Below, piece by piece: positions 1-64,000 of a stretch of DNA of 64,000 bases. Position 1 is the stretch's first letter, and each line of letters starts with the position of its first letter. Origin of the DNA: Candidatus Thalassolituus haligoni (GTDB taxonomy: Bacteria > Pseudomonadota > Gammaproteobacteria > Pseudomonadales > Oceanobacteraceae); the NCBI RefSeq assembly GCF_041222825.1, contig NZ_CP139482.1, positions 3,138,001 to 3,202,000 of the forward strand, read 5' to 3'. The notes under the pieces were generated by a model. The model did no database searches, was not told the origin of the DNA, and saw only the letters and a program-made list of their open reading frames with translations. The position numbers were made by a program, and so were the translations under genes.

Positions 1-1
1 T

Positions 2-457
2 TTTGGTGAAGGGAACGCCCGTTTGCCATTGCCCAATATGCTGATGATGGATCGCGTCACCAACATCAGCAACGAAGGCGGAAACTATGGTAAAGGTGAA
101 ATTGTTGCCGAACTGGATATAGATCCAGCACTGTGGTTTTTTGATTGCCACTTTGAAAGCGACCCGGTGATGCCAGGCTGTCTCGGACTCGACGCCATGT
201 GGCAATTGGTAGGCTTCTACCTCGGCTGGCGCGGCAACCCAGGCCGAGGCCGAGCACTGGGTAGCGGAGAAGTCAAATTTCGCGGACAAGTCTTGCCGAC
301 CGCTAAAAAAGTAACTTATCGCATTAGCATCAAACGCGTGATGGAACAGAAACTGGTCATGGGCATTGCCGACGCCAGTATGGAAGTTGATGGTCGTGAA
401 ATTTACACCGCCAAGGATCTTCGCGTTGGCTTGTTTACGTCAACAGAAAATTTCTGA
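2..457 (+). CDS. fabA: 3-hydroxydecanoyl-ACP dehydratase/isomerase FabA, 5' end cut by the window edge
   Basis: FabA dehydrates 3-hydroxydecanoyl-ACP and isomerises the trans-2 product to cis-3, the branch point of anaerobic unsaturated fatty acid synthesis in the cytoplasm. The frame is open from base 2, and its first residues ([18 protein letters not shown]) already match the E. coli protein a little inside its N-terminus, so roughly 20 residues lie before the window. A TTG at 23 is therefore not the start. The active-site block [19 protein letters not shown] carries the catalytic His and Asp, and [16 protein letters not shown] follows. The C-terminus is complete at 457. The usual partner fabB does not follow; the next gene is convergent. 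Identification is secure. Confidence 0.97.
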
Positions 458-483
458 CAAAACCTTATCCAGCGCAATATTGC

Positions 484-511
484 GGTGTATTACGCCTGAG
501 GCTAATACACC
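484..511. repeat. REP-like palindrome between convergent genes
   Basis: A perfect 9-bp inverted repeat, GGTGTATTA (484-492) and TAATACACC (503-511), encloses an inner GCC/GGC pair. A second partial copy of the left arm (ggtgtattacgc) lies near 564-576. It sits between the 3' ends of fabA and the EPS operon, so it may act as a bidirectional terminator, but it lacks a run of T. Similar GTATTACGC-type palindromes are dispersed in many proteobacterial genomes. Confidence 0.55.
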
Positions 512-597
512 CTACCAAGAACCTCCTACCAATTGTAGCGCTCTTCAGCGCTAAAATTTGCGGCGGTGTATTACGCTTGGCGGCGCTTTGTTAACAG

Positions 598-1233
598 CTA
601 ACGACAAAATTTCCCAATCTTGTTCCATGGTAACTTGGCACAGAGTAAATACAGCTTGTCAGTATGTTTGGCAGCCTGAACAGCCCGGCTGAATGTATTA
701 CCACCCGGTAATTGGACCTGTTGTAAAATCCAGCCCTGCTGATCAATACGAAGCTTATCCCACGCCAGAAAAGCATACTGAAACAAATTAAGGTACAAGC
801 CGCGCTCATTAGGGGCTATTTGCATCAATTGATCCAAGCGATCCTGAATGCGCTTTGCAGGAGCATTGTAGGCGACCTCGGCAGCCAAAGCAGACAAGGG
901 ATAATAAGGCCAATCCGGGCGTAACCTTGCCGCAGAATCCCAATAAGCCGCCGAGCGCTCCAGCACTTCCGTTCTGACAGCACCTTCCAGCAGCATCCCT
1001 TGTTGATGAAAATATAGGCCCTGTGCCTCGTAGATATCCGGGATACCCAACACATCCAGATTTTCAGCCACATCCAGCCAAGCGTTATTACCAGAAGGAA
1101 AAACGTTTGTGCGCTCCCCCATTAGCACCAATGAATGTACAAACGACAGATACACACACATCGCAATAACAGGCACAGCAGGCAGCCAAAAGAAGCGACC
1201 GAACACGACCAACCAGACGGGCGTGTTCAGCAC
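598..1233 (-). CDS. Uncharacterised membrane-anchored protein at the end of a vps-like EPS operon (VpsP position)
   Basis: About 211 residues. I chose the GTG at 1233 because it lies 16 bp past the Wzc stop; upstream starts run into the Wzc gene. One hydrophobic segment (LPAVPVIAMCVYLSFVHSLV) near the N-terminus is followed by a soluble region rich in Trp, Tyr and Leu that resembles helical, TPR-like packing (WDSAARLRPDWPYYPLSALA). This suggests a periplasmic domain on a single membrane anchor. No catalytic motif is visible. By position after the priming enzyme, beta-barrel, Wza and Wzc genes it corresponds to vpsP of Vibrio cholerae, whose function is not settled. Assignment is by position only. 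Confidence 0.6.
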   Translation of the reverse strand: MLNTPVWLVVFGRFFWLPAVPVIAMCVYLSFVHSLVLMGERTNVFPSGNNAWLDVAENLDVLGIPDIYEAQGLYFHQQGMLLEGAVRTEVLERSAAYWDSAARLRPDWPYYPLSALAAEVAYNAPAKRIQDRLDQLMQIAPNERGLYLNLFQYAFLAWDKLRIDQQGWILQQVQLPGGNTFSRAVQAAKHTDKLYLLCAKLPWNKIGKFCR

Positions 1234-1249
1234 AGTAACAGCCCTGGAA

Positions 1250-3472
1250 TCAGGACTGTTTGTCGTTGGAGGTATAACCGTAGGCATCGTAATAACCTGC
1301 ATAGTAGCCATAGCCACTGTAACGAGCCTCTTTATTGACATCCAGCTGGTTCAGCAACACACCAAATATCCGTGCATTCGACTCATCCAGCTTGGTCAAA
1401 CTGCCTTTAACCCACTTATCCTTGGTTGCATCCGCTTTAACAACATACACAACGCCATCAACCAATGTTGAAAGATACAAAGCATCACTCACCAACCGCA
1501 TAGGTGCAGAGTCGATAATAATACGCTGATACCGGCCACGTAATGTATCCAGCAACTGTTCGAAATTCCGAGAACTCAACAGCTCCAGCGGATTCGGTGG
1601 AATTGGCCCGGATGGAATAACGTCGATATTCAGTTCTTCCATATGATGGATACATTCTTCCAAAGTATCCGGATACGCCACCGCATTCGACAAGCCTTTA
1701 CTGTTATGGGGCAAACCCAGCTTCTTCGCCATGGTCGGTCGACGCATATCCGCGTCAATCAACAGGGTCTTTTCCATTTGCCCATAGGCTTCAGCCAGGT
1801 TGGCAGAGGTTGTGGTTTTACCTTCTCCTGGTACGGAAGACGTCAACAGCACCACCTTGGACGAGTGCTCCAAACCAGCCAGGGTCAAGCTGGTACGCAA
1901 GGTTCGAACCGACTCAGAAAACCCGTGTAACGAATCATCTGAAAACGCCCGTACCAACCGCCCCTCTTCAAGACCCAGTTTTTCCAATACCGATTCTTCA
2001 ATCATCGGTAGCATACCCAGCAACGGCACTCCCAACTTACGATCGATGTCTTCTGCATTTTTGAGTGTGGCATCCAATGCATCCAGCAAAAACGCCAGGC
2101 CAACACCGAACATCAAACTGACCACCAACGCCAAGGCCACAACCAGCTTTTTATTCGGTTTAACTGGAATTTTTGGTAAAACTGCGGGATCGGAAATACG
2201 TGCGTTCGCTGTTTGCAAATCACCTGTTTCGGTGGTTTCACGAATACGGTTAAAAAAGGTTTCGTACATGGTACGATTAGCACTCACTTCGCGCGTGTAT
2301 TCGTTTAGCGCGAATTCCGTACGGTTCAAATTACGCACGTCCTTGATTTTATCTGCCAGTGCTTTTTCCAGCGCAGCTTCCTTGATTTTGGCCGAGGAAT
2401 ATTCTTTCTCGATACCTGTTGCGATACGTTTCATTTGTGTTGCGACCGAATCTCGTACCGCATCCAGATCGGATTGCGCCGCAATCATCTTGGGGTGTTT
2501 GGCACCGTAACGTTTGGAAAGCTCGGATACTTTTAATTCGGCATTGGTTTCATTCTCACGCAGCCGCACCACCAGCGGATTACTGAGAATCACAGGAAAA
2601 CTGCTCAAACTGTTGTAGCTGCGATCGGTCAAAGAGTTAAGCTGCCGATAAACCGTTTCTGCTTCCAGGCGCTTGGAGCTGGCATCCACCAGACGCTCGG
2701 TAATTTCATCCAGTTGCTTGGACACCAGGGTATCAACACCAGCAACATCAATAATATCGTTGGCCTCACGATAATTCTGCAACTTGTGTTCTGAGTCTTC
2801 CAATCGCTCTTTCAGGCCACCCAAACGTTCCGACAACCAGGCAGCCGCCTGCTGAGTCAGCCCAACACGGGCTTCCAGTTGCGATTGAATATACGCAGTC
2901 GCCATCGCATCGGATGCAACCCGAGCCAATTCTGGATCACGACTCTCAACAGAAATTTTCACCAACTGGGTTTTACGCAACGGATCTATTGAAACGGCTT
3001 GCCAAAATGTATCAACAGTAGCAGCTAGAATATCGGCATCGGTTGGCGGTTCGCTTTCACCAAAGATGTACTCCTTGATGGAAAACGATTTTTTGTTTGC
3101 CGGGTGATACGGATTAAATTCTGGGGTTTTTATCAAGTTCAGTTTGAGTGCGACCCGCTTGGCTAATTCACGGGACTTCAGAATTTCAAACTGAGTCTGG
3201 AGGTATTCCGAAGACTGCCCACCCAAACCATACACTTCTTCGATAGACAGAATCTTGGCCTCTTCCGCCTCAATCAACAAAGTGGTTGTGGCCCTGTAAA
3301 TAGGTGTCATCGACATCACCACCAAAACCGCAATCAGGGTAGCCACTGCGCTAAGAGCAATAATCTTGGTCAAATGGCGGCGAAATACATGCCAGTAATG
3401 CATCAAGTCGATCACTTCGACCGACTGCGATGCTGAAGAGCCAAACCCTGGTGTTCTCTCATTCATATTCAT
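1250..3472 (-). CDS. Wzc/VpsO-type polysaccharide co-polymerase with tyrosine autokinase domain
   Basis: The 740-residue protein is a chain-length determinant fused to a bacterial tyrosine kinase in the inner membrane. It controls polymer length and export with Wza and Wzy. In order: an N-terminal Wzz domain with a transmembrane helix (about 35-55), a long periplasmic coiled-coil region, a second helix (about 440-460), then the cytoplasmic BY-kinase with Walker A SSVPGEGKTTTS (about 550), Walker A' LLIDADMRRP and a later IIIDSAP. The C-terminus carries a tyrosine cluster (YSGYGYYAGYYDAYGY) typical of the autophosphorylation tail. It starts 7 bp after the Wza gene. The family call is secure; the symbol is left open because Wzc, VpsO and EpsB names are used interchangeably. 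Confidence 0.93.
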   Translation of the reverse strand: MNMNERTPGFGSSASQSVEVIDLMHYWHVFRRHLTKIIALSAVATLIAVLVVMSMTPIYRATTTLLIEAEEAKILSIEEVYGLGGQSSEYLQTQFEILKSRELAKRVALKLNLIKTPEFNPYHPANKKSFSIKEYIFGESEPPTDADILAATVDTFWQAVSIDPLRKTQLVKISVESRDPELARVASDAMATAYIQSQLEARVGLTQQAAAWLSERLGGLKERLEDSEHKLQNYREANDIIDVAGVDTLVSKQLDEITERLVDASSKRLEAETVYRQLNSLTDRSYNSLSSFPVILSNPLVVRLRENETNAELKVSELSKRYGAKHPKMIAAQSDLDAVRDSVATQMKRIATGIEKEYSSAKIKEAALEKALADKIKDVRNLNRTEFALNEYTREVSANRTMYETFFNRIRETTETGDLQTANARISDPAVLPKIPVKPNKKLVVALALVVSLMFGVGLAFLLDALDATLKNAEDIDRKLGVPLLGMLPMIEESVLEKLGLEEGRLVRAFSDDSLHGFSESVRTLRTSLTLAGLEHSSKVVLLTSSVPGEGKTTTSANLAEAYGQMEKTLLIDADMRRPTMAKKLGLPHNSKGLSNAVAYPDTLEECIHHMEELNIDVIPSGPIPPNPLELLSSRNFEQLLDTLRGRYQRIIIDSAPMRLVSDALYLSTLVDGVVYVVKADATKDKWVKGSLTKLDESNARIFGVLLNQLDVNKEARYSGYGYYAGYYDAYGYTSNDKQS

Positions 3473-3479
3473 AAATCAA

Positions 3480-4031
3480 TCAGAAGAAACTCTGCTCCAC
3501 AGTAATCACATCACCAGGCTGAACTACGTCGTAAAGCTTCACCGTCTTCTTCTCCTTACTGCGTTTCGCATCTTCAGCAATAGATTCATAGGGGCTCTGG
3601 TCGTGCATCACAAAAATTTTGCCTTTCGAAGCCCGCTCAGTAAAACCACCAGCAATAGAAATCGCCTTGTCGACAGTCAGCCCCGGATGAAACGCATAAT
3701 TTCCAGGTTTTACTACTTCTCCGGTTACATAAAAAGGGCGATATTCAACGATGGATACCGTAACACTGGGATCGAGTAAATAAGGCCCCTTCAGACGCTC
3801 AACAAGACGCACCTCCAGTTCCTTCGGGCTTAACCCAGCAACGGTGACATCACCCAACAAAGGAAAAGAAATATCACCAGACAAGCCAATACGCACGTCC
3901 AGACTCAGGTCAGGTTCGTCGTATACACTGATCTGTATGAGGTCACCAGCACCCAAACGGTACTGATTGGGGTTCGCTAATGCAGCGAAAGAGAGACAAT
4001 ACACAATAAACAGGCCGAACAACCGCAGCAT
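3480..4031 (-). CDS. Wza/VpsN-type polysaccharide export protein (SLBB domains)
   Basis: About 183 residues. The ATG at 4031 is preferred over longer reading because it opens a clean signal peptide (MLRLFGLFIVYCLSFAALA) with AGGA upstream. The mature protein begins with the polysaccharide export motif YRLGAGDLIQISVYDEPDLS, followed by SLBB-type segments (YVTGEVVKPGNYAFHPGLTV). The family forms outer-membrane or periplasmic export channels. It is shorter than E. coli Wza (about 380) and has no lipobox Cys, as in short Wza-like proteins that probably act together with a separate outer-membrane beta-barrel; such a barrel gene lies just upstream. Good confidence in family, moderate in the pore arrangement. 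Confidence 0.88.
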   Translation of the reverse strand: MLRLFGLFIVYCLSFAALANPNQYRLGAGDLIQISVYDEPDLSLDVRIGLSGDISFPLLGDVTVAGLSPKELEVRLVERLKGPYLLDPSVTVSIVEYRPFYVTGEVVKPGNYAFHPGLTVDKAISIAGGFTERASKGKIFVMHDQSPYESIAEDAKRSKEKKTVKLYDVVQPGDVITVEQSFF

Positions 4032-4113
4032 TAGGACATCCTGTAAACAACTAACCAAAAAAATCATCGGCCTGAAAACAGGCCGATGATCAATAAACGC
4101 AAGGCACAACAGC

Positions 4114-5304
4114 CTAGAACGCTAAATCTATACCTACCGACAAAACTTGCTTTTCATAGTCAAGACCCGTGCTATTTGAAGTACGCGATGCCTTTTCCAG
4201 ACCCGCTTTTACATCCAGTATTTTATTAGGAGAGTAAATACCCGTAACCCCCATAGTGGTGGTTTTGTCTTGACGATCGCTACCGCTATTATCCAGAACT
4301 ACAAAGTTATCCTTGTTTAACGACAGATTGGCTTTTAACGCCCACAGTGGCGAGAAGGTATGATCCCAAGTAATAGCAGTGTACTGGTTTGCATTGTAGC
4401 TACCCGGACCAGTGGTTTCGTTGGCTGACTCGCTGGTAGTGATATTCAGTACTGAGTAAGAACGCGGTGTCCAGGTAACGCCGGCTTCCCAGGCAAAGCG
4501 GCTATCACTATCAACGGTCGAGTGATCAAAATCACGCTTGGTGGTACCGATTTTGAAGTCACCGGTTGTTTTACTCGCGATATCCCAGCTGGCACCTGCC
4601 AGCAAGGTCATGATACTACCATCCTTATCGTCTTTGGCCTGATCCGTATCGTAAGCCAAACCTGAGCTGCGCACTTCAAACAACACCCGCGTTGTAGAAC
4701 TGACCTTCAGACCCAGTTCAGCCCCAACGGTGGTTTTATCGTAATTCAAGTCATCGGTAGCTGTCGGATTATTGGAATATTCCTTGTTATAGAGGGAACC
4801 GTAGACCGTGACATTAGCAAAGGCAGAATCAGCACCATAGGTATAGTCACCACCGAAGGTTGTATCCGTATATTCGCTTGGGTCGACAGTTGTTTGACCT
4901 TCCAGAGAACCAGAACCACGAGGGTCGTGACCTTTTTTCAAGGAGAAATCCAACCCTATCGCCTGGCGGGAAGTCATTTCAACATCCCCCCCCAGAGTCA
5001 GCAACTGATCAAGGTAGTTGTCGTCAGAGTCAGCATCGTAGGAAGCGCTCGTCAACTCATAATAGGCGTTTAACTGAGTGACGCCCATATCTGCCTTCAA
5101 CGCCACATTCGGGCGTATCGCCGTAATGCTAGAGCTGGTTTCGTCGTTTTCTTGCAGATAAATATTACTGTTATCACTGATGGATACTTCAACACCTGGC
5201 AACAAAGTCACCCCGCTTCCAAGCATGATCCCGTCCGGCTGAACTGCATACGCGGCCGTACTCACGGACGCCATTGCAAACAAAGGTAGCTGCCAAGCTT
5301 TCAT
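4114..5304 (-). CDS. Outer-membrane beta-barrel protein of the EPS operon (VpsM-like, BBP2 type)
   Basis: 396 residues with a signal peptide (MKAWQLPLFAMASVSTAAYA). It is a series of short amphipathic strands rich in Thr, Ser, Asp and aromatic residues, ending in LSVGIDLAF, the terminal Phe signature used by the BAM machinery. Such barrels occur between the priming transferase and Wza genes in vps-like operons (VpsM, EpsL family) and are thought to provide or support the outer-membrane exit for polymer. Nothing in the sequence shows enzymatic activity. The gene heads a tight cluster (gap to wza 82 bp, wza to wzc 7 bp) and has a 678-bp region upstream that probably holds its promoter. Confidence 0.8.
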   Translation of the reverse strand: MKAWQLPLFAMASVSTAAYAVQPDGIMLGSGVTLLPGVEVSISDNSNIYLQENDETSSSITAIRPNVALKADMGVTQLNAYYELTSASYDADSDDNYLDQLLTLGGDVEMTSRQAIGLDFSLKKGHDPRGSGSLEGQTTVDPSEYTDTTFGGDYTYGADSAFANVTVYGSLYNKEYSNNPTATDDLNYDKTTVGAELGLKVSSTTRVLFEVRSSGLAYDTDQAKDDKDGSIMTLLAGASWDIASKTTGDFKIGTTKRDFDHSTVDSDSRFAWEAGVTWTPRSYSVLNITTSESANETTGPGSYNANQYTAITWDHTFSPLWALKANLSLNKDNFVVLDNSGSDRQDKTTTMGVTGIYSPNKILDVKAGLEKASRTSNSTGLDYEKQVLSVGIDLAF

Positions 5305-5982
5305 ATCGATCCTCTCAATAACTGGCTGGTAAAAGTTTTACGTCTGCCAGAGTCTCTGGCGTCCAAAATTTGGGCAATTATGACCGTTACTTACAGAAAT
5401 TAACAGTACGGCAACTTTCTAATTGCCTCAAAAATGCATCATTGCGGTGAAATTTTCACCAAGTCATCCTGCAGGAAGCAAAGTCACCCTCTGAGACCTA
5501 CAAAGCTACCGACTAAACCGGCAGGCATCCAGCTAACCGCAAAGATCCAGGAACACTCCAAGGCCAGCATCGGCAAGCTGGGACTAACATACCCTTGCAA
5601 TCTGCTACCGCGCCACAACAACAGAACCAATCAGGTAAGAAGCGTGCCCAATCCCGACAAAACATCAGCCTCGCGGCATAGCCTTTACAAATCACGGTAC
5701 AACCTGAGGAAGATTACACTCAGGATATGAATAAAACATGAATTACAAGCAGCTAAAATTACAAGTAATAATCATTCGTAAATTTATAAAATAACCAAAA
5801 AAACGAAGTTTGAACCGGCACCATGCCATTTCACTATATTCACACTGAGACTGACTACCTCGAGACCATCTAGATAATGATTATCTCTACAATCATCCTA
5901 TTATCCCTGCCTAGTACTTCATCGAACCATACTTATTCAAACCATACTTATTCAAACCAAGGTCACTCTACTCAGACAAATA
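5305..5982. other. 678-bp gene-free region between priming-transferase gene and beta-barrel gene
   Basis: No convincing coding frame. It contains a 13-bp palindrome GATAATGATTATC (5873-5885) that resembles part of a Fur box, and 2.3 copies of the 15-bp direct repeat AACCATACTTATTCA (5925-5959). Since the two flanking genes point the same way (minus), the stretch near 5305-5450 probably carries the promoter of the beta-barrel/wza/wzc genes. I cannot place it exactly. Confidence 0.5.
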
Positions 5983-7386
5983 TTAGTGAACGTGACTTCC
6001 AGTAAAACCTTTGAAAAAGGTTAAAAATACAATTTTAACGTCCATCCACAACGACCAATTACGAATATATTCCAAGTCATAATCCACCCGGCCAGACATT
6101 TTATCCAGGGTATCCGTCTCACCTCGGTAACCATTAATCTGGGCCCAACCGGTGATTCCTGGTTTGACCTTGTGCCGCAACATGTAGTAGGGGATCAGTT
6201 TGCGGTATTCCTCATTGTGTGCAACCGCGTGCGGTCTGGGGCCAACCACAGACATACGCCCTTGCAACACATTAATAAACTGGGGTAGTTCATCCAGAGA
6301 GGTTTTGCGAATAAACGCTCCTACTGGAGTAATCCGGGCGTCGCCCTTGCGCGCCTGAACAACTTTGTCAGAGTTTTCCATCACACTCATGCTTCTGAAC
6401 TTCCACACCTGAATTTTCCGCCCATCCAGCCCGTAACGGTACTGTTTAAAGATAACCGGCCCAGGGGAAGTAAACTTTATCGCCGCAGCAATCACCAACA
6501 TCGGCAAGGTAATCACACTTAGCACCCCCACCGAAAAAACAACATCAAACAGACGCTTAAGCACGTCATTAAAGCCAAATATCGGTGTATCGTAAACACT
6601 AATGGTTTGCATATTCCCCACTTCGCTAAGTCGGGCGTGAATAAGATTAAATGTGAAAAAATCTGGAATCAAATGTACCGATGCCGTCGTGTCGCCACAG
6701 TGCTGCAAAATCTCATCAATACGCTTTTGAGCTTTGAGTGGTAACGCCAGAAAAATAACTTCAAATTCACCATTCTGTGTTCTACTTATTAGCTCGGCAA
6801 TTTGCCCTTCCAGAACAATATCCGGGTATTCTTCCAGCACCCTATTATTGTTACGATCATCAAAAAAGCCGCCAAACACATAGCCCAACTCCGGGGCCGA
6901 CTCCAGCTGGTGCTGCATTGCCAAAGCGCATTCGTTTACCCCAACAATTGCGGTCCGTCGAGTATTGATCCCCTTGGCACGCAAATAGCCCAGTAAACGG
7001 CCAAAGCCAAAACGCCATAACATCATCGACACCGCCACCGACAGCATCCAGCCCCCAGTAACTACCCTGGAGAAATCCGATGTTACCTTGGCAAAAAAGG
7101 CCAACGCCGTCAGCCCAACACACACCAACACCCAAGCTGACCCCGCCACAGAGAGAATATGCAGAGCAGAGGTACCACGCCAGGATCGGTATACTCCGAA
7201 CAACTCGGCGATTAACAGATAGGAAATAGACGACAACAAACCAGCAGAAAAATAAATAAACGACATTGGCTGTCCGTAGGCCCACAAACACAATGGCAAC
7301 AACCCCAGAATCAGCACGATATCCAACAAGCGAAACAAGGCACCGTAGGTATTTTGATGAGATCGAATCATTCCCTGAGTAATCAT
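5983..7386 (-). CDS. wcaJ: Undecaprenyl-phosphate sugar phosphotransferase (WcaJ/VpsL type)
   Basis: A 467-residue polyprenyl-phosphate hexose-1-phosphate transferase that starts repeat-unit synthesis by loading a sugar phosphate, usually glucose, on undecaprenyl phosphate at the inner membrane. The N-terminal half has four to five hydrophobic helices, followed by a Rossmann-like CoA-binding-type segment (AIVGVNECALAMQHQL). The C-terminal bacterial sugar transferase domain has KRLFDVVFS, FKQYRYGLDGRKIQVWKFRS, DELPQFINVLQGRMSVVGPR and GITGWAQINGYRGET. These blocks are diagnostic. It is the first gene of a vpsLMNOP-like order. The sugar specificity is inferred, not visible. Confidence 0.93.
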   Translation of the reverse strand: MITQGMIRSHQNTYGALFRLLDIVLILGLLPLCLWAYGQPMSFIYFSAGLLSSISYLLIAELFGVYRSWRGTSALHILSVAGSAWVLVCVGLTALAFFAKVTSDFSRVVTGGWMLSVAVSMMLWRFGFGRLLGYLRAKGINTRRTAIVGVNECALAMQHQLESAPELGYVFGGFFDDRNNNRVLEEYPDIVLEGQIAELISRTQNGEFEVIFLALPLKAQKRIDEILQHCGDTTASVHLIPDFFTFNLIHARLSEVGNMQTISVYDTPIFGFNDVLKRLFDVVFSVGVLSVITLPMLVIAAAIKFTSPGPVIFKQYRYGLDGRKIQVWKFRSMSVMENSDKVVQARKGDARITPVGAFIRKTSLDELPQFINVLQGRMSVVGPRPHAVAHNEEYRKLIPYYMLRHKVKPGITGWAQINGYRGETDTLDKMSGRVDYDLEYIRNWSLWMDVKIVFLTFFKGFTGSHVH

Positions 7387-7448
7387 TTCACTTTTCTCTG
7401 TAACATCACGTAACCCAACTTGCGCAAATCTATCAGAACTGGTCTTTT

Positions 7449-7481
7449 GTAGCCACCTGCAATTAGTACATTCGTGGCTAC
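7449..7481 (-). other. Leader hairpin upstream of the priming-transferase gene
   Basis: A perfect 8-bp inverted repeat, GTAGCCAC and GTGGCTAC, is separated by 17 bases and lies 63-95 bp upstream of the wcaJ-type start codon, inside the predicted 5' leader. Its role is unknown. It does not match the RfaH ops/JUMPstart consensus well enough to be called one. Confidence 0.4.
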
Positions 7482-7580
7482 GATCAGGTATAAAAAAGAA
7501 GTTTGTGGCCTATGTCCAATCACCGCAAGACCAGCAAAATTATCCAGCCTACACTGCGAACTGTCTATCATTTTAAAAAA

Positions 7581-7608
7581 ATAATACACAGACTTTCAAA
7601 GCAGTCAA
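7581..7608 (-). promoter_or_regulatory. Sigma-70-like promoter for the vps-like operon
   Basis: On the minus strand, TTGACT (7603-7608) and TATTAT (7581-7586) are separated by 16 bp; each hexamer has five of six consensus bases. Transcription would begin near 7574 and leave a leader of about 190 bases before the ATG at 7386. The flanking gene (MBL-fold) ends at 7686, so the site is in a true intergenic space. Confidence 0.55.
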
Positions 7609-7685
7609 CTTTGTCACCAATGAGTATTTTTTTGTTATCTACAGATCACATTCATCATAACGACCAATTTATCGTCCTGTGTGTG

Positions 7686-9140
7686 TCAAACCGATATTTC
7701 TACTCTTGCAGTTGGCAACACTGCTTGCAGTCTGGCTTTTAGCGCCTGTTTGGCATCCGCATCGCCATGCACAATCCGAATATCTCCTGGGGGATGGCGC
7801 ATCCGGGTGGCAAAATTTATTAAATCTTTTTGATCAGCATGGGCACTGTATCCAGACAGCGTGTGAATATTGGCCTGAATCGTTACACGTTCACCATCCA
7901 GCACCACATACCCGCCTTCTGGCCCCCAGCGCTGAATATCGCGACCTGGTGTACCACGGGCCTGATAGCCAACAAACAACACATCCGTTCTCGCATCTGG
8001 CAATAAGGCTTTCAGGTAGTTAACCATACGGCCACCAGCGCACATGCCACTGGCAGCGATCACAATGGCCGGCCTGCCCGTACGTCGTAAATAACCAACC
8101 GTTTGCAGATGTTCTTCGTGGGAGTTGATGGTCAGTAACTGCTCGAACGACAACGGATGACGGCCCCGCTCCAGCCTTCCACGAGCCTCGGCATCCCACA
8201 GTTCACTCAGACGACGGTATTGGCGGGTAAACTCAGCCGCAAGCGGCGAATCGACCACCACATCGATATATTCGGATAATGGCGACTGTTGCGGCGAAGA
8301 CTTGCCAAGCCGATAAAAAATATCTTCCAGTTCGTACAACAACTCTTGCGTGCGCCCAATCGAAAACGCCGGAATCAAAATAGTCCCGCCATCACGCAAA
8401 CAGCGCTCGAGTAGCGACTGCAAGCGTTTTTGCCGAATCCGGCGACTATCGTGAAGACGGTCACCATAGGTACTTTCAATCACAAGAGTGTCGGCACGAT
8501 ACGGCGGCTTGGGTGCGGGCAATAAAGGCGAATACGGTGCCCCCAAATCTCCTGAAAAAATCACCCGCTTACGGTCACGCACTCGACGTCCGTTACCAAT
8601 ATCCAGTTCAATGTAGGCAGAACCCAAAATATGGCCAGCCACCCGAAAACGTGCCCTCACCGGCGCAGAGGAGAAGTCGAAACCGGACACATCAAACCAT
8701 TGATCGTAGGGGAGCGGCACCAGTAACGCTTTCAGGGTTTTTATTACCTGAGCGATAATAGAGCGATTGCGGGTAACTCCCACCTTGAGTGCATCCTCAA
8801 TAACCATTGGCAATAATTCACAAGTTGCCACTGTGGCATAAATCGGCCCGTTAAATCCGGCAGCCAACAGATAGGGAATACGGCCAACGTGATCAATATG
8901 GCAATGTGTGACCAGTAGCGCTCGCACATGACTCACGTCAAAATCGATACGGGTGCGATCCAGCTCCGTATCTGGCCCATCCGACGAAGTCGCCTCTGCC
9001 CCCTGGAACAAACCACAATCAACCAGAAGGGACTCACCACTATCGACCGTTAGACGATGACAGGAACCCGTTACTCCCGTAACGGCTCCGTGATGAATAA
9101 TGTTGTAGTTATAGGTGTCGTTATAGGTGTCGTTGTACAT
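7686..9140 (-). CDS. MBL-fold beta-CASP hydrolase with RNA-specificity (RMMBL) domain
   Basis: 484 residues of the CPSF/Ysh1-like metallo-beta-lactamase family, which includes RNA endo/exonucleases. The zinc motif THCHIDHVGRIPYL (about residues 77-90) has HxHxDH. A downstream GHILGSAYIEL and FSGDLG supply further metal ligands. The beta-CASP domain follows (TILIPAFSIGRTQELLYELE), and the C-terminal RMMBL motif is SGYSAHADQKDLI. The ATG at 9140 is supported by an AGGAGG 7 bp upstream. The first residues (MYNDTYNDTYNYN) contain a short DNA repeat. It lies between ugd and the priming transferase gene, but nothing links it mechanistically to polysaccharide synthesis. The substrate is unknown. Confidence 0.9.
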   Translation of the reverse strand: MYNDTYNDTYNYNIIHHGAVTGVTGSCHRLTVDSGESLLVDCGLFQGAEATSSDGPDTELDRTRIDFDVSHVRALLVTHCHIDHVGRIPYLLAAGFNGPIYATVATCELLPMVIEDALKVGVTRNRSIIAQVIKTLKALLVPLPYDQWFDVSGFDFSSAPVRARFRVAGHILGSAYIELDIGNGRRVRDRKRVIFSGDLGAPYSPLLPAPKPPYRADTLVIESTYGDRLHDSRRIRQKRLQSLLERCLRDGGTILIPAFSIGRTQELLYELEDIFYRLGKSSPQQSPLSEYIDVVVDSPLAAEFTRQYRRLSELWDAEARGRLERGRHPLSFEQLLTINSHEEHLQTVGYLRRTGRPAIVIAASGMCAGGRMVNYLKALLPDARTDVLFVGYQARGTPGRDIQRWGPEGGYVVLDGERVTIQANIHTLSGYSAHADQKDLINFATRMRHPPGDIRIVHGDADAKQALKARLQAVLPTARVEISV

Positions 9141-9373
9141 AGCTCCTCCTTGAGATAACGCCGACTAACTCCGTTAGCTATTTTTAAAAATGACTGCTTT
9201 CGAAACTGAATTCGATTCTCTCATGCAGGAACGGGCTTACCCGTACTTGAACCGGATGGATGATCAATGACACCCACCGGACACTGGACGCAAACGCCCT
9301 CCTACTGGTTTCCTAGCAATCACCAATTAAGCTAATGGTATTGCGTACTCACTTGCAAATCCTGATCGATCAA

Positions 9374-10543
9374 TCAGGCATCACCACCAAATAAATCCCG
9401 CGTGTAGACCTTGGCCTCGACATCAACAAGATCAGGCGACATGCGGTTCGCAACAATCACGTCGCACTCTTGTTTAAACGCATCCAGATCCTGAACCATC
9501 CGAGAATTAAAAAAGCTGTCTTCTTTAAGCACAGGTTCGTATACCACAACCTCAACGCCCTTGGCCTTGATACGCTTCATAATACCCTGAATCGCCGACG
9601 CCCTGAAATTGTCAGAGTCAGACTTCATCACCAGGCGATAAATCCCCACCAGCCTGGGAGTGCGTCGCAAAATCGCATCCGCAATATGATCCTTGCGAGC
9701 TCCGTTCGCATCAACAATGGCGCGAACCAAAGTACTTGGTACTTCCTGAAAGTTTGCCAGCAACTGCTTGGTATCTTTCGGTAAACAATAACCGCCATAG
9801 CCAAACGACGGATTGTTGTAGTGAGAACCAATACGAGGGTCAAGCCCCACCCCTTCGATAATCTGACGGGTGTTCAGGCCGTGCGTCTCTGCGTAGCTAT
9901 CCAGTTCGTTAAAGTACGCAACGCGCATCGCCAGGTAAGTATTGGAGAACAACTTCACCGCCTCCGCTTCGGTCGAATCGGTAAACAGAATATCAATATC
10001 CTGTTTAATCGCCGCATCAGACAGCAGACGGGCAAACACTTGCGCGCGCTCGGAACGTTCGCCAATAATGATTCGTGACGGGTAGAGGTTGTCATGGAGT
10101 GCCTTCCCTTCACGCAAAAACTCCGGAGAAAAAATCACATTGGCACAATTCAGATCCTGCTTCAGCCGCTCGGTAAAACCTACTGGCACCGTAGATTTAA
10201 TAACCATCACCGCATCAGGATTAATAGCCATCACATCACGAACCACACTTTCCACGGTTGAGGTATTAAAGTAGTTGGTTGCGGTATCGTAATCGGTCGG
10301 CGTAGCAATAACGACATAAGAGGCATCAGCGTAGGCCTCTTGCTTATCGAGCGTCGCCCGAAAATTCAGCGACTTTTCTGCCAAATAGTGCTCGATCTCC
10401 ACATCGACAATGGGAGACTGCTTGTTGTTCAGCATCTCCACCTTTGCTGGAATCACATCCAGCGCGATAACTTCATTGTGCTGAGCCAGCAACATGGCAT
10501 TGGACAACCCGACATAACCCGTGCCTGCAATGGCGATTTTCAT
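9374..10543 (-). CDS. ugd: UDP-glucose 6-dehydrogenase
   Basis: 389 residues, the short Ugd form. It oxidises UDP-glucose twice with NAD to UDP-glucuronate, supplying uronic acid for polymer synthesis in the cytoplasm. The N-terminal NAD site is [17 protein letters not shown], the middle has [20 protein letters not shown], and the catalytic Cys sits in [17 protein letters not shown]. The C-terminal UDP-binding part is present and not truncated. It is in the EPS cluster, downstream of the broken manB on the same strand. Confidence is high. Confidence 0.95.
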
Positions 10544-10608
10544 AACATTAATCCGTAAACAATAAATAAAAACATCAAACCTGTCATCGTCAGCAGCGCG
10601 AACACAAC

Positions 10609-11077
10609 TTACGCATTAATAACCTTATTGACGCGTTCCAGACACTGGTTCACCAGTGCTTTCGCCTGCAGATAATTCCCAGCCTCGGCATAGCAGCGTA
10701 ATTCCGGCGCATTCCCGGAAGACCGAAGGTGCACAATATCACCAGAAGACAAGGTTACCCGCAGTCCATCAGTTGTGTCTGCAGATACAGCTTCACCTGG
10801 CAAGTGCAACGACTCAAGCATCGCGTTAAGATTCTCAGCCCAACTGACAATCAATGCCTTGCTCTTGTCGGTCGGTACATCCTTGATTCGATCACTGGGG
10901 TTAGTTCCGGCAACTCAGATAATAACGCACTGACAGGCTTACCCTGCAAGGCACTACCAGCCAGCAACATCAGTGCAGGCAATAGCGCATCACGCGTAGG
11001 CAGCGGAGCAATAACCGAGTCACCCATAGCATAGTGCAGCAAAAATCCGCCGTTGGCTTTAAAAGCACCAACTACCC
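10609..11077 (-). pseudogene. manB: Remnant of phosphomannomutase ManB/CpsG (C-terminal piece, frameshifted)
   Basis: Only the C-terminal third of a phosphomannomutase/phosphoglucomutase survives. The first piece reads VVGAFKANGGFLLHYAMGDS then VIAPLPTRDALLPALMLL. Near 10896 a one-base loss in a C run (minus strand) shifts the frame, and the second piece resumes with SDRIKDVPTDKSKALIVSW, ending with the phosphate-binding loop HLRSSGNAPELRCYAEAGN. The phosphoserine domain and all of domains 1-2 are absent; upstream of 11077 the homology stops abruptly. The gene cannot make a working mutase. It lies between ugd and the flippase gene, the usual place for manB in a GDP-mannose cluster. Confidence 0.88.
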
Positions 11078-11222
11078 AAAAAAAGTAGCCACCCCTAACC
11101 CCAGCAGCACCAATACTGGTATTAGCATTAATATCAACAATGCCTCTCCGCTACATCCCACTCTACCGATTCAAAACAGGGTAAAAATAAAACTTCCCAT
11201 GGCAAATATTGTCTTCAAAAAC

Positions 11223-12494
11223 TCACCCAATCGGCCAAAACCCCAACCGCCTTTTCACCATTAGCATAGCCAGCAAACTTTGTACCGATGCCCCTAACGC
11301 CGTTGCCCAAGCAGCCCCTAAAACACCAAATTTGTAAGTAAAAAGTACGGCACAGACAATGGTCAGAGGACCGGAAAATAATGTCACGCGCTTCAAGTCT
11401 CGCTCATGACCACTCATATTTAGAAGATAGCCAACCGATCCAGTTGCTACATTAACAAACTGTCCAATCGCCATAATAGTCAGCAACACAGCACCCTGCT
11501 CAAACCCAGGTCCAAACAACTTCATCACCCAATCTGGCCAACACAGCATAACAACCATAATTGGTAGCATAAGAACGATCATGGTGCGAGTAGACACCCG
11601 GGCAAGACGACGCATTTCCTGAAGATTACTTTCCTTCCATAAACGTGCATAACGAGGAGCAACAGTCATATTAACTACAACCAATATGAATGATGTGACA
11701 CCAGCTGTACGCTGGGCAGCAGACAAATAAGCAAGCTCACTAGCATCAACAAAAATACCTGCAACCAAAACACCCGACCACTGCACCAACAATGCCATAC
11801 TAATCACCATCCATAGATTAGAGCTGGACAACCATAGTTCTGCATCAGCAATCTTCATTAGAGATGGGGGATAAAATTGTACCCCAGGCTGACGAAACCA
11901 GCACCACACTGCTAGCCCCAGAACAAAAATGGACACCAGAGAGTACAGAAAAGCGGCACCAGATGCCGTCAACCATCTAGGCAATTGCCACGCAATTAAG
12001 GCAAAAATCGTAACAAATAATGCCCCCTGAGCAAGATTCTGAAAAAGAGTTGCCATCACCACTCGCTGTTGCCCTTGAAAGGCAAAACTAAGCAGATTAA
12101 ATAAAGTAACTGCGGGTAACGCTGCCATCACCCAGATTAAAACCAAGGTAAAGCCAGGTTTACCAAAAATATCATTGGCGATCATAGACGCAAAAGTTAC
12201 ACCAAGCACTGCAACCGAAACTGTTGCTAGCAGGACCCAACGCAATCCTAAGTTCACCTTATATTGAGCGCTCTCAGCTAGATCATCTGAGCCTATTGCC
12301 CTAATCAGAACGTTATCCAACCCCAAACGCAAAAAGCTGGATAGCACTGTCAATAAAGTAAAACCCAATAAAAAAAAACCTGCCTCTTCTGCTCCCAACA
12401 CCTGCGTAACTACCGCAGTCAATAGAAAAGCGATGAAAACGGATGCTGCTCGCACCAATGCTGCCAAAGCGGTTTTTAATAACAAATGAGACAT
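11223..12494 (-). CDS. wzx: Wzx-type oligosaccharide flippase (MOP superfamily)
   Basis: 423 residues, almost entirely hydrophobic, with about 12 predicted membrane helices. The N-terminal pattern (VTQVLGAEEAGFFLLGFTLL) is typical of polysaccharide-type flippases that turn lipid-linked repeat units across the inner membrane. The C-terminal part is less conserved. It is the only flippase candidate in the window, so it is the likely partner of the Wzy-like and Wzc-like proteins. It is intact although both neighbours, manB and manC, are broken. Substrate unknown. The gene ends about 145 bp before the manB remnant. Confidence 0.87.
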   Translation of the reverse strand: MSHLLLKTALAALVRAASVFIAFLLTAVVTQVLGAEEAGFFLLGFTLLTVLSSFLRLGLDNVLIRAIGSDDLAESAQYKVNLGLRWVLLATVSVAVLGVTFASMIANDIFGKPGFTLVLIWVMAALPAVTLFNLLSFAFQGQQRVVMATLFQNLAQGALFVTIFALIAWQLPRWLTASGAAFLYSLVSIFVLGLAVWCWFRQPGVQFYPPSLMKIADAELWLSSSNLWMVISMALLVQWSGVLVAGIFVDASELAYLSAAQRTAGVTSFILVVVNMTVAPRYARLWKESNLQEMRRLARVSTRTMIVLMLPIMVVMLCWPDWVMKLFGPGFEQGAVLLTIMAIGQFVNVATGSVGYLLNMSGHERDLKRVTLFSGPLTIVCAVLFTYKFGVLGAAWATALGASVQSLLAMLMVKRRLGFWPIG

Positions 12495-12590
12495 TTTAAA
12501 TCCTGACCAGACTAACGGTAGTTAGTAATAAATGTAATATAACAACAATCACTTTATTAACGACCCAACAGAGCCACTTCTTTGAATATA

Positions 12591-14029
12591 TCAAGCCCGA
12601 CCGTACAAGTCTTTGAAGCGTACAATGTCGTCCTCTCCAAGATACGAACCAGACTGAACTTCTATCATTTCAAGCTCAATCACACCGGGATTTTCCAGTG
12701 CATGCACCTGACCGATAGGAATATAAGTAGACTCGTTTTCTGTCACCAGATAGGTTTCTTCACCATTGGTTACTTTTGCCGTGCCCGACACCCAATCCAG
12801 TGCTCAGCCCGATGATGATGCATTTGTACAGATAATTTTGCACCTGGCTTAACCGTAATACACTTAACTTGGTAACGTTCACCATTATCGACGGAATCGT
12901 ATTTACCCCAAGGGCGATACACTTCGCGGTGCTATTCAAACTCGGAACGCCTTTGCTGCTTGATTTTAGCCACAATTTTTTTGACTTCTTGCACCTTGTC
13001 TTTACTGGCAACCAACAAGGCATCCGGCGTATCTACCACAACGACACCGTCCAGACCCAATGTCGTCACCAGGCGAGCACCACTATAGACAAAACTGTTG
13101 GTGGTATCTTCCAGAATAACGTCACCACCACCCAGAGTGGCATTGCCGTTCTCACATTTTTCAGCAATATCCCAAAGCGCAGACCAACTGCCGACATCAC
13201 TCCAACCCGCGTCCAACGGTGCAACCACAACCTGAGCATGATCGCCACCCAAAGCCGACAGTGGTTCCATAATGGCGTAATCAATGGACTCATCCGGGCA
13301 TTCTGCAAAGGATTCCCCATCGACCCGAACAAAGTCCATATCCGCTACAGTGGCAGCCATCGCTTTAACACAAGCAGCATGAATATCCGGGCGTAACCGT
13401 TCCAATTCTTCCAGATACCGATCGGCCCGTACCATAAACATGCCGCTGTTCCAGAAATAATTTCCAGCATTCAAGTATTCTTGCGCCGTCGCTGCATCTG
13501 GCTTCTCCACAAATTGCTGCACCGCCAGGCAGCCATCGCCAACCTCGGCTCCCGCCTGAATATAACCATACCCCGTTGCGGCTTCAGTTGGCACAATGCC
13601 CAAAATACCAAACTGGCCTGCCTTTACGGCTGGTAACAGTTGTTCTGCTGCAGACTGAAAAGCCTCAATGTCCTGGATAACATGATCAGCAGCAAGAATC
13701 AGTAGTACAGGAGCATCCTCACCATCAGGCAGATCCGTCATAACCTGCAGCGCAGCCAATGCAATCGCCGGAGCCGTATTACGGCCAACAGGTTCAAGAA
13801 TAATCGATATTTTTTTACCACCCAGCAGCATTTGTTCTGCCACCAGAAAACGGTGCGCCTCGTTACAAATAACAATTGGATTTTGACCTGAGATCCCATC
13901 CAGACGTGCCGCGGTTTGCTGCAACATAGTTAATTGCCCACTCAGCTTCAAAAACTGCTTCGGGTAGGCCGTTCGAGACAGTGGCCACAAACGAGTGCCG
14001 GAGCCACCGGCCATGATGACAGGTATCAT
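12591..14029 (-). pseudogene. manC: Mannose-1-phosphate guanylyltransferase ManC/AlgA with broken C-terminal cupin domain
   Basis: The bifunctional family makes GDP-mannose (N-terminal nucleotidyltransferase) and interconverts fructose-6-P and mannose-6-P (C-terminal type II PMI cupin). Residues 1-365 are intact from 14029 to 12932, starting [20 protein letters not shown] and including FVEKPDAATAQEYL. A TAG at 12932-12934 interrupts the frame where CAG is expected; the same frame continues as [17 protein letters not shown] and HHHRAEHWI. Near 12790 a single-base loss shifts the frame, and the rest reads [20 protein letters not shown] and [13 protein letters not shown] down to 12591. The guanylyltransferase half could still fold alone; the isomerase half should not. 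Confidence 0.88.
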
Positions 14030-14236
14030 TATTACCTCTTATTTGACTCCAAATACTACTTATCGTACCAATACTCCTTTGAAGCAAAGCAAACAGACTC
14101 TGCACCTAAAAAATACCATCAATATTCTAAAAAATTACAATTCACCTTTATTTAGCATTCAAAGCCATCCCATTGATATTCTTAAATTCAAAATCATCAG
14201 ATCAGATAGAATTTGCCATATTAGCAATGGCAATCA

Positions 14237-15121
14237 TTACATCCCTTCAGACTGAATACTGCAAATTACAGCCTCCAAAGCAATTTTCCAATCTGAAAGC
14301 ACAACCCCTACAGCGACCGCTTGAGAGCAATCCAATACCGAAAATGCAGGCCTAGCCGCTGGAGTAGGGTATTCCGAAGAAGGAATAGCAATCAATTCAG
14401 GACATCTTTCAATCAACCCTGCTCTTAAGGCCTGCTGATGAACCTCTCGGGCAAATGCCCACCAGGACACTGCCACATCTCCAGAAAAATGATAAATACC
14501 CACCAGTTTCTCAGTCACATCTCGATGCAGAAGCGAATAAATAGCCTTCGCTATATCACCGGCATAAGTAGGACACCCGATTTGATCGGATACGACCGAC
14601 AACTGATCTCTTTGCCGGGCCAGTTTGACCATAGTTTTAACAAAATTATTGCCATACTCACTAAAAACCCAGGAAGTTCTGAGAATTACAGCCTCTGGAC
14701 AAGCCGCGAGTACTGCTTTTTCACCAGCTAACTTGGATGCCCCATAAACAGATTGAGGATCCACAGCATCGGTCTCTTTCCATGCAACACGCCCCTCTCC
14801 TGAGAATACATAGTCTGTAGACACATGCACAAAACGGGCGGTATTCTCAGCACACCAGGAAGCCAGTAAAGCTGGACCAACCTCATTGACTCTGTGAGCG
14901 ACATCCGGTTCTGACTCTGCTTTGTCTACCGCCGTATAAGCCGCTGCATTAATAACAATATCTGGCTTAATCAAGTCCAAGGTACTATTAACAGCTGACG
15001 CATCTGTAATGTCCAAATCCGCTGATGACAGTACTTGAAACTCCTCCTTACAACTAGCCAACAATCGAGCCATACTACGCCCCAGTTGGCCGTTAGCTCC
15101 AGTGATCAACCAATGCATCAC
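14237..15121 (-). CDS. rmlD: dTDP-4-dehydrorhamnose reductase
   Basis: 294 residues, an extended short-chain dehydrogenase. It makes dTDP-L-rhamnose from the 4-keto intermediate with NAD(P)H, the last step of the pathway. The N-terminal dinucleotide motif is ITGANGQLGRSMARLL. VHVSTDYVFSGEG and the catalytic YxxxK (VYGASKLAGEKAV) follow, with WVFSEYGNNFVKTM further on. It overlaps rmlC by 4 bp (15118-15121), so translation of C and D is probably coupled. The order in transcription is A-C-D. High confidence. Confidence 0.95.
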   Translation of the reverse strand: MMHWLITGANGQLGRSMARLLASCKEEFQVLSSADLDITDASAVNSTLDLIKPDIVINAAAYTAVDKAESEPDVAHRVNEVGPALLASWCAENTARFVHVSTDYVFSGEGRVAWKETDAVDPQSVYGASKLAGEKAVLAACPEAVILRTSWVFSEYGNNFVKTMVKLARQRDQLSVVSDQIGCPTYAGDIAKAIYSLLHRDVTEKLVGIYHFSGDVAVSWWAFAREVHQQALRAGLIERCPELIAIPSSEYPTPAARPAFSVLDCSQAVAVGVVLSDWKIALEAVICSIQSEGM

Positions 15122-15681
15122 ACTCCCCCTGAGGATAACTGTGCAAGCGAGGCGGCAACTGCATCTTTATCGGAAAGTTGGATTTCGACATCACCTAATT
15201 CATTCAATGGCCATTCAATGGCCACATCTGAATCATTCCAGATAAGACTGCCTTCATCCGACGGATCATAATAGTCAGTACACTTATACTCAAAGTCGGC
15301 TACATCCGAGAGAACCAAAAAACCATGGGCAAGACCTGGCGGAACCCAGAACTGACGTTTATTTTCCTCACTCAGAATAACCCCTTCCCACTGACCAAAA
15401 GTGGGGGAGCCGGGCCGAATATCAACGGCAACATCAAAAACTGAGCCACGAATAACCCGGACCAACTTGCCTTGCGGCTTGGATTTCTGAAAATGAAGTC
15501 CTCGTAATACCCCTTTTCGAGAGCGAGAATGATTGTCTTGTACAAAGGTTTCGTTAATACCAGCCATATCCCGGTAACGCTCTGCCTGGAATGTCTCCAA
15601 GAAAAAGCCTCTTTCATCACCAAACACTCTAGGTTCAATGATAACAACGCCATTTATTGATGTTTCAGTCACATTCATCAA
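15118..15681 (-). CDS. rmlC: dTDP-4-dehydrorhamnose 3,5-epimerase
   Basis: 187 residues, a cupin-fold epimerase acting on dTDP-6-deoxy-4-keto-glucose. Diagnostic blocks are [37 protein letters not shown] with the catalytic His, [18 protein letters not shown] and [15 protein letters not shown]. It overlaps rmlA by 4 bp (15678-15681) and rmlD by 4 bp. The length is normal and no odd features are seen. Confidence 0.96.
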
Positions 15682-16562
15682 ACACCCGCCTCTTTCAATA
15701 TCTTGAACAAGTATCGACCATAACCTGTTTTTCTCAAAGCATTGGCCTCAACCTCCAACTGTTCAGCAGTAATCCATCCACGGTCAAATGCAATTTCTTC
15801 CAAACAGGCTATTTTGAATCCTTGGCGTTGCTCAATGGTATTGACGAACATGCCTGCTTCGATCAAAGAGTCATGAGTACCGGTATCCAGCCAAGCAAAA
15901 CCTCGGCCCAACACCTCCACATTCAGTTTACCTGCTTCTAGATACATGTTATTGATATCGGTAATCTCAAGCTCACCACGAGGAGAAGGCTTCACCGCTT
16001 TAGCGACATCGACAATATCGCCATCATAGAAATACAAACCGGTAACAGCATAGCTAGACTTGGGATTGGTTGGTTTTTCTTCAATGGAAAGTGCCTTGCC
16101 ACTACCATCAAACTCTACAACCCCAAATCGCTCGGGGTCACTTACGTGATAGCCAAAAACAGTGGCTCCATCTTTACGCTCCACAGCATTGACAAGATTG
16201 GTACTAAAATGATGGCCATAGAAAATGTTATCTCCCAACACCAGCGCAGCCGGTGCCCCAGCTAAAAATTCCTCCCCAATCAGGAATGCTTGAGCCAGCC
16301 CATCAGGGGATGACTGAACCGCATAGCTAAAGCGTACACCGTACACCTTACCAGACCCTAACATGCGCTGAAAAGACGGCATATCTTCAGGAGTGGAAAT
16401 AATAAGAATTTCTCTGATACCTGCCAACATAAGCACAGATATAGGGTAAAAAATCATTGGCTTGTCATAGATTGGTAACAATTGCTTGGACACACCTCGT
16501 GTGATGGGGTGCAACCGCGTCCCAGAGCCACCAGCCAAAACAATCCCTTTATATGAACTCAT
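15678..16562 (-). CDS. rmlA: Glucose-1-phosphate thymidylyltransferase
   Basis: 294 residues, the normal RmlA length. It joins dTTP and glucose-1-phosphate to dTDP-glucose. The signature [20 protein letters not shown] opens the protein, then [46 protein letters not shown] and [15 protein letters not shown]. The start at 16562 has GGAGAGA just upstream. It is the first gene of rmlACD and is transcribed away from rmlB. Confidence 0.97.
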
Positions 16563-16592
16563 ATTCTCTCCAAATGTATTCCATGATTTTGT

Positions 16593-16656
16593 ATGCTACA
16601 TTTATTGGCTAGCCAATCAAGATGAAATTGACTAGTCAATGCAGTACCCTTAGCTT
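16593..16656. promoter_or_regulatory. Divergent rml control region with two 14-bp palindromes
   Basis: Two perfect related palindromes, ATTGGCTAGCCAAT (16604-16617) and ATTGACTAGTCAAT (16627-16640), start 23 bp apart, about two helical turns, in the 186-bp space between rmlA and rmlB. Each overlaps a possible -35 element: minus strand TTGATT (16615-16620) with TAGCAT (16593-16598), 16-bp spacer; plus strand TTGACT (16628-16633) with TAGCTT (16651-16656), 17-bp spacer. The -10 elements are weak, so promoter assignment is tentative. The palindromes look like paired operators for a dimeric regulator. Confidence 0.55.
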
Positions 16657-16748
16657 GTATGATTGTCTTCGGACAATAGAAAGTAGAGAAAACTTAAAAA
16701 ATAGCGCTTAAAAACAGCAAAATATATACCTAACTTGGGTCAAGCACA

Positions 16749-17807
16749 ATGAAATTTTTAGTCACTGGTGGGGCCGGCTTTATTGGAAGTGCCGTTATCC
16801 GACACCTGATCAATGAGACAGACCACGCCGTCATCAACTTGGATTGCCTTACTTATGCTGGCAACCTAAATTCACTAGATTCAATATCTCAGAATAAACG
16901 CTACACATTCACAAAAGTAGATTTACGAAATGCTGCCGCGATAGAAGAAGCCATCAAAAAGTACCGGCCGGACATTATCATGCACCTGGCTGCCGAAAGT
17001 CACGTTGATCGCTCAATCGATGGCCCTGACGATTTCATTCAAACCAATATTATTGGCACATTCAACTTACTTGAAGCGACTCGAAAGTTCCATTCAACAC
17101 TCCCAAAGGAACGGCAGCAACAGTTTCGATTCCATCACATCTCCACTGATGAAGTATACGGTGATCTAGAAAGTACGGATGAGTTATTCACAGAAAACAC
17201 ACCATACTCTCCCAGCTCTCCATACTCAGCTAGTAAGGCATCATCTGATCATTTAGTGAGAGCATGGGGTCGAACCTACAACCTGCCAATAGTTGTCACT
17301 AATTGCTCTAATAATTATGGACCCTTCCATTTTCCTGAAAAATTAATTCCACACGTGATTTTAAATGCACTGCAAGGAAAATCACTGCCGGTATATGGAA
17401 CAGGCTCTCAGATCCGGGATTGGCTTTATGTAGAAGATCATGCAAGAGCTCTAATAACAGTTGCGACCCAAGGGGAAGCTAATGAAACCTATAATATTGG
17501 CGGTCATAACGAAAAATCCAATCTTACAGTAGTGGAAACAATCTGCAGTCTACTAGAAGAACTATCACCCAAAAAGCCAGTAGGAGTGCAATACTACCGA
17601 GATTTAATTACTTTTGTAAAAGACCGGCCTGGACATGATCAGCGCTATGCGATTGATGCCACTAAAATCCAAAAAGAACTTAACTGGGAACCGACAGAAA
17701 CCTTTGAAAGTGGAATCCGAAAAACTGTCCAATGGTACCTAGAAAATGAAGATTGGTGGCTGTCCGTACTAAATGGGGACTACAGACTAGAACGACTCGG
17801 AAATTAG
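16749..17807 (+). CDS. rmlB: dTDP-glucose 4,6-dehydratase
   Basis: 352 residues of the extended SDR family. It converts dTDP-glucose to the 4-keto-6-deoxy intermediate, step two of dTDP-rhamnose synthesis. The NAD motif is [41 protein letters not shown], the catalytic [15 protein letters not shown] and [17 protein letters not shown] are all present. It is divergent from rmlACD, an uncommon split of the four rml genes. Its AT content is higher than that of rmlACD, so it may have come separately. Function secure. Confidence 0.96.
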
Positions 17808-17858
17808 TGACAACATATGCAACATCTAAGAATTATTTTTAATACTTTTTTGTTGCTT

Positions 17859-17872
17859 ATTAAAATTTTAAT
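17859..17872. other. AT-rich palindrome between convergent genes
   Basis: The 14-bp perfect palindrome ATTAAAATTTTAAT lies in the 186-bp gap between the 3' ends of rmlB and the WecG-family gene. It is flanked by a short GTTGC/GCAAC pair, so a longer hairpin could form. It may serve as a bidirectional terminator, but there is no GC-rich stem. Confidence 0.3.
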
Positions 17873-17993
17873 TTGGTGGCAACTTTAATATTACGGATGA
17901 TTTTGAATTACAATACTGTTACCGCTTTAAACGCTTGGCAAGTCAAGAAAAAACGAACATACCATATCGAAATCATCTAACACCCTAAGGATA

Positions 17994-18725
17994 TTATTTA
18001 TTTTTCAAAAGAGGTATAACCATTAATAAAAAGAATTTCATACCACCAACAACAAATCTTTTCCACAATCTAAAAGGATCCATAGCTAGACGCCAAATCC
18101 ATTCACACCTCAGTTTCCTGACAAATACTGGGGCTCTTTTTTCATAACCAGTTATAAAACTCAAGATAGCTCCTCCAGATATGATTAAAGATCCATTTTC
18201 ATTTTCGTAGTTTTTTTTAAGAAAAAATGCAAGCTTCTCCTGTTTTGGCATCCCCATAGCAAGTATTATCAAACTAGGTTTAACCTTAGAAACAAATTCC
18301 AAGTATTCATTGAAAGTATATTCATATCCATTCAAAGTACCAACGACATTACAATTGAAGCGTTTATCAATAACCTTCTGAGCTTCACAAAGAACTTCAT
18401 CCTTACTTCCCAGAAGAACCACATTCTGCTCACAATCTAAAGAATTTAAAATTTTTGGTATTAAATCTGTTCCATTCAAGTTTTCACCTGGGGATATACC
18501 ATAAAGCTTCATACATATTTCAATACCGACTCCATCTCTCAATAAGAAGTCAGACTCCAACAAAGCTTCCTTAAATTCTGAATCTTTGTCACAAATATTC
18601 ACCGCATGCATATTAAGAAATGCAAGAGTACTAATACGACAATTAATTATTTTCTTCAACTCATCAACAAAAACACTTGACTCCACAATATAAATATTAC
18701 TTAAAAGCCCTCTAATTAACGCCAT
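17994..18725 (-). CDS. WecG/TagA/CpsF-family glycosyltransferase (GT26)
   Basis: About 243 residues. The ATG at 18725 is preferred over a GTG at 18737 because GGAAG lies a proper distance upstream; it then overlaps the preceding GT2 gene by 10 bp. Family blocks are STLAFLNMHAVNICDKD, LLRDGVGIEICMKLYG, LNGTDLIPKILNSL, VVGTLNGYEYTF, LAMGMPKQEKLAF and SGGAILSFITGYEKRAPVFV. A hydrophobic C-terminal tail probably holds it to the membrane. Members transfer ManNAc, ManNAcA or glucose to lipid-linked acceptors; the donor cannot be told from sequence. It is the last gene of the sulfated-EPS gene train and is AT-rich. Confidence 0.9.
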   Translation of the reverse strand: MALIRGLLSNIYIVESSVFVDELKKIINCRISTLAFLNMHAVNICDKDSEFKEALLESDFLLRDGVGIEICMKLYGISPGENLNGTDLIPKILNSLDCEQNVVLLGSKDEVLCEAQKVIDKRFNCNVVGTLNGYEYTFNEYLEFVSKVKPSLIILAMGMPKQEKLAFFLKKNYENENGSLIISGGAILSFITGYEKRAPVFVRKLRCEWIWRLAMDPFRLWKRFVVGGMKFFLLMVIPLLKNK

Positions 18726-19615
18726 ATATTCTTCCACCCCTTAACATACACAGGCAACATCAGACGCATAATAACTGCCTTATAACTACCAGCATAATGT
18801 TTATTAATAAAAAACTTTAAAGAATTAAACTTCAACGCTGCGACCTTGGCATTATACCTTCCAGAACTATTCCAGCCATGAACATGCACAACAGGGTTAG
18901 TATTTTGCTGAACAACCCTAAAGCCTTTTGACTTCGCGACTAGACATAAGTCTTCATCCTCTCCATACAAAAATATATTCTCATCAAAGAGCCCATGCAT
19001 TTTCACATAATCACCACGAACAATCATTGATGCTCCACTAATCCACTCCACATCAGATATTGAATAATCAGGAGCGTACATTTTCTGATTTTCTAGATAA
19101 GATCGAACATCAGAGCTCATCAAACATAACAATTTCAGTAAAAATGGAACCCTCATAATTAGAGCCTTCAGATCACCAAAGAAAGGAAATATTTGCTTTA
19201 TCCATTTGCTTGGAGTTGAATACGTAAAGGAAGATGTCTGAGGGCTTCCATCTGGATATACCAGTTTAGTACCAACAATAGCGACATCATCATAAGCATC
19301 AAATACAGAAATAACCCTTGCTAGATTAAATTCTCCATCAAAGTATGCATCAATATTAAATATAAAATAAAAATCAGAACAATATCGATTACAGGCTATA
19401 TTATTTGCCACACCGAAGCCTAAATTTTCAGGCAATTCTATCACATCAAGACCTTCTATTGCATTTGCAATTTCTACCGATCGATCTGTAGAAGCATTAT
19501 CTACAAGTACTATTTTTACATCGCCATCCATACTCAATTTCATTATACTCCGAACACAATCTTCAATATATTGTTCGGAATTATAGCTAACCAACACAAA
19601 TAGAATATCATTCAT
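18716..19615 (-). CDS. GT2-family glycosyltransferase, rhamnosyltransferase-like
   Basis: About 299 residues. The ATG at 19615 overlaps the upstream sulfotransferase stop as ATGA, so this start is preferred over one four codons earlier. The GT-A fold is visible: LVSYNSEQYIEDCVRSIM, VDNASTDRSVEIA, ELPENLGFGVANNIA, IFNIDAYFDGEF in place of the DxD, and the acceptor-side motif GLFDENIFLYGEDEDLC. This pattern is shared with WbbL-type rhamnosyltransferases, which fits the rml genes nearby, but specificity is inferred. Apart from the GT26 gene it is the only nucleotide-sugar glycosyltransferase of the locus. Confidence 0.88.
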   Translation of the reverse strand: MNDILFVLVSYNSEQYIEDCVRSIMKLSMDGDVKIVLVDNASTDRSVEIANAIEGLDVIELPENLGFGVANNIACNRYCSDFYFIFNIDAYFDGEFNLARVISVFDAYDDVAIVGTKLVYPDGSPQTSSFTYSTPSKWIKQIFPFFGDLKALIMRVPFLLKLLCLMSSDVRSYLENQKMYAPDYSISDVEWISGASMIVRGDYVKMHGLFDENIFLYGEDEDLCLVAKSKGFRVVQQNTNPVVHVHGWNSSGRYNAKVAALKFNSLKFFINKHYAGSYKAVIMRLMLPVYVKGWKNIWR

Positions 19616-20493
19616 TTTCCCACCCACCGGCTATAATCCCAAGAAATCAAACCTGAAAGTTTCTCGATATCGTCAGAAAACCATCTCTCAAAATAATGGC
19701 GATCAGACTCATCAATGTTCATTTTTACTGCAGGCTTTAGAAATTGAGCCCTTATTTTATGTCTAGTAGATGGAGGCAATATCGACTTAAAGAACTTCCT
19801 TAATGCGAAATTATGCAACAATGTTGAATATAAAATATTTTTTGGAACAGCAGCAGGATTACTCACAAGTAATGGTTTATCATTCCATTTCTCATCAATT
19901 TCCAACCACTGCAACAAATTATCCATAAATATATTTCCATCTTTAATAAAGTCTTCAAAAAATCCTACATAAACGTTATCTTTCCCAAAATAACTATAGC
20001 AATTCAACACAGCCTCGTAATAAAGACTGCATTCAACGTACATGTGGTTAAAACCGAAGCCTTTATCCGTTTTCTTATAATCCATCAAGACTGCATTTCT
20101 AAAATCAAGTTTTGTAACACCTTCTCTATAATCCATCAACCAATGAGAATACATTCTAGAAACAGGCTCACGCAGCATAATAATAACTCGAGGTGAAATT
20201 GCTTGCTTAGCGATACCATCCAATGCTCTACCTTGATATAAATATGAAACAGATGAATCCAACCAATATTTTACTCCATTGGATTCAAAATCATACATTG
20301 ATAAATACTCATTCTTAGAGAGAGATCTCACAGATGGTACATTATTACCTATTTGGGAAAAATAGTGAGGTTCCTTCTCTATCGGCGATTGTATTGTTTT
20401 TATCAAAGATAAATTATCATGCAATGATGTAGTCCCCGCCTTTGGCGTACCAACAACATAAAGATTTGGATATAACTCTTTCACTTTAATCAT
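19612..20493 (-). CDS. PAPS-dependent sulfotransferase (first of two)
   Basis: 293 residues. The 5'-phosphosulfate loop GTPKAGTTSLHDNL sits near residue 15 and the 3'-phosphate segment IIMLREPVSRMYSHWLMDYR near residue 105, both typical of Golgi-like carbohydrate sulfotransferases (Sulfotransfer_1, NDST-like). KEPHYFSQ follows the P-loop at the position of the usual catalytic region. No signal peptide or membrane helix is seen, so it should act in the cytoplasm on lipid-linked or nucleotide-linked sugar. It is coupled to the following GT2 gene by an ATGA overlap and comes just after an acyltransferase gene. Sugar position unknown. Confidence 0.9.
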   Translation of the reverse strand: MIKVKELYPNLYVVGTPKAGTTSLHDNLSLIKTIQSPIEKEPHYFSQIGNNVPSVRSLSKNEYLSMYDFESNGVKYWLDSSVSYLYQGRALDGIAKQAISPRVIIMLREPVSRMYSHWLMDYREGVTKLDFRNAVLMDYKKTDKGFGFNHMYVECSLYYEAVLNCYSYFGKDNVYVGFFEDFIKDGNIFMDNLLQWLEIDEKWNDKPLLVSNPAAVPKNILYSTLLHNFALRKFFKSILPPSTRHKIRAQFLKPAVKMNIDESDRHYFERWFSDDIEKLSGLISWDYSRWVGK

Positions 20494-20496
20494 AAT

Positions 20497-20919
20497 TCAC
20501 CGATTGATAATCCTTCCAAGTTTACCAAGTTCCACCCCTTCCCTTATAACTTTTGCCGGATTTCCAGCGACAATACTATTTGGTGGAACATCTTTTGTAA
20601 CCACGGAGCCTGCGGCAACAATAGATTGAGGACCAACCGTTACACCTGGCAACAAAATAGACCCCGCACCGATAAAACTATTTTCTTTCACTGTAGTAGT
20701 TTTCCAAATTTTCCGAGTAAAATCATGCGTTAATATAATCGCATCAAATGTCACATGTGCATTTTTTTCTATCACAACTCCTTTTGAATTAGTAAAATCT
20801 ATCCTTGCTTTAAAAGACACACGTGCTGAATAATCTATATTACACCCTCGAATTCTCAAAAAAACAATCCTTAAAAAAAGAAGCACATTCCTCACTTTAT
20901 AAAACATAACTCTAATCAA
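20497..20919 (-). CDS. Left-handed beta-helix acyltransferase (hexapeptide repeat), short form
   Basis: 140 residues from a TTG at 20919. I favour this start because GAGG lies 7 bp upstream; an in-frame ATG at 20907 has no clear binding site. The C-terminal half shows hexapeptide turns (FIGAGSILLPGVTVGPQSIV, VVTKDVPPNSIVAGNPAKVI), the signature of O-acetyltransferases of the WbbJ/Maa/NodL group, and HDF supplies the usual active-site His. The N-terminus has a hydrophobic stretch (LLFLRIVFLRI). It probably acetylates a sugar of the repeat unit. It lies 4 bp before the sulfotransferase gene. Confidence 0.85.
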   Translation of the reverse strand: MIRVMFYKVRNVLLFLRIVFLRIRGCNIDYSARVSFKARIDFTNSKGVVIEKNAHVTFDAIILTHDFTRKIWKTTTVKENSFIGAGSILLPGVTVGPQSIVAAGSVVTKDVPPNSIVAGNPAKVIREGVELGKLGRIINR

Positions 20920-20928
20920 AACCTATCC

Positions 20929-22167
20929 TCATTTATTATCAAAACCATAATATTTAAACGCCATCACCGCCAAAGCAACACCAAACACCCCCCCGCCCAT
21001 AGCCATTGACGATGAAAATATCAAATCAAAACTCTCGATCACAACAACATAACAAGCCGTCAAAACCAAAGCATTTTCGCTTTTCCTGAGAGCTACTGCC
21101 CTACTAAGGTATACGTAATAATATATACCAATAACCACCAGAGAAAAAAATCCGAACCTGTAAAAAACACCAAAAATACCGACATCCGACAAATAAAAAT
21201 TATCATTATAAATCGGTAAAAACCCATCTTTCCACTGCAACGATAACGCGCCATAGCCTACAGGGTTTTTCAAAATCTCATCAATTATAATACCAATCGT
21301 AATCTCTCTAGTTCTTGGACCAGAATGTTCAACCGCATCCTCGTATAATAATAAAAGTTTATCAAGCTCACTCTGAAATACATCCGGATATATTAAAAAA
21401 ACAACAAACACCAAAGGAACTACAGCAATAAACACTGAGAATATACGATCTATACGCTTTCTAAAAACAAACAATGCCGAAATAAACATTGTTGCCATCA
21501 ACGTCCTAGTCTGAATAACAAACCAAACATATAATGCACAATAAAATATAATAGCAGCCCATAAATATCGACCATTCTTCCTGAAATTCAGCAAAGAATA
21601 CACAAAGACCCAAACAATAAAAGCAGTTGCAATTCGGAACCGCCCTCCTCTAAACCCCTCATACATCTCATACACATCATTATATGATTTACCATCTACT
21701 TTAAATGAAAGATCAACTCTTGGACTTATCAAGCCAAAATAATAAAACCAACCAACCAATGATGAAAAAAAGAAACCCAAGACAATATAATTTCCCAATA
21801 TACTCAATGATACTCTAGAATATAAAAGAATATAAAATACCGGAAAAAAAACCAAATATAATATCACTCTACGTTCTTCTAAAACCCCAAAATAAAAAGG
21901 CTGACCATGAAACAACCAAGCAAGAATTGGAGATACAACTATCCATCCGATAACATATAGAACTACAAAATACTCCTCCTTGACCCCAATCCAACACCTA
22001 TTTAAAACAGCTAGCCAAAGGAACACAGCAACCAATATAACAAGAAAAAATTCACGTGCAAATGGAACCCCGGAAAGCTTATTATCCGTCAAGAAGAAAA
22101 ACTCATTAACCATCATAAAAAAAAACAATAAAATTATTTTTTCAATGACCGATTTTCTTATATACAT
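20929..22167 (-). CDS. wzy: Wzy-like polysaccharide polymerase (multi-spanning membrane protein)
   Basis: About 412 residues from the ATG at 22167; a TTG seven codons upstream has no better binding site. There are ten or more hydrophobic helices, many Phe and Tyr, and a large loop in the second half (about 270-310) containing GPRTREITIGIIIDEILKNP then VGYGALSLQW. This loop layout and the location between two modification genes fit O-antigen polymerase/ligase-type proteins that join flipped repeat units in the periplasm. Wzy sequences are poorly conserved, so the call rests on topology and context. The gene is very AT-rich. Confidence 0.75.
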   Translation of the reverse strand: MYIRKSVIEKIILLFFFMMVNEFFFLTDNKLSGVPFAREFFLVILVAVFLWLAVLNRCWIGVKEEYFVVLYVIGWIVVSPILAWLFHGQPFYFGVLEERRVILYLVFFPVFYILLYSRVSLSILGNYIVLGFFFSSLVGWFYYFGLISPRVDLSFKVDGKSYNDVYEMYEGFRGGRFRIATAFIVWVFVYSLLNFRKNGRYLWAAIIFYCALYVWFVIQTRTLMATMFISALFVFRKRIDRIFSVFIAVVPLVFVVFLIYPDVFQSELDKLLLLYEDAVEHSGPRTREITIGIIIDEILKNPVGYGALSLQWKDGFLPIYNDNFYLSDVGIFGVFYRFGFFSLVVIGIYYYVYLSRAVALRKSENALVLTACYVVVIESFDLIFSSSMAMGGGVFGVALAVMAFKYYGFDNK

Positions 22168-22192
22168 AAAACAAGACCCAGATATCAATATT

Positions 22193-23074
22193 TCATTTTA
22201 TCAAATAACCACCATTATATTCCAGCTCATCAATAAGAGAGTACTCTTTATTATAATGAATCTTTAACTTATTTATCATTTCCTCATCCAGAACGGGCAT
22301 CTTATCATCAACTTTAGTATTCCATTGATCCATCCAATACATAACCCTCCTTCTATAACGAAATGGAATCACCCCTCTCCAAATACTCTTTAAAGTTTTA
22401 AATTTCTTAATATCATCCAAAACATTAAATTTGCGTACACCACCCACATGAAACCTCTCAGACATCACATCTGACGCAACAAAATCTACCCCTAAAAATT
22501 CAGATATAACCTTGACAGCATCAATAGTATTCTCAGACAGAAAATTATCGTTCATCATCAAAAAATTTCCATTTTCAACCCAAGAATAATCATTGACGAC
22601 TCGATGATATTCCCCCCAGACTAGGTATGAATTAGTTTCTGTTGGGCTATTTTGAGCAGAAATCATTGAATCAGACATGAACAATTGTTGAAAAAGCTGA
22701 TTGATTTCATTATTCTCGACGCCTCTTTTTTTATTCATACGGTATTGAGATATAGCTCTATCAACAGGGTCTCTCAATAAATATATGATTTTAATATCTC
22801 TATTATGTGCTTTCAGCCTAGCTGAACTAATATTAGAGTAGCAACTATACGCTGGAGTAGACTTACCCCATTTTAATTCATCATTCGCCTCTTGAAAAAA
22901 CTCATGAAAAAACCAATTAACTCCTTTCAAGTAACGTTCATCATCTGAGAAGAAAATTGCTTCCTTTTCGGGAGGCAAGAAGATTTTAGAATTTTCTCTA
23001 AGATACATATGCAAAGCAGTGGTTCCTGCTTTTTGCGCACCTATAACCACAAAATCTAGTTTATTTTTTTTCAC
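22193..23074 (-). CDS. PAPS-dependent sulfotransferase (second of two)
   Basis: 293 residues from a GTG at 23074 with GGGG upstream. The PAPS loop VVIGAQKAGTTALHMYLREN and the downstream IIYLLRDPVDRAISQYRMNK are clear, as is PPEKEAIFFSDDERYLKGVN after the P-loop. It is as long as the first sulfotransferase but clearly diverged (GAQKAG instead of GTPKAG), so it is probably specific for a different sugar or position rather than a recent duplicate. Cytoplasmic. It is followed directly by the Wzy-like gene. The acceptor is unknown. Confidence 0.91.
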   Translation of the reverse strand: MKKNKLDFVVIGAQKAGTTALHMYLRENSKIFLPPEKEAIFFSDDERYLKGVNWFFHEFFQEANDELKWGKSTPAYSCYSNISSARLKAHNRDIKIIYLLRDPVDRAISQYRMNKKRGVENNEINQLFQQLFMSDSMISAQNSPTETNSYLVWGEYHRVVNDYSWVENGNFLMMNDNFLSENTIDAVKVISEFLGVDFVASDVMSERFHVGGVRKFNVLDDIKKFKTLKSIWRGVIPFRYRRRVMYWMDQWNTKVDDKMPVLDEEMINKLKIHYNKEYSLIDELEYNGGYLIK

Positions 23075-23283
23075 ACATACCCCAAAAAAAACTCTGAATA
23101 TTCATATATAACAACACTCTACCATTTAATCGCCAACGGAGAATTCTTCGCTTATTATTATCCCCTATACATTGAGTATCAAGGATACATTAAAAACAAA
23201 AAATATCACTACCAGCAATCGTATTTCCATCCTCACTTCTACTTCAAAAAACTACAGTCACTTAAAATTCGAACTTTACATTT

Positions 23284-23877
23284 TTAGCATCTATATTTTA
23301 TAATTTTAGCCGGAACACCACCAACTATTGCATATTCTGGGATATCTTTTATCACTACTGCACCTGCTGCAACAACAACGCCATGTCCAATATTTACCCC
23401 TTTCAAAATAACCACTCCATGGCCAATCCACACATCATTTCCAATTTTTACTGGCGCAGTTTTAATACCTTGAACAGCCATAGGGGCATTCACATCATCA
23501 ATAACATGATCTGTATCCCTAATTGTACAATTAGGTGCGATCATGACGTGATCACCAATAATGACACTCTCATTACAACCCACAATAAAACCTTCTCCAG
23601 CAAAGCTATTTTCTCCGAGTTCCAAATAACCACTTCCTTGAATCAGTGTATTTCCTGAAAACCGAGATTTCTTCTTCATTTTCACCAGTAACTTTAAAGG
23701 TCTATTTGTAAACTGCCTTATTTCAACTCGACCGGTAACATGAGAACCAATTTCCATATCGACATGAGGGAAGTTCCATATTCTAAAAACAATGGTGCTA
23801 GTTATTTTTTTGAAAACTGAAAAGAACTTCACAATCCATTTATAATTACTTGTCAAACGCTCACACTTAGCACTCAT
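23284..23877 (-). CDS. Hexapeptide-repeat acyltransferase (WcaF/WbbJ-like)
   Basis: 197 residues with AAGGGG five bases before the ATG. The C-terminal two-thirds is a left-handed beta helix: [57 protein letters not shown] and [20 protein letters not shown]. The DTDH segment holds the catalytic His of this O-acetyltransferase group. It would transfer acetyl from acetyl-CoA to a sugar hydroxyl in the cytoplasm. It sits 27 bp after cysN on the same strand and 209 bp before the second sulfotransferase. Confidence 0.87.
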
Positions 23878-23904
23878 ACCCCCCCCTTAGCACACAATAT
23901 ATTT

Positions 23905-25308
23905 TTATTTAAAAAACCATTTACGAGCTAAAATTTCAACCTCACAATTAAACATCTCTAGTCGTTTCTCATAACTCATATCAGCAATCGATTTGGCAAC
24001 ACCGCCTTCTGCCAATTCACGTACCATACCCGCAGCAATAGTGATATTGGAGATACGATCGATAATAACTAATGAGCCATTACCTGGAACCTGTCTGTAT
24101 TCGTCCAGCGCAACAGGTGCATTTAGGGAGATGGTGACCAGGCCAACTTCGTTGAGGTTCAGTTCAGTCGCGTCGAGATGTTCCATCGTATTGACATCGA
24201 CACGATGCTGAACACTGTCTACCGTGCCATAAACGCTCTTGGTGCCCACCTTGAACAGGTATTCTTTGCCTGTTTTCATCGGGGTTTCGTGCATCCATAC
24301 CACTTCGGCCTGGTAGCTATCGCCAAATAATGGAGCTTTACCTGTGTAAATCAAGTCACCACGGGAGATGTCGATTTCATCTTCCAGTGTCAGGGTAATG
24401 GCTTCGCCAGCAATGGCCAGGTCGAGATCTCCATCGGCGGTGACGATGCGGCTGACTTTACTGGTTTTACCAGAGGGTAAGGTGGTGATTGTTTCGCCCG
24501 GGCGAATTTCACCCGCTGCAATGGTGCCGCAAAAACCTCGAAAATCCAGGTTAGGGCGGTTAACGTACTGCACGGGAAAACGGAAGCCTTCGAATGCGTC
24601 AGCCTTGTTGCTTTCAATAAGTTCCAGCAGCTCGACCATGGTTGGGCCGGTGTACCAGTCAGTGCTGGTGCTGCGGTCTACCACGTTGTCGCCTTTGAGC
24701 GCAGACAGTGGAATTGGGTGGATATTGTTAAAGCCCAATGAACGTGCAAATTCAGTGTAATCTTTGCTGATTTGTTCAAAAACAGCTTGATCAAAATTGA
24801 CCAGATCCATTTTATTAATGGCAACGATGACGTTTTTGATTCCGAGCAGGCTGACGATATAGCTATGGCGGCGAGTCTGCGTCTGTATGCCTTTGCGGGC
24901 GTCAATCAGGATAACTGCCACGTCGCAGCTGGAGGCACCCGTTGCCATGTTGCGGGTGTACTGTTCGTGCCCGGGGCAATCAGCAATGATGAATTTACGT
25001 TTTTCGGTAGAGAAATAACGATAGGCCACATCAATGGTAATACCCTGTTCCCGTTCAGACTGCAGACCATCGACCAGCAGGGCCAGGTCGAATTCTCCGT
25101 CGGTGGTATTGAACTTTTGCGAGTCATTTTTGATGGCGGCCAGTTGATCTTCAAAAATTAATTTGGAGTCGTGCAGCATGCGGCCAATCAGGGTGGATTT
25201 GCCATCGTCGACATTACCGCAAGTCAGGAAGCGCAGAATGTCTTTTTCTTCGTGTTGTTTCAAGTAGCCGAGGATGTCGGCAGCGATCAAGTCTGATGCG
25301 TGAGCCAT
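23905..25308 (-). CDS. cysN: Sulfate adenylyltransferase subunit 1 (GTPase)
   Basis: 467 residues. With CysD it makes adenosine 5'-phosphosulfate from ATP and sulfate, driven by GTP hydrolysis. GTPase motifs are present: G1 GNVDDGKSTLIGRML (about residue 28), G3 DCPGHEQYTRNM and G4 AINKMDLVNF, followed by EF-Tu-like barrel domains. There is no C-terminal APS kinase fusion, in keeping with the separate cysC. CysN is separated from cysD by 363 bp, an unusual gap for subunits of one enzyme. Its GC content is higher than that of the EPS genes that follow. Confidence 0.96.
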   Translation of the reverse strand: MAHASDLIAADILGYLKQHEEKDILRFLTCGNVDDGKSTLIGRMLHDSKLIFEDQLAAIKNDSQKFNTTDGEFDLALLVDGLQSEREQGITIDVAYRYFSTEKRKFIIADCPGHEQYTRNMATGASSCDVAVILIDARKGIQTQTRRHSYIVSLLGIKNVIVAINKMDLVNFDQAVFEQISKDYTEFARSLGFNNIHPIPLSALKGDNVVDRSTSTDWYTGPTMVELLELIESNKADAFEGFRFPVQYVNRPNLDFRGFCGTIAAGEIRPGETITTLPSGKTSKVSRIVTADGDLDLAIAGEAITLTLEDEIDISRGDLIYTGKAPLFGDSYQAEVVWMHETPMKTGKEYLFKVGTKSVYGTVDSVQHRVDVNTMEHLDATELNLNEVGLVTISLNAPVALDEYRQVPGNGSLVIIDRISNITIAAGMVRELAEGGVAKSIADMSYEKRLEMFNCEVEILARKWFFK

Positions 25309-25671
25309 ATTGTTGCCTTTTGATCCATCCAGCTTTACTGGAGTATCTATAGAGTAAGTTTGTTTCGATCAGGTCACACAGTGGCCGAATCGTGAATTTG
25401 TTTTCCTGCTGGCCTGTTTTGTAACGTGTCAGAATAAAAGGCCTGCGTTTTACCATTCAGATAAATTCTTATAGCGATGGGCAAAGTGCCCATCCTACGT
25501 TGCGCTTTGCAACATTCATCTCTTGCAACATTCATCTCTTGTAACACTCACCTCTTGCAACGCTCCCTTTTGTATCACTCACCACTCACTTCCGACTGGT
25601 GGTGTTTTGGTAGGCGATGCCTTACCTACAAGTAGGAAGTAGGTTCTTTTATCTGAACGGTGTTCATCGTT
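25309..25671. repeat. 363-bp gap between cysD and cysN with a degenerate 16-bp tandem repeat
   Basis: Around 25508-25570 four imperfect copies of a 16-bp unit GCAACATTCATCTCTT follow one another, with substitutions in the third and fourth. Nearby are an inverted pair GGGCAAAGTGCCC (25478-25490) and palindromic GTAGG/CCTAC segments near 25612-25645. No coding frame is convincing. The gap breaks the normally contiguous cysDN pair, and may contain an insertion or RNA-level control. Confidence 0.5.
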
Positions 25672-26586
25672 TTAGAAGTAACCTTCCATTTTTTTCTTTT
25701 CCATCGAGCCGGATGAATCGTGGTCGATGGCACGGCCTTGGCGCTCGGATGTCGTTGTCAGCAACATTTCCTGAATGATTTCTGGCAAGGTGGCAGCTTC
25801 GGACTCAACCGCACCGGTCAGTGGGTAGCAGCCCAGCGTGCGGAAACGTACCATTTTTTCTTGTATTTCTTCGCCGTCATGGATCGGCATACGCTCGTCA
25901 TCGACCATAATCAGCATGCCATCACGTTCCACAACCGGACGCATGGCGGCGTAATACAAGGGTACAATTTCGATGCTTTCGAGATAGATGTATTGCCAGA
26001 TGTCCAACTCAGTCCAGTTGGAGAGCGGGAAGACACGAATGCTTTCGCCTTTGTTGATACGGCCGTTGTAGATATTCCACAACTCGGGGCGCTGGTTTTT
26101 CGGATCCCAGCGATGGTTTTTGTCGCGAAAGGAATACACCCGCTCTTTGGCTCGTGACTTTTCTTCGTCACGACGTGCGCCACCAAAGGCGGCATCAAAG
26201 CCGTATTTGTCCAGCGCCTGCTTCAGCCCCTGGGTTTTCATTACGTCGGTGTGCACCGAAGAACCATGGGTAAACGGGCCAATGCCCTGATCTACGCCGT
26301 CCTGGTTGACGTGAACAATCAGATCCATGCCAACCTTGGCCGCCATGGTGTCGCGGAAGCTGATCATTTCCTTGAACTTCCAGGTGGTATCCACATGCAT
26401 CAAAGGGAACGGTGGCTTGCCAGGAAAGAAGGCTTTGGTGGCCAAATGCAGCATCACGGCGGAATCTTTACCAACGGAATACAGCATCACCGGATTATCA
26501 AACTCGGCCGCAACTTCGCGGATGATATGGATACTTTCGGCCTCAAGCTGTTTGAGGTGAGTCAGGCGTTTTTTGCTGATAGTCAT
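25672..26586 (-). CDS. cysD: Sulfate adenylyltransferase subunit 2
   Basis: 304 residues from the ATG at 26586; a GTG three codons earlier overlaps the likely binding site. It is the ATP-pyrophosphatase-fold catalytic subunit of ATP sulfurylase. The PP-loop is [19 protein letters not shown], followed by [32 protein letters not shown] and [15 protein letters not shown]. It ends in [12 protein letters not shown], the usual CysD C-terminus. It starts 35 bp after cysQ. Complete and secure. Confidence 0.97.
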
Positions 26587-26621
26587 AATCGTCACTTCTT
26601 CGAATGTGGGCTGGCGCTAGC

Positions 26622-27443
26622 TCAGGCTTGTTCAGGTTGGGCCAGTTGGGTGAATACCGCGCTCCAGCGCTCACCGGCCTTAGCACATACAATAAAATAC
26701 GGGTTAAGTAAGTCTTCTTTTTGACCGTACTGTAATTTTTCCAGTCTTGGGGTTAATACCTGACCCCCGGCATGTTCAACAACGGCTTGCGCTGCTGCCG
26801 TATCCCACTCGCAAGTAGGTGCCAAACGCGGATAAAGATGTGCAACACCTTCTGCCACTAGGCACAGCTTCAAAGAGCTGCCCATCGATACCAGGTTAAC
26901 CTTTCCCAGCTGTTGGGAAAATGCAGCCAGTGCTTCAGCACCATGACTGCGGGAGCCAACTATATTCCAGGGCTGTTCTGCTTGCGGCTCACTGGCCACA
27001 CTCAGCTTAACGGCTTCTGCGGCGCCATCCTGGCGGTAGGCACCAATCTCATCGGCCGCAAAATACATACGATCCAATGGCGGGCAATACACGACTCCCA
27101 GTACGGCGCGGCCATTCTGTATCAAGGCGATATTGACGGTAAATTCATCATTTTTCTTGATGAATTCCTTGGTGCCATCCAGCGGATCAACCAGCCAATA
27201 GGTTTGCCATTGACGGCGTTTTTCCCAGGTTATGTCTTCTTTTGGAGATTCTTCCGACAGCACCGGATAGTCACTGATTTTTGCCAGGCTATCGCAAATA
27301 ATATGATGTGCGGCGAGGTCAGCCTCAGTGAGCGGGCTGGAATCACTTTTTTCATACTGAGCAAAGTCGGTGTTGTAAATTTCCAGGATCGCAGCGCCCG
27401 CAGTGCGGGCAATATCGCTAACCTGATTAACCAATGGCTGCAT
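26622..27443 (-). CDS. cysQ: 3'(2'),5'-bisphosphate nucleotidase CysQ
   Basis: 273 residues from the ATG at 27443. The longer open frame overlaps cysC and has no family match, so this start is preferred; it overlaps the cysC end by 17 bp. CysQ hydrolyses PAP, the by-product of sulfotransferases and PAPS reductase, and removes a strong inhibitor. Motifs of the inositol-phosphatase fold are SPLTEADLAAHHIICDSL, VLSEESP, WLVDPLDGTKEFIKKNDEF and CEWDTAAAQAVVEHAGGQVL. Its place between cysC and cysD fits a PAPS-consuming pathway. Confidence 0.95.
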   Translation of the reverse strand: MQPLVNQVSDIARTAGAAILEIYNTDFAQYEKSDSSPLTEADLAAHHIICDSLAKISDYPVLSEESPKEDITWEKRRQWQTYWLVDPLDGTKEFIKKNDEFTVNIALIQNGRAVLGVVYCPPLDRMYFAADEIGAYRQDGAAEAVKLSVASEPQAEQPWNIVGSRSHGAEALAAFSQQLGKVNLVSMGSSLKLCLVAEGVAHLYPRLAPTCEWDTAAAQAVVEHAGGQVLTPRLEKLQYGQKEDLLNPYFIVCAKAGERWSAVFTQLAQPEQA

Positions 27444-28059
27444 CGGAACCTTCCTTAACGGGTTTGAGGTAACCGTGCTGATCAAGGTAGTCAATGACCT
27501 GTTGCGCGGCTTCTGGAATACTAACATCGTAGTTTTTAATATAAATTTCAGCGGCATCCGGTGCTTCGTAAGGCGAGTCAATACCGGTAAAGTCCTTGAT
27601 TTGCCCTGCTCGTGCCTTTTTGTAGAGACCTTTGGGATCACGGGTTTCACACACTTCTATCGGTGTGTCGATATGTACTTCGATGAATTCACCGTCTGAC
27701 AGCATTTGGCGAACCATCTCGCGATTGCTTTTGAACGGGGAAATAAACGCCGTCAGTACAATTAATCCGGCATCAACCATCAGATTGGCCACTTCCCCCA
27801 CCCGACGAATATTCTCGATGCGGTCTTCTTCGCTGAAGCCCAAATCGCCACACAAACGGTGCCGTACGTTATCACCGTCCATCAAGTAGGTGTGTTGCAG
27901 GCGTTCAGCCAGCATACTTTCAACCGCACCCGCGATAGTCGACTTGCCCGATCCGCTCAGGCCAGTAAACCAGAGCAGACAGGGACGCTGCTTTTTCATA
28001 TAAGAGCGAATGGACTTATCCACCGCATGATTGTGCCACACAATATTTTCGTTTTTCAC
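27427..28059 (-). CDS. cysC: Adenylylsulfate (APS) kinase
   Basis: 210 residues from a GTG at 28059, chosen because AAGGAG stands 6 bases upstream and the family N-terminus (NIVWHNHAV) begins just after. It phosphorylates APS to PAPS, the sulfate donor. P-loop: LWFTGLSGSGKSTIAGAVES. Also DGDNVRHRLCGDLGFSEEDR, AFISPFKSNREMVRQML and GLYKKARAGQIKDFTGIDSP. It begins 28 bp after the permease gene and overlaps cysQ. High confidence. Confidence 0.97.
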   Translation of the reverse strand: MKNENIVWHNHAVDKSIRSYMKKQRPCLLWFTGLSGSGKSTIAGAVESMLAERLQHTYLMDGDNVRHRLCGDLGFSEEDRIENIRRVGEVANLMVDAGLIVLTAFISPFKSNREMVRQMLSDGEFIEVHIDTPIEVCETRDPKGLYKKARAGQIKDFTGIDSPYEAPDAAEIYIKNYDVSIPEAAQQVIDYLDQHGYLKPVKEGSDAAIG

Positions 28060-28087
28060 TCTGGCTCCTTGTAAAAACGGCTCATCT

Positions 28088-29872
28088 CTAAAATGACCAG
28101 ACAACCGGTATAACACTGATGGAAGTGACCGCGACGATAATACTCAGCGGTGTCCCGAACTTAACGTAATCCATAAAACGATAGCCACCTGGCCCCATAA
28201 CCATCAAGTTGGTTTGGTAACCGGTTGGCGTCATAAAACTGGCGGAAGCCGCGACCATAACCGCAATGGCAAAGGGTTCGTAATTGACACCCAACACTTC
28301 GGCAGTACTTAAACATATCGGCAGCATAATGATGGCCGCAGCGTTGTTGGTCATCATTTCAGTCAGCAGCACTGTGGCCAGGTAAACGGCAATCAGTGCA
28401 CTGAGTGGCGAGTCTGCGACGGCCAGTAATCCACTGGCAATATCTTTGGCCAACCCCACTTTTTCAACGGCGGCTCCTAACCCGAAAGCACAGGCGACTA
28501 CCAGTAGTATTGAATAGTCAATCGATTTGCCTGCGTCTTCGTACGTGATGCATTTCATCGCCAACATGGCACCTGCTGCCGCTATCGAGCTGACAAGGAT
28601 ACTGGTCATTCCACTTCCAGAGGCGATCAGCATGACTGCAAATATCGCCAATGCGGGCAAAGCCTTGGTCTCATCCGCCAGAGGAGGGGTGCCGAGCTTG
28701 CTGACCAGCAGAAAATCCCGGCTATTACGATGACGCATTAAAAAACCTTTCTGGGCTTCTACCAGTAAAGTATCACCTTCACACAGGACAAGATCGCCCA
28801 ACTTTCCACGTAACCGCAGCCCGTGGCGCGATACGCTCAGTACGACGGCGCTGTAACGATGACGGAAGCGCGCTTCACGAATTGTCTGGCCAATCATTGG
28901 GTTGGAGGGTGAAAGTACGGCTTCGAACAGGCGTCGATCCGAACTGGAACCGTTCAGTTTAAAGCGTTGATCATTGGATAATACCAGGCCATGAATGTTA
29001 CGCAGCTCGAGCACAGATTCCGGACTACCGGCAAACACCAATCGGTCACCGGCCTCGAGTACAGTTCGTGGACGTACCGCAGAAATAATCTGTTCTTCCC
29101 GTTCAATTTCGACCAAGTACAATCCGGGCAAGTTACGTAGGCCTGCCTCTTGAATATTTTTACGTACCAGCTCGCTGCCGGGTTGAATCACCATTTCAAC
29201 CAAATATTCACGTACCTGGTCAAATTGCTCGACCGAGCTTTCTCTGTTTGGCAATAGGTAGCGTCCTGCAACCAGAATATAAATCAACCCCAGAACAGCA
29301 ACCGGAACCCCTACCCAGGCAATTTCAAACAGACCAAAGCCAGCGTATCCGCTTTGTTGCAGCATGCCGTCGACCACCAGATTGGTGCTGGTACCGATCA
29401 ATGTGCAGGTGCCACCAAGAATGGAAGCGTAACTGACGGGAATAAGAATACTGGACAGGCGAATGGAAAAGCGCTTGCTTTGGCTTTGCAGCAGCGTGGT
29501 GAACATCGCAACGACTGGGGTATTATTGACCACTGCGCTCAGAATCGTAGTGACAGGTAATACACGCAGACTGGCTGAGGTCTGATTTTTTGGGCTGCCG
29601 ACCATATAACGCCGCAACACCTGGGTAGCACCGGATTCTTTTAACCCACCAACCACGACGTATAACGCTGCAATGGTAAAGATGCCAGGGTTGGAAAAAC
29701 CGACAAATGCATCCGCTGGTGCCAGTACGCCACCAAGCAGCAACATCATCAGTGCCGCGGTAAACAGTTTTTCCGCCGAAGCCAGATTCAACGCCAAGCC
29801 CACCAGTACGACGGCGAGCAAACCGGCAACAAAAACAGCATCTATCAGACTGTTGCTGAGACCCAAGTCCAT
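28088..29872 (-). CDS. SLC13/DASS-family anion permease with two TrkA-C domains, probable sulfate importer
   Basis: 594 residues. Two blocks of membrane helices (about 1-200 and 400-594) flank two RCK_C/TrkA-C domains (about 205-380; for example NIQEAGLRNLPGLYLVEIER and LSPSNPMIGQTIREARFRHR). The family includes sodium-coupled sulfate and dicarboxylate carriers, and this form with internal TrkA-C domains is often found in sulfate-assimilation gene groups. The conserved tail has MVAASASFMTPTGYQTNLMV, with the SNT-like Na/anion site. Being the first gene before cysC, cysQ, cysD and cysN, it most likely imports sulfate. Substrate is inferred from context. Confidence 0.85.
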   Translation of the reverse strand: MDLGLSNSLIDAVFVAGLLAVVLVGLALNLASAEKLFTAALMMLLLGGVLAPADAFVGFSNPGIFTIAALYVVVGGLKESGATQVLRRYMVGSPKNQTSASLRVLPVTTILSAVVNNTPVVAMFTTLLQSQSKRFSIRLSSILIPVSYASILGGTCTLIGTSTNLVVDGMLQQSGYAGFGLFEIAWVGVPVAVLGLIYILVAGRYLLPNRESSVEQFDQVREYLVEMVIQPGSELVRKNIQEAGLRNLPGLYLVEIEREEQIISAVRPRTVLEAGDRLVFAGSPESVLELRNIHGLVLSNDQRFKLNGSSSDRRLFEAVLSPSNPMIGQTIREARFRHRYSAVVLSVSRHGLRLRGKLGDLVLCEGDTLLVEAQKGFLMRHRNSRDFLLVSKLGTPPLADETKALPALAIFAVMLIASGSGMTSILVSSIAAAGAMLAMKCITYEDAGKSIDYSILLVVACAFGLGAAVEKVGLAKDIASGLLAVADSPLSALIAVYLATVLLTEMMTNNAAAIIMLPICLSTAEVLGVNYEPFAIAVMVAASASFMTPTGYQTNLMVMGPGGYRFMDYVKFGTPLSIIVAVTSISVIPVVWSF

Positions 29873-30460
29873 AGTGATCGTAGTCCGTTAATTCGGGGCT
29901 TTAACAAGCCCTTTACTTCACCCGGTGCCGACGCAGGCATCGACACTCACTGTATTCCGTTGGCATCTTCCGCGAAACAGCCCTTACGCGGAATGATTTT
30001 GCTTGAACGAAGGCGCATTCTGCACGAACACAAGACAAATCTCCATGGTCTGTAAGAATTTGTAACAACCAAAATGCCTGCCAACTCTGTCACAGTTATA
30101 TTTTAGCTGGTTTGCCCAATTTGTAAGGTGGTCATATGGGATGAAATGGATAGTGCTTGGTGAAATGACCAAATTGACTGTTGTGGCCTCTGTCGCACAA
30201 CGTAGGGGATCTCTCGGAGCCCAATGATACTTTTTTGTTCCAACGCGAAAGCCAGCCAGAATACTTATTAATTTTCAATAAAATCAGTAGGTTAAATTAA
30301 AATTTTACGACTCATAAAGGTTGGTAGAACCGCCCTGGAAAACCGTCGGATTTTATTTGTGTAAATTTTCGGTATTTCTGCCGATTTCGCTATTCAGCGA
30401 TGCCAGCACAGGACTACTATCATCCGGTTCCTTAACATTCCTTTCACAGAGTTTACGATC
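29873..30460. other. 588-bp intergenic region between divergent genes
   Basis: It separates the sulfate gene train (minus) from the first alanine-rich secreted protein gene (plus), so promoters for both should be here. It holds an inverted repeat TTCCGCG/CGCGGAA (29968-29974 and 29987-29993) about 95-120 bp before the permease start, and a GGGCTT/AAGCCC pair close to that start. I saw no coding frame of substance and no certain promoter. Confidence 0.45.
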
Positions 30461-31099
30461 ATGCGCAAAATTCTACTGGGCGTCGCTATTGGTCTGAGCA
30501 GCATGACGGCTTCTGCCGCCATCACTGACTATCTGGCGACCATGACCTTGTCTGAAGCGTATTTGCAAGCATCCGCTGATTGCGGTGGCAGTTGTGATGC
30601 AGACATCGCAGCGGCATTGGTAGCTGCGGGTTACAGTGCCAGCGATATCATTGCAGCGGTCATTGCGTCCGGAATATCTCCGGCGGCGGCGATTGAAGCG
30701 GCAGCGGCGGCGGCGCTGGAAGCAGGGCTCAGCATCAATGATATTATGGCTGCGGTGGTACAAATTGATGGCGTCAGCGCGATGGATGCCATTGCCGGTG
30801 TCACCAGAGCAGCGGTGTCTCATAATGTCTCTGTTGCTGCCGTTATGCAGGCAGCCATTGCCGCCAGTATTCCAGCTGCCGTGGTAGTTGCTGGTGTTAT
30901 CAGCAGCGGTCAGTCCACGGCCGTTGTTCTGGCAGCCGCCACCAGTGTTGGTTTTGCTCCTTCTGTTATTACAGCAGGCCAGGCATTGGCAGCGACCACA
31001 GCAACGGGAGCTGGTACCAACACGAGTACAAGTACTAGAGGCGCAAACACAGGGACAAATACCAACAATACACCGCCTGCGACCAGCCCGACGGTGTAA
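30461..31099 (+). CDS. Secreted alanine-rich repeat protein, first paralogue
   Basis: 212 residues. A signal peptide (MRKILLGVAIGLSSMTASAA) is followed by ITDYLATMTLSEAYLQASAD, then a CGGSCDADI motif with two Cys (near residues 42 and 46), then six or seven imperfect helical repeats of 14-18 residues with the pattern V/I-S-x-x-D-I-hydrophobic-A-A-V-h-x-x-G (for example AGYSASDIIAAVIASG). Ala and Val dominate. The tail is Thr/Asn/Pro-rich and ends NNTPPATSPTV. I do not recognise the family. It is probably periplasmic or extracellular. It is followed by its own terminator and a close paralogue, then a ligase-like gene. Confidence 0.75.
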   Translation: MRKILLGVAIGLSSMTASAAITDYLATMTLSEAYLQASADCGGSCDADIAAALVAAGYSASDIIAAVIASGISPAAAIEAAAAAALEAGLSINDIMAAVVQIDGVSAMDAIAGVTRAAVSHNVSVAAVMQAAIAASIPAAVVVAGVISSGQSTAVVLAAATSVGFAPSVITAGQALAATTATGAGTNTSTSTRGANTGTNTNNTPPATSPTV

Positions 31100-31135
31100 A
31101 GAACTGTATAAACGAGTGCCGAGTAACGAGGTACT

Positions 31136-31157
31136 GCAGCAAGGATGCTGCGTTTTT
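31136..31157 (+). terminator. Intrinsic terminator after the first alanine-rich gene
   Basis: GCAGCA (31136-31141) pairs with TGCTGC (31146-31151) over a four-base loop and is followed by GTTTTT. It suggests the two paralogues are separate transcription units. Confidence 0.65.
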
Positions 31158-31318
31158 AGTCCTACAAGCCAACGATCTCGATTTTATAGCCACCGAACAA
31201 TCACGACTTATGGCTTTTATTGTGTAAAACCTGACCACTTTTAGGTAACCAGGCTTTGCAGCCACCTTACCCTGAGGGTACAATTGCCCAGACTTTTTAA
31301 TTCACAGGGATTACGACC

Positions 31319-31951
31319 ATGCGCAAAATTCTACTGGGTGCCATTATCGGCCTGAGCAGCATGACTGCTTCCGCTGCTATCACCGACTACTTGTCTACCA
31401 TGTCTTTGGCTGATGCTTACCTGCAGGCTTCTGCCGATTGTGGCGGCGCTTGTGATGCAGACATCGCCGCTGAATTGGCGGCTGCCGGCTACAGCGCCAG
31501 CGATATTATTGCTGCCGTTATCGCTTCTGGTGTGTCACCAGTGGCTGTTATTGAAGCAGCATCTGCCGCTGCTATTGAAGCGGGTGTTAGCGTGAACGAC
31601 ATCATGGCGGCTGTTGTACAAATTCCCGGCGTCAGCGCGAATGATGCGGTTGCTGGTGTGACTCAAGCAGCTGTTGCCAATAACGTTTCCGTTGCTGCTG
31701 TTATGCAGGCAGCGACTTCTGCCAACATCCCGGCTGAGGTTGTGGTTGCCGGTGTTGTGAGCAGTGGCCAGTCCGCTGCCGTTGTTGCATCTGCCGCTTC
31801 TGCTGCCGGTTTTGCTCCTTCTGTTGTTGCAGCAGGTACCGCATTGGCCTCTACTACAGCAACCGGTGCTGGTACTACCACGACTACAACGACTACCACC
31901 ACAAATACCAACAGCAACAACACTCCTCCGGCGACAAGCCCGACTGTGTAA
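31319..31951 (+). CDS. Secreted alanine-rich repeat protein, second paralogue
   Basis: 210 residues, clearly a duplicate of the preceding gene: the signal peptide (MRKILLGAIIGLSSMTASAA), the CGGACDADI motif, the repeat region (AGYSASDIIAAVIASGVSPV) and the end NNTPPATSPTV match closely. DNA before both start codons is also alike (ttcacag, then ttacga, then ATG). The differences lie mainly in the repeats and in the Thr tract (a run of eleven Thr broken by one or two residues near residue 190). Function unknown. The tail before the C-terminus may act as a flexible linker. Confidence 0.75.
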   Translation: MRKILLGAIIGLSSMTASAAITDYLSTMSLADAYLQASADCGGACDADIAAELAAAGYSASDIIAAVIASGVSPVAVIEAASAAAIEAGVSVNDIMAAVVQIPGVSANDAVAGVTQAAVANNVSVAAVMQAATSANIPAEVVVAGVVSSGQSAAVVASAASAAGFAPSVVAAGTALASTTATGAGTTTTTTTTTTNTNSNNTPPATSPTV

Positions 31952-31970
31952 TTGTTAGTGTTGGTTTTAA

Positions 31971-31997
31971 AAAGCCCGGTTTTCCGGGCTTTTTTTC
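31971..31997 (+). terminator. Strong intrinsic terminator after the second alanine-rich gene
   Basis: AAAGCCCGG (31971-31979) and CCGGGCTTT (31984-31992) form a nine-pair stem with a TTTT loop, followed by more T. The ligase-like gene begins 42 bp beyond, so it may need its own promoter or read-through. Confidence 0.85.
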
Positions 31998-32038
31998 GTT
32001 TGTTGCTTTAATACCGCTGCAAGAAGGACTGGCAGTAT

Positions 32039-33412
32039 ATGACTCGCTGGCGCGCTTATCTGTTTCTACTGTTTATTTTGCCGCTACCTATTGGTGGTTA
32101 TGCTGACTGGGCCTGGCCGCTGTACACCGCCCTGGCGTGCGGGTTGTTAGTGCTGGAGCTACGCTTGCGTGTCAATGATCTCTCAACCTTCCCGGCGGCT
32201 TTTGTACGCAGCCGCTGGCTCTGGGTCAGCTTACTGCTGATTCAGTTATGGGTTGGCGCACAGGCCGTGTGGGTAACTCCTGACCACTACGATACCTGGG
32301 TATATTTATTCAAGGGTCTGGGTTATGTCTGCTTTTTTATGCTGACGCTGCTGCTCTTAGACACCAATTTTCGTATCCAACAGGCGATTTGGACGGTGAT
32401 ATTGGCAGCCGCCTTTCAAGCCTTTTATGGCTCCCTAATGGTACTGACCGGCTGGGAATATGGTTTTTTTGCGGCCAAACACGCCTATATTGGTAACACG
32501 ACCGGCACTTTTGTAAATCGTAACCACATAGCGGGTTATCTTGAAATGGTACTGGCGCTGGGAATAGGCTTTTTACTGGCTCAGTCAACGGTTTATAAAG
32601 GGTCGCTGCGGCAGCGAGTACGCCAGGCCGTACAGATGTTACTAAGCAGTAAGGTAGTCCTGCGGCTGTTGCTGGCCATGATGGTGATTGCTCTGGTGAT
32701 GACCCGCTCACGCATGGGTAACACAGCGTTTTTTGCCAGTATGATGATTGCCGGTGCATTGGCCTTGCTGCTGATGCGGCATAAATCCAGATCCACCACC
32801 ATTCTGTTAGCCAGCCTGCTGATTATTGATATCGCCATCGTCGGGACGTTTTTTGGTGTCGACAAGGTTGCTGAACGTTTACAAAAAACATCTGTCGATA
32901 GTGAAAGCCGCGATGAAGTCGCACACGACAGTTTTGTTATGTGGCAGCAACAACCACTGGCTGGCATTGGTGCTGGCACCTTTCAAACCACTTTCCCGAA
33001 GTACAAATCCACTGATGTCACAGCAGTAAATGTTTATAACCACACCCACAACGACTACATTCAGTTTTTGGCTGAATTCGGTGCCCCGGCGTTTGTCATA
33101 CTGCTGATTGTGGTACTGATCTGTCTTTGGCGTGCCATCCGCGCCATGCGGGTGCGGCGTAGCGAGTTACTCAAGGGAGTGGGATTTGGTGCTACGATGG
33201 GCATCATCGCTATCGGGATACATTCCACGGTAGATTTTAATCTGCAAATACCTGCCAATGCCTATATGTTTATGTTTTTACTGGCATTAGCGAATATTGC
33301 CCGCTGGGCTGAACACGATCCCCGAGTTCATACCAACGCCCCCCGCACTCCCCGGCGCTCCAAGCGTCATGTTACACACGCAGCACACGCGACAACAACA
33401 GAGACACCCTGA
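32039..33412 (+). CDS. O-antigen ligase/polymerase family membrane protein (Wzy_C)
   Basis: 457 residues with about 12 membrane helices. The family loop is present: NRNHIAGYLEMVLALGIGF, then MTRSRMGNTAFFASMM, and the periplasmic loop with AGIGAGTFQTTFP and YNHTHNDYIQFLAEFG. The conserved H-NDY-L pattern is typical of WaaL, PglL and Wzy_C proteins. It could join polymer to lipid A, or polymerise or ligate sugars to proteins; these cannot be told apart here. The C-terminus is basic and cytoplasmic (RTPRRSKRHVTHAAHA). It starts just after the alanine-rich protein genes and is 2 bp from the phosphatase gene. Confidence 0.85.
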   Translation: MTRWRAYLFLLFILPLPIGGYADWAWPLYTALACGLLVLELRLRVNDLSTFPAAFVRSRWLWVSLLLIQLWVGAQAVWVTPDHYDTWVYLFKGLGYVCFFMLTLLLLDTNFRIQQAIWTVILAAAFQAFYGSLMVLTGWEYGFFAAKHAYIGNTTGTFVNRNHIAGYLEMVLALGIGFLLAQSTVYKGSLRQRVRQAVQMLLSSKVVLRLLLAMMVIALVMTRSRMGNTAFFASMMIAGALALLLMRHKSRSTTILLASLLIIDIAIVGTFFGVDKVAERLQKTSVDSESRDEVAHDSFVMWQQQPLAGIGAGTFQTTFPKYKSTDVTAVNVYNHTHNDYIQFLAEFGAPAFVILLIVVLICLWRAIRAMRVRRSELLKGVGFGATMGIIAIGIHSTVDFNLQIPANAYMFMFLLALANIARWAEHDPRVHTNAPRTPRRSKRHVTHAAHATTTETP

Positions 33413-33414
33413 TC

Positions 33415-34074
33415 ATGAAAGTACAAGCCAGACTATTACGCCTTGAAGCCAATCCGCAAGGACGTGATTTTGTTGTCGGTGATATCCATGGCCATGTTTC
33501 CAAGCTGATGGATCAGCTCAAGCAGCGACAGTTCAACCCGGAATACGACCGGGTTATTTGTGTTGGAGATCTGATCGACCGAGGCCCGGAATCACCTCAG
33601 GCGCTGGCACTGCTGGATCAGCCCTGGTTCTATTCGGTACTGGGCAATCACGAGTATCTTATGGTCTGTGCCATGAAGTACAAACAGAGTGAACAGCGCA
33701 TGACCTGGCTCAGCCACGGCGGTGACTGGATTGCCAGCACCTCACCCAGTGACTGGCCCGGCTGGTTCGACAAGATAGAACAACTGCCGCTGGCCATTGA
33801 AGTGACAGGAAAGACGGGCACTCGCTACGGCATTATTCACGCTGAATACCCGTTTTCTGACTGGGCAGACATCGAGCAGCTGGATGCCGATGAGGCACTG
33901 CGTACCATCTGGTCGCGGGCGCAATTCCAGCAGCGCTCTGAACAGGTGATTGATGGTATTGATGTGGTTATTCACGGCCACAATATCAGTGACGGCGAAT
34001 TACATCTTGGCAACAGAATGTATATTGAACCGGGGGTGTACCTGGGGAAAGATTTTATTATCAAGGAATTATAG
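33415..34074 (+). CDS. PPP-family metallophosphatase (PrpA/ApaH-like)
   Basis: 219 residues. The three metal-binding blocks are intact: VVGDIHGHVSKLMDQL, ICVGDLIDRGPESPQALALL and VLGNHEYLM, with a late GHN (VIHGHNISDG). This set is shared by bacterial PrpA/PrpB serine/threonine phosphatases and symmetrical Ap4A hydrolases. The length favours the PrpA-like group. It is 2 bp after the ligase-like gene. The substrate is not known. Confidence 0.88.
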   Translation: MKVQARLLRLEANPQGRDFVVGDIHGHVSKLMDQLKQRQFNPEYDRVICVGDLIDRGPESPQALALLDQPWFYSVLGNHEYLMVCAMKYKQSEQRMTWLSHGGDWIASTSPSDWPGWFDKIEQLPLAIEVTGKTGTRYGIIHAEYPFSDWADIEQLDADEALRTIWSRAQFQQRSEQVIDGIDVVIHGHNISDGELHLGNRMYIEPGVYLGKDFIIKEL

Positions 34075-34124
34075 CGTTCGATCGGTATTCTCTGCGTGCA
34101 GGCACCAGAAATCATCATTCCCCC

Positions 34125-34150
34125 AAGGGGTCTCCTGTCAAAGACCCTTT
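34125..34150. terminator. Possible bidirectional terminator hairpin
   Basis: AAGGGGTCT (34125-34133) pairs with AGACCCTTT (34142-34150) with one mismatch. It is in the 148-bp gap between the convergent phosphatase and lapD genes. T-richness is weak. Confidence 0.4.
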
Positions 34151-34222
34151 CTATCAAAGACCTATTCCCAAACGCCCAAACCGGTTTTCGCCGTTTTAAA
34201 TCGCTACTACCGTTATTTTTGC

Positions 34223-36211
34223 TCAGGAATCCGATTCTTCCAGCCACTGTTCTACCCCGGCAAGGCTGCCAAATGGGCGTGAATAATAATAACCACTGAT
34301 GCCATCGATGCCGCTTTGTCCGAGTTCGTCCACATCGGCTTCAACTTCAACCCCTTCACCCAACACCAGTAAATCCAGCTTGTGGCCGATTTGAATCATC
34401 GACTGAATAAAAAAGCGTTGATCCTGAGCCAAATGCAAACCCCGGTTAAGGCTGCCATCAATACGGACATACTCCAGCGGCAGACGCTTCATGTACGAGA
34501 ACGCCACCGTACCGGTACCAACCTGATCGATTCCCAGTACAACACCAAATGGACGGACGATACCTGCTAAGCGCACCAGCTCGGCTTCTGCATTACGAAC
34601 ACAATATTCCGGTACTTCCAGCGCCAGAAAATGGGCCTGCTGAGGATATTGGCGTATCAGCTGAACCAGGTCCTGATGAAAGGCATTATCAATCACAGAT
34701 GCTGGTGAAAGATTGATGCAAATCCGGGCATTCGACCTTAAAGGTTCATTCTGCAGCATCAGCATGACCTTGCGGATAACCGATATATCAAATGCAGCAG
34801 CCATTTGGTGTTGTTCTACCATCGGCCAGAACCGGGCTGCAGACATGCTCTGTCCATCCCGCTCAATACGACTGTACACCTCCAGTTGCAGCAGTTCCCG
34901 AGCATCGCCACGCGCCTTTATCACTGGCATAAATTGCAAGCTGAGATGGTTGTTTTGCAACACGGATTTGAGTAATGCCGACCACTGCCCACCGGTCAGT
35001 TCCGGCTGGCTGGCGCGATCTTCCTGATAGAGAATTGCGCGGGCGTGGGAATGACGTTGTGCCTGTCGCAAGGCGGCATCTGCACGGCTCAGCGCACTGC
35101 CCAGTACATCCTGATCACCCTGTAAAAATACCCCTCCAAGGTGAAAATTCAGCCCGGTTCGCTGATTCAGCGCCGTGGTTGCCAGCTGACCAAAGGCGCT
35201 TTGAAGCAGTTCGTCGGCGTGGCCTCGGCTGGCACAAGGCGCATACAATGCGAAATCGGCACCGGCATGGCGTCCGCAGACACTGTTCTGATATTCCAGA
35301 TGCCATTGTTGCAGCGATTGCGCCACCAGCTGGATCACATCGTCTCCGGCCTGTCGGCCTTCACGCTGGTTATATTCAGCAAAATGTTCGACTTGCAGCA
35401 GCATCAGTACGCCACTGTGCTCATCAGTGCCTTGTAATACATGATCCAGCCGCTGATCAAAACCGCGACGATTAAGCAACCCAGTGGCGGCATCGTGAAA
35501 TGACTCCTGCCGTAAACGCTCGGTGGTGGCTGACTGTTCGGTAAACAGTGCATGTAATTTGCTGACCATTTTATTCATCGCCAACACCATGCGCCGCAGC
35601 TCTCTGGCTCTGGGAATATTTTCCTGTATTTGCCAATCGCGCTCACAAATGGCCAGCGCCTGTTGTTCAACCCGCATTACCGGCTTGAATAACCAACCCA
35701 GCAGGATGTGTAACAAAGCCAGGCTGACCAGTAATACCAGCGCAAACCAGATGGCTTCGGCTTTTACCATGTCCCACATATCCCGATAAGCAAAGTCGGT
35801 GTGACTGCTAACCCGTACCGTGCCCAGCTGCTGCCAACCAACCATGACGTCTGCTTCTGCGGGAAGCATGTCAAACGTCACTTCGCTCATAAACCATTGC
35901 GGCGCTGGTGACTCGGACAGCGCCTGACGGGCGCGGCGATGGAGTTCGTTGCCACCAACACCGGTAAAGGTAATGTCGGCAAAAAAACCTCGATCAAAAA
36001 GCGCGTCGATCTGACGTGACAGCTCCACCGGATCCAGCCCATCGACACGAGACATCGACAGCGCCAGCGAGGTGGCGGCATCGTAGGCGCGGGCGTTCAG
36101 CTGTTGTTGAAAGCCATCTCTGCCATTCTTGACCGTCAGCAGCAAGCTGCCTGCCAGCAGCACGATCACAAGGGCGCTGGTGAGAAGGGAAAACTGTTGT
36201 CGAAGCGTCAT
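34223..36211 (-). CDS. lapD: LapD-type c-di-GMP receptor with degenerate GGDEF and EAL domains
   Basis: 662 residues. An N-terminal helix (about 10-30), a periplasmic domain of about 120 residues (LDPVELSRQIDALFDRGFFA), a second helix (about 150-172), HAMP, GGDEF and EAL follow in order. The GGDEF site reads GRHAGADFALYA and the EAL signature reads LQLEVYSRIERDG, so both activities should be lost, as in Pseudomonas LapD, which binds c-di-GMP and holds back LapG. It ends 12 bp from the lapG stop and the two genes point the same way. No LapA-type adhesin lies in the window. Confidence 0.92.
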   Translation of the reverse strand: MTLRQQFSLLTSALVIVLLAGSLLLTVKNGRDGFQQQLNARAYDAATSLALSMSRVDGLDPVELSRQIDALFDRGFFADITFTGVGGNELHRRARQALSESPAPQWFMSEVTFDMLPAEADVMVGWQQLGTVRVSSHTDFAYRDMWDMVKAEAIWFALVLLVSLALLHILLGWLFKPVMRVEQQALAICERDWQIQENIPRARELRRMVLAMNKMVSKLHALFTEQSATTERLRQESFHDAATGLLNRRGFDQRLDHVLQGTDEHSGVLMLLQVEHFAEYNQREGRQAGDDVIQLVAQSLQQWHLEYQNSVCGRHAGADFALYAPCASRGHADELLQSAFGQLATTALNQRTGLNFHLGGVFLQGDQDVLGSALSRADAALRQAQRHSHARAILYQEDRASQPELTGGQWSALLKSVLQNNHLSLQFMPVIKARGDARELLQLEVYSRIERDGQSMSAARFWPMVEQHQMAAAFDISVIRKVMLMLQNEPLRSNARICINLSPASVIDNAFHQDLVQLIRQYPQQAHFLALEVPEYCVRNAEAELVRLAGIVRPFGVVLGIDQVGTGTVAFSYMKRLPLEYVRIDGSLNRGLHLAQDQRFFIQSMIQIGHKLDLLVLGEGVEVEADVDELGQSGIDGISGYYYSRPFGSLAGVEQWLEESDS

Positions 36212-36222
36212 GGTTAAATTCC

Positions 36223-36963
36223 TTACAGATCCATACCGATACGGGCCATGCGAATACGCAAATCCGTCCAGAGGTCAAGTTGGTTAGAGCTGCCAAGGCG
36301 CACGCCCTCGCCCTTCATTTTGGCCAGCCACATGCCGTCGCCATTAAAGCTGTAAACCGGCTTCAGATCTTTTCGCTCAGTCGCTGGCCGGATTCTGGAG
36401 GTCAGGTTGTCCAGTACAACAGGAATAACACCCGGCGCGGAAAAATAGGTCAGCACCATATGGGCCTGGTTGTAGTCCAGCGCCTTGACATAGGTGATAC
36501 GCAGTTTGCTACTACTGACTCCCAACCGTAGCAGACTGTAATATTTGGCAATCACGTAGTCTTCACAATCACCACCATCGGTGACCAGCGACTCATACGG
36601 CGTTGCCCAATAGTCGATTCGCTGCCAGTGCTTGAGGTCGTCGCGAAAAGGAATTTCGCTGTTAAAGAAATCGTTCACTTCTTCAAGAATATCCTTTTCA
36701 TCCTTGAGATCTGCCGCATCGTGCATCATGTCGCGCCAACGCTCCATCCGATACATGGCACGTCGACCGTATTCATTTCGTGCTTGCTGAATCAAAGCAT
36801 CGGGTACCCAGTCTTCCCGATCGGCCACCAGATATACTGGAGCAGCAAACATCGCCAATACCCCGACCATGCCCACACTCCGGATGCCACCGAGCAGCAA
36901 ACGGCGACTCAATAGCAGCCAATGATATGGGAATGAATTCCGGAACAGACACAGCAAATACAT
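36223..36963 (-). CDS. lapG: LapG-type periplasmic cysteine protease (transglutaminase-like)
   Basis: 246 residues. A hydrophobic N-terminal segment (LLLGGIRSVGMVGVLAMFAA) directs it to the periplasm. The catalytic triad is visible: Cys in VTDGGDCEDYVIAKYYSLL, His in LDYNQAHMVLTY and Asp in VVLDNLTS. The family cleaves LapA-like adhesins to release biofilm, and is controlled by LapD. It directly precedes lapD in the operon. High confidence in family; the local adhesin substrate is not in this window. Confidence 0.93.
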   Translation of the reverse strand: MYLLCLFRNSFPYHWLLLSRRLLLGGIRSVGMVGVLAMFAAPVYLVADREDWVPDALIQQARNEYGRRAMYRMERWRDMMHDAADLKDEKDILEEVNDFFNSEIPFRDDLKHWQRIDYWATPYESLVTDGGDCEDYVIAKYYSLLRLGVSSSKLRITYVKALDYNQAHMVLTYFSAPGVIPVVLDNLTSRIRPATERKDLKPVYSFNGDGMWLAKMKGEGVRLGSSNQLDLWTDLRIRMARIGMDL

Positions 36964-37066
36964 TCGTTAAGACACATCCCATCGTAAATGAACCCACGAC
37001 GGTGAGTTCTGGACAGATTGCACTTAACTATAGACACAGAACGGCAAAACCGCCTGCAAGTACGAC

Positions 37067-38476
37067 TCAGCCCGAACGTTTCTCCGGCTGCTGTTTCATT
37101 AATACCAGCACCAGCACAATGGCAGGAAGCCCGAGGAAGGCTGCAATCACAAAGAAGTCGCTGTAGCCCCAGCCATCCACCACCCATCCGGAAAAACCAC
37201 TGATAAACTTGCCCGGCAAGGTCATCAACGAACTAAACAAGGCGTACTGGGTGGCGGTATAACTCTTATTGGCGAGACTGGAGAGGTAAGCAATGAAGGC
37301 CGTACTGGCAATACCACCACTCAGGTTGTCTGCGCTGATCACCAGTGCCAGCCAACTCAACGGTGGACGACTGCCGTCCCAGGTCATGGCCATCAGTGCA
37401 AACAGCAAGTTAGTACTCGCTACCAACACAGCACCCAGTAACAAAGGCCGATACATGCCCCACTTGACCACTAGCACGCCACACACACCCGACCCCACCA
37501 CCGTCATGATAAAGCCAAACATTTTGGCGATGCGGGCGATATCCGACTTGCTGTAGCCGAGATCCAGATAAAACGGGTTGGCCATCACTCCCATGGTGAT
37601 GTCGCTCAGGCGGAATACCGCGACAAACGACAGAATCAACAAGGCAAACCAGCCGTTACGCTGAAAAAACTCCAGCAGCGGACATATCACAGCGCCCAGT
37701 AACCAGCGCTGCCATGCCGGGCGCTGCATCAGATACATAGGCCGCCCGATCAAGCGGTCAATCAGTTCGGCATCCACGCGGCCACGCTGCTCGGCGTTCA
37801 GGTGTTTTGGTTCGTCAGACCAGAGGGTAGCGGCAAGACCAATCAGCATCAGCGATGCCATGCCGATATAAGACCAGCTCCAGCTGTACCAGTCCGCCAG
37901 GTACAAGGCACCGGCGCCGGAAAACAGCAGTGCAACCCGATATCCGAAGATATAGCTGGCCGACATGGCTCCCTGATACTCGTCGTCTACCACTTCAATC
38001 CGATAGGCATCCAGCGCCACATCCTGGGTTGACGATGCAAACGCCACCAGCAACGCCGATACCGTAATCCACCACAAGTCGGTATGCGGATCGAGCATGC
38101 CCATCCACAGCAAGCCGATGGCGATGCCCAGTTGTCCGGCCAGAATCCAGCTACGCCGTTGCCCCAGCCAACGCCCCAACAGGGGTATGCTTAATCGATC
38201 CACCACCGGCGCCCAGAAAACCTTGATCGAGTAAGTCATCCCGATCCAGGCAAAAAAACCGATGGTGGTACGTTCAACTTCCGCATCTCGTAACCAGGCG
38301 GTTAATGTCGAAAACACCAATAAAAACGGTAGCCCGGCCCCAAAGCCAAGCAAGGCGATCGCCAACACAGGCTTGCGGGTATAAATACGCCAGGCATCCT
38401 GCCACCAGCCGAGCAAAGACGTCGAAGCAGTGTCAGCATCACAAGAGGAATGGGCTGCTTCGTTGCGGTGGGTCAT
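37067..38476 (-). CDS. ampG: AmpG-type muropeptide permease (MFS)
   Basis: 469 residues, 12-14 predicted helices. The pattern LGFGAGLPFLLVFSTLTAWL and GFFAWIGMTYSIKVFWAPVVDR, then QDVALDAYRIEVVDDEYQGA, matches AmpG, which brings anhydro-muropeptides back from the periplasm for recycling. Its ATG overlaps the yajQ stop (ATGA at 38473-38476), so the two are probably co-transcribed. Complete; no oddities. Confidence 0.9.
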   Translation of the reverse strand: MTHRNEAAHSSCDADTASTSLLGWWQDAWRIYTRKPVLAIALLGFGAGLPFLLVFSTLTAWLRDAEVERTTIGFFAWIGMTYSIKVFWAPVVDRLSIPLLGRWLGQRRSWILAGQLGIAIGLLWMGMLDPHTDLWWITVSALLVAFASSTQDVALDAYRIEVVDDEYQGAMSASYIFGYRVALLFSGAGALYLADWYSWSWSYIGMASLMLIGLAATLWSDEPKHLNAEQRGRVDAELIDRLIGRPMYLMQRPAWQRWLLGAVICPLLEFFQRNGWFALLILSFVAVFRLSDITMGVMANPFYLDLGYSKSDIARIAKMFGFIMTVVGSGVCGVLVVKWGMYRPLLLGAVLVASTNLLFALMAMTWDGSRPPLSWLALVISADNLSGGIASTAFIAYLSSLANKSYTATQYALFSSLMTLPGKFISGFSGWVVDGWGYSDFFVIAAFLGLPAIVLVLVLMKQQPEKRSG

Positions 38477-38961
38477 CAGTCTTTGAAATTCTTGAACGCC
38501 AGCGGCATGGTGATGGAGTCGTCGTTGCGATACAGCGTCATCACGGTTTGCAAATCATCCCGCGCCTTGCCTTGCACCCGAACCATTTCGCCCTGAATCG
38601 ACGCCTGAACTTTTAGCTTGCTTTCTTTGACAATCTTGACCATTTTGCGGGCCAAATCCTTGTCGATACCCTGACGCAGGGTCGCAATCACCTTGACCTG
38701 TTTGCCGGCTCCGGCAAGATCGCCGTACTCCAAACAGCTGACCTTGATTTTGCGTTTGATCAGCGCGCTTTCCAGCATCGGCTTCATTTGCTCAATCTGG
38801 AATTCTTCATTGGCGGTCATGGTGACGGCGAAGTCTTTCAATTCGAAGCTTGCATCCACACCTTTAAAGTCAAAACGTGTAGTCAGCTCGCGGTTTGCCT
38901 GGTCGACGGCATTCAGGGCTTCGTGTTTATCCACTTCGGAAACGACATCAAACGATGGCAT
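38476..38961 (-). CDS. yajQ: YajQ-family nucleotide-binding protein
   Basis: 161 residues from the ATG at 38961 with GGAGA upstream; the longer open frame before it has no family match. Diagnostic blocks are MPSFDVVSEVDKHEALNAVD, TTRFDFKGVD, IKVSCLEYGDLAGAGKQVKV and DDLQTVMTLY. Family members bind nucleotides, and one from Xanthomonas binds c-di-GMP, which is suggestive next to lapD/lapG, but YajQ is widespread and its role here is not settled. Confidence 0.94.
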   Translation of the reverse strand: MPSFDVVSEVDKHEALNAVDQANRELTTRFDFKGVDASFELKDFAVTMTANEEFQIEQMKPMLESALIKRKIKVSCLEYGDLAGAGKQVKVIATLRQGIDKDLARKMVKIVKESKLKVQASIQGEMVRVQGKARDDLQTVMTLYRNDDSITMPLAFKNFKD

Positions 38962-39061
38962 CGAGTTTCTCCTGTCAACAAATAGAGGACGGCATCTGTC
39001 TTGTGATAAAGCCGGACTGTATACCTCTGTCAGCACCGAAAAGCAAAAACCGGCGGAGTAA

Positions 39062-39270
39062 CGTTCCTCTCGTTCCTCCCATTGTCTCCCTCTGCCTATC
39101 TGGCCTGTCGGCCTGTCTTTTTGTCTATTTTTTGTTTGTCTTCTTATCTGTCTTTTTGTTTGTCTTCTTGTCTGTCATACCGCTTCAGTCGTTGGATTAC
39201 ATAAAATTCAGGCGGTGACGAATCGGATGCAGGTGTGGTGTCCGGCTATTGAGCTGCCTATAATCACGCC
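39062..39270. other. Pyrimidine-rich intergenic tract between divergent genes
   Basis: From about 39066 to 39180 the plus strand is almost purely C/T with G, with the recurring words TGTCTTTTTGT and GTTTGTCTTCTT. It contains no gene. It separates yajQ (minus) from panE (plus), so it should include their promoters, which I cannot place. Confidence 0.5.
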
Positions 39271-40221
39271 ATGTCATTATCAATCGGTCTTCTGGGCCTG
39301 GGGGCCATCGGTACGGTGATGGCCAGTTACTGGAGCAAGCACCGTGTGTTTGTCCTTGGCCGTTCCACCTCATCCCCGTCTCAAGCAGGCATCAAGTGCC
39401 CGCTGAGGCGCTCGTTGACCTATGGGCCCGCCATTCTGAATCAACACCCGGAATGGCCGGAAGCATTAACGCTATCGCTACCGCAATGGAATCACCAGCG
39501 TCTTGACTGGCTGGTCGTCACTACCAAGGCCGGTGATACTCAGGAAGCCCTGTTGCCCTACGCCAGTCAGTTGCACCGGGTTGAGCGTATTTTATTGCTG
39601 CAAAACGGCATGGGTCAGCATGAGCAATTGGCACATTGGCTCAAGAAGCAAGGACTGCCCTGTGAGCTATGGCGCGGAATCTCGACCGATGGTGCCTACC
39701 GCCTCGACAAAACCAGGGTGATGTATGCTGGCTTGGGTCATGTCTGGGTCGGCCAGCACCGTTCGAATCCAGCCAGGCTATGCACCTTGCCGACAGACTG
39801 TCGTTTACCTCATACCGAGGTCGTTACAGATATATTGACCCGCCAACGAGAAAAGCTGGCTATTAATGCGGTGATCAACCCACTCACGGCACACTACCGT
39901 TGTCTTAACGGCGAGTTGGCAAGCAACGCTTTATACCGCCCGCAGCTGCAAGCTCTGGCAACCGAAGTCGAGCAGTTTTTCTTGCAGCAAGGTTGGCCCC
40001 TGCAAGAAAATTTGTTTGCTCGTGTCATTCAGATTGCCTTGTCTACCGCCCAGAATCGTTCATCCAGCTTGCAAGACGTATTGGCCAACAAAGCCACCGA
40101 GTTACGTCATATTTCCGGCTACCTTTTAACCCAGGCAAGCACGGCAGCTATCGAACTTCCGCTTACCCGCGCACTGATGGATCAAATTAATGACAGTACA
40201 GAACACGGCAAACGGTTCTAA
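39271..40221 (+). CDS. panE: Ketopantoate reductase (ApbA/PanE family)
   Basis: 316 residues. The N-terminal NADP site is IGLLGLGAIGTVMASYW. VVTTKAGDTQEALLPYA and LLLQNGMGQHEQLAHWL are conserved, and the catalytic Lys lies in QREKLAINAVINPLTAHYRC. The enzyme reduces 2-dehydropantoate to pantoate for CoA synthesis. Family members of uncertain substrate exist, so the symbol is likely rather than proven. Its end overlaps the next gene by 32 bp. Confidence 0.88.
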   Translation: MSLSIGLLGLGAIGTVMASYWSKHRVFVLGRSTSSPSQAGIKCPLRRSLTYGPAILNQHPEWPEALTLSLPQWNHQRLDWLVVTTKAGDTQEALLPYASQLHRVERILLLQNGMGQHEQLAHWLKKQGLPCELWRGISTDGAYRLDKTRVMYAGLGHVWVGQHRSNPARLCTLPTDCRLPHTEVVTDILTRQREKLAINAVINPLTAHYRCLNGELASNALYRPQLQALATEVEQFFLQQGWPLQENLFARVIQIALSTAQNRSSSLQDVLANKATELRHISGYLLTQASTAAIELPLTRALMDQINDSTEHGKRF

Positions 40222-42145
40222 CCTGCTGGCGCGCCAGAAAGCCATGGCCGCGGTGATAACCACCGTCATTTTGATCCTGTTTCTCGCCGCCACGGCCTAC
40301 GTGGCCACAGCAGATCGTATCGGACGCAACTATCTGGTGCCGGAGATTAATCAACTGCTGATTGAAACCCTGACCATTCAGCTACAACAGCAACCGCTGG
40401 ATCTGATGGCCGTCAAGGCACTGCTCGACAGTTTTGCCCATCATCATCAAGTGGACTCCATTCGTCTGACGCAAGACAGCAGTCAGCTGGTGATGCAAGT
40501 GCCATTCGACCGTTATACCAGCCACGAGCTACTCCAAAATGGCATGTATCGGCAACAGCTCAGCACCATTAACGGCGATTTCGAGATTCATATCTTCAAC
40601 GGTGTCTCCCTACCCGGCTATTACCTGGCCGATACCATCAGCACCAGCCTGATCGTCGCAGCCCTGAGCGCACTCTTGGTGTTTGCCATGTACGTGCTGA
40701 TTCGACGTTGGCAACAGCAGCCGTACACCGATCTGCGCGATCAGATCAAGATCGCGCAACAACATAATCACGACCCGACCACACCGTTCCAGTGTCAGGA
40801 TCCGGATTTACAACCCTTGGTCAACAGTCTCAATGATCTCCACTGGCACTTGCATCGACGCCATGCCGACCTGGAACGAGCCCATAAACAGGCGGAAAGT
40901 GCTCGCCATCGGGCCACCACACTGGCGCGTGACAGCGCTCGTATCAACAGCGACCTGGAACATGAAATTACCGTTCGCAGCGCGATGGAGCGCCAGTTGG
41001 CACAAACCAAAGCCTTGATGGATGCCATTATCAATGCCATGCCATCCGCCCTGTTTGCCCTTGATCAGCAAGGCCGGTTGTTATTGTGTAATCGCCAGGC
41101 CGAAATCTGGCTCGGTAAGCGTCGTCAGGAACTGGCCGGGTTTTTATTAAATGAACTGATCCCGGAACTGGCACCACTGCTCACACGGGCTAGACAGCGG
41201 CTGACCTCAGGCGATGATCTGGACACCCCGATTCTGCAGCGACGACTGTCTCTCGATAGCCTGGAAGCCGGATTGGTCACCGACTCACTGGTGTATGCGC
41301 TGGATCAGCAACAAGCTGCGGTTGCTGTTGTGCGCATTGATGACATTCGCCAGCGACTGCAGTTGGAAGAAATGATGGTGCACTCGGAAAAAATGCTCAC
41401 CGTCGGAGGCATGGCTGCAGGCATGGCCCATGAAATCAACAACCCGCTCGGTGCCATCCTGCAAAACCTGCAAAATATCAAACGCCGTCTGGGTACCGGG
41501 TTAAAAGCCAACCACGAGGTCGCCACCAAGCTTAATCTCGACCTCCGGGCGGTGGAGGAGTACCTGGAAGAACGGGAAGTTTTCAAACTGATGGAGCACA
41601 TGCGTGAAGCCGGGGAACGAGCGGCGGCGATTATCGCCACCATGCTGAATTTCTCCCGCCGCAACCATGAGCACAAAGAAAAAACGCCGGTCAGCCAACT
41701 GGTTAACAATGCCCTGACCGTTGCCCGCAACGACCTTGGCCTGCACCATATAGATATATCAACCGCCTCACTGAAGCACTTGCCGGATGTTTCCTGTATT
41801 CCGGGGGAAATTGAGCAGGTACTGGTCAATCTGATCAAAAATGCGCAACAGTCGCTGGCGCAACCGGCTACTGCCGAAGCGAACTGGCAACCGACCATCC
41901 GCTTGAATGCCTGGCGCGAAGGCGACTTCCTCTGCATCTCTGTCGAAGACAACGGCTCTGGTGTCGATGCTGACCAGATCGGTCGCATTTTTGAACCGTT
42001 TTTCACCACCAAAGAAGTCGGCACTGGCACCGGCCTCGGGCTGTCGGTGTCTTACTTTATTGTCACCACCCACCATCAGGGCGATATGTATTACCGTCCC
42101 GCTGATCCCCATGGTGCCTGTTTTGTGATCAAACTGCCGTTGTAA
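40190..42145 (+). CDS. NtrB-like sensor histidine kinase with PAS domain
   Basis: 651 residues. Two membrane helices (about 20-40 and 155-178) frame a periplasmic sensor of some 110 residues. HAMP-like and coiled segments lead to a PAS domain (MDAIINAMPSALFALDQQGR), then HisKA with His414 in GGMAAGMAHEINNPLGAILQ, and a HATPase with N-box VNLIKNAQQSL, DNGSGV, FEPFFTTKEVGTGTGLGLSV. All ATP-site motifs are intact. The HEINNPL form is typical of NtrB/AtoS-type kinases that pair with sigma-54 activators. No response regulator adjoins it. It overlaps panE by 32 bp. Confidence 0.9.
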   Translation: MTVQNTANGSNLLARQKAMAAVITTVILILFLAATAYVATADRIGRNYLVPEINQLLIETLTIQLQQQPLDLMAVKALLDSFAHHHQVDSIRLTQDSSQLVMQVPFDRYTSHELLQNGMYRQQLSTINGDFEIHIFNGVSLPGYYLADTISTSLIVAALSALLVFAMYVLIRRWQQQPYTDLRDQIKIAQQHNHDPTTPFQCQDPDLQPLVNSLNDLHWHLHRRHADLERAHKQAESARHRATTLARDSARINSDLEHEITVRSAMERQLAQTKALMDAIINAMPSALFALDQQGRLLLCNRQAEIWLGKRRQELAGFLLNELIPELAPLLTRARQRLTSGDDLDTPILQRRLSLDSLEAGLVTDSLVYALDQQQAAVAVVRIDDIRQRLQLEEMMVHSEKMLTVGGMAAGMAHEINNPLGAILQNLQNIKRRLGTGLKANHEVATKLNLDLRAVEEYLEEREVFKLMEHMREAGERAAAIIATMLNFSRRNHEHKEKTPVSQLVNNALTVARNDLGLHHIDISTASLKHLPDVSCIPGEIEQVLVNLIKNAQQSLAQPATAEANWQPTIRLNAWREGDFLCISVEDNGSGVDADQIGRIFEPFFTTKEVGTGTGLGLSVSYFIVTTHHQGDMYYRPADPHGACFVIKLPL

Positions 42146-42234
42146 AACCCGTCCATTGCTCTCTTCTTGAGCTCTCATGCCTGTGCACCTGTGCTCCAGC
42201 GTCAAAATACGGCGCAGAGCGGAACCCCCGGATC

Positions 42235-42259
42235 GGCTCCCACACGAAGCGTGGGAGCC
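42235..42259. repeat. Perfect hairpin before the cobalamin riboswitch
   Basis: GGCTCCCAC (42235-42243) and GTGGGAGCC (42251-42259) form a 9-bp stem with a 7-base loop. It lies 90 bp after the kinase gene and 50 bp before the riboswitch. It could end kinase transcription (a T-rich stretch, GTTGTTTCTC, follows) or be a REP-type element. Confidence 0.5.
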
Positions 42260-42310
42260 CGTTGTTTCTCTTCTTGACGCCTGCGACCCTCGCCGCTACT
42301 CTGCGCTCAG

Positions 42311-42541
42311 AATCAGGTGCCCGCCCGCTGAATCATTCAGCCTCGGGTTAAACGGGAAGACCGGTGATGCGTTTACGCAAAAACCGGCGCTGCCCCCGCA
42401 ACGGTGATCGACCCACTCAATAACCGGTTTCCGCCCACAGCAGGAAACCAGCCACTGCCGAGCAATACCGATTGCATGGGTGGGAAGGCGTTATTGACGA
42501 GTACATGGTGCTCAGGTCGTCAGCCCGGATACCGGCCTGTT
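42311..42541 (+). promoter_or_regulatory. Adenosylcobalamin (B12) riboswitch
   Basis: The conserved elements appear in order: AATCAGGTGCCCGC at the 5' end, the GGTTAAACGGGAAGACCGGTG helix region, CGCTGCCCCCGCAACGGTGA, the B12 box GCCACTGCCGAG, ATGGGTGGGAAGGCG, and the 3' kissing element CAGCCCGGATACCGGCC. It precedes a BtuB-type receptor gene, whose expression it should shut off when cobalamin is present. The sequence between 42541 and the start codon at 42701 would be the expression platform. Confidence 0.93.
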
Positions 42542-42700
42542 CCAATCAACCGACGTTGCGGAGGGCAGCGGGAGGGATTTGCGCAAATCCGTAACCGCTG
42601 TACCACTACGGTGTCTTCCGCTTTCAGCGGAGTTGTTTATTGCCCTGTCTGCTCCTGCCTGCCCTTGCCGTCTTATTTAGACCCGGCATTCAGGACTCCC

Positions 42701-45043
42701 ATGACATTGATTTTGCCTTCCTGCAACTATGTCCGCAGCAACTATGCCGTCCGCTGTAACTATGCCGTCCGCTGTAACTATGTCCGCAGCGGCATCAGCC
42801 ACCGTCTCTGGCAGTGGCGGATCACGACGTGGCCGTTGAGCCTGGCCCTGATTTTGCTGTTTTTCTCCCTGCATGGATACGCCGAAAACACCGTTACCGC
42901 AGACGACGAATTGGTCGTCTATGGCCAAACAGAACCCGCTGACGACGCCAGCTACCAGCTCTATGACCAACAGGCACTCTCGGCTGGCTATCAGAATCTC
43001 GGTGAATTTTTGGGGCGTATCAACGGTCTGCAAATCCAGTCGCTGGGCGGCCTGGGAGATCCGGTGCTGGTATCGATGCAAGGGGCCGACGCCAAGCAGA
43101 CCCGCTTGCTGGTGGACGGTATCGCAGTGAACAATGGACAGTACGGTCAGTACGATCTGAATGCCGTACCACTGGCTGCGATTCAACGGGTCGATATTCT
43201 CACCAGCAGCAGCGATGCCGACGACAGCGGCTTGATCGGCGACGAAGCCATTGGTGGTACGATTAACATCATCACTCGCCATAGCGGCAGCCACCAAGCC
43301 AACGCCACCAAAATATTTGCCGCTGCAGGCAGCTACGGCACGGCCACCCTGAGCCTGCAACAGCCGTTGTTATTCTCGTCATTATCAAACCGCACCAACA
43401 ATCATCGCACCAACAATCATCGCACCAACAATCATCGCCCCAACAACCGCACCGCCGACCTGTTACTCGACCACCAGCAAAGCGATAACAACTACCGCTA
43501 CCCGGTGACCAGTCCGCAAGACACCCGTCAACCGTCCGGACAGCAACAAGCGCTCAATAACGCCGCTTATCGCCGTGATCGACTGACGCTGAAGTATCAA
43601 CAAACAGGCCTGTTTGCCAGCCTTTACTGGCAAGACGAACACAAACAACTGCCTCAATATTCACGTAATTCTTCTATTAACAGTGCCCGCCTGGACAGCA
43701 AGCAACTGGGGATGCAATTGTCGGGGAATTGGGGACAACGCTTTCGGCAACACTGGCAACTCTGGCATTCACTCGACCGCCAGGGGTTTTACGACCCCTC
43801 TGCCGTGTTTGGCTATGTCGACAGTAACAATCGTTATCGTTACCAGCACAGCGAAGCCAGACTGGGCAGTCAGGTTCAATGGCAGTCCTGGGATCTCGGC
43901 AGCAGTATCAATATCAGCCAACAGCACTATCAAAGCCGTTACCTGAATGACAGCGAAGCCAGCGCTTGCGATTCCCTCAGCAGCAACTGCAACCAGTACT
44001 CCTGGTTGCGACATAGGCAACTGAGTGGCCGGGCACAATGGCAAAACAGCGCCAGCACCCGTCAAGTCACCCTCAGCGGCAGTCATCACCAGCAAGACAG
44101 CCTGTTAAAAACAGTCGATCGTTCGACTAGCGACAGTGCTGATAACAGCAGCGACAGCTCCCACCAGCAGCAATCCTGGCCATCCGGGCTGATCAGCGCC
44201 AAACAATACTGGATTGGCGATAACAGCAGCGGCCAATTGCAACTGAGCTGGAAGCAGGCGTTAAGAATCCCCAGTCTGTACGAACGTTTTGGTAATCGCG
44301 GACTGACCCGAGGCAACGACGAGCTGCAAGCAGAACAAAGCCGCACCACCACGTTGACTGGCAGCTGGAACGGACGCTGGCAGCAGCGCTCACAGCAGTT
44401 CAGCTTGACTCTGTTTCAGCGCCAGCTGGAAAACGCCATCGTGCCGGTATACGACCCGGCAACCGGTGCCGGTCGTTATGAAAATACCACGGCTGCCAGC
44501 ATGACCGGGCTGGAGTGGCAACTGCAGAGTCAGTTGGGCCGAGACACCAGCCATACAGCCACATCGACCACTTCCGCACCAACCACTTCCGTACCAGCAA
44601 ATGTCGAACCAGCCCGTTTCGAACCAACCATAGGCTACTGGCAGCTGCAGCTGGCAGGCAGCCACTACCATAGCCAAACCCGCAGCGATATTGTCGGCTT
44701 CGATCATAAATACCTGCCCGGCATCTATCACTTGCGGCTGACCGCCGGACTGCTCTGGCAGTCCTCAATGGCAGCCCGGCATCACAGTGTCGACCTCCAT
44801 GCAGAACTGGCCGACGATCTGTATCTCGACCGCTACAACAGCGTCCCCGGCGACCAGCGCCGCCTCTGGAACATCAACTATCGCTACCAGTGGCCAGCCA
44901 ACTCAAACGCATCCAAGCCATTAATGGCTCCGGCAAACGCCGGTCTACGGATTCACAACCTGTTTAACAACGCCTTTAGCGACTTCAGCGGTCGCCCGGC
45001 ACGCGGCCGGGAATGGACGCTGTACCTGAGCTATTCGCTCTGA
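42701..45043 (+). CDS. btuB: BtuB-type TonB-dependent cobalamin receptor
   Basis: 780 residues from the ATG at 42701; the frame is open upstream through the riboswitch, so a start inside it is excluded. The signal segment is TTWPLSLALILLFFSLHGYA, followed by a TonB box-like DDELVVYGQ. The plug (LGEFLGRINGLQIQSLGGLG, QTRLLVDGIAVNN, IQRVDILTSSSDADDSGLIG, GGTINIITR) and a 22-strand-type barrel follow. Odd points: an extra N-terminal stretch encoded by repeats of AACTATGCCGTCCGCTGT (near 42727-42790), and three copies of an NNHRT repeat in a loop (near 43391-43445). The riboswitch supports a B12 role. Confidence 0.9.
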   Translation: MTLILPSCNYVRSNYAVRCNYAVRCNYVRSGISHRLWQWRITTWPLSLALILLFFSLHGYAENTVTADDELVVYGQTEPADDASYQLYDQQALSAGYQNLGEFLGRINGLQIQSLGGLGDPVLVSMQGADAKQTRLLVDGIAVNNGQYGQYDLNAVPLAAIQRVDILTSSSDADDSGLIGDEAIGGTINIITRHSGSHQANATKIFAAAGSYGTATLSLQQPLLFSSLSNRTNNHRTNNHRTNNHRPNNRTADLLLDHQQSDNNYRYPVTSPQDTRQPSGQQQALNNAAYRRDRLTLKYQQTGLFASLYWQDEHKQLPQYSRNSSINSARLDSKQLGMQLSGNWGQRFRQHWQLWHSLDRQGFYDPSAVFGYVDSNNRYRYQHSEARLGSQVQWQSWDLGSSINISQQHYQSRYLNDSEASACDSLSSNCNQYSWLRHRQLSGRAQWQNSASTRQVTLSGSHHQQDSLLKTVDRSTSDSADNSSDSSHQQQSWPSGLISAKQYWIGDNSSGQLQLSWKQALRIPSLYERFGNRGLTRGNDELQAEQSRTTTLTGSWNGRWQQRSQQFSLTLFQRQLENAIVPVYDPATGAGRYENTTAASMTGLEWQLQSQLGRDTSHTATSTTSAPTTSVPANVEPARFEPTIGYWQLQLAGSHYHSQTRSDIVGFDHKYLPGIYHLRLTAGLLWQSSMAARHHSVDLHAELADDLYLDRYNSVPGDQRRLWNINYRYQWPANSNASKPLMAPANAGLRIHNLFNNAFSDFSGRPARGREWTLYLSYSL

Positions 45044-45097
45044 TGCTCACTGATTATTGCAAGTAACCCCATAAGATCACCCCTAAGGAAATCCACC

Positions 45098-46399
45098 ATG
45101 TTCACCCAACAGCCCAACCACCCGACCACCCTGACACACGTTATTAGCAGCACTAACCTGGTGCTCGCCAGTACTCTCACTCTGGCCCTGAGCGGCTGTA
45201 TGAGCGATGACAATAACAGTAATGGACAAGCGATTGTTGAAGGTGCCTACGCGGTGCAAACCCATGCTTCCGACTATAGCAGCAGCCAGGTCGCCATCGG
45301 CAATATCACCGGCGACCGCTCGGTACAACAACAGCTCTTCAGTGCCACCAGCACCAGCTACACCCTCGCCAGCGACGCCAACTGGCTTTATCGTATTGGC
45401 CAATATGGTATCGACACCATCAGCCGCTACGATGCCACTAGCAGTCTCAGCACCCCGGAATGGACCTACACCACCAACGACGATGGTGACAGCAGCGCCA
45501 ATACCTATACTCTGGTACATCAGGATGACCAATACGGCTGGCTGCTTCGTTACGGTGCCAACAGCGCCTGGAAAGTAGATACCACAGCCACCAGTGAAGC
45601 TGACTTCAAAGTGGCTGAAATCGACCTCTCCGACTACCGGGTAGCGCTGGATGGCTACAGCACCGAACCCAACATGGTCGATGCCGCCATCGACAACAAC
45701 CAGCTGTTTATTCTGACCCAGCGCTATGGCATTGACGGCAATAACACTGCCTACGTGGTGGTCTACGATCTCGATACCCTGACAGAAGTCGATACTGATA
45801 CCCAGACCGACGGCCTCAAGGGCATTCCTCTCACCGTTACCAACCCTGGCACGCTGGAACTGCTCAATGGCCAACTGTACATTGCCGCCCGTGGTGACTA
45901 CGGCAGCAACAGCGGTGGCTTGGATGTAATCGACACCACCACCTATGCCGTTAGCAACCTGATCGACGGCACCACCTTTGCCGACCTGAACGACACCAGC
46001 GCCGCAGCACCGCAGTATTACCATGTCAAAGACATCGCCGTGGTCAGCCACCAGCAAGCCTATGTTAACATCAGCGTCGAAGCCGGATGGAGCAGTGTCG
46101 CCAGCTACCTCTATGAGATCAATCCCGGTAGCGACAAAGCCACCATCACAACCACAGCCAACGCCATCGACGTTAACAGCCTGATGACCAACAGCGTCAG
46201 CAATCCGGAAGACAGCTACAGCCTCGGCGACATCACCATCGACAACAACCAGCGCCTGTGGATTGCTATCACCAACGCCACCCAACCCGGCCTGCTGGTA
46301 CTGGATACCGACACCAACAGCCAAAACGGCGACGTCATCAGCCTCGACCTGGTACCTGATACCATCGTCTTCCTGACTGACGAACTGACCGCGCAATAA
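45098..46399 (+). CDS. Predicted beta-propeller lipoprotein downstream of btuB
   Basis: 433 residues. The N-terminus has a hydrophobic stretch and a lipobox, LALSGCMSD, so the mature protein is lipid-anchored (Asp at +2, uncertain for surface or inner-membrane sorting). The rest is beta-rich with repeated blade-like units: NQLFILTQRYGIDGNNTAYV, NGQLYIAARGDYGSNSG, NQRLWIAITNATQPGLLVLD. Asp, Thr and Asn abound. It starts 54 bp after btuB with no terminator between, so it probably shares the riboswitch. I do not recognise a named family. In Bacteroides a beta-propeller lipoprotein, BtuG, hands B12 to BtuB; a similar role here is inference. Confidence 0.7.
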   Translation: MFTQQPNHPTTLTHVISSTNLVLASTLTLALSGCMSDDNNSNGQAIVEGAYAVQTHASDYSSSQVAIGNITGDRSVQQQLFSATSTSYTLASDANWLYRIGQYGIDTISRYDATSSLSTPEWTYTTNDDGDSSANTYTLVHQDDQYGWLLRYGANSAWKVDTTATSEADFKVAEIDLSDYRVALDGYSTEPNMVDAAIDNNQLFILTQRYGIDGNNTAYVVVYDLDTLTEVDTDTQTDGLKGIPLTVTNPGTLELLNGQLYIAARGDYGSNSGGLDVIDTTTYAVSNLIDGTTFADLNDTSAAAPQYYHVKDIAVVSHQQAYVNISVEAGWSSVASYLYEINPGSDKATITTTANAIDVNSLMTNSVSNPEDSYSLGDITIDNNQRLWIAITNATQPGLLVLDTDTNSQNGDVISLDLVPDTIVFLTDELTAQ

Positions 46400-46460
46400 C
46401 CCCGCCCACATCACCCATCCCGTGGGGACCGGCTCTGCCCGGCGCCCCACCCCTCCGCAC

Positions 46461-46902
46461 GTGTCCAACCGGCTCCATCCGTGCCCAACCGGCTCCGTCC
46501 GTGCCCAACCGGCTCCGTCCGTGTCCAACCGGCTCCGTCCGTGCCCAACCCCTCCGTCCGTGTCCAACCGGCTCCGTCCTGTCCAACCGGCTCCGTCCGT
46601 GTCCAACCGGCTCCGTCCGTGTCCAACCGGCTCCGTCCGTGTCCAACCGGCTCCGTCCGTGTCCAACCGGCTCCGTCCGTGTCCAACCGGCTCCATCCGT
46701 GTCCAACCGGCTCCATCCGTGTCCAACCTGCTCCGTCCGTGCCCAACCGGCTCCGTCCGTGTCCAACGGCACCCCCCGTAGGGACCGGCTCCGTCCGTGT
46801 CCAACCGGCTCCATCCGTGTCCAACCTGCTCCGTCCGTGTCCAACCGGCTCCGTCCGTGCCCAACCGGCTCCGTCCGTGCCCAACCGGCTCCGTCCGTGC
46901 CC
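46461..46902. repeat. 20-bp tandem repeat array, about 21 units
   Basis: The unit GTGTCCAACCGGCTCCGTCC is repeated head to tail about 21 times. Two positions vary between copies (GTGTCC or GTGCCC; CTCCGT or CTCCAT). Two copies are shortened near 46550-46580 and one is interrupted near 46767-46790 by GGCACCCCCCGTAGGGACC. Because 20 is not a multiple of 3 and the unit has no stop in any frame, long open frames occur on both strands; they are by-products, not genes. No spacers of unrelated sequence are present, so it is not a CRISPR. Confidence 0.92.
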
Positions 46903-47284
46903 ATAAAAACCGCAAAAGGCACAACCACAGACATGGCCAGATACCCTGACAATCACGCACCAGAGTGACAATATTTGTCACTTTATATCCGATCCGGTAA
47001 CCCGCTCTTTTGAAAACGGGTTAAGCAACCAACAACCGGGCAAAAGAAACGAGAACCTGGTCACATAAACCCCCTCATTCCACAGAAATCAATACCTGGC
47101 ACGTTATTCGCTTAATAGTTTATGAACAAGAAGCAGATGGTCAGATTCCAGGAAGCCACCCCCCTCTTCGACTTCCAGGGTTTACCCGGTGCTTTGACTG
47201 AGATGTCGTCAAGACGCCTCAAACTGCGTTCGCAGGACACTTGAAACGTTGCACAACCCTAAAATTTGAGAGTGGAGATTTCCC
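46903..47284. other. Region upstream of pilA
   Basis: No coding frame. It carries a sigma-54-type promoter (separate entry) and a long untranslated leader of about 160 bases before the pilA ATG. A short inverted pair, CGGGTT near 47027 and AACCCG near 46999, lies upstream. Confidence 0.5.
47097..47112 (+). promoter_or_regulatory. Sigma-54 (RpoN) promoter for pilA
   Basis: TGGCAC (47097-47102), a five-base spacer, and TCGCT (47108-47112) match the -24/-12 consensus TGGCAC-N5-TTGCW with one mismatch; the essential GG and GC are in place. RpoN with PilR drives pilA in Pseudomonas, so the assignment fits the family's known regulation. The start of transcription would be near 47123. Confidence 0.7.
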
Positions 47285-47788
47285 ATGAAGACAATGCAAA
47301 AAGGTTTTACCCTGATTGAATTGATGATCGTGATCGCGATCATCGGTATTTTGGCTGCTGTGGCTATTCCTCAGTACCAAAACTACATCGCTCGTACAGA
47401 AGTTCAAACGAGCTTGTCTGACCTGCGAGGTGCTATGAACGCAATTGAAGACTATATTAACCGCTATACACTAATGGGCACCGCAGGCGCTATGGAAGGT
47501 TATACCGGTGCTGAAATTGACGCTCCTGAAGAATCAACGACCAAGTACAACATAACTTCAGTCATTACCGAGGGTACAGATGCAAAAACTGCAGCCGACA
47601 CTGGTAGCGTTGTTTACACAGTAACATTCACCACAGGTGCCGCTGGTCCTATTCAAACAGGTACTTATGAATTAACTGGAACTCCAAAGCCTATTAAGGT
47701 CGGAGCTCAAGTAGCAAACGAAAGCGTTGCATGGCTGATTACCGGTGGTTCTCTTGATAACACACCTTATGAACCACGATTTAACTAA
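47285..47788 (+). CDS. pilA: Type IV major pilin
   Basis: 167 residues. A 7-residue leader (MKTMQKG) precedes the prepilin peptidase site, then [20 protein letters not shown] with Glu5, and the long N-terminal helix. The globular domain is Thr/Gly-rich. Unusually for a major pilin, there is no Cys anywhere, so the C-terminal disulfide loop (D-region) of many PilA proteins is missing. The start has GTGGAG 8 bases upstream. It is followed by a terminator and by pilB. Confidence 0.93.
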
Positions 47789-47811
47789 GTAGTAGCTAGT
47801 GGTAATATTAA

Positions 47812-47841
47812 TAATAGACCCTGAAAGGGGTCTATTTTCTT
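47812..47841 (+). terminator. Intrinsic terminator after pilA
   Basis: ATAGACCC and GGGTCTAT form an 8-bp stem around a short TGAAAG loop, followed by TTTTCTT. It allows pilA to be made in large excess over pilB-pilC-pilD. Confidence 0.8.
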
Positions 47842-47927
47842 ACGTCTTGGTATTTTAAAGTAGTTTCGCTAGCGGTTACTAATTTGATATTGTCTGCTCA
47901 ATTCGGTACCTAAACGGAACTCCATGC

Positions 47928-49625
47928 ATGGCCGTCCTCACAGGCACTCCCCGACGCTTGGTTGAACACAAGCTGCTCGATGCTCAACAAGCCCACGATC
48001 TGCTGCTTCAAGCCAAAGAGGCCAAAAAAAGCTTTATTGCGATGGCCGTTGAATCCGGCAAGGTAAAAGCCAAGGCATTAGCCATTCTGACTTCAGAAGA
48101 GTTCGGTTTACCGGTGCTCGATCTCGGTGCCTTTGATCAGGAATTAATTCCCAAAGAGCTGGTGAGCAACGAATTGATTGAAAAACACCGGGTACTGCCG
48201 TTGTTTTCACGCGGTAATCGTTTGTTTGTTGCCCAAAGCGACCCGTCGCTGATTCAGTCCATCGACGAGATCAAATTTAATACTGGCATGATGGTTGAAC
48301 CTGTCATTGTTGAACATGACAAGCTACAGGCGCTAGTCGATAAAATGCTGGCCGCCAACGACACCAGCATGGGCGATCTCGACAGTGAGCTGGAAGACGT
48401 TGATCTGGAAGACCCGGACGCTGCCGACAAGGCTCAGGAAAAAACAGCGACCGCAGCAGAAGACGACGCTCCAATTGTGCGTTTTGTTAATAAAATGCTG
48501 TTGGATGCCATTAAACTGGGCTCGTCCGATATTCACTTCGAACCTTACGAAAAACGCTATCGGGTGCGTTATCGTACCGACGGTATCTTGCATGAGGTCA
48601 CCAGTCCGCCAGTATCGCTGACTGGTAAAATTGCTGCCCGCCTCAAAGTGATGTCACAGATGGATATTTCCGAGCGCCGCGTTCCCCAAGATGGCCGTAT
48701 CAAGATGCGGCTTTCCAAAAGCAAGGCCATCGACTTTCGCGTCAATACCTTGCCGACGCTGTTTGGCGAAAAAATCGTGTTACGGATTCTCGACCCCTCG
48801 TCAGCCCAGCTGGGTATCGATATGTTGGGTTATGAGCCGTTACAGAAAGAGCTGTATATGCACGCCCTGTCGAAGCCACAGGGGATGATTCTGGTTACCG
48901 GCCCCACCGGTTCCGGCAAAACCGTCTCACTTTATACCGGCTTGAATATTCTCAACGTCGAAGGCACCAATATTTCTACCGCTGAAGACCCGGCCGAAAT
49001 CAATCTCGAAGGGGTTAACCAGTGCAACGTCAACGCCCGTGTCGGCCTCGACTTTGCCGCAGCGTTACGCTCTTTCCTGCGTCAGGATCCAGATGTGATT
49101 ATGGTGGGGGAAATCCGCGATCTCGAAACCGCCCAAATTGCTATCAAGGCCGCCCAGACCGGTCACCTGGTGTTGTCCACTTTACACACCAACAACGCCC
49201 CGGAAACCATTACCCGCCTGGCCAATATGGGCATCCCCTCATTTAACATTGCCACTTCGGTATCTTTGATTATTGCCCAGCGACTGGCCCGCCGTTTGTG
49301 TAAATCCTGCAAAATCCCGACAGACATCCCCAAGGAAGCCTTACTCGAGACCGGCTTTACCGAGGAAATGCTTGAAACCGCTGAAATCTATCAGCCAGTC
49401 GGCTGCGAACATTGTAAACAGGGTTATAAAGGTCGTGTTGGTATTTACGAAGTGGTTAAAATAACCGATGCCCTGTCTCGTATTATCATGCAGGGCGGCA
49501 ACTCGATTGAAATTGCCGATGTTGCTCGTCAAGAAGGCTTCAACGACTTACGTACCTCAGCATTACAAAAAGTTGCTCAGGGCGTTACCAGCCTCGAAGA
49601 AGCCAATCGAGTTACCACCGATTAA
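47928..49625 (+). CDS. pilB: Type IV pilus extension ATPase PilB
   Basis: 565 residues, a hexameric secretion ATPase that drives pilus assembly from the cytoplasmic side. The N-terminal MshEN-like domain includes LLLQAKEAKKSFIAMAVESG. Then come LGSSDIHFEPYEKRYRVRYR, Walker A GPTGSGKTVSLYTGLNIL (about 325), the Asp box LRQDPDVIMVGEIRDLETA and the His box TGHLVLSTLHTNNAPETI. Zinc Cys pairs CKSC and CEHC are near 463 and 499. Order pilA-pilB-pilC-pilD is that of Pseudomonas. Secure. Confidence 0.97.
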   Translation: MAVLTGTPRRLVEHKLLDAQQAHDLLLQAKEAKKSFIAMAVESGKVKAKALAILTSEEFGLPVLDLGAFDQELIPKELVSNELIEKHRVLPLFSRGNRLFVAQSDPSLIQSIDEIKFNTGMMVEPVIVEHDKLQALVDKMLAANDTSMGDLDSELEDVDLEDPDAADKAQEKTATAAEDDAPIVRFVNKMLLDAIKLGSSDIHFEPYEKRYRVRYRTDGILHEVTSPPVSLTGKIAARLKVMSQMDISERRVPQDGRIKMRLSKSKAIDFRVNTLPTLFGEKIVLRILDPSSAQLGIDMLGYEPLQKELYMHALSKPQGMILVTGPTGSGKTVSLYTGLNILNVEGTNISTAEDPAEINLEGVNQCNVNARVGLDFAAALRSFLRQDPDVIMVGEIRDLETAQIAIKAAQTGHLVLSTLHTNNAPETITRLANMGIPSFNIATSVSLIIAQRLARRLCKSCKIPTDIPKEALLETGFTEEMLETAEIYQPVGCEHCKQGYKGRVGIYEVVKITDALSRIIMQGGNSIEIADVARQEGFNDLRTSALQKVAQGVTSLEEANRVTTD

Positions 49626-49677
49626 CCAGCGGCGGCTACCTTGTGGCCAATGATTTTGCAGAGGCGTTCCAGCAGTT

Positions 49678-50907
49678 ATGGCCAAGCAAGCGAAAAATAT
49701 TGATTTTGTCTGGGAAGGCGTCAACAAACGCGGCCAGAAAATGAACGGCTCCCTGTCTGGCCAGAATATGGCCATGGTCAAGGCCCAACTGCGCAAGCAA
49801 GGGATTCAGCCCGATAAGGTAAAACGGGCATCTCAGCCGATGTTTGGTCTGGGGGGAGCGTCGAAAGGCAAAAAAATCAAACCCGCCGACATCAGCTTTT
49901 TTACCCGCCAGATGGCCACCATGATCAAGGCTGGGGTGCCGTTGGTACAGTCGTTCGAGATTGTCGCCGATGGGGTTGATAACCCCAGTATGAAAGATCT
50001 GATTTATCAACTGCGCGATACGGTGTCCGCCGGTAATGATTTTGCTTCGGCACTGAAAGAGCATCCACAGCACTTTGATGAGCTGACCTGTAACCTGGTG
50101 GAATCCGGCGAACAATCCGGCGCTCTGGAAACCATGCTCGATAAAGTCGCGATTTATAAGGAAAAGTCGGAAGCGCTCAAATCCAAAATCAAAAAAGCCA
50201 TGGGTTATCCGATTACCGTATTGGTGGTGGCCGCCATCGTCACGGCTATCCTGCTGATCAAGGTGGTGCCCACCTTTGAGGGCATGTTCAAAAGTTTTGG
50301 TGCCGAGCTGCCAGCGCCGACCCAGTTTGTAGTTGATCTCTCCGCCGCAATGCAGGCGAACTGGATGTACGCACTGGCAGTGGTGGTGGTTGCGGTGGCG
50401 GTATTTAAACAATTGATGAAAACCTCGCAAAAATTCCGCGACCAGATGGATTACCTGGTACTGAAACTACCTGTGTTTGGCAATATTATGCATAAGGCGG
50501 CGGTGGCCCGCTTTGCGCGGGTATTGTCGACCACCTTTGCCGCTGGTGTACCCCTGGTCGAAGCGCTGGAATCCGTAGCCGGTGCCGTAGGTAACAAGCT
50601 GTACCGGGATGCGGTATTAAACGTGCGTCAGGAAGTAGCAACTGGCCAGCAGATGCATTTTGCCATGCGAGCTACCGGCGTATTCCCCAATATGGTGGTA
50701 CAGATGACCAGTATCGGCGAAGAATCCGGCGCGCTGGACACCATGCTCGACAAGGCCGCCAGTTATTACGAAACCGAGGTGGATGAATCGGTGGATGGCC
50801 TTACCGCCATGATGGAGCCCTTGATTATGGCGTTTCTCGGGGTTGTCGTTGGTGGCTTGATCATCGCCATGTACTTGCCGATTTTCCAGATGGGATCGGT
50901 CATGTAA
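49678..50907 (+). CDS. pilC: Type IV pilus inner-membrane platform protein PilC
   Basis: 409 residues with two copies of the GspF domain. The first begins SFFTRQMATMIKAGVPLVQS; the second has ARFARVLSTTFAAGVPLVEA and MVVQMTSIGEESGALDTMLD. Three hydrophobic helices near 175-195, 220-240 and 375-400. It anchors PilB at the membrane. The gene is 52 bp after pilB and 2 bp before pilD. Secure. Confidence 0.97.
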   Translation: MAKQAKNIDFVWEGVNKRGQKMNGSLSGQNMAMVKAQLRKQGIQPDKVKRASQPMFGLGGASKGKKIKPADISFFTRQMATMIKAGVPLVQSFEIVADGVDNPSMKDLIYQLRDTVSAGNDFASALKEHPQHFDELTCNLVESGEQSGALETMLDKVAIYKEKSEALKSKIKKAMGYPITVLVVAAIVTAILLIKVVPTFEGMFKSFGAELPAPTQFVVDLSAAMQANWMYALAVVVVAVAVFKQLMKTSQKFRDQMDYLVLKLPVFGNIMHKAAVARFARVLSTTFAAGVPLVEALESVAGAVGNKLYRDAVLNVRQEVATGQQMHFAMRATGVFPNMVVQMTSIGEESGALDTMLDKAASYYETEVDESVDGLTAMMEPLIMAFLGVVVGGLIIAMYLPIFQMGSVM

Positions 50908-50909
50908 CC

Positions 50910-51797
50910 ATGGAAGGCTTATCGCAATTATTTACCCTGATTGGCAGCCACTGGTTGTTGCAGGTGATGTTTATTGGCCTGCTGGGCCTGTTACTTGGCA
51001 GCTTTATGAATGTGGTGATTCTGCGGCTGCCGGTAATGATGTTCCGGGCCTGGAAGCTGGAATGTCAGGATATCGACCAACTGCCACCCCATCCGGCGCT
51101 GGACGACTTGAGTCAGCCCTATAATCTGGTCACCCCCCATTCTCACTGCCCAAAATGTCAGGCCCCGGTCAAAGCCTGGCAGAATATTCCGCTGGTCAGT
51201 TTTTTATTATTAAAAGGCCGCTGCGCAGGCTGCGATAGCCCCATTGGCTGGCGTTATCCCATTGTCGAGCTGGTAACGGCGCTGTTCAGCCTGACCCTGA
51301 TCGTTGCCTTTCCCTGGGGGTGGCAACTGGCCGCCATGCTGGTGTTCACCTGGTTGCTGATCACTATGTCGGTGATCGATATCGACCACCAGATTCTGCC
51401 GGACACCTTGACGCTGGGACTGTTGTGGTTGGGACTGCTGGTTAATTCCCAGGGATTATTTACCGATCTGTATTCGGCGGTATGGGGCGCTGCGGCCGGT
51501 TACCTGAGCCTGTGGTCGGTGTTCTGGCTGTTCAAACTGGTCACCGGCAAGGAAGGTATGGGTTTTGGTGACTTTAAATTACTCGCTGCCCTCGGTGCCT
51601 GGCTGGGTTATCAGAGTATTCTGTTGATTATCCTGTTGTCGTCTGCCGTTGGTGCGGTAGTGGGTATTGCCGGTGTGATCATACTCGGGCGCGACAAAAA
51701 TTTGCCAATCCCGTTTGGCCCTTACCTCGCCATGGCCGGATGGATTGCGGCGCTATGGGGTGATGAGCTGATCCATTGGTATTTGGGTGGCATGTAA
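50910..51797 (+). CDS. pilD: Prepilin peptidase / N-methyltransferase PilD
   Basis: 295 residues. It removes the leader of prepilins and methylates the new N-terminus in the inner membrane. The N-terminal LLGSFMNVVILRLPVMM is followed by the zinc-type Cys pairs CPKC and CAGC (about residues 83 and 106). The two catalytic Asp are in VIDIDHQILPDTL and GMGFGDFKLLAALGAWLGY. Eight helices are expected. It follows pilC directly and is upstream of coaE. Confidence 0.97.
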   Translation: MEGLSQLFTLIGSHWLLQVMFIGLLGLLLGSFMNVVILRLPVMMFRAWKLECQDIDQLPPHPALDDLSQPYNLVTPHSHCPKCQAPVKAWQNIPLVSFLLLKGRCAGCDSPIGWRYPIVELVTALFSLTLIVAFPWGWQLAAMLVFTWLLITMSVIDIDHQILPDTLTLGLLWLGLLVNSQGLFTDLYSAVWGAAAGYLSLWSVFWLFKLVTGKEGMGFGDFKLLAALGAWLGYQSILLIILLSSAVGAVVGIAGVIILGRDKNLPIPFGPYLAMAGWIAALWGDELIHWYLGGM

Positions 51798-51909
51798 CTG
51801 TGGTACGTCAGCTTTCGGGCTGGGGCCTGTCGAACTCACTCAATCCACGCCAAGGGATTTTTTTACCGAAATGGGCGTATCAGAATCGACGCAATGCGAG
51901 AGTGGTTAA

Positions 51910-52566
51910 ATGACTTGGGTCGTGGGTATTACCGGCGGTATTGGTTGCGGTAAAACCGCAGCGTCAGATTACCTGGCGGCGAAAGGTATTATCGTGGTCG
52001 ATTCTGATCAGGTCGCCAGACAGGTTGTCGAACCTGGCCAACCAGCCTGGCGAGCGATTGTCGATCATTTTGGTGCCCATCAGGTACTGCTGCCGGATCA
52101 ACAACTGAACCGTGCCTGGTTGCGCACCCGAGTATTCGAACAGCCGGAAGAACGTCTCTGGCTCGAACAACAAACTCACCCCGCTATTCGCCAACAAACT
52201 CAACAGCAATTGGCCCAGGCCAGCAGCCCGTACGCCATTCTGGCCTCACCATTGTTGTTTGAAAGCGGTCAACAGGCGTTAGTGCAACGCACTTTGGTAA
52301 TTGATTTGCCAGAATCGCTGCAATTACAACGCGCCAGCCAGAGGGATGGTAATTCTGAGGAACAAATTCGTCGTATCATGAACGCCCAGCTCAGCCGCGA
52401 AGAACGGCTGCAACAGGCAGATGATGTGGTAAACAACGCTGGTTCACTGGCTAACCTGCAGCAACAGCTTGACGATTTACACCAGCAGTATCTGGCTCTG
52501 GCAGCACAAGCAAGCCCAAGCCCAAGCCCAAGCCCAAGCCCAAGCCCAAGCCCAAGCCCAAAATAG
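51910..52566 (+). CDS. coaE: Dephospho-CoA kinase with Ser-Pro repeat tail
   Basis: 218 residues. It phosphorylates dephospho-CoA, the last step of CoA synthesis. The P-loop is GITGGIGCGKTAASDYLA, and DSDQVARQVVEPGQPAW, HPAIRQQTQQQL and SPLLFESGQQ follow. The C-terminus carries eight perfect Ser-Pro repeats encoded by a six-base unit (AGCCCA) from 52513 to 52560, then Lys and stop. The tail goes beyond the usual end of CoaE (about 200-206 residues), so it is an added low-complexity tag. The place after pilD matches Pseudomonas. Confidence 0.95.
   Translation: MTWVVGITGGIGCGKTAASDYLAAKGIIVVDSDQVARQVVEPGQPAWRAIVDHFGAHQVLLPDQQLNRAWLRTRVFEQPEERLWLEQQTHPAIRQQTQQQLAQASSPYAILASPLLFESGQQALVQRTLVIDLPESLQLQRASQRDGNSEEQIRRIMNAQLSREERLQQADDVVNNAGSLANLQQQLDDLHQQYLALAAQASPSPSPSPSPSPSPSPK
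52513..52560 (+). repeat. Hexanucleotide microsatellite in the coaE 3' end
   Basis: Eight perfect tandem copies of AGCCCA, in frame, encoding Ser-Pro. Repeat number may change by slippage; six-base changes keep the frame and add or lose Ser-Pro pairs only. Confidence 0.9.
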
Positions 52567-52627
52567 CAGAACGCACCCGCTCTGCCTGTTAACCGTTTAA
52601 ATTATTTGTTATGAAAGGCGATCCAGC

Positions 52628-52861
52628 ATGAGTGAATCCCATATCACCACCAAAGGCCAGTCGGCCGCCAACGATGCGGTACTCGCAGTCAACTGCCCCA
52701 CCTGTCAGAAATCCGTTCCCTGGACATCCGCCAGTCTGTTTCGGCCATTTTGTTGTGAGCGCTGCAAACTGATCGATCTGGGCGAATGGGCCAGCGAATC
52801 GCACCGAATTACCGGTAATGATGACGACAACGACCTGATGTCAGAAGACGCACAGTACTGA
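52628..52861 (+). CDS. yacG: DNA gyrase inhibitor YacG (zinc finger)
   Basis: 77 residues. The four zinc Cys are in [12 protein letters not shown] and [17 protein letters not shown], the family signature. YacG binds GyrB and limits gyrase activity; it is typically found next to coaE as here. The start has GAAAGG 10 bases upstream. The N-terminus is slightly longer than in E. coli. The 99-bp tandem array begins 8 bp after its stop. Confidence 0.93.
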
Positions 52862-52869
52862 TTACGAAC

Positions 52870-53630
52870 AAGGCCAGCATGGCAGCTGGCACTCCCAAGC
52901 ATCCGGGAAGGCGGGCCGCTGCGCCCGCTAATGGCTGCGATCACTACGCGAGGCGTATAGCCAACGTTAAGGCCAGCATGGCAGCTGGCACTCCCAGGCA
53001 TCCGGGAAGGCGGGCCGCTGCGCCCGCTAATGGCTGCGATCAATATGCGAGGCGTTTAGCCAACGTTAAGGCCAGCGTGGCAGCTGGCACTCCCACACAT
53101 CCGGGAAGGCGGGCCGCTGCGCCCGCTAATGGCTGCGATCACTACGCGAGGCTGATAGCCAACGCTAAGGCCAGCGTGGCAGCTGGCACTCCCAGGCATC
53201 CGGGAAGGTGGGCCGCTGCGCCCGCTAATGGCTGCTATCACTACGCGAGGCTGATAGCCAACGTTAAGGCCAGCGTGGCAGCTGGCACTCCCAAACATCC
53301 GGGAAGGCGGGCCGCTGCGCCCGCTAATGGCTGCGATCACTACGCGAAGCCAACGTGAAGGCCAGCATGGCAGCTGGCACTCCCAAGCATCCGGGAAGGC
53401 GGGCCACTCGCCCGCTAATGGCTGCGATCAATATGCGAGGCGTTTAGCCAACGTTAAGGCCAGCATGGCAGCTGGCACTCCCAAGCATCCGGGAAGGCGG
53501 GCCGCTGCGCCCACTAATGGCTGCGATCAATATGCGAGGCTGACAGCCAACGTTAAGGCCAGCGTGGCAGCTGGCACTCCCAAGCATCCGGGAAGGCGGG
53601 CCGCTACGCCCGCTAATGGCAGCTGGCGCT
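52870..53630. repeat. 99-bp tandem repeat array, seven full units and a partial
   Basis: Units begin with AAGGCCAGC at 52870, 52969, 53068, 53167, 53266, 53358, 53456 and 53555. The first five and the seventh are 99 bp, the others 92 and 98. Each holds GGCAGCTGGCACTCCC, CATCCGGGAAGGCGGG and a hairpin GCGGGC-cgctgc-GCCCGC. Copies differ by scattered substitutions. Being a multiple of 3, the array is open in frame on both strands (33-residue repeat), but has no ribosome binding site and no signal or fold, so I treat it as non-coding. The last copy ends shortly before the copper chaperone gene. Confidence 0.9.
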
Positions 53631-53655
53631 CCCTATCAACCCGAGCCGTTCGGCT

Positions 53656-54207
53656 TTATTGACGCATATCCACCAGAGTGGCTGCGGTTAACAAACAACC
53701 ACTGTGTAAAAAACACAGCGTCAGTGGCAGCTCTTTGCCGATGACTGCAGGCAAGGGTTGCTGTAAACCGAACAACATCAGATGCAGACCACCCGGTTGC
53801 AAGGTGACGGTTTGCCCTGCAGGCACATCCAGGCCGTCGATCTGACGCATTTTCATCACACCGTTAGCGTGGGTATGCGTGTGAATTTCAATATGATCCG
53901 CCCAGTCAGCCTTGGCCGACAGCAAGCGATCCGGCCCGGAGCCGCTGTTTTTCAAGGTCAGAAACGCTGCACTCATGCTACGTCCAGGAATCGGGGCACG
54001 CACAATGGCATCGCTGATTTTCATAGTGCTGACGGATCCAGTGTTGCCAGTCCCACTACCGGTCTCAGTCTGTCCATATGCGCTCACAGCACCCAGTGCC
54101 GCCCCCAACACCAGGCTGACTAACCGTAACCAATAAAAACCACAACGGACGAAAGGTACTGGCTGACTTCGGGTCGATAACGGGCGAATCAAGTCGCGAC
54201 GGCTCAT
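53656..54207 (-). CDS. Periplasmic copper chaperone PCu(A)C
   Basis: 183 residues. An N-terminal hydrophobic segment (LRLVSLVLGAALGAVSAYG) acts as a signal peptide. The Cu-binding pattern is visible as HIEIHTHTHANGVMKMRQ, later GGLHLMLFGL, in line with H(M)x10Mx21HxM. The family delivers Cu(I) to cytochrome oxidase CuA and similar sites. Two late Cys (CFLHSGC) are less usual for the family. It is convergent with the yacG/array side and divergent from prmA. No senC/scoI-like gene adjoins it. Confidence 0.88.
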   Translation of the reverse strand: MSRRDLIRPLSTRSQPVPFVRCGFYWLRLVSLVLGAALGAVSAYGQTETGSGTGNTGSVSTMKISDAIVRAPIPGRSMSAAFLTLKNSGSGPDRLLSAKADWADHIEIHTHTHANGVMKMRQIDGLDVPAGQTVTLQPGGLHLMLFGLQQPLPAVIGKELPLTLCFLHSGCLLTAATLVDMRQ

Positions 54208-54470
54208 AACACTATCCTTGGCTGAATCTATTGGCGGATCAAAGAGTATGTACGGGATTGTCGCAGCTGCTGATAGCCGCCGTACAGCGGCTAAATGCCG
54301 CAGGGTGTATCAGGAGAGATCCCGTGAGACTCTGGCCACTGTACGCGCCGTCTTATCAGTCAACTGGACGCTTGTTGATATTTTCGGCAAACTCCGCGCT
54401 TTGCGGCACGCCTGCACTGCCAGATCATCGGCAGCCAGACCATTCACTACCAGAGCATCGGAGACATATC

Positions 54471-55364
54471 ATGAGCCAATGGGTTCAATTACGAATTCAA
54501 GCCAAAGCAGCGCAAGTAGATGCTTGTGAAAACGCCCTGCTGGCTCTGGGTGCCTTATCCGTTACCCTGCAAGACAATGCCGACCAACCAATTCTCGAGC
54601 CTGAACTGGGCACCACCCCCCTCTGGGATGACACCCAGCTCATTGGCCTGTTTGATGCCGACACTCATACCGCTGCAATCGTGGAGCAGTTTCCCTTGAT
54701 GTTTGCCGCTGAAGGCGGTGTTGGAAGCGTCGATTTGTTATGGGAACAGGTCGAAGACAAGGACTGGGTCAGAGCCTGGATGGACACTTACAAGCCCATG
54801 CAGTTTGGCCCGCGCTTGTGGGTGTGCCCAAGTTGGTGTCAGCCACCACAACCGGATGCCGTCAACCTGCTGCTTGACCCTGGCCTGGCTTTTGGCACCG
54901 GTACGCACCCGACCACCGCGCTGTGTTTGCGCTATTTGGATGAGCATATAAAAGGTGGTGAAGAGGTTGTCGATTTTGGTTGTGGCAGCGGCATTCTTGG
55001 TATGGCAGCGCTGTTACTGGGTGCCCGTACAATGACAGGTATCGACATCGATCCCCAGGCACTGACCGCCACCCGCGACAATGCCCAGCGTAACGACATC
55101 CGTAGTGACCGTTTCGAGGTGTATTTACCACAACACACACCTGCGGTTCAGGCCGACATAACGGTCGCCAATATTCTGGCCGGGCCACTCAACGAACTGG
55201 CCCCTCAGCTGGCCCAACTGACGCGCTCCGGTGGCAAGCTGGCCCTTTCCGGGTTGCTCTCCCACCAGGCAGACGACGTTATTCAGCGTTATAACGAGTG
55301 GTTTGTGATGGATACACCAAAGCAACAGGAAGATTGGGTTATTATCTCTGGAACCCGTCGCTAG
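54471..55364 (+). CDS. prmA: Ribosomal protein L11 methyltransferase
   Basis: 297 residues from the ATG at 54471, where the family N-terminus (MSQWVQLRIQAKAAQVDACE) begins; the frame is open for another 80 codons upstream but without homology. Substrate-binding domain: VEDKDWVRAWMDTYKPMQFG. SAM site: VVDFGCGSGILGMAALLLGA with DPGLAFGTGTHPTT before it and ANILAGPLNELAPQL after. It trimethylates L11 in the cytoplasm. accC, its usual upstream partner, is missing here. The 263-bp gap upstream shows nothing else. Confidence 0.96.
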   Translation: MSQWVQLRIQAKAAQVDACENALLALGALSVTLQDNADQPILEPELGTTPLWDDTQLIGLFDADTHTAAIVEQFPLMFAAEGGVGSVDLLWEQVEDKDWVRAWMDTYKPMQFGPRLWVCPSWCQPPQPDAVNLLLDPGLAFGTGTHPTTALCLRYLDEHIKGGEEVVDFGCGSGILGMAALLLGARTMTGIDIDPQALTATRDNAQRNDIRSDRFEVYLPQHTPAVQADITVANILAGPLNELAPQLAQLTRSGGKLALSGLLSHQADDVIQRYNEWFVMDTPKQQEDWVIISGTRR

Positions 55365-55411
55365 GGAGCTGTCGGACTTATGAGCAACCTGGATAATTCT
55401 GAGGATTCATC

Positions 55412-56974
55412 ATGGCCACGCATGTGACTCGCTGCCCACATTGCCAGACCAGCTTTCGCGTCCGCGACGAACACCTCGCGATTGCGAAGGGGAATGTCCG
55501 CTGCGGCTCTTGCTTGCAAGTCTTTAATGCGTTGAATCACCTTGTGAATCCAGTTGCAGGGGCGACAAATACAGCGGCTCCGACGCACAAGCCGACGCCA
55601 GCCGAACCGGCAATCGCTGCCAAACCAGCCAGTCCCAAGCCCACCGCTCAGGCTCCGACGTCCTCAACAGCGACAAGTACAAACACCCCACCACCCGCCA
55701 CAGCCATACCAGCCGAAGTTCACGATGATTTTGATTCCGTCAATCTTGAATCCCAGCAGGAAGTATCCTCCGACGAGCTGTTCGATAACCTGTTTGGCAG
55801 TGCCGACGATGATAATCTGGACGATAACAACAGTGGTTTTCTCGACAAGGCTATCTTCGACAGTCTGAATGGCGACGACACCAGCCCCCCGGAAGCGGAA
55901 GACCGCCAGCTTGATGACGATGACCTGCTGATCCACGACGAAATGGACAGCATCGGCGAACCACACGATGGCGACGAGAGCATCTCAGACGATCCGTTTG
56001 CGGATCTGGGGTTACGTGCTCCCGAACATATTGATCGCCCAGCCCCCGGATCCGGTCTTGAAATTGACGATTCGCTGATCAACCTCGATTCCATGGATAA
56101 CCATCCGCTCAGTTACGACGTCAGCAAACCGGAAAACATCGAGGAAGAGGAAGATGACGACGAAGCCTGGGCCAGAGCGCTGCTTGATGACGACTCACCA
56201 CCGGAAGAAATTACCCGTGAGCTTGGTCTGGTTACCACTCGCAGCGAGGAAGCACAATTCAAACGCCCCGCCGCCACCGTCGCCATACCAGAAAATGCGG
56301 AAGACGACGAACCTCCTTCCGCAAACAAAACACCCATCAGCTTCGCCCTGGCTGACGAGCAACCAGAAGACCAGAGCAATACCGATTACCGCGCTGACAA
56401 TGGCTTGCCTCCCGGCTTTGGACAACCGCCTCGTCACCAGCAGTTGACAGGTAACATTCAGGCAACCCCGCTGCAACTGGATGCTGAAAAGCAAAAACGG
56501 GCCAAAACCGGTTGGTTGGTCGCCACCGTAGCGTTGCTGGTGTTGCTGGCCGGTCAAGTGCTGTATTTCAATTTTGACCAGTGGGCAAGAACTCCGAGCT
56601 GGCGTCCGGTATACCAGTCGCTCTGTTCCGTATTTGGTTGCCGTTTGCCACATGTTCAGGATGTGCGTTCCATGTCGACCCGTAACCTGGTGGTGCGCTC
56701 CCACCCGGCCATTGCCAATGCTTTGGTGGTCGATACACTGATATTGAACAACTCTGAATTTGACCAGCCATTTCCTGACCTGGCATTGATATTCAGGGAT
56801 TTGAACGAAAATGTTATTGCCAGCCGCCAGTTTACGCCGGCGGAATACCTCGCCGGAGAAGTTGCCGGTCAAAGCAGCATGCCCAGCAAAACGCCAGTAC
56901 ACGTCGCGCTCGAAATTCTTGATCCAGGGCAAAATGCTGTCAGCTATGCCGTGCAACTGGTGGATAATCAATAA
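55412..56974 (+). CDS. DUF3426 zinc-ribbon membrane protein
   Basis: 520 residues. The MJ0042-type zinc ribbon (TRCPHCQTSFRVRDEHLAIA with GNVRCGSCLQVFNAL) opens the protein. A long acidic, disordered stretch (about 60-340, rich in Asp, Glu, Pro) follows, then one membrane helix (GWLVATVALLVLLAGQVLYF, about 367-388) and the C-terminal DUF3426 domain (VRSHPAIANALVVDTLILNN, FPDLALIFRDLNENVIASRQ). Such proteins regularly stand between prmA and dusB in gammaproteobacteria; their function is unknown. It starts 47 bp after prmA. Confidence 0.9.
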   Translation: MATHVTRCPHCQTSFRVRDEHLAIAKGNVRCGSCLQVFNALNHLVNPVAGATNTAAPTHKPTPAEPAIAAKPASPKPTAQAPTSSTATSTNTPPPATAIPAEVHDDFDSVNLESQQEVSSDELFDNLFGSADDDNLDDNNSGFLDKAIFDSLNGDDTSPPEAEDRQLDDDDLLIHDEMDSIGEPHDGDESISDDPFADLGLRAPEHIDRPAPGSGLEIDDSLINLDSMDNHPLSYDVSKPENIEEEEDDDEAWARALLDDDSPPEEITRELGLVTTRSEEAQFKRPAATVAIPENAEDDEPPSANKTPISFALADEQPEDQSNTDYRADNGLPPGFGQPPRHQQLTGNIQATPLQLDAEKQKRAKTGWLVATVALLVLLAGQVLYFNFDQWARTPSWRPVYQSLCSVFGCRLPHVQDVRSMSTRNLVVRSHPAIANALVVDTLILNNSEFDQPFPDLALIFRDLNENVIASRQFTPAEYLAGEVAGQSSMPSKTPVHVALEILDPGQNAVSYAVQLVDNQ

Positions 56975-57105
56975 CCGGCAGATGGGTGGCCAACTGTAAG
57001 AAAAATGACATATTTGTTGGCAAAGTGGTCTTTATTCAACCGATTCATCCGAGTATGATAGCGCCACTTTTTTCCGCACACTTTTTGATCAGCTCATAAT
57101 TATTC

Positions 57106-58095
57106 ATGCCCACAATTGGTAAATACACGCTAACCAGCCCGGCCGTGCTGGCACCGATGGCGGGGGTGACTGACCTTCCATTTCGTCGCCTGTGTCGACA
57201 TCTCGGCGCTGGCCTTGTTGTCGGCGAAATGATTGCTGCCAACCCCGACCTGCGCGCTACCCGCAAGTCACGGCAACGACTGGATCACAGCGGCGAACCA
57301 GAGCCGGTTGCTATCCAGATTGCCGGGGGGGATCCGGAATCACTGGCAGAATGTGCTCGTTACTCCGTGGCGCACGGAGCCCATATTGTCGATATCAACA
57401 TGGGCTGTCCGGCCAAAAAAGTGTGTAACAAGGCCGCTGGCTCGGCACTGATGAAAGATGAAGGCCTGGTACGAGACATATTACAAGCCGTTGTCGAAGC
57501 CGTTGATGTCCCGGTAACGCTGAAAATGCGTACTGGCTGGGAACCTGAACATCGTAATGCAGACGTGATCGCAACGCTGGCGGAAGAACTCGGTATCCAG
57601 TCGTTGGCGATTCATGGCCGTACCCGTGCCTGCGGCTACAAGAACACCGTCGAGTACGACACCATTCGTGCAATCAAGCAGTCGGTGTCCATTCCGGTGT
57701 TCGCCAACGGTGACATTACCTCTCCACAGAAAGCGGTTGAGGTCATGGACTATACCGGTGCCGATGGCGTCTTGATCGGTCGTGCAGCCCAGGGAAATCC
57801 CTGGATTTTTCGGCAAATCAATCATTTTTTGGCCACCGGAGCAGAGCCGCAAGCGCCTCGGCCAGATGAGATTTACAACACCCTGCGGGATCACCTGCAG
57901 GCTTTGTACGCCTTTTATGGCGACTACCTTGGGCTACGTATTGCCCGCAAGCACGTTGGCTGGTATCTCGCCAACCAACCCGGTGGTGAACAGTTTCGCC
58001 GCCAGTTCAATCAGTTGAATTCCATCGACGAACAAGGACACGCCGTTCGTCAGTTTTTCCTGGGGATCAGGAACTCGAGGGAGATTGCAGCATGA
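57106..58095 (+). CDS. dusB: tRNA-dihydrouridine synthase B
   Basis: 329 residues, an FMN-dependent enzyme that reduces uridines in the tRNA D-loop. [37 protein letters not shown], the catalytic Cys in [20 protein letters not shown], and [20 protein letters not shown] are typical. The stop overlaps fis by 4 bp. dusB-fis is one operon in gammaproteobacteria. A possible -10 TATGAT (57053-57058) is upstream with no clear -35. Confidence 0.97.
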
Positions 58096-58406
58096 ACACC
58101 CAAGCATATATCAAGAAGGTTGATACGGTGACCGAACCAGCAGAACAGCACATCCGATTGGAAACACCCGTGGCGTCAAACCAGACCCTGCGTGACAGTG
58201 TCGAAAAAGCGTTACAGAACTATTTCGACCAGCTTGATGGCCAGGAAGTGGCCGGTATCTACGACATGGTCCTGTCGGAGGTGGAAGTGCCACTACTCGA
58301 AACCGTCATGAAATACACCCGCGACAATCAAACCAAGGCCTCTGTTGTGCTTGGTCTGAACCGTGGCACACTGCGCAAGAAACTCAAGCAGTACGGCATG
58401 CTCTAA
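58092..58406 (+). CDS. fis: Nucleoid-associated regulator Fis
   Basis: 104 residues. The C-terminal helix-turn-helix is nearly invariant ([20 protein letters not shown] then KKLKQYGML), and [20 protein letters not shown] forms the dimer helices. It bends DNA and regulates stable RNA and many growth-phase genes. It overlaps dusB by 4 bp, so expression is coupled, and it ends in a terminator. Confidence 0.97.
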
Positions 58407-58426
58407 TACGCGCATGAACAGATAAG

Positions 58427-58449
58427 AGCGGCTGCAAGGCCGCTTTTTG
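58427..58449 (+). terminator. Intrinsic terminator after fis
   Basis: AGCGGC (58427-58432) and GCCGCT (58439-58444) pair across TGCAAG and are followed by TTTTTGTTTTT. It separates dusB-fis from purH. Confidence 0.9.
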
Positions 58450-58496
58450 TTTTTCAGACTTCGACTAATGTCAGCCAACCCGTTGCCAGGAATACC

Positions 58497-60125
58497 ATGA
58501 GCCACAGCACTCCAACCGCACCGTCCCAGTCAGGCAACACGCCTGTTCGCCGCGCCTTGATCAGCGTATCCGATAAAACCGGCATTGTTGAATTTGCCCA
58601 GTCCCTGGTCGAGCTGGGAGTCGAAATTCTCTCCACCGGTGGTACTTACAAACTGCTGTGTGACAACCAGGTAGCGGCAGTGGAAGTCTCTGACTACACC
58701 GGCTTCCCGGAAATGATGGATGGTCGCGTCAAGACCCTGCACCCGAAAGTACACGGCGGCATCCTGGCTCGACGCGGACAGGACGATGCCGTTATGACTG
58801 AGCATGGCATCCATGCCATTGATATGGTGGTAGTCAACCTGTATCCGTTCGCCGCTACCGTCGCCCGCCCGGATTGCGACCTGCCGCTGGCGATTGAAAA
58901 TATTGATATCGGCGGCCCGACCATGGTGCGTTCTGCCGCCAAAAATCACGCACACGTCGCTATTCTGGTGAACGCAACGGATTACAACAGTGTACTCGCC
59001 GAACTCACGTCCGGCGGCCTGTGTTACAAGACCCGTTTCGCGCTGGCATTAAAAGCGTTTGAACACACAGCGGCCTACGATGGCATGATTGCTAACTACC
59101 TCGGCACCATCAACCAGTCCGAAGAAACACTTGGCGTCGCAAACCGCCTGCACTTCCCGCAGACCTTCAACAGCCAGTTCATCAAGGCGCAGGACATGCG
59201 TTACGGTGAAAACCCGCACCAGCAAGCGGCCTTCTACGTGGAAGCCAATCCACAAGAAGCGTCTATCGCTACCGCCAAACAGCTGCAGGGGAAAGAGCTG
59301 TCGTATAACAATGTTGCCGATACCGATGCCGCCCTGGAATGCGTCAAGTCGTTTACCAAACCCGCCTGTGTGATCGTCAAGCACGCCAACCCTTGTGGGG
59401 TAGCGGTTGTGCCGGAAGACGACGGTGGTATTCGTAAAGCCTACGATCTGGCATTTGCTACGGATACCGAATCGGCCTTTGGTGGCATTATTGCCTTTAA
59501 CCGCGCACTGGATGCCGACACCGCCAAAGCCATTGTCGAGCGTCAGTTTGTCGAAGTGATCATCGCGCCATCGGTCAGTGCCGAAGCCGCAGCCATCATC
59601 GAAGCCAAGAAAAACGTCCGCCTGCTGGAGTGCGGCCAGTGGTCAACCGAACGCGTCCAGGCATTGGACTTCAAACGGGTGAACGGTGGCTTGCTGGTGC
59701 AACAGCGCGACCATGGCATGATCAACGTCGATGACCTCAAAGTAGTCACCAAACGCGCCCCAACCGAAGCAGAACTGAACGACCTGGTGTTTGCCTGGAA
59801 AGTGGCCAAGTTTGTTAAATCCAATGCCATTGTCTACGCTAAAAACCGCCAGACGGTCGGGGTGGGTGCTGGCCAGATGAGCCGGGTAAATTCTGCCCGT
59901 ATCGCGGCCATCAAGGCTGAACATGCCGGTCTGCCGGTCGAAGGGGCAGTCATGGCATCGGACGCATTCTTCCCGTTCCGCGACGGCATCGACAATGCTG
60001 CGGCCAATGGCATCAAAGCCATCATCCAGCCCGGAGGTTCGATCCGTGATGACGAAGTCATTGCGGCTGCCGACGAAGCAGGCATCGCCATGGTATTTAC
60101 CGGGATGCGCCACTTCCGTCATTGA
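58497..60125 (+). CDS. purH: Bifunctional AICAR transformylase / IMP cyclohydrolase
   Basis: 542 residues. It catalyses the last two steps of IMP synthesis. N-terminal cyclohydrolase domain: [50 protein letters not shown]-terminal transformylase: [34 protein letters not shown] with the catalytic Lys-His, and [20 protein letters not shown]. There is an N-terminal extension of about 15 residues rich in Ser/Thr/Pro. It is followed by purD after 95 bp. Confidence 0.97.
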
Positions 60126-60176
60126 TAAATAGCCGGATGTCAGACATCAGCGGCAAATATCAGAATACATCATTGT

Positions 60177-60204
60177 GCCAGCCGTCGGATTTCCGACGAC
60201 TGGC
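60177..60204 (+). other. Intercistronic hairpin between purH and purD
   Basis: GCCAGCCGTCGG (60177-60188) and CCGACGACTGGC (60193-60204) pair through 12 positions with one mismatch around an ATTT loop. The GGAG of the purD ribosome binding site (60210-60213) begins six bases later. There is no T run, so it is not a simple terminator. Confidence 0.6.
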
Positions 60205-60220
60205 TGTTCGGAGTACCAAT

Positions 60221-61522
60221 ATGCAAGTATTGATCATAGGTTCGGGTGGCCGCGAACATGCGTTAGCCTGGAAAGTCCTGCAATCGCCGCAGGTAACAAA
60301 AGTTTTCGTGGCGCCGGGTAACGCCGGTACCGCACGCGAAGCCAATATGGAAAACGTCGCCATTGACGTGATGGATTTCGATGGCTTACAGCAGTTTGCG
60401 CAAACCAACAATATCGGCCTCACCATCGTTGGCCCTGAAGCGCCTTTGGTTGGCGGAGTGGTTAACCAGTTTCAGGCAGCAGGCCTGAAAATCTTTGGCC
60501 CCTCTGCCGGAGCAGCCCAGCTGGAAGGTTCCAAGGCTTTCACCAAGGACTTCCTGGCTCGGCAGCAGATCCCCACCGCAGACTACCAGAACTTCACCGA
60601 GCTTGAACCAGCGCTGGCGTATCTGCGTGAAAAGGGCGCACCGATTGTGGTCAAGGCGGATGGCCTGGCGGCCGGCAAAGGCGTGATCGTCGCAGAAACC
60701 CTGGCTCAGGCCGAAGCGGCCGTACAGGACATGCTGTCCGGCAATGCCTTTGGTGATGCCGGTTGCCGGGTGGTGATTGAAGAATTCCTCAGTGGTGAAG
60801 AGGCTTCATTTATTGTCATGGTTGATGGCAAGAATGTACTGACCATGGCCACCAGCCAGGATCACAAACGGGTTGGCAATGGCGACACTGGCCCCAACAC
60901 TGGCGGTATGGGTGCCTATTCCCCGGCCCCGGTTGTGACGACAGCCATTCACGATCGCATTATGCAAGAAGTCATCTACCCGACCGTTCAGGGCATGGCC
61001 GCAGAAGGCAACGATTACACCGGCTTCCTCTATGCTGGCCTGATGATTGATGCCACCGGCACGCCCAAGGTGATTGAATATAACTGCCGGTTTGGTGATC
61101 CGGAAACCCAGCCAATCATGCTGCGGATGAAATCCGACCTGGTGGCTCATTGCCTGGCTGCGCTGGAAGGCCAGCTGGATAGCGAAACAGCCGATTGGGA
61201 TGACCGCCCGGCACTGGGCGTAGTACTGGCTGCCGGTGGTTATCCGGCCGACTACCGCAAGGGCGATGTTATCTCACTGCCCGACGACGACGGCACCAAT
61301 CGCAAGATATTCCATGCCGGAACCCAAACTGCGGACAATGGCGATGTATTGACCGCAGGCGGACGTGTACTCTGTGCCACCGCACTGGGTAACACCGTCG
61401 GTGAGGCCCAACAGGCCGCTTATGAGCTGGCGCAGCGGGTTAGCTGGCAAGATATGTTTTATCGTACCGACATTGGCTATCGTGCCATTACACGGGAAAA
61501 CAGTAACAACACGGCACTATAA
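60221..61522 (+). CDS. purD: Phosphoribosylamine-glycine ligase
   Basis: 433 residues from the ATG at 60221 (GGAG upstream); the longer frame back to purH is ignored because the family begins with MQVLIIGSGGREHALAWKV. It is an ATP-grasp ligase that makes GAR in purine synthesis. Blocks are VFVAPGNAGTAREAN, FGPSAGAAQLEGSKAFTKDF, IVVKADGLAAGKGVIVAETL, GPNTGGMGAYSPAPVV and YNCRFGDPETQPIMLRM. Complete. Confidence 0.97.
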   Translation: MQVLIIGSGGREHALAWKVLQSPQVTKVFVAPGNAGTAREANMENVAIDVMDFDGLQQFAQTNNIGLTIVGPEAPLVGGVVNQFQAAGLKIFGPSAGAAQLEGSKAFTKDFLARQQIPTADYQNFTELEPALAYLREKGAPIVVKADGLAAGKGVIVAETLAQAEAAVQDMLSGNAFGDAGCRVVIEEFLSGEEASFIVMVDGKNVLTMATSQDHKRVGNGDTGPNTGGMGAYSPAPVVTTAIHDRIMQEVIYPTVQGMAAEGNDYTGFLYAGLMIDATGTPKVIEYNCRFGDPETQPIMLRMKSDLVAHCLAALEGQLDSETADWDDRPALGVVLAAGGYPADYRKGDVISLPDDDGTNRKIFHAGTQTADNGDVLTAGGRVLCATALGNTVGEAQQAAYELAQRVSWQDMFYRTDIGYRAITRENSNNTAL

Positions 61523-61616
61523 TCCAATACAACCCATCCGGTACCACAATTCTGTACCACAACGCGTGGCAGGGCAGATTTTTATTGCTGCCCTGTCAGA
61601 CTCGCAAGGGATTCCC

Positions 61617-63971
61617 ATGGCAGATCTGGCAAAAAGGCTATTTGATTCATCATGGTTAGCGGGACTGCTCTGGCTACTATGCCTAAGCAACAGTAGCTGG
61701 GCCAGCAGTCCGGTGCTGATTCCGGAAAGTGATTTTAATCATTCGATCAGTAGCTACGTCTCGATCCTGGAAGACCCGGAATCGTCGTTATCCATTGACG
61801 ATATACTGACCCAGCAAGTCCAATTGCGCTTTACTCCAAGCCATTCCGAGAACCTCCATTTTGGGGTCAGCCATTCCACCTTCTGGCTACGCATCAGTCT
61901 TTATAATCCGTTTCCGATAGATAAGCAGGTCATCCTGGCGCTGTCCAATAACCATATTCCGTCAGTATCCATGTTTGATATCAGTCGCAGTGATGCTATC
62001 ACTGTTATCAATGGTTTTACCGCCCCTTCCGGTAGTTATCAGCAGGCCCACCCGTTCTTGTTAACGTTACCGGCAATGACAACACAAAGTTATCTGCTGT
62101 CGTTGTCGAGCGGCGGCCTGATCAATACCGATGTACGGCTGATGACACCACAACGTTTTCTGCAAAACGAACAGTGTCAATCCATTTTGATTGGCTTGGT
62201 CGCTGGCTGGTTAATGGCAACCGCAGCTTACTTTATCAATCTGGCCTTAACGCGCCGCTCTTGGCTAGCCTGGTGTGCATCGGGCTACTGTCTGGCATCA
62301 ACAGTATTTATGGTTAGCTGGCTGGGCCAGTTGGGTTTGTTACTGAATATTGACCTCGAGCATTCGGAAATTGTTACCGAGCTGGCCACCGGTGCCGCCA
62401 TTGCCAGCCAATCTCTGGCGGTCTACTTCCTTGGCTGGAAAGGCCAGCATGCCCGGTTGTTCCGTCAGATATTACTGGGCAGTACCGGCTTATCAATCCT
62501 CGGCACCATACTGCTAACGTCCTTGTCCGGCAGCTATAGCGAAACTCTGGCCCCCCTCCTGGTGATCTTGATGCAATTGATCCTGGCGATCTTGCTCGGC
62601 ATCGGCAGCAGTCGCCACCCATCAGCACAGCGTTGGTTCCTGACTGGCACCATGGCCAATCTTGGCGGTGTATTACTGATCCTGTTCATCAGCAATAACC
62701 TGTTGGAGTTTGATTCCATCAATAACTGGATGGCATTGTTGTTACCGTCCGTTATGACCGCCTGTATGGTCATGGCCGTTTTGCGCCTGACCCGCAAGAG
62801 TGACCAGTTTCTGGAATCGCCCAACCGTGGCGTTGCGATCAACCCCGCGATCCTGTCACAAATCAGCCACGAACTGCGCACTCCTATCAACGGCGTGCTC
62901 GGCATGAATGAATTATTGTCGGACACCCCACTGACCGATAACCAGCGTGATTTCACCGAAACCATTGCTCAGGCCGGGCGGGAAATGCTGCACGTCGCCA
63001 ACGAAATTTCGGTACTGGCCAAGATTCAGGATGATCATCTGGAGCTGGACACCCGTGCCTTTGATCTGGTCTCCCTGACCAATCAGGTACTGGTGCATTT
63101 TCAACTGGAAGCCAACCGTAAACAGGTTGAACTGATGGTTGACCAGGAAGAAGATCTGCCAGCTCGACTGGTGGGTGACCGTAATCGTCTGCAAACCCTG
63201 TTGCATAACCTCTACGCCCGACTGCTGGCCTACACTGAACAAGGTGAAATCAGCACGCACTTAAGCCCGCTACGCAACAACCGGGGCCAGGTTCATGGTG
63301 TGTCGATCCAGATTCAGTTACATGGCACCATCACCAATCGCGACGATTTGAGAATCATGCTGGATCTGCTCTGCAGCACCCATCACACAAACGGCGAAAC
63401 GCCCTGGAATCTGACCGTCAGCCGTCATCTGATCCGCTTTATGAAGGCATCGCTGGAAATGGAAAGCCTGACGACCCAGGCGGGTTCTCTTACCCTGTAC
63501 CTGCCACTGGAGCCTGAAAGCGCAGAAACATCGGTGCAGCCGGGCCACGATGACAGTCTGATTGGTATGCACATCCTGATCGTTGACGATAACGCCTCGC
63601 TCAGGAAAGTAATTGAAAAGCAGATCCGACGTTGGGGAGTGCGTGTTGAAAGCACCTACAGCGGCAAGGAAGCCCTGGCCATGCTGCGTAATCAGGCAGC
63701 TACCGGACATGCGTTTGATGGTGCCATCATTGACCAGGATATGCCGGTCATGAACGGGCTTGAACTGATGCAACGCATTCAGGATGACGCCTCGATCAGC
63801 CCCAAGCCCAACGTATTAATGCTCACGGGTCTCAGCATCAGCTCGGTCAGAGAACAGGCCCATGCGGTTGAAATCTATCATCTGTTAGCCAAGCCTGCCA
63901 GTGGCGAACGCCTGAAGCGGGCACTGCTGGAACTCAAGTATCGTCCGCAACGACCGTCCAGTACCCACTGA
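61617..63971 (+). CDS. 7TMR-DISM hybrid sensor kinase with degenerate ATP-binding domain
   Basis: 784 residues from the ATG at 61617; the longer frame overlaps purD. A signal peptide or first helix (LAGLLWLLCLSNSSWASSP) precedes a periplasmic 7TMR-DISMED2 domain (FGVSHSTFWLRISLYNPF), then seven helices (about 190-395), HisKA with His418 in LSQISHELRTPINGVLGMNE, an ATPase region, and a receiver (LIVDDNASLRKVIEKQIRRW) with Asp706 in IIDQDMPVMNGLEL and Lys in LAKPAS. The ATPase N-box reads HNLYARLLAYTEQGEI (the usual second Asn is Arg) and no DxGxG is seen. It may depend on a partner kinase. Confidence 0.88.
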   Translation: MADLAKRLFDSSWLAGLLWLLCLSNSSWASSPVLIPESDFNHSISSYVSILEDPESSLSIDDILTQQVQLRFTPSHSENLHFGVSHSTFWLRISLYNPFPIDKQVILALSNNHIPSVSMFDISRSDAITVINGFTAPSGSYQQAHPFLLTLPAMTTQSYLLSLSSGGLINTDVRLMTPQRFLQNEQCQSILIGLVAGWLMATAAYFINLALTRRSWLAWCASGYCLASTVFMVSWLGQLGLLLNIDLEHSEIVTELATGAAIASQSLAVYFLGWKGQHARLFRQILLGSTGLSILGTILLTSLSGSYSETLAPLLVILMQLILAILLGIGSSRHPSAQRWFLTGTMANLGGVLLILFISNNLLEFDSINNWMALLLPSVMTACMVMAVLRLTRKSDQFLESPNRGVAINPAILSQISHELRTPINGVLGMNELLSDTPLTDNQRDFTETIAQAGREMLHVANEISVLAKIQDDHLELDTRAFDLVSLTNQVLVHFQLEANRKQVELMVDQEEDLPARLVGDRNRLQTLLHNLYARLLAYTEQGEISTHLSPLRNNRGQVHGVSIQIQLHGTITNRDDLRIMLDLLCSTHHTNGETPWNLTVSRHLIRFMKASLEMESLTTQAGSLTLYLPLEPESAETSVQPGHDDSLIGMHILIVDDNASLRKVIEKQIRRWGVRVESTYSGKEALAMLRNQAATGHAFDGAIIDQDMPVMNGLELMQRIQDDASISPKPNVLMLTGLSISSVREQAHAVEIYHLLAKPASGERLKRALLELKYRPQRPSSTH

Positions 63972-64000
63972 CGTAACCTGCTAATTCGCGGACACCGCAC

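Follow-up and report, generated by a model that had tools for sequence, protein, structure and literature searches.

A polysaccharide locus with its own predicted PAPS supply and an apparently exchangeable polymer cassette in Candidatus Thalassolituus haligoni

Background

Rhizobia have a second ATP sulfurylase and APS kinase reserved for a single sulfotransferase pathway (NodPQ/NodH), whose product is the Nod factor and in which NodQ is a CysN-CysC fusion. The locus from Candidatus Thalassolituus haligoni described here differs from NodPQ/NodH in lacking such a fusion, CysN (467 aa) and CysC (229 aa) being encoded by separate genes.

Three published loci follow the same logic as ours; they and the systems below are described from the accessible parts of the respective papers. 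The capsule of Cobetia marina KMM 1449 is sulfated on rhamnose according to NMR, and its cluster contains cysNC, cysD and cysQ together with a sulfate permease and a sulfotransferase (PMC11766843). Both loci combine cysN/cysC, cysD, cysQ, a permease and sulfotransferases with rhamnose supply (in Cobetia also mannose) and glycosyltransferases, but the Cobetia capsule is of the ABC-transporter (kps) and not the Wzx/Wzy type, and its cysN and cysC are fused. Assimilatory copies, APS reductase and a portable block are not treated in the available part of that text. Vibrio sp. KMM 8419 has second copies of cysC, cysN and cysD as well as sulfotransferases in its capsule cluster, a pairing that its authors consider a hallmark of sulfated polysaccharide synthesis, and the clusters of strains of the same species are wholly different (PMC11641403). 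Unlike our locus, it uses an ABC transporter and has its PAPS genes in a region apart from the sulfotransferases; neither a permease nor SLC13 is mentioned in the available part of the text. In cluster VI of Campylobacter jejuni HS:19, cysD, cysN, an anion permease, cysC, a sulfotransferase and a glycosyltransferase lie in a row, with a proposed role in sulfate import, PAPS synthesis and modification of a surface molecule (PMC8743553). This cluster differs from ours in belonging to an unrelated phylum, in having a product that is only proposed and in that CysQ does not appear in the accessible text. A permease is thus described in two of these three loci.

Two further systems resemble parts of the locus. 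The synechan (xss) cluster of Synechocystis PCC 6803, which has been tested with mutants, is of the Wzx/Wzy type and contains two sulfotransferases of distinct subfamilies (PMC8205485); like our locus, it combines a rhamnose-containing sulfated polymer with two sulfotransferases, but the available text contains no terms for PAPS, adenylyl or sulfate transport and does not describe supply genes. In Mycobacterium tuberculosis, CysDNC forms a branch point from which APS leads to cysteine and PAPS to sulfate transfer (PMC4373884), but, unlike our locus, this system has one shared CysDN, a fused CysN-CysC and a sulfolipid as product. The preliminary description of our locus had called it notable and sulfated bacterial polysaccharides known from few well-studied cases; in view of the Cobetia, Vibrio and Campylobacter examples this rarity was overstated. 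The kind of locus is already published, and the aspect seen here appears to be a portable block with swapped sugar genes. The idea that the locus is unique was also rejected, given the published loci and those of relatives.

Results

The window (the whole 64-kb stretch of DNA that was analysed) contains a train of twelve minus-strand genes at 17994-29872, as previously read: all open reading frames lie at these coordinates, and family searches agree with the names given to the cys, sulfotransferase, acyltransferase, GT2 and WecG genes, while the Wzy-like name found no Pfam or NCBIfam match. The two PAPS loops that had been pointed out (GTPKAGTTSLH and GAQKAGTTALH) are present in the sequence, ugd (9374-10543) and the rml genes (rmlDCA/rmlB, 14237-17807) do adjoin the train, and the reported absence of cysH and sulfite reductase holds for the 64-kb window, which has no NIR_SIR and no PAPS_reduct-family protein besides CysD. 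The train is hence confirmed as correctly read in the main, and it is real rather than a chance arrangement, since the order permease-cysC-cysQ-cysD-cysN recurs in five of the seven genomes of the genus (Oceanobacter) and in Shewanella corallii. The train may be a single transcription unit, although gaps of 363 nt (cysD-cysN) and 209 nt (ST1-first acyltransferase) occur within it; alignment of the former noted no conserved element. Scans found 46 promoter-like sites (30.7 expected) and 9 terminator-like sites (11.6 expected) and were uninformative. The GC content is 49-51% across the cys genes but drops to 34-35% across the polymer genes. The genes for predicted sulfate uptake and activation are as follows.

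28088..29872, minus strand: SLC13/DASS-like permease with TrkA_C domains (PF03600, 243 bits; PF02080)
27427..28116, minus strand: CysC, APS kinase, 229 aa (TIGR00455, 258 bits, cut-off 139)
26622..27650, minus strand: CysQ, PAP phosphatase, 342 aa as listed (TIGR01331, 287 bits, cut-off 229)
25672..26595, minus strand: CysD, ATP sulfurylase small subunit, block copy (TIGR02039, 540 bits, cut-off 397; tree)
23905..25308, minus strand: CysN, ATP sulfurylase large subunit, block copy, 467 aa (TIGR02034, 639, cut-off 336; tree)

The permease, which opens the conserved block in the five genus genomes, scores below the cut-off of the DASS model TIGR00785 (103 bits, cut-off 198.6), and is a putative, indeed probable, sulfate importer. 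A search of the genome with PF01583 gave one match, the CysC of the train, which is the sole APS kinase found. The start positions listed for CysQ and CysC probably lie too far upstream, with the true CysQ start nearer 27440, because in the 342-residue CysQ the PF00459 domain starts only at residue 72 and in the 229-residue CysC the model match starts at about residue 20-27.

The remaining train genes and the neighbouring assembly genes, which extend past the train (1250-12494) and include a BBP2 porin, are listed here.

23284..23877, minus strand: hexapeptide-repeat acyltransferase, opening the variable cassette (PF00132, 46 bits; best NCBIfam model WbbJ, below cut-off)
22193..23074, minus strand: sulfotransferase ST1 (PF00685, 57.3 bits)
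20929..22188, minus strand: polytopic membrane protein, Wzy-like by position and hydropathy only (11 hydrophobic segments; no family match in Pfam or NCBIfam at E 0.001)
20497..20919, minus strand: hexapeptide-repeat acyltransferase (PF00132, 38 bits)
19612..20493, minus strand: sulfotransferase ST2 (PF00685, 34 bits, cut-off 22)
18716..19627, minus strand: GT2 glycosyltransferase (PF00535, 65 bits)
17994..18737, minus strand: WecG/TagA/CpsF-family glycosyltransferase (PF03808, 130 bits; TIGR00696, over cut-off)
16749..17807, plus strand: RmlB, dTDP-glucose 4,6-dehydratase, divergent (TIGR01181, 502 bits, over cut-off)
14237..16562, minus strand: rmlA, rmlC and rmlD, dTDP-rhamnose supply (PF00483, PF00908, PF04321)
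12932..14029, minus strand: manC-like gene (TIGR01479, positions 1-353 of 467)
11223..12494, minus strand: Wzx-type flippase (PF01943, 46 bits)
9374..10543, minus strand: Ugd-type nucleotide-sugar dehydrogenase, the cassette's conserved left boundary (PF03721/PF00984/PF03720; TIGR03026, over cut-off)
5983..7386, minus strand: WcaJ, initiating undecaprenyl-phosphate glucose phosphotransferase (TIGR03023, 530 bits, over cut-off)
1250..4109, minus strand: Wzz/BY-kinase (1250-3472) and Wza-type export protein (3480-4109) (PF02706, PF13807, PF02563)

The initiating sugar-phosphate transferase, flippase, Wzz and Wza of a Wzx/Wzy locus are all present. So are several features of polysaccharide clusters that supply their own PAPS, namely cysD/cysN/cysC, two PF00685 sulfotransferases over the cut-off, and assembly and export genes. 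ST1 and ST2 share 26.5% identity over 196 columns. In a PDB sequence search, both matched the sulfotransferase 3rnl (E 8.7e-12 and 4e-19, respectively) and ST1 also matched heparan sulfate 3-O-sulfotransferases (E about 1e-9); its fold predicted from three alignment rows had a pLDDT of 47.7. The manC-like gene has a broken frame and is shorter than the 479-aa copies of relatives, as compared with the copy in the same-species genome G001. This damage would fit a former sulfation locus that is decaying in this strain and no longer yields a sulfated polymer, as would the cases of Parathalassolituus penaei and an uncultured Alteromonadales bacterium, where block remnants adjoin unrelated cassettes. 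However, all twelve train genes are open, the cys enzymes and both sulfotransferases retain intact motifs, and rmlABCD replace the need for GDP-mannose; we therefore consider decay highly improbable, the least probable of the explanations.

Judged from sequence comparison, the locus is made of two parts, a stable permease-C-Q-D-N block and an exchangeable low-GC polymer cassette. The DNA of G001 is 98.0% identical to the window over 23948-33349 and 93-96% identical over 4768-11012; between these stretches only manC aligns (82%). The two cassettes thus differ, and the approximately 13-kb segment from cysN to ugd, with its sugar, polymerase and sulfotransferase genes, appears to be exchanged between strains. 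A simple one-lineage operon was rejected on the GC step and this cassette comparison. Among eight blocks examined, four have an adjacent sulfotransferase over the Pfam cut-off (G000, G002, G003 and Shewanella corallii), one has a motif-only and one a below-cut-off candidate (G001 and G009), and in two none was found: the scan of 12 of the 15 ORFs of the G006 cassette with Pfam at E 0.1 gave no sulfotransferase match, nor did that of three proteins from the G020 cassette. A strict rule of one sulfotransferase per block was rejected on these two scans. The G001 candidate found at best an unrelated protein in the PDB sequence search (E 0.52), and its predicted fold had a pLDDT of 36. G006 does encode a sulfotransferase within an apparent type I secretion operon.

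Across the order, a relative of ST1 lies within 35 kb of an APS kinase in 8 of 32 genomes (0.78 expected), a limit that was chosen after the lists had been inspected; these eight genomes represent six genera, and each has polysaccharide genes beside the pair. An ST1 relative occurs in 58 other genomes; the 32 are those among them with a listed APS-kinase position, the remaining 26 being left out. The block is also found at polysaccharide loci of further families in the order. ST1 alone found no relative among the genome contigs searched, and the cys block no match among plasmids. On a Parabacteroides plasmid, an SLC13 permease and cysC are adjacent, with no sulfotransferase listed under the match.

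The cys genes had been proposed to serve sulfate transfer rather than cysteine synthesis, which a genome search for a second cysDNC and for cysH could bear on. A second CysD/CysN was found at genome positions 2764850-2767369 (L007; 87% and 61% identical to the respective locus copies), so that the locus copies are not the cell's only set, an idea that was accordingly rejected. A single CysH was found at 2519613-2520377 beside cysB. It passed the APS reductase model TIGR02055 (268 bits, cut-off 235.3), failed the PAPS reductase model TIGR02057 (147 bits, cut-off 254) and passed NF002537, 'phosphoadenylyl-sulfate reductase' (273 bits, cut-off 154). It contains ECC, CQPC and ECGLH, the cysteines of which we take to be the pattern of the Fe-S, APS-using reductase type. 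Given this CysH and the second CysDN, cysteine synthesis probably does not need PAPS, although PAPS may be used in assimilation since the same CysH passes NF002537. The proposal that the cys genes work for transfer is thereby strengthened, but its exclusivity is not strict: elsewhere the genome encodes another sulfotransferase, the third (522 aa, TPR-containing), which could draw PAPS.

In trees, CysN and CysD of seven blocks split from seven assimilatory copies (support 100/100 and 100/99). Each of the five genus genomes with the block has two CysD, and each of the two without it has one; CysC is still present in both of the latter. No CysT over the cut-off was found in the genome, and cysteine synthesis might therefore rely on the block's permease as well. 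This last point, together with the NF002537 match, the two blocks out of eight without a sulfotransferase found alongside and permease-cysC pairs like that of the Parabacteroides plasmid, would suit an extra assimilation set that serves mainly cysteine synthesis or sulfate scavenging and has its polysaccharide neighbours by chance. We consider this highly improbable: a complete second CysDN and the APS-reductase-like CysH exist elsewhere, CysQ removes the by-product of sulfate transfer, and the block both keeps its place at the polysaccharide locus when the cassette is replaced and is found again at polysaccharide loci of further families in the order.

Discussion

The gene content points strongly to a surface polysaccharide, made by this Wzx/Wzy-type locus, that is very probably sulfated from the locus's own PAPS supply. 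In the pathway that we infer, sulfate would enter through the SLC13-like permease, CysDN would convert it to APS and CysC would form PAPS. WcaJ would begin the repeat unit with glucose, and the unit would contain rhamnose and probably a uronic acid; it may also be acetylated, as first proposed. ST1 and ST2, as soluble cytoplasmic enzymes, would place sulfate esters at two positions of the lipid-linked unit, CysQ would clear the by-product PAP, and Wzx, Wzy, Wzz and Wza would flip, polymerise and export the polymer. Cysteine would be made apart, from the second CysDN to the APS-reductase-like CysH, so that the PAPS made at the locus would be destined for transfer.

The sulfotransferases could instead modify another surface glycan encoded in the cassette (an O-antigen, or a lipid or protein glycan) and leave the polymer unsulfated. 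Acceptors are unreadable from sequence, one of the three sulfotransferases of Vibrio sp. KMM 8419 was assigned to the O-antigen by its authors (PMC11641403, available part), and the G006 enzyme in an apparent secretion operon would also agree with this. Nevertheless, ST1 and ST2 are interleaved with polymerase, acyltransferase and glycosyltransferase genes in one train, and the export end carries wza and wzz and not an O-antigen ligase, which makes this explanation improbable compared with sulfation of the polymer itself.

The synechan paper, in its accessible part, describes sulfated polysaccharides among bacteria as exclusive to cyanobacteria (PMC8205485). The locus presented here corrects that view, which the accessible Cobetia (PMC11766843) and Vibrio (PMC11641403) texts had already contradicted. 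Bacterial polysaccharide sulfotransferases have hardly been assigned, and a fixed PAPS supply with a changing cassette amounts to natural swaps in one genus, which could let sulfotransferase and acceptor be matched. With a single APS kinase and an APS-reductase-like CysH, loss of cysC is predicted to remove surface sulfate without causing cysteine auxotrophy. More tentatively, and with somewhat less than even confidence, the block may be a fixed docking unit, incoming cassettes each bringing a sulfotransferase unrelated to the others (Sulfotransfer_1, _2, _3 or unclassified), which uses the same PAPS supply, and PAPS formation being separated from the cysteine pathway at the level of APS. If so, surface sulfation would be kept while the underlying glycan changes.

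A probable sulfated exopolysaccharide locus

The window covers G000:C1:3138001-3202000 of a source genome that is a single contig of 4.38 Mb. At 17994-29872 it contains twelve ORFs, all on the minus strand, which the preliminary description had read as a sulfated exopolysaccharide locus with its own sulfate import and PAPS supply. This reading of the locus is well supported. The names of 10 of the twelve ORFs are backed by Pfam and NCBIfam, and further genes of a Wzx/Wzy-type locus lie beside them. The Wzy-like protein had no family match in Pfam or NCBIfam, and the permease scored under the DASS cut-off and over the CitMHS cut-off.

Features of the window
29872 to 23905, minus strand: supply block, permease-cysC-cysQ-cysD-cysN
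25309-25671, within the block: cysD-cysN spacer, 363 nt
22193-23074, minus strand: sulfotransferase ST1
19612-20493, minus strand: sulfotransferase ST2
12590-14029: broken manC
30461-31099 and 31319-31951: similar tandem gene pair, 212 and 210 aa

ST1 and ST2 share 26.5% identity across 196 columns. Both matched the bacterial sulfotransferase PDB 3rnl (E 8.7e-12 and 4e-19, respectively), and ST1 also matched heparan sulfate 3-O-sulfotransferases (E ~1e-9). A KE..FS stretch is invariant across ST1, ST2 and the Oceanobacter kriegii sulfotransferase; its glutamate may correspond to a catalytic base of 3-O-sulfotransferases. The other Oceanobacter blocks and Shewanella corallii also keep the cysD-cysN spacer, with differing sequence, whereas in G020, a genome of the wider family, the two genes abut without it. 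The tandem pair, which is tandem in G001 (uncultured Oceanobacter) too, matched nothing in NCBIfam, nor any Pfam family at E 0.001.

On its left side the window carries wzz/BY-kinase, wza, BBP2 porin, wcaJ, beta-CASP metallo-hydrolase, ugd, wzx, manC and rmlDCA genes, with rmlB divergent, and WcaJ exceeded the cut-off set for the undecaprenyl-phosphate glucose phosphotransferase model. The locus is of the Wzx/Wzy type, and wzx, ugd and rml support the presence of rhamnose and uronate in the polymer. Since only two further glycosyltransferases were recognised besides WcaJ (GT2 and WecG), a short repeat unit is plausible as judged from the sequence. Compared with the 479-aa G001 copy, the open frame of manC stops after 365 residues, with the C-terminal remainder matching in a different frame; this reflects either real decay or a sequencing error. 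Because the gene is broken, it is a doubtful source of GDP-mannose.

Sulfur genes elsewhere in the genome

The cys genes of the train had been proposed to serve sulfate transfer rather than cysteine synthesis. Across the whole genome, three PAPS_reduct-family proteins were found: the window CysD, a second CysD followed by a CysN (87% and 61% identical to the window copies, respectively), and one CysH, whose gene adjoins cysB. A second CysD-CysN pair therefore exists elsewhere, while the only APS kinase found is the window CysC.

The single CysH lies outside the window and passed the APS reductase model TIGR02055 (268 vs a cut-off of 235.3), but it also passed NF002537, phosphoadenylyl-sulfate reductase (273 vs 154). 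It further scored over TIGR00434 cysH (179 vs 165) and under TIGR02057 PAPS reductase (147 vs 254) and TIGR00424 (309 vs 553), so the models disagree on the substrate. The E. coli type lacks the CC and CxxC pairs that coordinate the Fe-S cluster in reductases that use APS, and some enzymes with the cluster reduce both APS and PAPS. The protein contains ECC, GCQPC and ECGLH, and APS is its likely substrate.

Two NIR_SIR proteins are encoded outside the window; one, 561 aa long and carrying the domain twice, is probably a sulfite reductase, with nitrite reductase as the alternative. No CysT in the genome exceeded the cut-off (best 152 vs 246 bits). Three PF00459 proteins were found: the window CysQ, one at 3469652, and an inositol-phosphatase-family match at G000:C1:1474624-1475403 with one internal TAG. 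The PF00685 sulfotransferases are likewise three, namely ST1, ST2 and, outside the locus, a TPR-bearing protein of 522 aa (L005/L009, 7984-9552), which could also use PAPS. PF00685 frames of like length (526-565 aa) occur in G001, G003, G005 and G006.

The supply block in relatives

All seven genus genomes have one APS kinase each, and the permease-cysC-cysQ-cysD-cysN order was found in five of them (G000, G001, O. kriegii G002, O. mangrovi G003 and Oceanobacter sp. 1_MG-2023 G006) at 67-99% identity by tblastn. The block was absent from the stretches fetched around CysC in G004 and G005. When matches were sorted by score and length, the five block genomes had two CysD-like proteins each and the other two had one each; a CysH-like protein was present in all seven. 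The CysN and CysD trees (seven block and seven assimilatory copies) place the two sets on opposite sides of one branch with support of 100/100 and 100/99, respectively, although several inner forks are weak and the CysN of G020 was flagged as a long row.

The complete block is also present in S. corallii. Among 26 related loci searched by tblastn, five carry it complete (L058-L061, L063), 20 have the permease but not the whole block, and L083 has the permease and a CysQ fragment. Among the 44 genomes of the family, a further two permeases with high scores were traced: the block is complete in G020, and G009 has permease-cysC-cysQ, with cysDN not in the 20 kb fetched. Pieces beside polysaccharide cassettes in L062 (Parathalassolituus penaei, 9971-11545, shortened permease) and L083 (uncultured Alteromonadales, 450-1655, permease and CysQ fragments), both stretches without cysC, cysD and cysN, are apparent remnants of the block.

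Cassettes beside the block

Compared with G001, which the collection groups in one species with the source genome, DNA identity was 98.0% over window 23948-33349 and 93-96% over 4768-11012. Between these stretches manC alone aligned (12590-14029, 82%; minus-strand blastn, E 1e-10), and comparison of the proteins additionally showed a WecG relative (24% identity). Low GC (~0.32-0.45) starts after cysN in G001, G002, G003 and G006 as well.

The adjoining sulfotransferases differ among the eight blocks, being over cut-off in four, weak in two and not found in two. The window block has two (PF00685), G002 has one (over PF13469 and PF00685), G003 has one (over PF03567), and S. corallii has one directly after cysN (over PF13469) and a second upstream, under cut-off. 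The weak cases are a 248-aa G001 candidate recognised by motif alone (GYPRSGNT, no Pfam match) and a G009 protein with 19.8 bits to PF13469 (cut-off 27). None was found in the 12 of 15 ORFs scanned in the G006 cassette, where a script also detected no motif in the ORFs listed, or in the three proteins scanned in G020. Elsewhere in G006, a 925-aa ORF matching PF00685 (L110, G006:C66:1-14000, 2580-5357) is flanked by an 856-aa repeat protein and by TolC-, ABC- and HlyD-like ORFs of type I secretion, as judged by size and order, and reads as a sulfotransferase in a putative secretion operon.

Pairing across the order and known systems

Of the 390 genomes of the order, 59 encode relatives of ST1 (25-41% identity), the source genome among them. 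The pairing test used the 32 of the 58 others with an APS-kinase place among the matches listed. In eight of these, from six genera, an ST1 relative and the APS kinase lay no more than 35 kb apart, where random placement expects 0.78 (Poisson 1.7e-6), a limit chosen after the data were seen; at 11 kb, 4/32 were left. The fetched stretches held relatives of the window polysaccharide genes and CysC in 8/8, of the permease (33-51%) in 6/8 and of CysQ in 4/8. Given this proximity and these neighbours, polysaccharide loci that pair a PAPS supply with a sulfotransferase recur in the order.

The Cobetia marina KMM 1449 capsule cluster has cysN/cysC, cysD, cysQ, sulfate permease and sulfotransferase genes, the sulfate of the capsule being shown by NMR and FTIR (PMC11766843). 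Vibrio sp. KMM 8419 has second cysC, cysN and cysD copies with sulfotransferases, a pairing its authors name a hallmark of making sulfated polysaccharides (PMC11641403), and in Campylobacter jejuni HS:19 the cysD, cysN, permease, cysC and sulfotransferase genes are consecutive (PMC8743553). The synechan Wzx/Wzy cluster has two sulfotransferases, and its paper describes no supply genes there (PMC8205485). In the open-licence literature we found no earlier paper on Oceanobacter polysaccharide and sulfotransferase, nor one treating APS kinase, APS reductase, sulfotransferase and exopolysaccharide together.

The locus is a new member of an already published kind. These data add a genome-wide split, comprising its own CysDN lineage, a single APS kinase and an APS-reductase-like CysH. 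A second addition is the view that the supply block is stable and that the cassette beside it, whose sulfotransferases are unrelated, is exchangeable. We put this view forward tentatively, at somewhat less than even odds, because it draws on eight blocks with two exceptions.
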